Below are positions 1 through 39,756 of a DNA stretch of 39,756 nucleotides, piece after piece. A program made the translations under genes and the position numbers. Numbering within the stretch: position 1 is the stretch's first letter; each line of letters opens with the position of its first letter. Below the pieces are notes generated by a model, which saw only the letters and a list, made by a program, of their open reading frames with translations, had not been told where the DNA came from and ran no database searches. The stretch spans positions 1 to 39,756 of the forward strand of contig JALSSF010000172.1 in NCBI GenBank assembly GCA_026984375.1. Reading direction: 5' to 3'. The stretch is from Methylothermaceae bacterium. Lineage in GTDB: Bacteria; Pseudomonadota; Gammaproteobacteria; Methylococcales; Methylothermaceae.

Positions 1-2
1 TA

Positions 3-449
3 CAGCTGACCTTTCTCGAGCGCCGCGCGTGTTGGTTCGATGCCCGGGCGGGGGATGCGCGGATCGTGGAGGGTCACGGCGACCTGCGCCCGGATCACAT
101 TTGTTTCGAGCGCCCCTGGCCTTTCATCATCGATTGTCTCGAGTTCAACCGGGCGTTCCGCGTTCTCGACAGCGCGGATGAAACCGCCTATCTGGCGATG
201 GAATGTGCCTTTCTCGGTTACCCGGAGGTGGGGGGCGAGTTTCTGTCACTTTATGACCGTTACAGCGGCGACGAATTACCGCCGCCGCTGCGCTGGTTCT
301 ACATGACGTACCGCGCCACCCTGCGGGGCCGGTTGGCTCTGGCCCGTCTCCGGGAACTGCCGCCGGACCGCATGTTTCATTGGTACCAGCGGGGCCGGCG
401 TTATCTGACCTTGGCCGCCGGCTACGCCCGGCGTCTGGGCGTCAGCTAG
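3..449 (+). CDS. Aminoglycoside phosphotransferase-like / COG2187-type kinase family protein, C-terminal part (5' truncated by window edge)
   Basis: Open frame runs from the window edge (QLTFLERRACWFDARAGDARIVEGHGDLRPDHICFERPWPFIIDCLEFNRAFRVLDSADETAYLAMEC...); 'HGDLRPDHIC...IDCLEFN...D.ADE.A.LAMEC' is typical of the COG2187 APH-like family. Confidence 0.75.
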   Translation, partial: QLTFLERRACWFDARAGDARIVEGHGDLRPDHICFERPWPFIIDCLEFNRAFRVLDSADETAYLAMECAFLGYPEVGGEFLSLYDRYSGDELPPPLRWFYMTYRATLRGRLALARLRELPPDRMFHWYQRGRRYLTLAAGYARRLGVS

Positions 450-915
450 CCATGGCTTTGATCTTCTCCAGCATGGCCTGGGCGTGGCCTTCCGGCTTGA
501 CGCCGTATTCGGCGTAGACGATGTTGCCGTCCTTGTCGATGATGAAGGTGGAACGGACGATGCCCATCTTCTTGACCCCGGCCTTTTCCTTTTCCTGCCA
601 GACGCCGTACTTCTCGCACAGGCTGCCGTCGGTGTCGGCCAGCAGGTCCACCTTGAGGCCGTACTTGGTGATGAAGGCCCGATGCATGTCGCAGGGGTCC
701 TTGCTGACACCCAGAACGACGGTGTCGTAGCGGGCGAATTCGTCCGCCAGTCGGGTGAACTCGTTGGCTTCGATGGTGCATCCGGGGGTGTCGTCTTTGG
801 GGTAGAAGTACAGTACCACGTTTTTCTTGCCCCGGAAGTCGGTCAGGTTGACCGGTTCGCCGTCCTGATTGGGAACGGTGAAGTCGGGTGCCGGTTGGTT
901 GGCTTGTAACAGCAT
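442..915 (-). CDS. bcp: Thioredoxin-dependent thiol peroxidase (Bcp/PrxQ peroxiredoxin)
   Basis: APDFTVPNQDGEPVNLTDFRGKKNVVLYFYPKDDTPGCTIEANEF: AhpC/TSA fold with peroxidatic TPGCT motif. ORF extends to 930; MLLQANQPAPDF at 915 is the likelier start. Confidence 0.92.
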   Translation of the reverse strand: MLLQANQPAPDFTVPNQDGEPVNLTDFRGKKNVVLYFYPKDDTPGCTIEANEFTRLADEFARYDTVVLGVSKDPCDMHRAFITKYGLKVDLLADTDGSLCEKYGVWQEKEKAGVKKMGIVRSTFIIDKDGNIVYAEYGVKPEGHAQAMLEKIKAMAS

Positions 916-934
916 GACGGTTCTCCTCATGTGG

Positions 935-1615
935 TTAGTGGGAAGGGGGATGAAGCGCCGAGATCCGCCCCTGCTCGGCCAGCCACACGGTATCGGTCAG
1001 ATCGAGGAAGATACCGTGTTCCAGTACGCCCGGCAGGTCGTTGATGCGCCGGTTCAGGGCGGCGGCGTCCAGACTGGGGTCGAAGCGGCAGTCGAGCACC
1101 ATGCCGCCGGCGGAAGTGACGGCCACGCCGGCCGGTCCCTGGCGCAACGCCACCTGGGCGCCCAGTTCCTCCAGCCGGGCTTTGACCGCCATCCAGGCGA
1201 ACGGCCACACTTCCACGGGGATGGGAAAACGTTCGCCCAGACGGGAGACCCGCTTGGAGGCGTCGACCAGGACCCAGAAACGCCCGCTGGCCCTGGCCAG
1301 CAGCTTTTCCCGGACCAGATCCTGGCCCCTGCCCTTGAGCAGGGTCAGATCCGGCGTGACCTCGTCTGCTCCGTCCACGTACAGGTCCAGCCGGTCGATT
1401 TGCTCCAGGGCCACCTGGGGCAGTCCCGCCCGGCGGGCCTTGATGGTGCTGATGGGGGAACTGGCGACGGTAGTGATTTTCAGGCCCTCGTCACGGTGGC
1501 GCCGCGCCAGGGCCTCGATGAAACAATCGGCGGTGGAGCCGGTGCCGAGACCGACGATCATCCCGTCCTCGACCTGTCGGGCCGCGTGTTCGGCGACCAG
1601 CGCTTTGTCGTTCAT
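935..1615 (-). CDS. rpiA: Ribose-5-phosphate isomerase A
   Basis: VGLGTGSTADCFIEAL, YVDGADEVTPDLTLLKGRGQDLVREKLLA, TSAGGMVLDCRF motifs of RpiA. Confidence 0.93.
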   Translation of the reverse strand: MNDKALVAEHAARQVEDGMIVGLGTGSTADCFIEALARRHRDEGLKITTVASSPISTIKARRAGLPQVALEQIDRLDLYVDGADEVTPDLTLLKGRGQDLVREKLLARASGRFWVLVDASKRVSRLGERFPIPVEVWPFAWMAVKARLEELGAQVALRQGPAGVAVTSAGGMVLDCRFDPSLDAAALNRRINDLPGVLEHGIFLDLTDTVWLAEQGRISALHPPSH

Positions 1616-1696
1616 GGGGGGTCACCTGTGCTGCCGATGGGGTATTGTTGAGTATGATACTGGGAAATAGCGACGTCAACCCATCAGGCTCAATAT

Positions 1697-2836
1697 CTAT
1701 CCGCTTGTTCTCTCGGGGTCCGGCACCAAACGCAACGCCCAGACGGTGAGCGGCCGGCGCCAGTCCCCGGTGATCAGCAGGAAGACCCGGCGCACCGGGT
1801 CGTAGGTCATCATGTAGTTCATGGTGTCGGCGATGGGAAGATCGGCGCTGGGAAGACGTCGATAGCGGTTGGTGGCCACGTCGTACAGACAAGCGACCCG
1901 TCCTTGTCTTCGGGGGTCCCGGGGCAGGAGGAGGAACTGACCCAGGTGGGGGGAGAAAGCGACCGGGAACGCCTCGTCGGCGGGGCAGGGATCCCCTGTG
2001 GGATCACGCCGCTCCCAGCGGCCCGGCCTGCCGGGCAGGAGATCGGGTCGATACAGCCAGACCGAATCGGTCTTGCCGCCGAAGACCGCGAAAACATGGT
2101 GAATGCGGTCGTATTCCAAGTTGTAGTGGATGGTGTGATGGGATTCCCGGGTGGCCAGGCGCCAGCGCTTGCGCTCCGGCCCCAGTTCGTAGATGCCGTG
2201 TTTGTAGAGAACGATCGTGTCCCGTAACGAATCGTAAGCCGTGGCGCCGGCGAAGTTGGACGGATAAGGCTCACCGTCGTTGGGCAGGATCGACCAGGTT
2301 CGGCTGGCCAAGTGATAGATCCAGGTCGGATGAATCCTGGCCTGGGGAGCGATCCGATGAGCTTCGTAGTTGTGGTCGGGACGGGCGGTGAGGATCAGAG
2401 CGTCCAGGCGGGGATCGTAGACCAGGTTGTCGAACACGTGCATGGCCCAGGGGAGGAGTGCGCCCTCGCCGGCAATGGCCCGTCCCAGCCCGTCGGCCCG
2501 GTAGCTCGATTTGGCGGCGGGGGGATAATGGGTGGTCCAGCGCAGGGTGGCCAGGTCGAATTCATGAACGCTGTTGTCCCAGTCGTGGTTGTGGGTGTCG
2601 GAACCGAAGACGTACAGCTTGTCGCGTCCGGGATCGATCACCGCACTTCCGTGTCCCTGGCGGGTCCAGCGGAGAAAGCGGGCGGTATGGATTTTCTTCC
2701 AGCGGTTGTTCGGCAGGTCCGCGAAAATCCGCTCCGGATCGGTCCACAGGTCGAATTCGGTGGCGGCTTGCCAGGCCCCGAACCCTAGGGCGGTGGCGAA
2801 GGCGAGAATGAGGACCCGTTTGACCGTTCTCTTCAT
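1697..2836 (-). CDS. Kelch-like beta-propeller protein with N-terminal signal/anchor sequence
   Basis: Hydrophobic N-terminus (MKRTVKRVLILAFATALGFGAWQAA) followed by repeated blades (KLYVFGSDTHNHDWDNSVHEFDLATLRWTTHYP; TWIYHLASRTWSILPNDGEPYPSNFAGATAYDSLRDTIVLY; VFAVFGGKTDSVWLY). Confidence 0.55.
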   Translation of the reverse strand: MKRTVKRVLILAFATALGFGAWQAATEFDLWTDPERIFADLPNNRWKKIHTARFLRWTRQGHGSAVIDPGRDKLYVFGSDTHNHDWDNSVHEFDLATLRWTTHYPPAAKSSYRADGLGRAIAGEGALLPWAMHVFDNLVYDPRLDALILTARPDHNYEAHRIAPQARIHPTWIYHLASRTWSILPNDGEPYPSNFAGATAYDSLRDTIVLYKHGIYELGPERKRWRLATRESHHTIHYNLEYDRIHHVFAVFGGKTDSVWLYRPDLLPGRPGRWERRDPTGDPCPADEAFPVAFSPHLGQFLLLPRDPRRQGRVACLYDVATNRYRRLPSADLPIADTMNYMMTYDPVRRVFLLITGDWRRPLTVWALRLVPDPERTSG

Positions 2837-2840
2837 GGCC

Positions 2841-3824
2841 CTATCCGCTCAACCGTTCGGTCAACGATTCACCCCGGTCGATCGCGGCGATGACCGCGGC
2901 GAGAAAAGGAGCGATGTCGAGAATCTCCAGTTTGGCTTTGACTGCCGGGTTGTCGATGCGCCAGGGAGTGACGCCGTTGCAGATCACGATCCGGTCCAGG
3001 GCCGGGTCGGCCAGGTGTTCGTTGGCGGCGGAATGAAACACCCCGTGGGCGGCGACGGCCATGACGGTTCTGGCCCCGGCGGCACGGCAGACGCGGGCGG
3101 CGTGAATCAGAGTCCTCCCGGTGACGATCAGATCGTCGACGATCAGCACCGTGGCATCGGTGACCCGGCCGACCAGCCGCCCGTGAAACAGCTCGCCGCC
3201 GCTGCGCAGTTTCTCCACGAAAGCGGTGTCGATCGCCCGGCCCAGTCGCCTTTCCAGCCGTCGGCGAAAGTCCTGGGCCCGTTTGTAGCCGCCGGTGTCG
3301 GGGGAGACGACCGCGATTGCTCCCGCCCCATCCAGCCGGGACGCCAGCGCGGGAACCTGGACGGCCGCCGCTTCCAGGTGTTCGGTGACGCAGCGGAAGG
3401 CGTTCTGGTAGGCCGCCGGGTTGTGCACTTCCAGGGTCACGACGCGGTCGGTGCCCACCGATTCGAGCATGGTGGCCAGGTAACGCAGACTCACCGGATC
3501 CCGCGGTTTGGTGCGGCGGTCCTTGCGGGCGTAGGCAAGGTAGGGCAGCACCAGGTTGATCTCATGCGCCGAGGCGTCGCGCAAGGCGCCGGCGAACATG
3601 AGCAGACGCATCAATTTGTCGTTGACCCCCAACTGGGGATCGCCGTACAGGGAGGCGAGCACGAACACTCGACGGTTCCGCACGCTCTGCAGAGGGCGGA
3701 TCTTGAATTCCCCGTCCTCGAAGGGGCGTTCTTCATGGTCGGCGAGGCCGGTTCCCAGCCGGGCGGCGACGGCGGTCCCCAGATCCCGGGTGCCGGCAAG
3801 GGCGAACAGCAGCGGTGCGGTCAT
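2841..3824 (-). CDS. Ribose-phosphate pyrophosphokinase family protein (divergent PRPP synthetase)
   Basis: ERPFEDGEFKIRP, LPYLAYARKDRR, VSPDTGGYKRAQDF and PRPP-binding VLIVDDLIVTGRTL. ORF extends to 3893; MTAPLLFALAGTRDLG at 3824 is the likely start. Confidence 0.85.
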   Translation of the reverse strand: MTAPLLFALAGTRDLGTAVAARLGTGLADHEERPFEDGEFKIRPLQSVRNRRVFVLASLYGDPQLGVNDKLMRLLMFAGALRDASAHEINLVLPYLAYARKDRRTKPRDPVSLRYLATMLESVGTDRVVTLEVHNPAAYQNAFRCVTEHLEAAAVQVPALASRLDGAGAIAVVSPDTGGYKRAQDFRRRLERRLGRAIDTAFVEKLRSGGELFHGRLVGRVTDATVLIVDDLIVTGRTLIHAARVCRAAGARTVMAVAAHGVFHSAANEHLADPALDRIVICNGVTPWRIDNPAVKAKLEILDIAPFLAAVIAAIDRGESLTERLSG

Positions 3825-4015
3825 GGTCGCTACCTCGAAGCGGAAGTTCGAATCATTGTGGGACATCCGGGCGCCGGCGGCAACGGTGGTCACCGATCGG
3901 CTTTTCCGGATCCCTCAAGAAGCGGGACAGTAAGTTTCGCCGCCTGCGGCTACCGCGAGAAGGGCGGCGAGGTGCTATGCTTTAGGAAAAGCGCGTCCGC
4001 TCGCCGGAGTCCGCC

Positions 4016-4894
4016 ATGCAATACACCTGCACCGGTTTTTCCCAGCTCCACATCGACGTGGCCCGCTTCGCCACCGATGATTTCAATCCTTTCCACGACC
4101 CCCACAAATGGCGGCGGCTGCGGGACAATCCGTTTCAGGGTCCCATCGTGCTGGGTTTCCAGACCGTGACCTGGCTGGCCGAGCGGATGGCGGAATTCCG
4201 CCGCCGGCAGGACGATCCGGAACGGCTGGAGGAGTTGCCTTTCCTCAACTACCAGTTACAGTTCGCCGCCGCCCTGAAACCCGGGCAGGCCTTCCGGCTC
4301 CTCGTCAAACCGTCGCGCTACGATGCGGAAAAGGGCGTACTCGCCAACCGGGTGCTGCTCAAAGGCCCGGACGGTCTGTTGTCCATGGGCCAGTGGAGCC
4401 GCTCCCGGACGGCGCTCCTGGAAGCGGATCCCAGTGTGCCGGGGGGTCTTCGCTGCCATCCGGACCGCAGCGATCTTCCCGGTGGCTGGTTCCTGAAGCG
4501 CAAGTTCATGATGACCGCCAATGGGAAAAACTTTCTGCTCGGCTGTCGCGTGGAACCGTCGTGCTATTTCGACGAACTGGAAGACCGGGTCCGGTTCCCG
4601 CTCCTGTTTCCGGTCAGTTACGTCTCCTGCGCTCTGCTGGAACGGGCCTGGAAACGCCGTCACGACTTCGAGGCCGAGCCCATGGTGTACACCCGCCACG
4701 AGGTGAGCCTCGACCTCCGCGTGGCGGAGGGCATCCGCAGCAACGACCGGCTCCATCTCCTGGTCCGGCCCGAGCGGGAATCGGCGGACGAGCACCGTTT
4801 CCTGTGTCTGGGGCGGATCGAGGACAGCCCGTTGTTCACGGCGCGGATCTCCCTGGTGCCGCTGGCCCGGATCGTCGCGGCGTTGCGCCGCTGA
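4016..4894 (+). CDS. MaoC-like/hotdog-fold protein, function unknown
   Basis: N-terminus [47 protein letters not shown] resembles MaoC-like (R)-hydratase motifs (A.D.NP.H.....A..T.F..PI..G). Confidence 0.5.
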
Positions 4895-4908
4895 AGTCGC
4901 CGTTCTGG

Positions 4909-4914
4909 TAAAAT
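4909..4914 (+). promoter_or_regulatory. Candidate extended -10 element for gltX (TGGTAAAAT)
   Basis: TGg TAAAAT just upstream of gltX in the short intergenic gap; no convincing -35 at 17 bp spacing. Confidence 0.35.
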
Positions 4915-4946
4915 TCAGGGATTTTTACACTGACGGATGGACATTC

Positions 4947-6359
4947 ATGAGCGTACGTACCCGTTTCGCGCCGAGCCCGACCGGCTATCTTCACATCGGC
5001 GGGGCTCGTACCGCCCTGTTCAACTGGCTGTATGCGCGCAAACACGGCGGCAGCTTCATTTTGCGCATCGAGGACACCGACCGGGAACGTTCCACCCGGG
5101 AATCGGTGAACGCCATTCTGGAGGGTATGGCGTGGCTGGGCCTGGATTACGACGAAGGTCCGCATTTTCAGAGTGAACGCTTCGAGCGTTACCGGGAGGT
5201 GATCCACCGTCTGCTGGAGGAAGGGAAGGCCTATTACTGTTACTGCACCCGGGAAGAGCTGGAGGCGATGCGGGCCGAACAGATGGCGCGCAAACAGAAG
5301 CCGCGTTACGACGGCCGCTGCCGCGACCGCCGCGAGCCCCGCCCCGGCGTCGAACCGGTGGTCCGTTTCAAGAACCCCCTCGAGGGCGAGGTGGTCGTCG
5401 ATGACCTGGTACGGGGGCGGGTGGTGTTTCGCAACGAGGAGCTGGACGATTTGATCATCGCCCGTTCCGACGGCACTCCGACTTACAACCTGACCGTGGT
5501 GGTGGACGATCTGGACATGGGGGTCACCCACGTGATCCGGGGTGACGATCATCTCAACAACACTCCGAGGCAGATCAACATCCTGCGCGCCCTGGGGGCC
5601 GAGCCGCCCCGTTACGCCCATGTGCCGATGATCCTGGGAGAGGACGGCTCCCGGCTTTCCAAACGGCACGGAGCCGTGAGCGTGCTGGAATACCGCGATC
5701 AGGGCTATCTGCCGGAGGCGCTGCTCAATTACCTGGTCCGCCTGGGCTGGGCCTATGGGGACAAGGAGATCTTTTCCATCGACGAGATGATCGAGCTGTT
5801 CGACATCCGGGATGTCAACAAATCCGCCTCCACCTTCAATCCCGCCAAACTGCTGTGGCTCAACCACCATTACATCATGCACTCGGACCCGTTGCACGTG
5901 GCCCATCACTTGCGCTGGCACCTGGGACGCCTGGGTATCGATCCCGCCGAAGGCGGCCCCGATCCGGTGGACGTGGTCCTGGCCCAGCGGGAACGCTGCA
6001 AGACCTTGCGGGAAATGGCGCAGGGCAGCGCCTTTTTCTACCGGGATTTCGAGCACTACGACGAAAAGGCCGTCAAGCATCTGAAACCCCAGGCCCTGGA
6101 GGCCCTGAAGCGACTGTACCAACGTCTCCGGGACCTGGAGGACTGGGAACCGGAACCCCTGCACCGGGTGGTGGTGGAAACCGCCGAGGAACTGGGGTTG
6201 AAACTGGGCAAGGTGGCCCAACCGCTGCGGGTCGCCCTGGCCGGTTGCGCCGTTTCCCCGCCGATCGACGTCACCCTCCACCTCCTGGGGAAGGAGAAAT
6301 CGCTGGCGCGCGTTCGCCGGGCGATCGCCTACATCGAAAAAAAAGCGGATCAGGACTAG
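4947..6359 (+). CDS. gltX: Glutamyl-tRNA synthetase (GluRS)
   Basis: [49 protein letters not shown] signatures; full-length 470 aa. Confidence 0.97.
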
Positions 6360-6385
6360 ACAAGTGAATTCGGTGCCAATATAAT
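6357..6385 (+). promoter_or_regulatory. Sigma70-like promoter for the tRNA-Ala/tRNA-Glu unit
   Basis: TAGACA (6357-6362, 5/6 to TTGACA), 17-bp spacer, TATAAT (6380-6385, 6/6), 15 bp before tRNA-Ala. Confidence 0.75.
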
Positions 6386-6400
6386 GATCGTCTCTTTCGC

Positions 6401-6476
<76 letters not shown>

Positions 6477-6489
6477 AAGGTCAGAATTC

Positions 6490-6566
6490 GTCCCCATCGT
6501 CTAGCTGGCCTAGGACACAGCCCTTTCAAGGCTGCGACACGGGTTCGAATCCCGTTGGGGACGCCA
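6490..6566 (+). tRNA. tRNA-Glu (anticodon TTC), CCA encoded
   Basis: Acceptor GTCCCCA/TGGGGAC, anticodon arm CAGCC-CTTTCAA-GGCTG, T-arm CGGGTTCGAATCCCG, encoded CCA. Confidence 0.96.
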
Positions 6567-6570
6567 ATAC

Positions 6571-6597
6571 AGCCCGCTTCGAGCGGGCTTTCTTTTT
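6571..6597 (+). terminator. Rho-independent terminator after the tRNA unit
   Basis: AGCCCGCTTCGAGCGGGCT hairpin followed by TTCTTTTT. Confidence 0.88.
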
Positions 6598-6605
6598 GCC
6601 CGGCG

Positions 6606-7583
6606 CTATCGTCCGAGCAGGGCGCGCGCCTGTTGGTCGGCGTGGTAGGAGGAACGCACCAGCGGGCCGGCCGCCACTTGGCGGAAGCCGAGGTCGCGGG
6701 CGATCCGTGCCAACTGGGCGAACTCCGCCGGCGGCACGTATCGTCGGACCGGCAGATGGTCCCGGCTGGGTTGGAGGTACTGTCCCAGGGTCACCATGTC
6801 GACCTGGTGGCGACGCAGATCCTCCAGCACCTGGACGATTTCGTCCCGGCTTTCCCCCAGCCCCAGCATCAATCCCGACTTGGTGGCCACCCGGGGAAGG
6901 ATCTCCTTGACGCGCCGCAGCAGTTCGAGGGAACCGCGATAGTCGGCACCCGGCCGGGCCTGGCGATAGAGCCGGGGCACGGTTTCCAGGTTGTGGTTGA
7001 ACACTTCCGGTGGCTGTTGGGCCAGGATTTCCAGGGCTTTTTCTTCCCGGCGGCGGAAATCCGGGGTCAGAATTTCGATGAGGGTGTCCGGGGAGGTGGT
7101 GCGAATGGCGGCGATACAGCGGGCGAACTGAGCGGCGCCACCGTCGCGGAGATCGTCGCGGTTGACCGAGGTGATGACCACGTAGCGCAGACCCAGTTCG
7201 GCGACCGCCTGGGCCAGCCGCTCCGGTTCCTCCGGGTCGGGGGGCAGGGGGCGTCCGTGGGCGACGTCACAGAAGGGGCAGCGCCGGGTGCACAGGTCGC
7301 CCAGGATCATGAACGTGGCGGTACCGTGACTGAAGCATTCCCCCAGATTGGGACAGGCCGCTTCCTCGCAGACGCTGGCCAGGCGGTGCTGTCTCAGCAG
7401 GCGCTTGACCCGCACCACGTTGGCGTCGCTGTGCAGGCGGACCCGCAGCCACTCCGGTTTGCGCAGGGGACGTTCCGTGGGTTCGACCTTGACGGGAATG
7501 CGGGCCAGTTTGGCGGCACCCCGTTGGTGGGTGGTCGGCGAGGTGCGCGACGGCGCCCGCAGATCTTCAGGCTGATTGCTCAC
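6606..7583 (-). CDS. lipA: Lipoyl synthase
   Basis: [25 protein letters not shown] radical-SAM CxxxCxx[22 protein letters not shown]. Confidence 0.96.
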
Positions 7584-8238
7584 GGTCGATGCTCTGTTCC
7601 GGTAATTGACGATGACAGGCGGCGATACGGTCGTAACCCAGCTGGGCCATCAGGCAGCCGAGCAGGGGAACGGCCGCTTCATGGGGGCGGACGTCGGCTC
7701 CCAGATCCGCCAGCCGGGTCATGGGCATGCCGGAAAAGCCGCAGGGGTCGATGGCGGCGAAGGGGGACAGATCCCCGTCGACGTTGAGGCTGAGGCCGTG
7801 ATAGCTGCACAGCCGGCGCACCCGAATTCCCACGGAGGCGATTTTAGCACGTTCCACGTAGACCCCTGGGGCGTCGGGACGTGCTTCGGCCCGGATGCCG
7901 TACTGGCGCAGCAACTCGATGACCGATCGCTCGAGGGCGGTGACCAGGCCGCGGACACTCAGCGGGCGGCGCGCCAGATCGAGCAGGGGATAGACGACCA
8001 GCTGTCCCGGGCCGTGATAGGTGGTCAGTCCGCCGCGGTCGCACCGGATCAGGGGGATGCCGTCGATGGAATCCCGGTCGGGGCGGCCGCGGACCCCGGT
8101 GGTGTAGACGGGTTCGTGCTCCAGCAGCCAGATCTCGTCGGCGGATTCGGCGGTGCGGTTGGCGGTGAAACGCTGCATGGCGTGCCAGACCGGCAGATAG
8201 GGGCGGCGTCCCAGCCAGCGGACGATCACCGCGGTCAC
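7567..8238 (-). CDS. lipB: Octanoyltransferase
   Basis: [52 protein letters not shown]; probable GTG start at 8238 (ORF extends to 8589). Confidence 0.92.
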
Positions 8239-8495
8239 AGCACCATGACCAGTTCGGGGAGCGCGCGAAGGTCGGCGTACAAGGCTTCCAGTTGGGCCCG
8301 GTCGCGCGCCCGGATGGTGACGGTGACCGCCTGATATTTGCCCCCGTGACTGCGGCGGCAGCGCACGGCGTTTTCCCGCAGGTCGCCCGCGTGGCGGCGG
8401 ACGACGGTGACCACCGCCAGTTCGAAGTCTTCGGTGGCCGGCCCGAAGGCCTTGACCGGCCAGTCGCAGGGGAATTCCACGATTTCCCGGTTCAT
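8235..8495 (-). CDS. ybeD: DUF493/YbeD family protein
   Basis: 86 aa: MNREIVEFPCDWPVKAFGPATEDFELAVVTVVRRHAGDL...[34 protein letters not shown]; conserved position next to lipB. Confidence 0.88.
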   Translation of the reverse strand: MNREIVEFPCDWPVKAFGPATEDFELAVVTVVRRHAGDLRENAVRCRRSHGGKYQAVTVTIRARDRAQLEALYADLRALPELVMVL

Positions 8496-9346
8496 CGTTC
8501 CCGGCGGAAAGCCTGTTTGTAGTCCTGAAAACGCCGGTAGAGGCGCTGCCACAGCGGCCCCGGCCGGCCGTCGCCCACCGGCTTTCCATCCAGTTCGATC
8601 ACCGGCACCAGTTCCCGGGTCGAGCTGGTGAGCCAGATTTCCCCGGCGTGCGCCAGTTCTCCGGCGTACAGGTCGCGCTCCTGAAAGGGAAGATTTTCCG
8701 CCCGGGCCAGTTCGAGAACAAAATCCCGGGTGATCCCCGGGAGCAGATGGCGGCTTTTGGGCGGCGTCACCAGGACTCCGTCGATGACCGCGAAGACGTT
8801 GCTGGCCGCCCCTTCGGTCACCTTGCCGTCGCGGATCAGGATCACTTCGTGACAGTCCCGCTCGAGGGCTTCCTGGCGCAGCAGGACGTTGGCCAGCAGG
8901 GTGATCGCCTTGATGTGGCACCATTGCCAGCGGATGTCCTCGTGGGTGAGGACCCGGGCCGGTCGGGGAGGGCCGGCGTCCATGGGCGTGGCCCAGGCGA
9001 CCACGGTCGGCCGTGGCCGGCTCGGAAAGGTGTGATCCCGTCTGGGGGCCACCCCCCGGGTGACCTGCAGATAGACCGACTGGTCGCCGTCGCCCTGAAG
9101 CAATTCCCGGAGGACGGTGCGCCACTGGGAGTGGGTCAGGGGCGGATCCAGGCGGATGGCGCGCAGACTGTGGTCCAGGCGCTGCAGATGTTGGTCGAGA
9201 CGGAAAAGCCGTCCCCCGTAAGCCGGAATGACTTCGTAGACCCCGTCGCCGAACAGAAAGCCGCGGTCGAGCACCGAGATCTTGGCCCGGCCGAGGGGCA
9301 TGAATTCGCCGTTGAGGTAGGCGATCGCTTCACTCACCTTTGCCAC
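8492..9346 (-). CDS. dat: D-amino acid aminotransferase (class IV aminotransferase)
   Basis: YLNGEFMPLGRAKISVLDRGFLFGDGVYEVIPAYGGRLFRLDQHLQRL, EVILIRDGKVTEGAASNVFAV. Confidence 0.9.
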   Translation of the reverse strand: MAKVSEAIAYLNGEFMPLGRAKISVLDRGFLFGDGVYEVIPAYGGRLFRLDQHLQRLDHSLRAIRLDPPLTHSQWRTVLRELLQGDGDQSVYLQVTRGVAPRRDHTFPSRPRPTVVAWATPMDAGPPRPARVLTHEDIRWQWCHIKAITLLANVLLRQEALERDCHEVILIRDGKVTEGAASNVFAVIDGVLVTPPKSRHLLPGITRDFVLELARAENLPFQERDLYAGELAHAGEIWLTSSTRELVPVIELDGKPVGDGRPGPLWQRLYRRFQDYKQAFRRER

Positions 9347-10490
9347 TCCTCCACTGGTCGATCAGCAGCCAACCCTCGTCCAGGAGGCGCCGGATCCAAT
9401 TGCCGGTATCGATCTTTTTGAGGGCGATGAGGGGATGGCGGCCGATGACCGCGTCGTTCATCGTCACGGTGAGACTGCCCAGTTCCTGTCCCCGTTCCAC
9501 GGGGGCGACGATCTGTGGGGCGATCTGGATTTCGCTGTTCAATTGCTTCTCCTGGCCTCTGGGCACGGTCACGTACACGGGGCTGGCGAGGCCCACCGGA
9601 ACCGTTTCGGCGTTCCCCTTGTAAACGCGGACTTCCCGGAGCGGTTTGTCGGCATCGAACAGTTTTTTGGTGACGTAAAAACGGAATCCGTAATTGAGCA
9701 GGGCCTGGGAAGCGCTGGCCCGGGTGTTTTCACTGGCGGTCCCGAGGACGACGGAGATCAGGCGCATGCCGTTGCGCTCGGCGGAAGCGACCAGACAGTA
9801 GCCGGCCTCCTCGGTATGCCCGGTTTTGACCCCGTCGACGCTGGAATCGCGCCACAGCAGCAGATTGCGGTTGCGCTGGGTGATGCCGTTGTAAGTGAAT
9901 TCCTTGATCTTGAACCAGGCGTAGTACCGGGGGAATTCCGCGATCAGCGCCCGGGTCAGAAGCGCCAGATCGTGGGCCGTGGTGTAGTGTTCCGGGTCCG
10001 GCAGGCCGGTGCTATTGGTATAGTGGGTGTTCGTCAGGCCGAGCCGGCGGGCGTGCTGGTTCATCAGTTCGGCGAAGGTGCGCTCGTCGCCGGCGATGTG
10101 TTCCGCCAGGGCGATGCTGGCGTCGTTGCCGGACTGAACGATGACCCCCTTGAGCAGATCCGCCACCGACACCTGTTTGCCGACCTCGATGAACATCCGC
10201 GATCCGGGGGCCCGCCAGGCTTTCTCGCTGACGGTGACCCGGTCGTCCAAATGCAAATTCCCCTGGGCCAGTTCGTGGAACACCACGTACACCGTCATGA
10301 TCTTGGTCAGGCTGGCCGGTGGCAGGGGTACGTCCTCCTGGTGCCGGGCCAGGACCTTGCCGCTGTGAAAATCCATCAGATAGTGGCTTTTGGCCTGCAG
10401 TTCCGGCGGCGCCGGAATGATGGCAGCGGCCGGTTTCGCCAGCAGCAATAAGGGAATCAGCACGAAATGCAGAGTGTTCAAGCGTCCCAT
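9330..10490 (-). CDS. dacA: D-alanyl-D-alanine carboxypeptidase (PBP5/6 type)
   Basis: Signal peptide; PASLTKIMT (SxxK), SGND (SxN), DGVKTGHTEEAGYCL (KTG). Likely start MGRLNTLHF at 10490; the longer ORF to 11216 overlaps rlpA. Confidence 0.92.
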   Translation of the reverse strand: MGRLNTLHFVLIPLLLLAKPAAAIIPAPPELQAKSHYLMDFHSGKVLARHQEDVPLPPASLTKIMTVYVVFHELAQGNLHLDDRVTVSEKAWRAPGSRMFIEVGKQVSVADLLKGVIVQSGNDASIALAEHIAGDERTFAELMNQHARRLGLTNTHYTNSTGLPDPEHYTTAHDLALLTRALIAEFPRYYAWFKIKEFTYNGITQRNRNLLLWRDSSVDGVKTGHTEEAGYCLVASAERNGMRLISVVLGTASENTRASASQALLNYGFRFYVTKKLFDADKPLREVRVYKGNAETVPVGLASPVYVTVPRGQEKQLNSEIQIAPQIVAPVERGQELGSLTVTMNDAVIGRHPLIALKKIDTGNWIRRLLDEGWLLIDQWRSGKGE

Positions 10491-10498
10491 GGTTTCCT

Positions 10499-11245
10499 TC
10501 AATCGTTCACGATGGCGGGAGTGATGCCGAGGGCCTTCAGTCGCCGGGTCAGATCGTCCACTTGGTCCTGGGAGGTCAGAGGGCCGAGACGGACCCGGTA
10601 CAAGGTCCGTCCCCGGTGCCGGTAGTGGTCGATCCGCGCTTTGGCGAGACGATGTCGGTCGAGGCGGGCGCGCAACCGTTCGGCATTGGTGCGATTGGAA
10701 AAAGCCCCCAGTTGCAGGTAGACGCCGTGAGCGGGGGTCGCCGGCGGTTCCAGGGCCCGGATCTCCACCGGTGCCGTGCCGGAAAGATCCAGTCCGAGCT
10801 TGACGGCCGCGGCGTAGGACAGGTCGATGATCCGGTCCGGATGGAAGGGGCCCCGGTCGTTGATTCTCACCACCACGCTTTTGCCGTTGCGCAGATTGGT
10901 GACCCGGACGTAGCTGGGAATGGGTAGGGTCCGATGGGCGGCGGTCATCCGGTACATGTCGTAGGGTTCGCCGCTGGCCGTCCTGCGGCCGTGGAACTTG
11001 CGTCCATACCAGGAGGCGATGCCCCGTTCCACATAGCCGGCGGCGCTCTTCAGCACCCGGTAGCGCCGTCCCCCCACCTCGTAACTGTCGGGATTGGCCG
11101 AACGGCTGCGGGCCTCGAAACGGGGCACCGCATCGGGGACGGCGCTGACGTCCCTGGGATGGAGCGGGGGACCGTCGGTGGTGTAGGAACTGCAGCCGGC
11201 CAGGAGTGACAGCCAACCGGCCAACAGGATCGGAAATCGTCTCAT
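10499..11245 (-). CDS. rlpA: RlpA family septal ring lytic transglycosylase / rare lipoprotein A with SPOR domain
   Basis: Lipobox LLAGC; GIASWYGRKFHGRRTASGEPYDM, VRINDRGPFHPDRIIDLSYAAA; C-terminal SPOR-like domain. Confidence 0.93.
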   Translation of the reverse strand: MRRFPILLAGWLSLLAGCSSYTTDGPPLHPRDVSAVPDAVPRFEARSRSANPDSYEVGGRRYRVLKSAAGYVERGIASWYGRKFHGRRTASGEPYDMYRMTAAHRTLPIPSYVRVTNLRNGKSVVVRINDRGPFHPDRIIDLSYAAAVKLGLDLSGTAPVEIRALEPPATPAHGVYLQLGAFSNRTNAERLRARLDRHRLAKARIDHYRHRGRTLYRVRLGPLTSQDQVDDLTRRLKALGITPAIVND

Positions 11246-12216
11246 GGGGCCCCGACCCGGGAACGGATGGCTTCGCTCAGTTGATAGACCGCCATGGCGT
11301 AAAGCCGGCTGTGGTTGTAGCGGGTGATGACGTAGAAATTGGGAAAGCCGAGCCAGGCCTCGGGTTCCCCGTCACCGTCGAACACCATTACGACCGCTTT
11401 GCGGGAATCCGGGTAGGGCAGATCCAGGCCGGAAAGGCCCTGAGCCTTGAGTTCCGCCAGGGTTCGGCGCGGCTGCAGATCGGTGTCCGCCAGCGCAACC
11501 GCCACCTTGGGCAGCGGCGCCGCTACCGGTTCGTCCTTCTGCCAGCCGTGTTCGACGAAGTAATTGGCGATGCTGGCGATCACGTCCGCCGGGTTGTTCC
11601 AGATGTCCCGTTTGCCGTCGCCGTCGAAATCCGTCGCATAACGGCGATAGCTCGACGGCATGAACTGGGGCCAGCCCATGGCGCCGGCGTACGATCCCAA
11701 AGGCCGGCGCGGATCCATCCCTTCCTCGCGGGTGAGCAGGAAGAACTGTTCCAGCTCGCGGCGGAAGAAGTCGGCGCGCCGGGGATAGGCGAAGGCCAGC
11801 GTCGCCAGGGCGTCGAGCACCCGGAACGAGCCGGTCCGCGTGCCGTAGAAGGTTTCCACGCCGAGAATGGCGACGAGTATCTGTGCCGGCACTCCATAGG
11901 TCCGTTGCACCCGTTCCAGAAGTGCCCGGTGCCGCTTCCAGAAGGCGACCCCCTGGTCGATCCGCTTCCGGGTCAGAAAGATCTTGCGATATTCGGGCCA
12001 CGGCTTGCCTTCGGCGGGACGCCGCATCGCCCTGAGGATGGTGGTTTTGATCTCGGCGTCTCGGAGTGCCGCCGTCAGCACCTGGGGATCGATGCCGTGG
12101 CGCCGGGCCAGTTGCCCGACGAACTGCCGGGCGGCGGGATAGGTGTCGAACGACAGGGTGAAACCGGGGCTGGCGACCAGGGCCAGCAGCAGACCGAGGG
12201 GCTTTACGGCGTTCAT
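11242..12216 (-). CDS. mltB: Lytic murein transglycosylase B
   Basis: ILGVETFYGTRTGSFRVLDALATLAFAYPRRADFFRRELEQF, SYAGAMGWPQFMPSSYRRYATDFDGDGKRDIWNN. Confidence 0.94.
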   Translation of the reverse strand: MNAVKPLGLLLALVASPGFTLSFDTYPAARQFVGQLARRHGIDPQVLTAALRDAEIKTTILRAMRRPAEGKPWPEYRKIFLTRKRIDQGVAFWKRHRALLERVQRTYGVPAQILVAILGVETFYGTRTGSFRVLDALATLAFAYPRRADFFRRELEQFFLLTREEGMDPRRPLGSYAGAMGWPQFMPSSYRRYATDFDGDGKRDIWNNPADVIASIANYFVEHGWQKDEPVAAPLPKVAVALADTDLQPRRTLAELKAQGLSGLDLPYPDSRKAVVMVFDGDGEPEAWLGFPNFYVITRYNHSRLYAMAVYQLSEAIRSRVGAP

Positions 12217-13338
12217 TCAGGATGGCACCAGTTTGCGATGGGTGTGCAGGGACATCATGATACCAAAGCCCGCCATGAGTGTGACCATCGAGGTGCCGCC
12301 GTAACTGATCAGAGGCAGGGGAACCCCCACGACCGGCAGCAGGCCGATCACCATGCCGACGTTGACGAAGACGTACACGAAAAAAGTCAGGGTCAGGCCG
12401 GCGCAGAGCAGGCGGCTGAAGGTGTCCTGGGCCTGGAGCGCCATGAGAAGTCCGCGGGCGATGATCGCCAAGTATAAAATCAGCAGACTCAGGGCGCCGA
12501 GCAAACCGTATTCTTCCGCCAGCACCGCGAAGATGAAGTCGGTATGGGGTTCGGGCAAGAATTCCAGATGAGCCTGGGTGCCGGCCATCCAGCCTTTGCC
12601 CCACACGCCCCCGGAACCGATGGCGATCTTGGCCTGGATGGTGTGGTAACCGCGTCCGAGGGGATCTTGCTCCGGATTCAGGAACATCAGGATGCGGTCC
12701 CGCTGATAATCGTGCAACTGAGTCCACAGCACCGGCAGTGCCGCGAGCACAGCGCCGATCAGTCCACCCAGGATGCGCCAGGAGATGCCGGAAAAGAACA
12801 CGACGGCGGAACCGGCCGCGGCCACCAGGATCGCGGTCCCCAGGTCCGGCTGCTTGGCGATCAGAAGCACTGGAAGCAGAACGAACAGGCCTGCCAGAGC
12901 CAGGGTTCTGGGCTGGGGCGGCAGCGGGTGTTGGGCGAGAAACCGGGCCACCAGCATGGGGGTGAAGATCTTGACGAATTCCGACGGCTGGAAACGGACG
13001 ATTCCGAGATCGAGCCAGCGCCGCGCCCCCTTTCCCACGTCGCCGAAGACCAGGACGGCGATCAACAGCAGGATGCCGATTCCATAGAGATAAGGACTCC
13101 AGCGATAGAAGCTACGGGGATGAATTTGTGCCACGCCCGTCATGACACCGAAAGCGATCCCCATGCGGATCATCTGGTTGTAGACCAGTTTCACGTTGCC
13201 GTCGGTGGCGCTGTAGAGGATCGCAAGACCGATCCCCGCCAGCAGGACCAGGCCGGAAAGCAGGACGGGATCCAGATGGATACGTTGCCACATGCTTTTG
13301 GGGGCGGCGGGGTAGGTATGACGGATGACGCTGTTCAT
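12217..13338 (-). CDS. rodA: Rod shape-determining SEDS glycosyltransferase RodA
   Basis: Polytopic SEDS protein; GKGARRWLDLGIVRFQPSEFVKI, FLPEPHTDFIFAVLAEEYGLLGA, LPLISYGGTSMVTLMAGFGIMMS. Confidence 0.96.
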   Translation of the reverse strand: MNSVIRHTYPAAPKSMWQRIHLDPVLLSGLVLLAGIGLAILYSATDGNVKLVYNQMIRMGIAFGVMTGVAQIHPRSFYRWSPYLYGIGILLLIAVLVFGDVGKGARRWLDLGIVRFQPSEFVKIFTPMLVARFLAQHPLPPQPRTLALAGLFVLLPVLLIAKQPDLGTAILVAAAGSAVVFFSGISWRILGGLIGAVLAALPVLWTQLHDYQRDRILMFLNPEQDPLGRGYHTIQAKIAIGSGGVWGKGWMAGTQAHLEFLPEPHTDFIFAVLAEEYGLLGALSLLILYLAIIARGLLMALQAQDTFSRLLCAGLTLTFFVYVFVNVGMVIGLLPVVGVPLPLISYGGTSMVTLMAGFGIMMSLHTHRKLVPS

Positions 13339-15176
13339 GGCTGTTGATGGTTCAGGTAGTGCTCGATGAGCCGGCGGGCGATGGGGGCGGCGGCGGAACC
13401 GCCGTGGCCGGCGTTTTCGGCGATGACGGCCACGGTGATCCGGGGACGGTCGGCGGGGGCGAAGGCAATGAAGAGGGCGTGGTCGCGGAGCTTTTTCGCT
13501 ACTTTGCTGGCGCGGTATTCCTCGTCCTGTTTCACCGTGAACACCTGGGCGGTGCCGGTCTTGCCGGCGATCCGATAGTCGAGGCCCAGACCGATGCGCC
13601 GCGCGGTGCCTCTGGCACCGTGCACCACGTTGACCATGGCGTCGATGATGGTACGCAGATGGCGGGGATTGAGCCGGAGCCGGGTTTCCGGTTCTTCCAG
13701 ATACAGCGGTGACGATTTGCCGTCGATCACCCGGTAGGCGGCCACGTGGGGTGTCACGACGGCGCCGCGGTTAGCGAGTATGGCGGTGGCTTTGACCAAT
13801 TGCAGAGGGGTCACCTGGAGGAAGCCCTGGCCGATTCCGGTGATCAGAGTCTCGCCGGGATACCAGGGCTGATGGAAAGTTTTGCGTTTCCAGTCGCGCG
13901 AAGGCAGCAGCCCCGCCTTTTCTCCCCCCAGGTCGATGCCGGTGCGCCGGCCGAATCCGAAGTGCGACAAGAAGTCGTGCAGGCGGTCGATTCCCAGATT
14001 GTGGGCCAGGTCGTAGAAGTAGACGTCGCAGGACTGGGTGATCGCGCTCTTGAGAGCGACGCTGCCGTGGCCCCATTTTTTCCAATCCCGATAGCGGTGC
14101 GATATCCCGGGCAGACGGTAGAACCCAGGGCAGAAAATTTCCTTCCGGGCGTCGATGACGCCGTACTCGAGGCCGGCCAGACCGATGAACGGCTTGATGG
14201 TCGAACCGGGAGGATAGCGCCCGCGCAAGGTGCGGTCGAACAGGGGGCGGTCGGGCGAGTTCCGCAGTTCCTGATAAGCTTTGCGGCCGATGCCGAACAC
14301 GAAGACGTTGGGGTCGAAGCCGGGTTTGCTCACCAGGGCGAGCACTCTTCCGGTTTGCGGTTCCATGGCCACCACGGCGCCGTTGTGTTCCCCCAGGCCC
14401 CGGTAGGCGATGTCCTGAAGGTCGATGTCGATGGACAGGTGCAGGTCGCCGCCGGGCCGGGGCGGGCTTTCCTTCAGAACCCGCAGTTCGCGTCCTACGG
14501 CGTTGGTTTCGATTTCGGCGTAGCCGGTGTGGCCGTGAAGCAGGGTTTCGTAGGCGCGCTCGACTCCCACTTTGCCGATATGGGTGGTGCCCCGGTATTC
14601 GGTCGGATCGAGCCGTTTCAGTTCGCTCTCGTTGATGCTACCCACGTAGCCCACCACGTGGGAGACCAGTTCCCCGTAAGGGTAGTGGCGGACGAGACGG
14701 GCCCGGATGTCGACGCCGTGGAAGAAAGGACGTTTGACGGCGAAGCGGGCTACTTCGACCTCGGTCAGTCGCAGTTTCAGGGGGACGCTTTCGAAACGCC
14801 GGTGTCGTTTGAGGCGGCGCTGAAACCGCTGGATTTCCTCGTCGCTGATATCGACCACCTCGCGCAACTTTTCCAGGGTGCCCGCCAAATCGTCCACCTG
14901 TTCCGGAACGATTTCCAAGCTGTAGACCGAAATGTTCTCCGCCAGGATCCTACCGTTGCGGTCGTAGATGAGTCCGCGGGTCGGCGGCAGGGGAATGATT
15001 TTGACCCGGTTGTCCCGGGCCAGCATGGCATAGTGTTCGTGTCCTAGAACTTGCAGATAGATCAACCGGGCTACCAGACCCAGGGTCATCAGGGTGACGA
15101 GGACGGCCGTGGCGGTGATCCGGTTGTGGAACAAGCGGGTTTCCAGTGCGGCGTCCTTGAGCCGGAAGGCGGGCAT
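13335..15176 (-). CDS. mrdA: Penicillin-binding protein 2 (elongasome transpeptidase)
   Basis: PTRGLIYDRNGRILAEN, PPGSTIKPFIGLAGLEYG (SxxK), TQSCDVYFYDLAHNLGID, AGKTGTAQVF (KTG). Confidence 0.96.
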   Translation of the reverse strand: MPAFRLKDAALETRLFHNRITATAVLVTLMTLGLVARLIYLQVLGHEHYAMLARDNRVKIIPLPPTRGLIYDRNGRILAENISVYSLEIVPEQVDDLAGTLEKLREVVDISDEEIQRFQRRLKRHRRFESVPLKLRLTEVEVARFAVKRPFFHGVDIRARLVRHYPYGELVSHVVGYVGSINESELKRLDPTEYRGTTHIGKVGVERAYETLLHGHTGYAEIETNAVGRELRVLKESPPRPGGDLHLSIDIDLQDIAYRGLGEHNGAVVAMEPQTGRVLALVSKPGFDPNVFVFGIGRKAYQELRNSPDRPLFDRTLRGRYPPGSTIKPFIGLAGLEYGVIDARKEIFCPGFYRLPGISHRYRDWKKWGHGSVALKSAITQSCDVYFYDLAHNLGIDRLHDFLSHFGFGRRTGIDLGGEKAGLLPSRDWKRKTFHQPWYPGETLITGIGQGFLQVTPLQLVKATAILANRGAVVTPHVAAYRVIDGKSSPLYLEEPETRLRLNPRHLRTIIDAMVNVVHGARGTARRIGLGLDYRIAGKTGTAQVFTVKQDEEYRASKVAKKLRDHALFIAFAPADRPRITVAVIAENAGHGGSAAAPIARRLIEHYLNHQQP

Positions 15177-15177
15177 G

Positions 15178-15666
15178 TCAGATCGTGGGAAGATGGCGCC
15201 GTTTCAGAAAGCCGCAACCGGCCAGGACCAGCGGCCAGGCCAAAGTGCCGGTGAGGCAGGGCAGCCAGTAGCTCCACAGCAGTAGGGGCCTGCCCCGCAG
15301 GGCCTCGAGGCAGAAAAGCAACAGTTGGGCCCCGAGCAGGAAAAGCAGGATCAACGGCAATTGCTGTCCCAGGGGGAAGACCCGCAGACGGGTGTGGAAC
15401 CGGACGCAGCAATAGGCCACCAAGGCGTAGATCAGGGCGTGCTGTCCCAGCAGCGGTCCGGTCGCCGCATCGACCCACAAGCCGGTCAGCCAGGCCAGGC
15501 CGATGCCGAACCGCTCCGGAAAGGTCAAGCACCAGTAGATCAGCACCAGCAGCACCCAGTCGGGATTGAGAAGAACCAGGGGCTGGGGCAGCGCCAGCAG
15601 CCGGAGCGCCAGGGCGAACGCCAGGGTGAAGCCGATCAGCCGATAGGTTTGGACGTCAAGGGTCAT
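15178..15666 (-). CDS. mreD: Rod shape-determining protein MreD
   Basis: 162-aa hydrophobic protein (NPDWVLLVLIYWCLTFPERFGIGLAWLTGLWVDAATGPLLGQHALIYALVAY) immediately downstream of mreC; start set at 15666. Confidence 0.9.
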   Translation of the reverse strand: MTLDVQTYRLIGFTLAFALALRLLALPQPLVLLNPDWVLLVLIYWCLTFPERFGIGLAWLTGLWVDAATGPLLGQHALIYALVAYCCVRFHTRLRVFPLGQQLPLILLFLLGAQLLLFCLEALRGRPLLLWSYWLPCLTGTLAWPLVLAGCGFLKRRHLPTI

Positions 15667-16540
15667 GGGGGGCGGCGGGTTTTGAATCGGAATCGCCGGG
15701 CAGGAAAGGTCGGGAACTGTCATGGGTCCAGGTGACGAGCACTTCGCGGATGCGGTCCAGGGCCGCCAGCGGCCTGGCCTGGATGCGGGCGAAGTGTTTG
15801 TGTGGCTGGGGGACGACTTCCGTGACTGTCCCGACGGGGTAACCCTGGGGGAAGACACCGCCGAGTCCTGAAGTGACGAGGAGGTCGCCGGGACGCACGT
15901 CAGCGTTGTTCGGTAAGTGGGGCAATTCCAGGCGGCCGAGGTCCCCGGTGCCGATCGCGATGGCCCGTAACCCGTTGCGGTTGACCTGCACCGGAATCGC
16001 GTGACTGGGATCGGTGATCAGCAGCACCTCGGCGCTGACCGGGGTGACGCGGACTACCTGGCCGACGACGCCGTCGACGCTCAACACCGGCTGGCCCACG
16101 TGGACGCCCAGGTTGCTGCCCTTGTTGATCAGGACCCGGTGTTCGTAGGGAACCAGATCGACTGCCACTAGTTCGGCCACCAGCATTTGTTCGCCCAACT
16201 TGAAGGATTTGTCCAGGAAAGCACGCAGTCGGTCGTTTTCCTTTCTCAGGGCTTCGTATTTGAGGGTGCGTCGTTTGAGTTCGGCGACCTGCCGGCGCAG
16301 ACGGCGATTTTCCGTCGCCAGTTCCCGATGGCTGGTGAACAGCTCCTCCGCCCAGCCGCCCAGCCGAACCGGAGCGGCCGCCAGCCATTGGACCGGATAG
16401 GCGGCGACGGTCAGAAGGGTGCGTAATCCGAAAGTCTGCCCTCGATGGTCGGCCACCATCAGGAGACCGGACAGGACCAGACACAGGAGCAGCCGGGTTT
16501 CCAGGGAGGGGCCGCGGGCGAAGATGAGTTTGACGGTCAT
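15656..16540 (-). CDS. mreC: Rod shape-determining protein MreC
   Basis: Signal anchor, coiled coil (LATENRRLRRQVAELKRRTLKYEALRKENDRLR), INKGSNLGVHVGQPVLSVDGVVGQV, GLGGVFPQGYPVG. Confidence 0.95.
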   Translation of the reverse strand: MTVKLIFARGPSLETRLLLCLVLSGLLMVADHRGQTFGLRTLLTVAAYPVQWLAAAPVRLGGWAEELFTSHRELATENRRLRRQVAELKRRTLKYEALRKENDRLRAFLDKSFKLGEQMLVAELVAVDLVPYEHRVLINKGSNLGVHVGQPVLSVDGVVGQVVRVTPVSAEVLLITDPSHAIPVQVNRNGLRAIAIGTGDLGRLELPHLPNNADVRPGDLLVTSGLGGVFPQGYPVGTVTEVVPQPHKHFARIQARPLAALDRIREVLVTWTHDSSRPFLPGDSDSKPAAPHDP

Positions 16541-16552
16541 GCCCCGCTCGGG

Positions 16553-17713
<1,161 letters not shown>

Positions 17714-18001
17714 ATGTCTTTGACCCTGGAGCAAGTGAAACAAATCGCCTATCTGGCCCGCATCGGGATCGATGACGAGGATGCCGGCCGCTATACCCAT
17801 GACCTTTCCAGTATCCTGGAATTCGTGGCCCAGATGAACACCGTCGATACCGAGACTATCGAGCCCATGGCCCATCCGCTGGATTTGCCCCAGCGCCTGC
17901 GGCCCGACGAGGTGACAGAGGAAAATCAGCGCGAAAAGTTCCTCGCCGTCGCCCCGGCGGTGGAAAACGGTCTGTACCTGGTGCCGAAAGTCATCGAATG
18001 A
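17714..18001 (+). CDS. gatC: Asp-tRNA(Asn)/Glu-tRNA(Gln) amidotransferase subunit C
   Basis: MSLTLEQVKQIAYLARIGIDDEDAGRYTHDLSSILEFVAQMNTVDTETIEPMAHPLDLPQRLRPD; ORF track extends to 17663. Confidence 0.95.
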   Translation: MSLTLEQVKQIAYLARIGIDDEDAGRYTHDLSSILEFVAQMNTVDTETIEPMAHPLDLPQRLRPDEVTEENQREKFLAVAPAVENGLYLVPKVIE

Positions 18002-18016
18002 TATTGCAGGATCGTC

Positions 18017-19468
18017 ATGCACAACAAGACCCTGGCTGAACTGGCCCAAGGATTGAAGCGGCGCGAATTCTCCAGCCGCGAACTGACCCAACATTTTCTG
18101 GAACGTATCCGGCGTCACGACCGGAGATTGAACGCCTTCATCACCGTCACTCCCGAACGCGCCCTGGCCGACGCCGAGGCCGCCGACGCCGCCCTGGCCA
18201 GGGGCGAGGCCGGCCCTCTGACCGGCATCCCCCTGGCGCAGAAGGACATCTTCTGCACCGACGGCATCCGCACCACCTGCGGTTCGCGCATGCTCGACAA
18301 TTTTCCGCCCCCCTACGACGCCACCGTGGTCGCCCGCTTGGCGGAGGCCGGCACCGTTTTGCTGGGAAAGCTCAACATGGATGAGTTCGCCATGGGCTCC
18401 TCCAACGAAACCAGCTACTACGGTCCGGTCCGCAATCCCTGGAACACCGACTGTGTCCCCGGCGGCTCCTCCGGCGGTTCGGCGGCGGCGGTCGCCGCGG
18501 GACTGACGCCGGCGGCGACCGGCACCGACACCGGCGGTTCGATCCGGCAGCCGGCCGCCTTCTGCGGGATCACCGGCCTGAAGCCGACCTACGGCCGGGT
18601 GTCGCGCTGGGGGATGGTCGCCTTCGCCTCCAGCCTGGACCAGGGCGGCCCCATGGCGCGAAGCGCCGAGGACTGTGCCCTCCTGCTCCAGGCCATGGCC
18701 GGATTCGATCCCAAAGATTCCACCAGCGTGGACCGCCCGGTCCCGGACTATGGTGCCGTGTTGAACCGGGAGCTGAAGGGCGTGCGCATCGGCCTTCCCA
18801 AGGAATATTTCGCCGACCTGGATCCCGCCATGGCGCAGGTGCTTGAGGCGGCCATGGCGGAATACCGCCGGCTGGGGGTGGAATTCAAAGAGGTGTCGCT
18901 TCCCAATATCGGCCTGTCGGTGCCGGCCTACTACGTCATCGCCCCGTCGGAATGTTCCTCCAACCTGGCCCGGTACGACGGCGTGCGCTACGGGTACCGC
19001 TGCCGCGATCCCCGGGATCTGGAGGACCTGTATCTTCGCACCCGGGCCGAAGGCTTCGGCGCCGAGGTCAAGCGCCGGATCCTGATCGGCACCTACGCCC
19101 TGTCGGCGGGTTATTACGATGCCTATTATCTCAAGGCCCAGAAGATCCGCCGCCTGATCGCCGACGATTTCCGGCGGGCCTTTCAGGAGGTGGACGCTCT
19201 GCTGGGGCCGACCACGCCCACCCCGGCCTTCCGCCTGGGGGAGAAGACCGGCGACCCGATCGCCATGTACCTGTCGGACATCTACACCATCGCCGTCAAC
19301 CTGGCCGGTCTGCCGGGGATGTCGGTGCCGGCGGGCTTCATCGACGGCAGGCCGGTGGGCATGCAGCTGATCGGCGACTACTTCGCCGAGGACCGGCTGC
19401 TCAACATCGCCCACCGCTACCAGCGGGAGACCGATTGGCACCGGCGTCTGCCGCCCGACTTCGCTTAA
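18017..19468 (+). CDS. gatA: Asp-tRNA(Asn)/Glu-tRNA(Gln) amidotransferase subunit A
   Basis: [41 protein letters not shown]...[32 protein letters not shown] amidase signature. Confidence 0.97.
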
Positions 19469-19499
19469 CCGTGACCGTGCACATCGAGGTATCGCGTTG

Positions 19500-20939
19500 A
19501 TGGAATGGGAACCTGTCATCGGGCTGGAAATCCACGTCCAGCTACTTACCAGATCCAAGATCTTTTCCGGCGCGTCCACGGCCTACGGGGCGCCGCCCAA
19601 CACCCAGGCCTGCGCCATCGACCTGGGAATGCCGGGTACCCTGCCGGTTCTCAACGAGGCCGCCGTGCGCCTGGCGGTCAAGTTCGGCCTGGCGGTGGAG
19701 GCCGAGATCGCCCGCCGCTCGGTCTTCGCCCGCAAGAACTACTTCTATCCCGATCTCCCCAAGGGGTATCAGATCAGCCAGTATGAACTGCCGGTGGTGG
19801 GCAAGGGCCATCTGACGATTCACCTCGACGGGCGGGAGAAGCGGATCGGCATCACCCGGGCCCATCTGGAGGAGGACGCCGGCAAATCCCTGCACGAGGA
19901 TTTTCACGGCTTGACCGGAATCGATCTCAACCGGGCCGGCACCCCCCTGCTGGAAATCGTCTCCGAACCGGATCTGCGTTCTCCCGAGGAAGCGGTCGCC
20001 TACATGAAGAAACTGCACCAGCTGGTGGTGTGGCTGGGTATCAGCGACGGCAACATGCAAGAAGGCTCGTTCCGCTGTGACGCCAACGTTTCAGTGCGCC
20101 CCAAGGGGGAGACGAAATTCGGCACCCGGACCGAGATCAAGAACGTCAACTCGTTTCGTTTCGTCGAGCGGGCCATCCAGTTCGAAATCGAGCGCCAGAT
20201 CCAGGTGCTCGAATCCGGCGGCACGGTGGTGCAGGAGACCCGGCTTTACGATGCCGAGCGGGACGAGACCCGGCCGATGCGCACCAAGGAGGAGGCGTTC
20301 GACTACCGCTACTTCCCGGACCCGGACCTGCTACCTCTGGTGATCGGCGAGGACTTCATCGAACAGGTGCGTCGGGAGCTGCCCGAGTTGCCGGAAGCTC
20401 GCTACCACCGTTTCATCGAACAGTACGGCCTCAAACCGTACGACGCCGAAGTGCTGACCGCGACCCGGCCGCTGTCGGACTACTTCGAGGCCGTGGTCCG
20501 GGAAGCGGCGTGCGACCCCAAACTCTGCGCCAACTGGGTCATGGTGGAGCTGAGCGGCGCCCTGAACCGGGCCGGATTGGAAATCGACCGCAGCCCGGTC
20601 AGCGCCGAACGGCTGGCGGGACTGCTCCGGCGCATCGCCGACGGTACCATTTCCGGAAAGATCGCCAAGCAGGTGTTCGAGTTGATGTGGGACAGCGGCA
20701 AGGACGCCGACACCCTGATCGAGGAGAAGGGCCTGAAGCAGATCACCGACGCCGGCGCCATCGAAAAGATCATCGACGAGATCCTTGAGGCCAATCCCAA
20801 GCAGGTGGCGCAGTACCGGGCCGGCAAGGAGAAACTGTTCGGGTTTTTCGTCGGCCAGGTGATGAAGGCCACCCAGGGCAAGGCCAATCCACAACAGGTC
20901 AACGCGCTGCTGAAGGAAAAGCTGCAGGGTGGCGGATGA
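19500..20939 (+). CDS. gatB: Asp-tRNA(Asn)/Glu-tRNA(Gln) amidotransferase subunit B
   Basis: [54 protein letters not shown]-terminal YqeY-like tail. Confidence 0.97.
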
Positions 20940-22750
20940 CGACCGAATCCCGCCGGCAAGTGCTGCTGGCCCTGGCCGGTGACGAGCGGGTGCTGGCGTC
21001 CCTGGCCCCCGAATCGCCCCTGGCCCGTCACCTGCCGGCGGCCCAGGCGGCGGTGGAAGCCTTCTGCCGAGGGGATGACGCGGCGATGGAGGCGGCCCTG
21101 GCCGGGCTGCCTTTCCGCTCCCCCTACCGGGACCTGCGCTGGCTGCTCAAGGCCCTGGCCTGCCATCCGGAAAATCCCGCCGCCGGGCGGCGCTTCCTGG
21201 CCCGGATCGCTCCGGATTCCCCCTTCCATGGACCGGCCCGGATCGCCGAGGCGGTGTTGGCGGGGGAGACGTCGGCGTTGTCGCCGCCGTTCCAGGAATT
21301 CGCGGTCGCCTTGCGTCGCGCCGGGTCGCCCGATAAACTGACCACGGTTCAGCGCCTGATCGATCGGATGGATGCCGAAACCGCGAAGGGGCTGCTGGTG
21401 CACGTCCCTTCCGCCATGTTCCTCTACCAGCACCGGATCGCCCCCCTGCCGCCGGCGGAGCGCTTGCGCATCGAGGCCCTGCACCAGGAACGTTACGGAG
21501 ATTGCCGCCGGGCCTGTGAACTTTGGGGCGAGCTGCTGGCCCTCCACCGGGAAACGGAACCGCTGCAGGCCGCCGCCATCGCCGAACACCTGGCCGAATT
21601 GACCGCCGATCTGGCCGGGCTCGAGGATCCCCAGGTGGCACGGTGGCTCGAGGCGGCTGCCGGCCTCGATCCGGACGATCGGGCCGTCTGGTTGAAGCTG
21701 GCGGACCACTATCGTCGGTGTGGGAAGAACGCCGATCTCAGGAAGACGCTGGCCCGGGCGCTGGCGCGCTTTCCCGACGACGGTGCGCTGCGGCGGCTTG
21801 CGGCCCAGGCTGCTCTGGAGCGGGGCGCCTGTCGGCAGGCCGCCGCCCATGCGAAGCATCTGTTGCGCCGGGACCCGCTTGACGAACAGGCCCGGGAGCT
21901 TTTGTTCCAGGCCCGGGTGGCCCAGGCCAGGAAGTACCTGGCCGCGGGGCGGGAGGACCTGGCCCGCCGGGTGCTGGCCGATGCGTGGGAGGCGGCGGGG
22001 GACGAAGGCCGTCGGGCGCAGGTTCTGGCGTTGGAGGGAATGGCGGCGCTGCTCGGGGGATGTCCTTCCCAGGCCGATGACTGTTTCCATCAGGCCCGCC
22101 GTCTGCTGGCCCCGCCCCTGGCCGACTGGCGGATCGCCGCCGAGGCCTTGTTGACGCGCCGGCCTCCTTCGGTCACCGACGCGCTGTTGAAATCGCTGCG
22201 GCTGATTTTGGCCCATGCCGCACTCAATCCGGACAAATCCACCATGACGGCGCTGCTCGACGACGCTGTCGAACTGGCCCGGAGCGACCCGGACGCGGCT
22301 CGTCTGCTCTTGCGGACCGGCAGTGGTTATTTCCCCAGGATGGCGCGACTGGAGTGGTCCCTGGCAGAGATCGATACCCTCGGGGAGCGCCTGTTGACGC
22401 TGGAACGCTACCAATGGCTGCGGGATCTGGTGCGGAATCACCCCGGCTGGCGTCAGAGGCCGCCTTTGCTGGTCTATCTCGACATCGCCGCCAAATGCCG
22501 GGGGGTGGCGGAAAATCTGAATCTTCACGACGTCGCCCGCCTGTCGCGGGCCCTCGAGCAGGTGGGCGAGGACCAACCCCGGCTCCGGGGGCGGATCGAG
22601 GGGCTGCTGGCCGACTTTCAGGCGGCGTTTTCCCGGCCTGCGCCGTTCGGGTCTCGGGGCGACGCCCCGGCACTTTCCCCGGAAGGCGGGATGGAAACAG
22701 CGGTGAAGGCGGTGGCCGCGTGGTTGGATCCCAGGCGGTGGGTGTCATGA
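20936..22750 (+). CDS. Alpha-helical repeat (TPR-like) protein of unknown function, first gene of Hsp70 module
   Basis: 604 aa, Ala/Leu-rich helical repeats (e.g. [54 protein letters not shown]); ATGA start overlaps gatB stop and TGA overlaps next ATG. Confidence 0.65.
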
Positions 22751-23046
22751 GCCCTTCTCCCTTCGAGATTCTCGGGGTGCCGGCGGATGCCGACGACGAG
22801 CGGATTCGCGCCGCCTATCTGCGCAAGGTGCGTGAGCATCCTCCCGAGCGGGATCCGGAGGCGTTCCGCCGCATTCGCCAGGCCTACGAAGCTATCCGGG
22901 ACGTCCGGGCGCGGATCGCCTATCGCCTGTTCCACGTTCCCGATTGGCGGACGATCGCCGTCTCGGTTTCCGAACGACCCACCCGGTCGCAGTTTCAGGC
23001 CATGCTGCGGGCCTGCGCCGAACGGATGACCGAAGCGGATGGATAA
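22747..23046 (+). CDS. J-domain-like protein with HPP in place of HPD
   Basis: [63 protein letters not shown]-domain helices I-III recognisable. Confidence 0.82.
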   Translation: MSPSPFEILGVPADADDERIRAAYLRKVREHPPERDPEAFRRIRQAYEAIRDVRARIAYRLFHVPDWRTIAVSVSERPTRSQFQAMLRACAERMTEADG

Positions 23047-23656
23047 CGAGACCCTGTTACGAGCGTTTCAGCGCCTGCTGGCGGAAGCACCGGAACCCCC
23101 GGAGGAAGAGATCGGCCTGGCCCGGCTCTTTACCGAGCTGGCCGCCCTGAGGACCGAGGTGCATACCGAAGGGCGGCAGGCGAAGGACGCCCTGGAGCTG
23201 TTGCGCCAGAGTTTGGAAACCCTGGAGCGGCAGTGCGACCACCTCGACCAGGCGGTTGAATTGCAACGGCGCCAGATCCTGGAGCCGATCCTCCTGGAGC
23301 TGGTGGACCTGCGGGACCGGCTGGCGATGGGGATCGATGGTCTATCCCGCTGGCGTCCCAACTGGTTCCGGCGTCTGCTGCTCGGCCGGGAGCTCGATCG
23401 CCTGAAGGCCGTCGTCGAGGGACAGCGGTTGACCCTGGAGCGTTTCGACCAATGGCTCCTCGGTCTCGGGCTGCGACCCATCGACGCCCTCGGCAATCCC
23501 TTCGAGCCGGAGCGGATGCGGGCGGCGGAGATCGTGCACCGGGCCGACCTGGACGACGAAACCGTGGTGGCGGAGCTGCGCCGTGGCTACCTGTGGCAGG
23601 GGCGGGTGCTGCGACCGGCGGAAGTCGCCGTCAACCGTGTCGACGAGCCGAAGTGA
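23039..23656 (+). CDS. GrpE-like nucleotide exchange factor
   Basis: N-terminal long helix; C-terminal beta-domain pattern GNPFEPERMRAAEIVHRADLDDETVVAELRRGYLWQGRVLRPAEVAVNR typical of GrpE. Confidence 0.82.
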   Translation: MDNETLLRAFQRLLAEAPEPPEEEIGLARLFTELAALRTEVHTEGRQAKDALELLRQSLETLERQCDHLDQAVELQRRQILEPILLELVDLRDRLAMGIDGLSRWRPNWFRRLLLGRELDRLKAVVEGQRLTLERFDQWLLGLGLRPIDALGNPFEPERMRAAEIVHRADLDDETVVAELRRGYLWQGRVLRPAEVAVNRVDEPK

Positions 23657-23660
23657 AGCG

Positions 23661-25376
23661 ATGAAGGAACCGATCATCGGTATCGATCTCGGTACTACCT
23701 ATTCGGAGGTGGCGCTGCTGGAAGCCGGGCGCCCCAAGGTGCTGGCCGACGCCGAGGGCAGACGTTTGCTGCCTTCGGTGGTCGGCCTCGACGGCCAGGG
23801 CCGGCTTCTGGTCGGCGAGGCGGCCCTGAACCAATATCTGCTGTTTCCCGAACGCACCGTCAGATCGGTGAAGCGCAAGATGGGAACGGCGGAGATCCTG
23901 AAGCTGGGCGAACAGTCCTATTCCCCCCAGGAGATTTCCGCCATGATCCTGCGGGTACTCAGACAGCGGGCCGAAGCCTATCTCGGGCGCCCGGTGACGC
24001 GGGCGGTCATCACCGTGCCGGCTTTCTTCAGCGAGGCCCAGCGCCAGGCCACCCGGGAGGCGGGGGAGATCGCCGGTCTGGAGGTGGTGCGTCTGCTCAA
24101 CGAACCGACCGCGGCCTCCCTGGTGTACGAGAGCGATCTCGAGCGCAGCCGCACTGTGCTGGTCTACGATCTGGGCGGCGGCACCTTCGACGTCTCCCTG
24201 GTGCGGATTCAGCAGGGGGTGGTGGAGGTGATCGCCAGTCACGGCGACAATCATCTGGGCGGCGACGACTTCGACCGGGTGTTGGTCGAACTGTTCGCCG
24301 AGCACATCGAGGAACGAAGCGGCCGTGACGTGCGCGGGGATGCGGCCGTGGTCGCCCGTCTGCTCCGTGCCGCCGTGGCCGCCAAGCACGCCCTTTCCCA
24401 GCGGCCTTTCGTCCAGATCCGGGAAGAGTTTCTGTTCGGGAGCGGGGACGCACCGTTCCATTTCACCCTGGAAGTGTCCCGACAGGAATACGAGGCCCTG
24501 ATCGCTCCCTACATCGACCGCACTTTCGACGCCGTCCATACGGCCCTGCGGGATGCCGGGCTCGGTATCGCCGATATCGACGACGTGCTGTTGGTCGGCG
24601 GATCGACGCGGACTCCCCTCGTCGTCGAGCGTTTGGAAGCGCTCTTCGCCCGGCCTCCCAAGGCCGCCGTCGATCCGGATCTGTGCGTGGCCATGGGGGC
24701 GGCGATTCAGGCCGGCATGCTGGCGGGGGAACCGGTGGCCTCGGTCCTGGTGGACGTGACTCCCTACACCTTCGGCACCGCCATCGTCGGGGAGCTCGAC
24801 GGCCGCCCGCATCCCAAGGTTTTCGTGCCCGTCATCCGCAGAAACACGCCCCTGCCGGCTTCCCGGAGCGAGGTGTTCTACACCCTGGAAGACGGGCAGG
24901 AAACGGTGGAAGTGTGCGTCTATCAGGGCGAGGATCCCGACGCCGGCAACAATCTTCTCGTCGGTTCGTTCACCGTGGAAGGACTGCGCCGGGCGCCGGC
25001 TCCCGATCCCATCGTGCTGCGGTTCGATCTGGATCTCGACGGAATGCTCCGGGTGACCGCCACCGAAAAGGCCACCGGCCTGGAAAAACAGGTGCGCATC
25101 GACAAGGCGGTCGAGCCGATGGATCGGCAGGCGCTGGCGCGGTCCCACGGCAAGGTGGCCGCCCTGTTCGATGAGAAGGACGAGCCGGCGCCGCGGGTGC
25201 GCCGGCTGCTGAACCGGGCGGAAGCCGCGCTTGCCCGGGTGAACCTGGCGGAGGATCGAGCGGAGATGACGCGGTTGATCGAATCCCTGCGGGCGGCGAT
25301 GGCCCGGGGAAACGAGGGGGAGATCGAACGGGCCGCGGAAGCCCTGGAAGAATTGCTGTATTATCTGGAGCGCTGA
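23661..25376 (+). CDS. Hsp70 family chaperone, short DnaK/HscA-like (571 aa)
   Basis: IIGIDLGTTYSEVALLE, VYDLGGGTFDVSLV, VLLVGGSTRTPLVVERL, DVTPYTFGT. Start set at ATG 23661; no DnaK-like acidic C-terminal tail. Confidence 0.93.
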   Translation: MKEPIIGIDLGTTYSEVALLEAGRPKVLADAEGRRLLPSVVGLDGQGRLLVGEAALNQYLLFPERTVRSVKRKMGTAEILKLGEQSYSPQEISAMILRVLRQRAEAYLGRPVTRAVITVPAFFSEAQRQATREAGEIAGLEVVRLLNEPTAASLVYESDLERSRTVLVYDLGGGTFDVSLVRIQQGVVEVIASHGDNHLGGDDFDRVLVELFAEHIEERSGRDVRGDAAVVARLLRAAVAAKHALSQRPFVQIREEFLFGSGDAPFHFTLEVSRQEYEALIAPYIDRTFDAVHTALRDAGLGIADIDDVLLVGGSTRTPLVVERLEALFARPPKAAVDPDLCVAMGAAIQAGMLAGEPVASVLVDVTPYTFGTAIVGELDGRPHPKVFVPVIRRNTPLPASRSEVFYTLEDGQETVEVCVYQGEDPDAGNNLLVGSFTVEGLRRAPAPDPIVLRFDLDLDGMLRVTATEKATGLEKQVRIDKAVEPMDRQALARSHGKVAALFDEKDEPAPRVRRLLNRAEAALARVNLAEDRAEMTRLIESLRAAMARGNEGEIERAAEALEELLYYLER

Positions 25377-26023
25377 TGGCGAACTGCCCGGTCTGCCGTG
25401 CCGAACTGGAACAGGCGGTGTGCCGGCGCTGCGGCTGTGATCTGGAACTGGCCCGTCGGGCCGGTCGGGCGGCCGAGCATTTGCTGCACCAGGCGTTGGC
25501 GGCGCTGCGGGAGGGGCGTGACGATGACGCCCTCCGGCTGGCGCGGCGGGCCCGGACCTTGGATCATTGCCGCCTGGCCGCTCTCATCGAGGAACTGGCA
25601 CGGCACGGCTGGCGCTATCGGGTCCCGGAGGACCGTCAGTTACATCAGTTCCAGGAAACGGTGCGCAAAGCGGCGGACCGGGTGTACCGGAGGCTGGGAA
25701 CGGGACTGCGCCGGGATGTCTACGCCACGGCCCTGACCCTGGAATTCGCCGGCCAGCAGGCCCAGTTCGAAACCGATGTGCCGGTGAAGGTGGCCTATCG
25801 GGGCGGCGAGTTCATGACTTCCTACCGCATCGACTGGCTTTTCGCCGGGCGGCTTGCGGTGGTCTTGGGAGAAGCCGATAATTCCGAACGGGTGCAACGG
25901 GATCTGGCCGCCATGGTCCGACTGGCGCGCCTGGAGGCGGGGATATGGCTGGTTTTCCCGGTCGGGGAGCCGCCCCGAACGGGATGGGTGTTGTCGAGAC
26001 GGAGTGGAGGGAACGAATCGTGA
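25376..26023 (+). CDS. Zinc-ribbon protein with C-terminal GxxExxY-like (degenerate PD-(D/E)XK-like) domain
   Basis: N-term CPVCRAELEQAVCRRCGC (two CxxC); C-term RRLGTGLRRDVYATALTLEFAGQQAQFETDVPVKVAYRGGEFMTSYRIDWLFAGRLAVVLGEADN...GIWLVFP follows the remembered GxxExxY pattern. Confidence 0.55.
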   Translation: MANCPVCRAELEQAVCRRCGCDLELARRAGRAAEHLLHQALAALREGRDDDALRLARRARTLDHCRLAALIEELARHGWRYRVPEDRQLHQFQETVRKAADRVYRRLGTGLRRDVYATALTLEFAGQQAQFETDVPVKVAYRGGEFMTSYRIDWLFAGRLAVVLGEADNSERVQRDLAAMVRLARLEAGIWLVFPVGEPPRTGWVLSRRSGGNES

Positions 26024-26445
26024 TAAAGCAGAGATTTCTGAGTTGGATCGGATTGGCGGCACTGCTGCATCTGACGGGATGTGCCACCAGCCCCTATCCC
26101 TATCAGGGGGGCAGCGTCGGTGCCGCGGTCGGTGCGGCCGCCGGGGCATTGATCGACAAGGAGAACCGCTGGCGCGGCGCCGTGATCGGCGGGGCTCTGG
26201 GCAGCGCGCTGGGAGCCCTGACCACGGAGATCGCCGCCCGGGCCGCCCGGGAGGCCGCCACGGGGGGCAGGTCGGTGACCTATCAGAGCGTCGACGGCTG
26301 GCAGCGGGTGGAAGCCCAGCCTCTGGGTTACGATGCCAAGACCCGCTGTCACAAAGTGCACGAGCGGATCTGGCAGGGCGGCAGGCTGGTGCAGGACCGT
26401 ATCCGCGAGGTTTGCCGAGGGGAAAAGATCGAACCGGGATATTAA
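26020..26445 (+). CDS. Glycine-zipper lipoprotein / 17 kDa antigen-like outer membrane protein
   Basis: GTG start overlapping the previous stop (GTGA); lipobox LHLTGC; GGSVGAAVGAAAGALIDKENRWRGAVIGGALGSALGAL glycine zipper. Confidence 0.8.
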   Translation: MIKQRFLSWIGLAALLHLTGCATSPYPYQGGSVGAAVGAAAGALIDKENRWRGAVIGGALGSALGALTTEIAARAAREAATGGRSVTYQSVDGWQRVEAQPLGYDAKTRCHKVHERIWQGGRLVQDRIREVCRGEKIEPGY

Positions 26446-26455
26446 AGGATCGTTC

Positions 26456-27745
26456 ATGAAAGTCTTGATCGTCGGTGGTGGCGGCCGGGAACACGCCCTG
26501 GCCTGGAAGATGGCGCAGGGGGAAGGTGTGGAACTGGTCTACGTGGCGCCCGGAAACGCCGGTACCGCCCTGGAGCCGGGAGTGGAAAACGTGCCCATCA
26601 AAGTCGGTGACATCGTGGCCCTGGCCCGGTTCGCCGAGGAGCGGCGCATCGACCTGACCGTGGTGGGGCCCGAAGCCCCCCTGGTGGCGGGGATCGTCGA
26701 TGCCTTTCGGGAACGGGGGCTGCCCTGCTTCGGCCCGACCCGGGCCGCCGCCCGGCTGGAGGGCTCCAAGGCCTTCTGCAAGGATTTCATGCGACGCCAC
26801 GGGATTCCCACCGCCGCCTACGCCGCTTTCACCGAACCGGCGGCGGCCGTCGCCTATGTCCGGAGCCGTCCCCTCCCCATCGTGATCAAAGCCGACGGGC
26901 TTGCCGCGGGCAAGGGGGTGGTGATCGCCCATTCCCTGGAGGAGGCGGAGAGCGCCATCCGAGCCATGATGACGGAGAAGACGTTCGGCGAGGCGGGAAG
27001 CCGAGTGGTGGTGGAGGAATATCTGCCCGGGGAGGAGGCCAGTTTCATGGTCATGGCCGACGGTCGGGACATCGTTTGCTTCGCCACCTCCCAGGACCAC
27101 AAGCCGCTGCTCGACGGCGACCGCGGGCCCAACACCGGCGGAATGGGAGCCTATTCCCCGGCACCCGTGATCACTCCGGCGGTTCACCAGCGTATCCTCG
27201 AGCGGATCGTCCACCCCACCATCGAGGGCATGGCGGCCGAGGGGACGCCTTACACCGGCTTTCTCTATGCCGGTCTGATGATCACGCCGGAAGGCGAGCC
27301 CAAGGTGCTGGAATTCAATTGCCGCCTCGGGGATCCGGAAACCCAGCCGTTGATGATGCGGCTCAAGAGCGATCTAGCCCGGCTGTGCCTGGCCGGTACG
27401 GAAGGAGGGCTGGCGCGCCTGGAGACCGAATGGGAGGAGCGTACCGCCCTCGGTGTGGTCATGGCGGCGGAAGGCTATCCGGGCAAGGTGCGGACCGGGG
27501 ATGTCATCGAGGGGCTGCCGACGGAGGAGACCGAGGACGTCAAGGTGTTCCATGCCGGCACCCGCCTGGCGGACGGCAGGGTGGTGACCGCCGGCGGACG
27601 GGTGCTTTGCGTCTGCGCCCTGGGCGAGACCGTGGCTGCGGCCCGGCGCAAGGCTTATGATTGGGTGGAGCGGATCCGCTGGCCCGGGGTCCATTACCGC
27701 CGTGACATCGGCTGGCGCGCCTTGCGGCGGGAGCGGCAGGGCTAA
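26456..27745 (+). CDS. purD: Phosphoribosylamine-glycine ligase
   Basis: MKVLIVGGGGREHALAWKMAQ, KADGLAAGKGVVIA, NTGGMGAYSPAP, EFNCRLGDPETQPLMMRLKSDL. Confidence 0.97.
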   Translation: MKVLIVGGGGREHALAWKMAQGEGVELVYVAPGNAGTALEPGVENVPIKVGDIVALARFAEERRIDLTVVGPEAPLVAGIVDAFRERGLPCFGPTRAAARLEGSKAFCKDFMRRHGIPTAAYAAFTEPAAAVAYVRSRPLPIVIKADGLAAGKGVVIAHSLEEAESAIRAMMTEKTFGEAGSRVVVEEYLPGEEASFMVMADGRDIVCFATSQDHKPLLDGDRGPNTGGMGAYSPAPVITPAVHQRILERIVHPTIEGMAAEGTPYTGFLYAGLMITPEGEPKVLEFNCRLGDPETQPLMMRLKSDLARLCLAGTEGGLARLETEWEERTALGVVMAAEGYPGKVRTGDVIEGLPTEETEDVKVFHAGTRLADGRVVTAGGRVLCVCALGETVAAARRKAYDWVERIRWPGVHYRRDIGWRALRRERQG

Positions 27746-28572
27746 AGGGCCTGCCAAACCGGTTCCACGCCGGGTGGCAGGGGCGCCAGCCGACCCAGCT
27801 CGATCCAGGGAAAGGCGGGATCGTGGAAGTCGGAGCCCACCGAGCCCAACAGGCGGTAGCGGCGGGCGTAATCGGCACAGGTGGCGACCTGTTCGACGGT
27901 GCTGTTGCCGCTGACCACCTCGATGCCCCTTCCCCCGGCGGAGCGGAAGGCGGTCAGAAAACGGCGCAGCCAGCTCGCGGTGATCCGATAGCGCAGCGGG
28001 TGGGCCAGCACGGCGATGCCGCCGGCTTCCCGGATCCATTCCAGGGCCTGTTCCAGGGCCGCCCACCGGGTGGCGACGTAGCCGGGTTTGCCCCGCACCA
28101 GATAGCGTTCGAACGCATCCGCCACCGACGGGGCGTAATGGCGGGCCACCAGAAAGCGGGCGAAGTGGGTGCGGGTGATCATGCCGTCGCCGGCCATGTC
28201 CCGCACGGCTTCCAGACTGCCGTCGATCCCGTGCTTCTCCAGGTCGGCCGCCATGCGTTCGGCCCGCTGGTCACGCAGCCGTTGCAGTTCCGCCAGCCCT
28301 CGGTTCAGGACTTCGCAGGCGGGGTCGACGCCGAGGCCGATGACGTGAAAGCATTTCTTTTCCCAGGTCACCGAGATTTCCACCCCGGGGATGAGTTCTA
28401 GGTTCAGCTCCCCGGCCGCCCGTCGGGCCGCGGCGATGCCGGAGACGGTGTCGTGATCGGTGAGGGCCAGGTGACGCACGCCGTGCGACGCGGCCCGGCG
28501 CACCAGTTCTGCCGGTGACAGGGCGCCGTCGGAGGCGGTGGAATGGCTGTGGAGGTCGTAGCCGGAACTCAC
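27742..28572 (-). CDS. PHP-domain phosphoesterase (YciV/Rnm-like)
   Basis: YDLHSHSTASDGALSPAELVRRA, LALTDHDTVSGI, PGVEISV, LAHPLRY, VGSDFHDP. Confidence 0.93.
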   Translation of the reverse strand: MSSGYDLHSHSTASDGALSPAELVRRAASHGVRHLALTDHDTVSGIAAARRAAGELNLELIPGVEISVTWEKKCFHVIGLGVDPACEVLNRGLAELQRLRDQRAERMAADLEKHGIDGSLEAVRDMAGDGMITRTHFARFLVARHYAPSVADAFERYLVRGKPGYVATRWAALEQALEWIREAGGIAVLAHPLRYRITASWLRRFLTAFRSAGGRGIEVVSGNSTVEQVATCADYARRYRLLGSVGSDFHDPAFPWIELGRLAPLPPGVEPVWQAL

Positions 28573-30395
28573 GACAGGGCCTGCTGGCGTTCCCCGTAGA
28601 GCCGGGCGTACAGACCGCCCTGGGCCATGAGGTCGTCATGGCCGCCCTGTTCGCAGATTCGCCCGTCCTCGAAGACATAGACGTGATTGGCTTGGCGCAC
28701 CGCGCTGAGGCGGTGGGCGACGATCAAGGTGGTGCGGCGCTCCAGGAAATCCGCCAGCGCCCGATGGAGACGGCTCTCGGTTTCGGTGTCCAGGGCGGAG
28801 GTCGCCTCGTCGAAGATGACCACCTTGGGATCGGCCAGGATCATGCGGGCGATGGCCAGGCGTTGGCGCTGGCCCCCGGAAAGGCGCATTCCAGCGCGGC
28901 CGATGACGGTATCGAGACCGTGGGGAAGCGCCGCGACCGTGTCGCTCAACTGGGCGATCTCCAACGCCCGCCACAGACGGCGGTCGTCCATGTCCCGGCC
29001 CAAGGTGAGGTTGGCGCGGATGGTGTCGTGGAACAGCACCGGATGCTGGAGCACGGTCACTACGTGTTCCCGCACCACGTCCATGCCGATGCGGGTGATC
29101 GGCTCGCCGTCGTAATACACCATGCCCCGCTGCGGGGCGTAGAGACCGATCAGCACCTGGACCAGGGTGGACTTGCCCCCGCCGCTGGCGCCGACCAGGG
29201 CGACGGTTTCCCCGGCTGGGATATCGAGGCTGACCCCTTTCAGGATCTCCTGCCCGTGGCCGTAGCGAAAGTGGAGGTTCTCCACCCGCACGCCGACGGT
29301 CCGTTTGCCGAGGAAGGGATTGGCCAGATGGGGGTAGCGGGGTTCCTGCTCCAGTTCCAGCAGGCGGTTCAGGCGGTTCAGGGCGGCCTGGGCGCTGTAG
29401 AAAGCGTACTGGATTCCCAACAGTTCCTGGACCGGGGACATCATGAACCAGAGGTAGCCGAACACCGCCAGCATCTGGCCGATGGTCAGGTCGGAAAACA
29501 GCACCATGGCCATGGCCGTGGCCCGGAACAGATCGACACCGTGCAGGAACACCACGAAGCTGAGGCGGTTGAGGGCGTCGCTTTTCCAGGCGTAGTGGGT
29601 CGCGGTCCGCCGCACTCCGTCAGCGTGATCCGCCAGACGTTCGAAGTAATAGCGCTCCCGGTTGCTGGCGCGGATTTGGTGAATGGCCTCCAGGGTTTCC
29701 GTCAGGGCCTGCTGGAAGGCTTCCAGCGCGCCGTTCTCCTTCTTTTTCAGCCGTTTGACCTGTTTGCCCAAGGCCCGGGTGAAATAGATCACCATCGGGT
29801 TGAGACAGAGGATGAACAGGGCCAGGGGCCAGTGGATCCACAGCAGGATGGCGGCGGTACCCAGGATGGTAAGGAAGGCGATCAGCGATCGGCTGATGGT
29901 GGTGCCGAGGAAATGGTCCAGGGTATCGACGTCGGTGACCAGATGGGTCACCACGGTGCCGCTGCCCAGGGATTCGTATTCGGCCATCGACACCCGTTCC
30001 AGCCGTTGCAGCAGGTCGCGGCGTAGCCGGTAGGTGACATCCTTGGAAATTTCCGTGAACCGGCGGGTCTGCCAGACGTTGAATCCCAGAGCGAGCAGGC
30101 GCAGCAGGAAGGAGACCAGCAGGATGACCGCGATGTACCACAGGGTGTCCTGCCACCGGGGAGGAAGGGGAGGTGCCGGTAGCCAGCGGTCGATGAAAGC
30201 GGTCACCGGGCCACGGTGGCCGAGTAGGACCTCATCCACCAGGGTCGGGATCAGCAACGGAACCGGGACCGCCGCCAGCGCTGCCAGCAGGGCGACCACA
30301 TGGGCACCGACCAGCTTGCGCCGGTGTTTCAGGGCCAGGCGGATCAACAGCCGCCAGTCGTAGCGGCGCGGCGGCAGGGAGGCGATCCGGGACAT
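28569..30395 (-). CDS. ABC transporter, fused permease/ATPase (MsbA/exporter type)
   Basis: TM region then Walker A GASGGGKSTL, signature LSGGQRQRLAIARMIL, Walker B VVIFDEATSALD, H-loop AHRLSAV. Confidence 0.95.
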   Translation of the reverse strand: MSRIASLPPRRYDWRLLIRLALKHRRKLVGAHVVALLAALAAVPVPLLIPTLVDEVLLGHRGPVTAFIDRWLPAPPLPPRWQDTLWYIAVILLVSFLLRLLALGFNVWQTRRFTEISKDVTYRLRRDLLQRLERVSMAEYESLGSGTVVTHLVTDVDTLDHFLGTTISRSLIAFLTILGTAAILLWIHWPLALFILCLNPMVIYFTRALGKQVKRLKKKENGALEAFQQALTETLEAIHQIRASNRERYYFERLADHADGVRRTATHYAWKSDALNRLSFVVFLHGVDLFRATAMAMVLFSDLTIGQMLAVFGYLWFMMSPVQELLGIQYAFYSAQAALNRLNRLLELEQEPRYPHLANPFLGKRTVGVRVENLHFRYGHGQEILKGVSLDIPAGETVALVGASGGGKSTLVQVLIGLYAPQRGMVYYDGEPITRIGMDVVREHVVTVLQHPVLFHDTIRANLTLGRDMDDRRLWRALEIAQLSDTVAALPHGLDTVIGRAGMRLSGGQRQRLAIARMILADPKVVIFDEATSALDTETESRLHRALADFLERRTTLIVAHRLSAVRQANHVYVFEDGRICEQGGHDDLMAQGGLYARLYGERQQALS

Positions 30396-30402
30396 CGGAC
30401 GG

Positions 30403-32361
30403 TCAAAAGCGCAGGCAGGGATGGATTTTGTCCACCTGGTCCGCGGCCAGTTCGGCCGTCGGGGGACTGAGACGGCGGTAGAGGGCGAGCTCCTCCAGGG
30501 ACAGGGGTCCGGCGATCCGTTCCAGTTGGGTCAGTTTCAGCCCTTGACGCACGAGAAAACGGAGGTAGGTGTGCCGCAGCGCCTCTGGTGTGACGGTTTC
30601 CGGATCCTGGATTTCCGCTTCCACCGCGGTGAGATACAGCATTTTGTTCACCTCGTCCTCCCGGTTGGGAACCAAGGGCGTGTTGCCGCTGGCCGCCAGC
30701 CAGGTCTTCAACCGGGGAGGCAGCGGCAGGGTGCGGCGGTGAGGGGAAGGGGCGAACAGGAGGTTCTGGCGGAAATCGAAATCGGTGGCGTTGATCCGGA
30801 CGACTTCATCCAGGGTCAGTCCGCTGATGAGCAGGGCGATCGTTTGTCGGCCCCGGAGGTCGGCATGAGTCAGCAGGCGGTTGAGTTCGTCGTGGGTCAA
30901 TTCCCGTGGCGGGGGGCTTTCCAGTTCCGCGGCTGGTGCCGGTTGCCGTTCCAGGGAAGCGGGTGCCGGCTGGACGGAATCGATCAGCGGTCGGCCCTCC
31001 GTCTGGGGATAGACGTGAACGCCGGCGAGGGTCAGACGGGTTTCCGGCAGGTTGCCCTCGCGCCGGGTCAGGTATTCCAGCAGCCAGACCGCCAATAGTC
31101 CGGTTCCCAGGGCCCCGAGCGCCACCAGGCCAGCGTCGCGCCAATAATGGGGACGGATCGGGTACTGGGGCCGGTAGGCCCGTTCCACCACCTCCACCTG
31201 GGGATATTTCTCCATTTGTCTGACTTCCAGCCGGGTGATGCGATCCTGGAGTTCGCGCTGGGTTTCCTCCAGTTGCGCCAGTTCCTTGACCAGCGCTTCG
31301 TGTTCGGCGAAGCGATTGCTGAACTCGGTCGCCTGGCGTTTGTGCTCCTGCAGTTGCTTCTCGAGTTCGACGACCGCCTGGCGGGCGCTGGCGTAGTCCC
31401 GTTCCGCCCGGGCCAGGACAATGCGTCGTCCCCGTTCCACCAGGAAGGCGATTTTCGCCTCCACCTCCCTGAGCTGCTCGGGAATCTTGCGGTAGGCGGG
31501 GTTGAGGCGGATGTATTCCGGGGTGAAGCGCTGCTGCAGTTCGGTCAGCCGTTCCCGCAGGGCCTGGGCCCGTTCCTCCAGCACGGCCAACACCCGCTTG
31601 TCCTCGTCGGGCACCACCGGTTTGCCGCGTTCGATCGCTTCCCGGATGGCGTCCACGCGGGCCTTGGCCTTCACCGCCGCTTCGTTGGCGTCGTTCAGGG
31701 AACGGGTCAATCCCTTGAGGCGGGCAAGCACCGCGTTCTCGCTGCGCTCGAGTGAGGCGATGTCGTACCGGCGGCGGAATTCGTCCAGGGCTTTCCGCTT
31801 GGCGACGATCTTTCCCTCCAGGGTGGCCAGTTGCCGCCGCAGGGCGTCGAGGGTGGCCCCGGTGGTCGCCTGAATCTCCCGTGCCCGGGTTTCCATGTAC
31901 ACGTCGATCCAGGTGTTGACCAGCGGCGCCAGTAGGTCCCGGTTGGTGCCTTCGGCGCGCAGCTTCACCAGGTTGGTGTCCGGGACCGGTTCCACGCTCA
32001 GCATTCCCTTGAGGTCGGTCGGGGTGATCTCTGCCGGCAACAGGCCTTGCCATTCCAGGCGATTCAGGGTTTCCACCAGCAGGGGCTGGCCCGTCAACAG
32101 CACCCGCTGGATCGCCACGTGCTGGGGATCGACGACGATTTCGCTCTGATCGGCGGCGGGCGGTGCCGTGGTCAGCAGGGAGGCGCTGGCCTGATAGATC
32201 GGCGGGCGCAGGAACACGAACAGCAGGCCTACCGCCAGTACGACGCCGGTGACCACTGCGAAGATCTGCAGTCGTCTCGAGCGGTACCAGGGAACTGTAG
32301 GTGGGGCGGGGGTTTCCGGTCGCTCCGGTCCCGACAGGTGTTCGATGTGAAGCTGGGCCAT
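30403..32361 (-). CDS. Wzz/GumC-type polysaccharide chain-length determinant fused to a C-terminal tyrosine-recombinase-like (degenerate) domain
   Basis: TM1 IFAVVTGVVLAVGLLFVFL, long coiled coil, VEVVERAYRPQYPIRPHYWRDAGLVALGALGTGLLAVWLLEYL (Wzz-type Pro-rich + TM2), then LTHDELNRLL...LLISGLTLDEVVRINATDFDF...VTPEALRHTYLRFLVRQGLKLTQLERIAGPLSLEELALY. Confidence 0.78.
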   Translation of the reverse strand: MAQLHIEHLSGPERPETPAPPTVPWYRSRRLQIFAVVTGVVLAVGLLFVFLRPPIYQASASLLTTAPPAADQSEIVVDPQHVAIQRVLLTGQPLLVETLNRLEWQGLLPAEITPTDLKGMLSVEPVPDTNLVKLRAEGTNRDLLAPLVNTWIDVYMETRAREIQATTGATLDALRRQLATLEGKIVAKRKALDEFRRRYDIASLERSENAVLARLKGLTRSLNDANEAAVKAKARVDAIREAIERGKPVVPDEDKRVLAVLEERAQALRERLTELQQRFTPEYIRLNPAYRKIPEQLREVEAKIAFLVERGRRIVLARAERDYASARQAVVELEKQLQEHKRQATEFSNRFAEHEALVKELAQLEETQRELQDRITRLEVRQMEKYPQVEVVERAYRPQYPIRPHYWRDAGLVALGALGTGLLAVWLLEYLTRREGNLPETRLTLAGVHVYPQTEGRPLIDSVQPAPASLERQPAPAAELESPPPRELTHDELNRLLTHADLRGRQTIALLISGLTLDEVVRINATDFDFRQNLLFAPSPHRRTLPLPPRLKTWLAASGNTPLVPNREDEVNKMLYLTAVEAEIQDPETVTPEALRHTYLRFLVRQGLKLTQLERIAGPLSLEELALYRRLSPPTAELAADQVDKIHPCLRF

Positions 32362-32378
32362 GGATTGCCTCGCGGTGT

Positions 32379-33458
32379 TCAGGGTAACAGAGCCAGCAGA
32401 TGGTGCAGCCTGGCCTCCAGCGCCGTCGCGCTCGACGCCCGCACGGTGGCATGGCCCACCTTGCGTCCCGGGCGTTCCACCTTGCCGTAGAAGTGGCAGT
32501 GGACCCCGGGTTGCTCCAGCACGTCCGCCAGGGTGGGGAGAACGCCGATGAAATTCACCATGGCGGCATGTCCTACCGGTTCCGTGTCCCCCAGGGGCAG
32601 ATCCAGGATGGCGCGCAGATGGTTTTCGAACTGACTGATTTCGCTCCCCTCGATGGTCCAGTGACCGGAATTGTGCACCCTCGGCGCCATTTCGTTGGCG
32701 AGCAGGCGGCCGTGGACCTCGAACAGTTCCAGGGCAAGGACACCCACATAGTCCAAATGTTCCAGCAGACGGCAGGCGTAGTCTTCCGCCCTGGCCGTCT
32801 GGGAGTCCCGGGGGCGGCAGCGGGCCACGTGGAGGATGCCGTCCCGGTGAACGTTCTCGCTCAAAGGATAGAAGGCCATGTCGCCGTTGCGGCGGCGCAC
32901 CGCGATGATGGACACCTCACGCTGGAAGGGAATGAAGCTTTCCCCGATCAGGGGATTGCCGCCGAGTTCCCGCCAGGCCCGTTCCATGTCGGCGGCGGTT
33001 CGCACCAGGAACTGGCCCTTGCCGTCGTAGCCGAAGCGGCGGGTTTTGACCAGGAACGGCCAGCCGAGGGTTTTGGGCGCCTCCCGCAGATCGCTTTCGC
33101 TGTCGATGGCGATGAATTTGGCGGTGGGGATGTCGAGACGGCGGAACAGGTTTTTTTCCCGGAGCCGGTCCCGGCTTTCCGCCAGGGCCTGCAGCGGGGG
33201 ATGGATGCGGGTGCGCTGCTGCAGTCTTTCCAGCCCTTCCAGGGAAACGTTCTCGAATTCGTAGGTGATGACGTCGCAGTCCTCGGCCATCCGTGCCAGG
33301 GCGTCACGGTCGTCGTAGGGAGCGCAGATGTGATCGGCCAGGGAAGCGGCGCAGGCGTCCCGGGCCGGATCCAGCACGGTGAAGTCGAGTCCCAGGGGAT
33401 AGCCCGCCAGGATCAGCATGCGCGCCAATTGCCCCCCACCGATGATGCCAACCCTCAT
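32379..33458 (-). CDS. purK: N5-carboxyaminoimidazole ribonucleotide synthase
   Basis: [82 protein letters not shown]. Start at 33458; the longer ORF overlaps purE. Confidence 0.97.
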
Positions 33459-33961
33459 GGCTGCTCCCCCCGGGGATCGGGATGGGCCAGGACCGCTTCG
33501 GTCTGGCGCTGGCGAAAGGTTTCCAGGGCGGTGCCGATTTCCGGAAATTTTCCCGCCAGAATGGCCGCTGCCAGCAAGGCTGCGTTGGTGGCCCCGGCCC
33601 GGCCGATGGCGAGGGTGGCGACGGGAATGCCGGCGGGCATCTGCACGATGGACAACAGGGAGTCCAGGCCGTTGAGGGCCCTGGATGGCACCGGGACTCC
33701 CAGCACCGGCAACGTGGTCTTGGCGGCCACCATGCCGGGAAGATGGGCGGCTCCGCCGGCGCCGGCGATGATGACCTGAAGCCCACGTTGTATGGCCTTG
33801 CCGGCGTAATCGAAAAGCAGATCCGGCGTGCGGTGAGCCGAGACTACCCGAACTTCGAAGGGAATCGCCAGTTGCTCCAGCATGTCGGCGGCATGATGCA
33901 TGGTTTCCCAGTCGGACTGGGATCCCATGATCACCCCCACCAGGGGTTTGCTTTGCATCAT
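33455..33961 (-). CDS. purE: N5-carboxyaminoimidazole ribonucleotide mutase
   Basis: [83 protein letters not shown] track extends to 33994. Confidence 0.97.
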
Positions 33962-34028
33962 GTTTGGTTTTCGGCTGTCGTTGGCTTGTTCCAATTGTTA
34001 TTATGACAAATCCCGTGTGCGAATGCGT

Positions 34029-34093
34029 GCTTGCACGGCTCAACACCTATCATCCCCCCGCCAATGGACGTGATGGGTGGTAAGCTTGCACGG
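34029..34093. repeat. 10-bp direct repeat GCTTGCACGG (34029-34038 and 34084-34093) bracketing the hairpin
   Basis: Exact repeat read in sequence, 55 bp apart start to start. Confidence 0.6.
34070..34079. other. 3' arm of intergenic hairpin (5' arm 34044-34053)
   Basis: CACCTATCAT / GTGATGGGTG pair across 10 positions if G-U is allowed; flanked by GCTTGCACGG direct repeats. Confidence 0.4.
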
Positions 34094-34101
34094 ACGGTCG
34101 C

Positions 34102-34130
34102 TTGATAATTTCGGCCATCGTCCTTACATA
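34102..34130 (+). promoter_or_regulatory. Candidate promoter for the DUF1931 gene
   Basis: TTGATA (34102-34107), 17-bp spacer, TACATA (34125-34130); good -35, poor -10. Confidence 0.35.
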
Positions 34131-34174
34131 AGGGAACGTTTAAAAAACACTGCCGACAAAGGGAGATTCGACCG

Positions 34175-34624
34175 ATGACCATCATGGGCATAAACCAGTT
34201 CGAACGTTTTTTCCGTCAAGCCGCCTCTCTGGACGTGGACAAATCGGATCTGAAGCGGGTGTCCGATTTTCTCAATCAGAAGCTGTACGATCTGCTGATC
34301 GTCGGAGTGGCCAAGGCCAAGGCCAACGGCCGGGATGTCATCCAGGTCCACGATCTGCCGATCACCAAGGGTCTGCAGGAGAGCATCCACCGGTTCCGCG
34401 GTCTGGAAATCGCCCTGGAACTGGAACCGATCCTGGCTCAGCTGGCGACCCTGCCGCCGCTGGATCTGGCCTACAGCGACGAAGTGGAGGCCAAGCTTCC
34501 CGAGATCGTCGGTGGCCTGACCTATGCGTTGGCCCAAAGTTTCAAGATCATCGATCCGAGCGTCAAAAACCCGGTCACCGAACACTGGGATCGGGCGATT
34601 GCGCTCTTCGACCTGTTACTGTAG
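34175..34624 (+). CDS. DUF1931 family protein, predicted double (pseudodimeric) histone-fold protein
   Basis: FERFFRQAASLDVDKSDLKRVSDFLNQKLYDLLIVGVAKAKANGRDVIQVHDLPITKGLQESI...LEPILAQLATLPPLDLAYSDEVEAKLPEIVGGLTYALAQSFKIIDPSVKNPVTEHWDRAIALFDLLL matches the remembered DUF1931 pattern. Confidence 0.85.
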   Translation: MTIMGINQFERFFRQAASLDVDKSDLKRVSDFLNQKLYDLLIVGVAKAKANGRDVIQVHDLPITKGLQESIHRFRGLEIALELEPILAQLATLPPLDLAYSDEVEAKLPEIVGGLTYALAQSFKIIDPSVKNPVTEHWDRAIALFDLLL

Positions 34625-34645
34625 CCGACGGCCGAACCGTATTCC

Positions 34646-34677
34646 GGCGAAAAGCCCGCATCCGCGGGCTTTTCGCC
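34646..34677 (+). terminator. Rho-independent-type terminator after DUF1931 gene
   Basis: Perfect 14-bp inverted repeat GGCGAAAAGCCCGC-ATCC-GCGGGCTTTTCGCC with internal A/T tracts. Confidence 0.85.
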
Positions 34678-34715
34678 ATATCCCGGACGATTCCTACCGC
34701 GACCGGCGTTTAAGG

Positions 34716-34721
34716 TATAAT
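34716..34721 (+). promoter_or_regulatory. Candidate -10 box (TATAAT) upstream of exbB
   Basis: Exact TATAAT about 25 bp before the exbB start; no clear -35. Confidence 0.45.
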
Positions 34722-34743
34722 TCCAAAGTTATCGACTCGGGGC

Positions 34744-35373
34744 TTGACCGTGCTGGAGATCATCGAGGCCGGAGGCTGGCTCATGTGGCCCATTCTGGCC
34801 TGTTCCGTGTTGGCGACCGCCATCGTCTGCGAGCGTTTCTGGAGTCTGCGGACCAGTCGTATCATTCCCCCTCATTTGGTCACCCAGGCATGGCGCCTGT
34901 ATCGCCAGGGAGAGCTCGACGCCGCCCGGCTGCGCCAATTGCAAAGCAGTTCGCCGCTGGGTGCCATTCTGGCGGCGGGCCTGGCCAATCATCAGTACGG
35001 GCGTGAAGTCATGAAGGAAGCCATCGAGGACGTCGGCCGTCAGGTGGCTCACGAACTGGAGCGCTTCCTGGATCTTTTGGGCACCATCGCCTCGGTCAGT
35101 CCGTTGCTGGGACTACTGGGAACCGTGATGGGAATGATCAAGGTGTTCAGCGCCATCACCGCCGCCGGTGTCGGTGATCCCCAGGTGCTGGCGGGAGGCA
35201 TCTCCGAGGCGCTGATCACCACGGCGGCGGGGTTGTCGGTGGCGATTCCGGCCCTGATCTTTCACCGTCATTTCCAGGCCAAGGTGGTCGACCTGGTGCT
35301 GCGGATGGAAAACGAATCGTTGCGCTTCATCGAGATCATGCATAGTCAGTCGGAGCGGGAGAGCGAGACGTGA
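34744..35373 (+). CDS. exbB: MotA/TolQ/ExbB proton channel family protein
   Basis: AGGWLMWPILACSVLATAIVCERFWSL, FLDLLGTIASVSPLLGLLGTVMGMIKVF, GISEALITTAAGLSVAIPALIFH; TTG start 34744 or GTG 34750. Confidence 0.92.
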   Translation: MTVLEIIEAGGWLMWPILACSVLATAIVCERFWSLRTSRIIPPHLVTQAWRLYRQGELDAARLRQLQSSSPLGAILAAGLANHQYGREVMKEAIEDVGRQVAHELERFLDLLGTIASVSPLLGLLGTVMGMIKVFSAITAAGVGDPQVLAGGISEALITTAAGLSVAIPALIFHRHFQAKVVDLVLRMENESLRFIEIMHSQSERESET

Positions 35374-35783
35374 ATTTCCGCCGTCAACGCCGTGAGCGAG
35401 TCGAGCTCAGCCTGACGCCGATGATCGACGTGGTTTTTTTGTTGTTGATCTTTTTCATGGTCACGACCACCTTCCAGCGCGAGGCGGCCCTGAAGATAGA
35501 ACTGCCCGAGGCCCAGGGGAATCGGGAACCCAGAAGGCAGGTGCTCGAAGTGGTCATCGACGCCGAAGGCCACTACTACATCGACCACCGCGAACTGATC
35601 AACACCCGGATCGACACCCTCAAGAAGGCCATACGCCGGGCCTTGCGCCCGGACACCCGCCCCGTGGTGGTCGTCGCCGCCGACAAGCGTACTCCCCATC
35701 AGGCGGTGATCCGGGTGCTGGATGCCGCCCGGCAATTGGGTCTGAGCCATATCTCCTTCGCCACGGAAATGCCCGACGAATAG
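35370..35783 (+). CDS. exbD: Biopolymer transporter ExbD/TolR family protein
   Basis: [24 protein letters not shown] plus TonB-type periplasmic domain. Confidence 0.93.
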
Positions 35784-35790
35784 GTGGGTC

Positions 35791-35979
35791 ATGGACAAGA
35801 AACTTCTGGAAATTCTGGTGTGCCCTTTGTGCAAGGGCAAGCTGATCTACGATGCCGAGGCGGAAGAATTGATCTGTAGGGCGGACCGTCTGGCGTTTCC
35901 CATCCGGGACGACATCCCGGTGATGCTCGAGGAGGAGGCCCGCAAGCTCAGCCTGGAAGAATACGACCGGCTCAAATGA
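35791..35979 (+). CDS. ycaR: Trm112-like/YcaR family protein
   Basis: [53 protein letters not shown]. Confidence 0.94.
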
Positions 35980-36737
35980 CGGCCTTCAAAATCGTCATTC
36001 CCGCCCGCCATGCCTCCTCCCGACTGCCGGGCAAACCCTTGCTGGAGCTGGCGGGGAAACCGATGATCGTCCACGTCTGTGAGCAGGCCTTGAAAGCCGG
36101 GGCCGACGAGGTGGTCCTGGCCACCGACGATCCCCGGATCGGGGAAGCAGCCCGGGTGACCGGGGTGAAGACGCTGTTGACGGCGGCCGCCCACCACAGC
36201 GGCACCGAACGGATCGAGGAAGTCGCCCGGCGGCTGCGGTGGGAGGAAGACGACATCGTGGTCAACTGGCAGGGGGACGAGCCCCTGCTGGAGCCAGCGC
36301 TGGTGCGCCATCTGGCCCGGTCACTGGCCGAGCATTCCGACGCTGTGGTGGCGACCCTGGCGGCCCCGGCCACGGAAGCGGAGGTTTTCAATCCCCACGC
36401 CGTGAAGGTAGTCATGGATCAGGCTGGTTACGCCCTCTACTTCAGCCGGGCCCCGATCCCCTGGCACCGGGATGGCTTCACCGACGCCGACCCGAAGCTG
36501 GCACTGGAGCAGTACTGGCGCCACATCGGCGTGTATGCCTATCGGGTCGGTCTGTTGCACCGTTATGTGGCCTGGCCGCCGGCGCCGCTGGAGCGGTTGG
36601 AATCCCTTGAACAATTGCGGATCCTGTGGCACGGTGAGCGTATCGTCGTGCTCACCGTGCCCCTCGCTCCGGAACCCGGGGTGGACACGCCGGAGGATCT
36701 CGACCGGGTCGACCGACTGCTGCGGGAGCGCGGATAA
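35976..36737 (+). CDS. kdsB: 3-deoxy-manno-octulosonate cytidylyltransferase
   Basis: [70 protein letters not shown]. Confidence 0.97.
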
Positions 36738-36753
36738 AACCGGAGGTGGAACC

Positions 36754-37239
36754 ATGATGCGGATACTGTTTGTGTGCATGGGAAACATCTGTCGTTCGCC
36801 CATGGCCCAGGGGGTCTTCGAGAAACTGCTGAGCCAGCACGGCCTGAGCGATCGGGTGCTGGTGGAGTCGGCCGGAACCCATGCCTACCACCTGGGCAAG
36901 GCGCCGGATGAGCGTGCCGTGCGTGCCGCCCGCGAACGGGGCGTCGATATCGCCCACCTGCGTGCCCGCCAGGTGGAACCGGGCGATTTCGACGAATACG
37001 ATCTGGTGTTGGTGATGGACGAGCAAAACTACGATGCCCTGCGTTTCATCAGTGCCGAACGCCATCGGCATAAACTGAAATTCCTGCTCGACTACGCCCC
37101 CCATCTGAAAACGCGCAATCTGCCCGATCCCTATTATGGGACCGACCTCGGTTTCGAGCGGGTGCTGGACATGATCGAAGACGCCTGTACCGGCCTGCTG
37201 CACCATCTGCAGGAACAGATGCGGAGGCAAATGCCGTGA
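36754..37239 (+). CDS. Low-molecular-weight protein-tyrosine-phosphatase
   Basis: VCMGNICRSPMAQGVF (CX5R P-loop), VMDEQNYDAL, NLPDPYYG acid loop. Confidence 0.94.
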   Translation: MMRILFVCMGNICRSPMAQGVFEKLLSQHGLSDRVLVESAGTHAYHLGKAPDERAVRAARERGVDIAHLRARQVEPGDFDEYDLVLVMDEQNYDALRFISAERHRHKLKFLLDYAPHLKTRNLPDPYYGTDLGFERVLDMIEDACTGLLHHLQEQMRRQMP

Positions 37240-37604
37240 AATACTGGTTGCTGGCCGTCTGGCTGGCCTTCGCCGGTTTGGCGGCGGCGGGCGAGCTGGA
37301 GAAACCGGGACGGGTGAAACACATCGTTCTGGTGCGGCTGAAAAATTCCCGGGATCTGGGGCGCTTCATGGGGTTGAGCAAGCGCCTGGTCGAGTTACCG
37401 GGGGTGTTGCGCTACAGCATCGGCCCCGTATTGCCCCGGGAAGAGAGTCGGGCGGGGGAATCCTTTGATGTGGGGGTCGTCGTCACCCTGGAAAGCCGTC
37501 AGGCGCTCCACGATTATCTGCGTCATCCCCGCCACCGGGAAATCATCGAATCCATGCGTCCGCTGGTGGCGAACGTGGTGGTTCATGATTTCGTCACCCG
37601 CTGA
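37236..37604 (+). CDS. Dabb (stress-responsive A/B barrel) domain protein with signal peptide
   Basis: [20 protein letters not shown] signal; [11 protein letters not shown]...[17 protein letters not shown]...[24 protein letters not shown]. Confidence 0.78.
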
Positions 37605-37612
37605 AGGCGGCC

Positions 37613-39097
37613 ATGGCCGAACCCTGCTCCTTCGCCATTTTCGGCGCCACCGGTCACCTGGCCCGGACCAAGTTGCTGCCGGCTTTGTACCGGCTGGACG
37701 CGGCGGCGGCTTTGGCCGACGCCACCCGTATCGTGGGAATCGGTCGCCGCGACTGGGACGATGCCGCTTGGCGCCGGCGGGTGGCGGAGCAATTGCACGA
37801 TCAGCTCCCCCTCGATGAAGCCGTTCTGGACCGCTTTCTGGCCCGGCTGCACTTCGTCCGCCTGGATCTGAGTCGTCCCGAGGATTATGCTCGTTTGGCC
37901 GCCGTGGTCGCCGATCCCGGCTTCGTTCCCAACTGGGTGTTCTATCTTTCGATCCCGCCCCAGGAGTACGCCCGGGTGGCGCGTCACCTGGCGCAGCACC
38001 GGCTCAACCGCGAGGATCAGGGCTGGCGCCGCCTCGTGGTGGAAAAACCGTTCGGCTACGATCTGGAAAGCGCGCGGGTTCTCGATCACAGCCTCCACCG
38101 GGATTTCCGGGAAGCGCAGATCTATCGCATCGACCATTATCTGGGCAAGGAGACGGTCCAGAACATTTTCGTGTTCCGCTTCGCCAATCTGATGCTGGAA
38201 CCGTTGTGGAACCGCAACCACATCGATCACGTCCAGATCACCCACGCGGAAACCGCGGGGATCGGGGAGCGGGCCGGTTATTACGACGGCACCGGTGCCC
38301 TGCGGGACATGATCCAGAGCCATCTGCTGCAAATGCTCGCCATGGTGGCGATGGAGCCGCCGCCGCGGATGGACGCCGAATCCCTGCGCGACGAAAAGGT
38401 CAAGGTGCTCAAATCGGTGCGTCCCATTCGTCCCGATGCCGTGCACGCCCATGCCTTCCGAGCCCAATACGTACGGGGATGGATCCGGGGAGAGGAGGTT
38501 CCCGGCTATCGGGAGGAGGCGGGTGTCGACCCCGACAGTACCACCGAGACGTTCGCGGCCCTCAAGCTCTATCTGGACAACTGGCGCTGGCGCGGGGTGC
38601 CGTTCTATCTGCGTACCGGCAAACGCCTGGCCGAGGACCGGGCGCTGATCGCCATCCGTTTCCGGCATCCCCCCCAGCAATTGTTCCGTGACACCCGGAT
38701 CGAACGCCTGGAGCCCAACTGGTTGCTGATGGGCATCCAGCCGGATCAGTGCATCCGGGCCGAGGTCTACGTCCGGGAAAGGGGCACCGCCATGCGGGTG
38801 CGCAAGATTCAGCTGGATGCCACCACCTGCGGTATCGACATCGACCGCCTCGGCGCCTACGAGACCCTGCTTCTCGACGTCATCGCCGGCGACCATTCCC
38901 TGTTTCTGCGTTCCGACGAGGTGTTGTGGGCCTGGCGGGTGGTCGATCCGGTGCTGCGGGTATGGGCGGTGGAGCGCGATTACATCCCCACCTATCCGGC
39001 GGGCAGCTGGGGGCTGGAGGAAGTGCGCGGTCTTTTCGACCGTGAGGATCATCGATGGCGTAATCAACTGGAAGCCGATTCGGAGGAACAGCCATGA
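37613..39097 (+). CDS. zwf: Glucose-6-phosphate 1-dehydrogenase
   Basis: [79 protein letters not shown]. Confidence 0.97.
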
Positions 39098-39756
39098 CGA
39101 TTCAGACCCGAGAAGTGGAATACTTCGATGGCGATACCCGATTGTTGGGGTTTTTGGCCTGGGACGACGCCAGGACCATTCCCATGCCCGGAGTCCTGAT
39201 CGCCCACATGTGGGGGGGCAGGGAGGACTTCGTCTGTGACAAGGCCAGGGCGCTGGCGGAACTGGGTTACGCCGGTTTCGCCCTGGATCTGTACGGTGAC
39301 GCCAGGACCGGCTCGGGGCCGGAGGAAAACGCCAGGTTGATGCAGCCTTTCCTGGATGACCGCTCCCTGCTGCAGCGCCGCATGTCGCTGTCTTTGGCGG
39401 CCCTGCGCCAGCAGGCGATGGTGGATCCCGGGCAAACCGCGGCCATCGGCTATTGCTTCGGCGGCCTGTGCGTCCTCGATCTGGCCCGCACCGGTGCCGA
39501 CGTCACCGGGGTGGTCAGTTTCCACGGTCTACTCAAGCCACCGGGCAACACCCAGGGCAACCAGATCCGGGCCAAGGTGCTGGTGCTCCACGGCCACGAC
39601 GATCCCATGGTGCCGGTGGAGGACGTCGTCGCCCTGGAGAAGGAACTGACCGAGGCGGGGGCCGACTGGCAGATCCACGTCTATGGCCACACCATGCATG
39701 CCTTCACCAATCCGAAAGCGAGCGATCCGGATTTCGGAACCGTCTATAATCCGGTG
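39094..39756 (+). CDS. Dienelactone hydrolase family protein (3' truncated by window edge)
   Basis: [85 protein letters not shown]. Confidence 0.92.

Follow-up and report, generated by a model that had tools for sequence, protein, structure and literature searches.

Octamers of the polysaccharide co-polymerase Wzc are kept together by contacts among their cytoplasmic kinase domains, each C-terminal tail docking into the kinase domain of the neighbouring subunit (PMC8285477). A scaffolding role towards its co-polymerase has been proposed for the dead kinase EcpK (PMC12004946), and Haft et al. (2006) found chain-length determinants among exosortase-correlated proteins, in a text that does not mention an integrase or recombinase (PMC1569441). 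Here we describe a gene of a Methylothermaceae bacterium, located in a 39,756-nucleotide stretch of its DNA (the window), whose product joins a co-polymerase-like membrane half to a tail resembling a tyrosine recombinase. Our literature search found no earlier description of a co-polymerase combined with a dead recombinase domain. We conclude that the joining of a co-polymerase-like protein to a recombinase domain that is dead and exapted represents a real and conserved architecture that is apparently undescribed.

The fusion gene forms a single frame with no internal stop, and the AlphaFold model contains the first transmembrane helix, the coiled coil and the second transmembrane helix that an earlier note on this DNA had listed (Table 1). 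The linker that follows, presumably cytoplasmic, is 41-62 residues long in relatives. The same note had begun the recombinase tail at nucleotide 30906; the assignment held, while the boundary shifted, as the domain begins at about residue 482 (nucleotide 30918). The full-length model (pTM 0.41) does not resolve the mutual placement of the membrane half and the tail.

Table 1. Positions of the fusion gene, its segments and active-site positions, and the adjacent genes in the window.
Feature	Position	Strand	Basis or remark
Whole fusion gene, co-polymerase-like with pseudo-recombinase tail	30403..32361	-	652 aa plus stop; relatives
TM1, residues 29-51	32209..32277	-	AlphaFold helix H29-51, hydrophobic segment
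Periplasmic coiled-coil helices, residues 141-385	31207..31941	-	AlphaFold H141-199, H204-244, H252-278, H288-385
TM2, residues 406-432, right after Pro-rich segment	31066..31146	-	AlphaFold; Wzc PDB profile match, E 5e-9
Disordered linker, residues 433-481	30919..31065	-	pLDDT <50 at 434-481
Degenerate tyrosine-recombinase catalytic domain, residues 482-652	30406..30918	-	Profiles, AlphaFold, Foldseek
Box I Arg position, T516	30814..30816	-	Arg in 0/88 tails, 23/23 controls
HxxR His position, E593	30583..30585	-	His in 0/88 tails, 23/23 controls
Arg-II position, R596 (kept)	30574..30576	-	81/88 tails
LGH (third) His position, P619	30505..30507	-	His in 11/88 tails
Nucleophile Tyr position, Y628 (kept)	30478..30480	-	79/88 tails; replaced in nine
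MsbA-like ABC exporter, downstream	28569..30395	-	7-nt gap; order same in several relatives
PHP-domain phosphatase (nucleoside bisphosphate phosphatase/RNase RNM-like)	27742..28572	-	Overlaps ABC gene
purK, immediately upstream	32379..33461	-	17-nt gap; start approximate (family match from ORF residue 196)

The membrane half exhibits the layout of the Wzz and Wzc proteins and is homologous to them: a transmembrane helix, a periplasmic coiled coil and a second transmembrane helix. Its best NCBIfam match is TIGR03007, the chain length determinant of XrtA systems (E 4.4e-15 over residues 31-433), at 54.9 bits and so short of the curated cut-off of 278.85 bits. Matches to TIGR01005 (E 9.4e-9, far under the curated cut-off), to TIGR03017 (also under its cut-off) and to PF02706 (15.8 bits over residues 30-70, cut-off 25.5 bits) were likewise sub-threshold. 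A family profile built from 55 relatives retrieved Wzc chains from the PDB (E 5e-9), and Xer and P2 recombinases over the tail. Similarly, structural searches with the full-length model matched the membrane half to Wzc, WzzE and KpsE and the tail to Xer-type recombinases; a C-terminal BY-kinase domain is absent, its place being taken by the recombinase fold. These data indicate an inner-membrane protein resembling the polysaccharide co-polymerases, one whose short N-terminus would lie in the cytoplasm, that would form oligomers and that presumably serves a polysaccharide.

The earlier note had read the tail as a tyrosine-recombinase fold, and both profile and structure comparisons agree, with no unrelated fold emerging. 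PF00589 scored 23.6 bits against the tail alone (E 5e-5) and 18.4 bits against the whole protein, under its cut-off of 27.1, but the tail matched NCBIfam XerA at E 1.6e-7, and the integrase profile phrog_1 matched 45 of 60 tails (best E 1e-13). Searched against the PDB, a tail profile matched P2 integrase (1.2e-10), an archaeal XerC-like protein (3.4e-10) and XerD (6.3e-6). The AlphaFold model of the tail reached a pLDDT of 93.0 and a pTM of 0.88, and in a Foldseek comparison with the PDB the best 50 matches listed were all tyrosine recombinases, headed by XerA (E 6.7e-7, TM 0.70). The tail is thus predicted to adopt the catalytic-domain fold of a tyrosine recombinase. A phage progenitor or a free-standing form of the tail was rejected: no relative was found in viral contigs, and a single phage match was weak (27% identity, E 7e-4).

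To compare active sites, we aligned 88 tails to 23 intact recombinases, which served as controls and came from these or related genomes within the same order. Every member of the catalytic set (Arg-I, HxxR His, Arg-II, third His and Tyr) was kept in 23/23 controls; the tails do not hold the full set, and at the Arg-I position they mostly carry Thr, Ser or Asp. The beta-hairpin lysine (position 538), present in 23/23 controls, is not conserved in the tails either. The substitutions noted earlier at T516, E593 and P619, together with the retained R596 and Y628, stand, and a search for the same fusion in related genomes, as had been suggested, found it with the missing active-site positions missing family-wide. 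Because divergent copies from other families also lack Arg-I, the loss must be old. The tails have instead near-invariant residues of their own, E487, Y599, Q606, K/R609 (88/88) and E614, as well as P633 and P648 beyond the tyrosine. The region of R543, R596, Y599, Q606, K/R609, E614 and Y628, where the active site used to be, ranks with the best-conserved stretches of the tail, as would be expected if the old active-site pocket bound a small molecule or nucleotide and the tail served as a sensor for the co-polymerase; however, a protein-docking groove would give equal conservation, and the tyrosine is replaced in some tails, so we consider such a sensor quite unlikely.

The composition of the tails bears on what they might bind. 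Their net charge per 100 residues is -3.2, compared with +2.9 for active recombinases, and their content of Lys plus Arg is 8.4%, compared with 14.0% in the controls; the window's own tail is neutral. The earlier note had proposed a non-catalytic module that binds DNA or protein. The loss of the active site is borne out; since the tails are acidic and several conserved basic positions are gone, protein binding is favoured over DNA. An alternative is that the tail is a membrane-tethered, non-cutting DNA-binding domain that links the chromosome or particular sites to the envelope, or senses DNA. Consistent with this idea, most of the recombinase core is kept, including Arg-II and R543 (87/88), and domesticated dead tyrosine-recombinase (YR) domains exist in eukaryotes (DUF3504, Gcr1, Cbf2/Ndc10; PMC3212892), of which Cbf2/Ndc10 is reported to act at centromere DNA (PMC6077249). 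It fits poorly with the negative net charge and low Lys plus Arg content, with the loss in most tails of the basic control positions 516, 538, 541 and 611, and with the absence of the N-terminal DNA-clamp domain of recombinases, in whose place the flexible linker stands. Judged from composition, general DNA binding is less likely, although a local DNA-binding patch would be compatible with it; overall, we regard a DNA-binding role as unlikely.

The fusion recurs well beyond the window. The gene is present in 10/10 genomes of the window's genus and in 84 of 251 sampled Methylococcales genomes (tail-less homologues counted in); in samples of the class and the phylum, it was found in 6/369 and 3/349 genomes, respectively, the window included in both. 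A scan of named genomes with a single short peptide pattern yielded at least 59 loci, all by title from methanotrophs, Nitrosomonadaceae or unclassified proteobacteria, and among the carriers are isolates of Methylobacter, Methylotuvimicrobium, Methylocaldum, Nitrosospira and Nitrosomonas. Three further gammaproteobacterial families also have the fusion. Both halves lie in one open frame in 55/59 named loci; the other four comprise two loci in which the frame is split and the membrane half lies immediately upstream (L051, L073), a contig-edge fragment (L083) and a symbiont copy without about the first 283 residues (L065). The nearest named relative of the window's fusion, at 92% in the tail, is a Methylothermaceae metagenome-assembled genome. 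Recurrence of the intact fusion in isolates rules out a frameshift or assembly artefact, and the tail was not found as a separate gene; the fusion is real, as the earlier note had held. Three genomes of one genus (G510, G588, G600) carry two diverged fusion copies (L113, L114, L116, L159).

In 14 pairs, dN/dS of the tail was 0.06-0.26, similar to or somewhat above that of the membrane half, while dN was highest in the linker in most pairs. Pairwise distances of the tail and the membrane half are correlated (r = 0.80). The tail is under purifying selection and shares a common history with the membrane half. Six tail-less genes from one genus, presumably Methylomonas (L022-L025, L158, L160), consist of the membrane half and a short, unrelated C-terminus, and no remnant of the tail was found behind them. 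In a membrane-half tree, they form a single clade within one tailed clade, which fits one loss of the tail; the outgroup branch of this tree is very long and its root unreliable, and its support values come from a quick search, so that only this nesting is used. As this clade lost the tail and kept the membrane half, the tail is dispensable there. That loss is what would be expected if the tail were an inert integrase relic, tolerated without function. Purifying selection largely refutes this explanation, as do the family-specific invariants and the persistence of the tail in several families and in widely diverged copies, leaving it hardly any credence. The Nitrosospira and Nitrosovibrio copies (L034-L079) are nested in the Methylobacter group, with the Nitrosomonas copies in a separate clade, a branching that suggests that methanotrophs and ammonia oxidisers have exchanged the gene.

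This range of named hosts could also mean that the whole protein has a role unrelated to polysaccharide, such as organising the membranes of methane and ammonia oxidisers. One distant copy (L164, in G151, 7825-14875) shares its strand with two SPFH/Band_7 genes and the genes of two diiron methane/phenol/alkene hydroxylase subunits, which would accord with such a role, but the arrangement does not recur in the congeneric genome G372. Moreover, the gene is absent from about two thirds of the sampled Methylococcales, and PF02461 (PmoA/AmoA) is missing where other families carry the gene. We thus find a membrane-organising role very improbable. Searches with PF02461 gave no support for a strict link to pMMO/AMO: among the 369 genomes, 10 had AMO and 6 had the fusion, with an overlap of 2. 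PF02461 was not found in the window's assembly, although the relatives of this bacterium are methanotrophs; the assembly may simply have missed the gene.

The genomes that carry the gene point to exopolysaccharide. An exosortase was found in 79 of the 84 gene-bearing Methylococcales genomes (a set that includes tail-less genes), with five lacking it, compared with 69 of the 167 others. At the level of genera, the enzyme was present in 26/26 gene-bearing Methylococcales genera compared with 10/22 others (Fisher p 9e-6); since the genomes are related and tail-less genes are counted in, the p-values overstate, and phylogeny is allowed for up to the genus level only. Outside Methylococcales, all 11 gene-bearing genomes tested had an exosortase, 10 of them above the XrtA cut-off; the base rate in the class sample was 14/56, or 8/56 above that cut-off. 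A Wza-type exporter occurred in 76/84 gene-bearing Methylococcales genomes and in 120/167 others. In the window's genome, both XrtA, on contig C196, and a second co-polymerase, close to a Wza-type gene of contig C20, are apart from the fusion gene. Together, these results suggest that the fusion probably serves exopolysaccharide systems of the exosortase/XrtA type. A polysaccharide role, though unproven, is more likely because of both the Wzc-like structure and the exosortase co-occurrence.

The gene neighbourhood supports such a role in part. The PHP-domain phosphatase is conserved together with the ABC exporter in several relatives, and in nine other relatives a family-2 glycosyltransferase, matching an arsenosugar-type NCBIfam model, takes the place directly downstream. 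No conserved polysaccharide operon was found, however: the neighbourhoods fall into a few clade-specific arrangements and many unique ones, and many copies stand alone. The doubt expressed earlier about the polysaccharide role was therefore reasonable. Not far from the fusion are kdsB (KDO cytidylyltransferase), the nearest lipopolysaccharide gene identified, and zwf (35976-39097). Elsewhere in the window is an ordinary cell-shape cluster (7567-17596) of mreB, mreC, a penicillin-binding protein gene, rodA, a lytic transglycosylase gene and an rlpA-like gene, with a lipoyl ligase-family gene beyond it.

We propose that the tail is a non-catalytic assembly or protein-docking module on the co-polymerase, in place of the BY-kinase, and assign this reading a probability of about 0.55. 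The exapted domain would occupy the position that the BY-kinase has in Wzc, presumably in the cytoplasm, and would work without chemistry, as a platform for protein-protein docking or oligomer assembly; it could thereby determine which state the ring of co-polymerases takes, or bring in a cytoplasmic partner. The EcpK scaffold and the docked tails of Wzc are published parallels. Recombinases form rings in which the C-terminal segment of one subunit docks into its neighbour. By analogy, the tail might clamp the co-polymerase ring on its cytoplasmic side independently of phosphorylation, the segment beyond the tyrosine (P633...P648) acting as the docking tail and the recombinase domain having been recruited for its ring-forming C-terminal docking; we advance this more specific mechanism only tentatively.

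The family offers a conserved bacterial case in which a tyrosine-recombinase fold has become part of an envelope protein and no longer serves catalysis, and possibly a kinase-free control of a polysaccharide co-polymerase. For methanotrophs and nitrifiers, the protein is also a further candidate component of their exopolysaccharide systems of the exosortase type. Because carriers such as Methylotuvimicrobium buryatense can be cultured, ring control without tyrosine phosphorylation is directly testable.

Wzc and other PCP-2a proteins with a BY-kinase are among the known systems close to the fusion. Wzc, the best whole-chain structural match despite low sequence identity, shares both transmembrane helices, the long periplasmic helices and a C-terminal cytoplasmic globular domain, but that domain is a P-loop kinase in Wzc and a recombinase fold here, and the Tyr-rich tail of the kinase is absent. 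The XrtA chain length determinant is matched best by the membrane half within NCBIfam, and gene-bearing genomes almost always have an exosortase; the fusion differs in its extra tail and, in the window's genome, in lying on another contig than XrtA. EcpK-EpsV and HfsB-HfsA likewise pair a co-polymerase with a catalytically dead cytoplasmic module (PMC12004946), a separate pseudokinase there and a fused pseudo-recombinase here. With P2- and Xer-type recombinases (PF00589), the tail shares the catalytic-domain fold and the Arg-II and Tyr positions; in contrast to them, it lacks Arg-I, the HxxR His and, in most members, the third His, is acidic, has no N-terminal DNA-binding domain and is fused to a membrane protein. 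Finally, the eukaryotic YR domains DUF3504, Gcr1 and Cbf2/Ndc10 had similarly lost the active site when they were exapted (PMC3212892), but they are Crypton-related and eukaryotic, and stand without fusion to an envelope protein.
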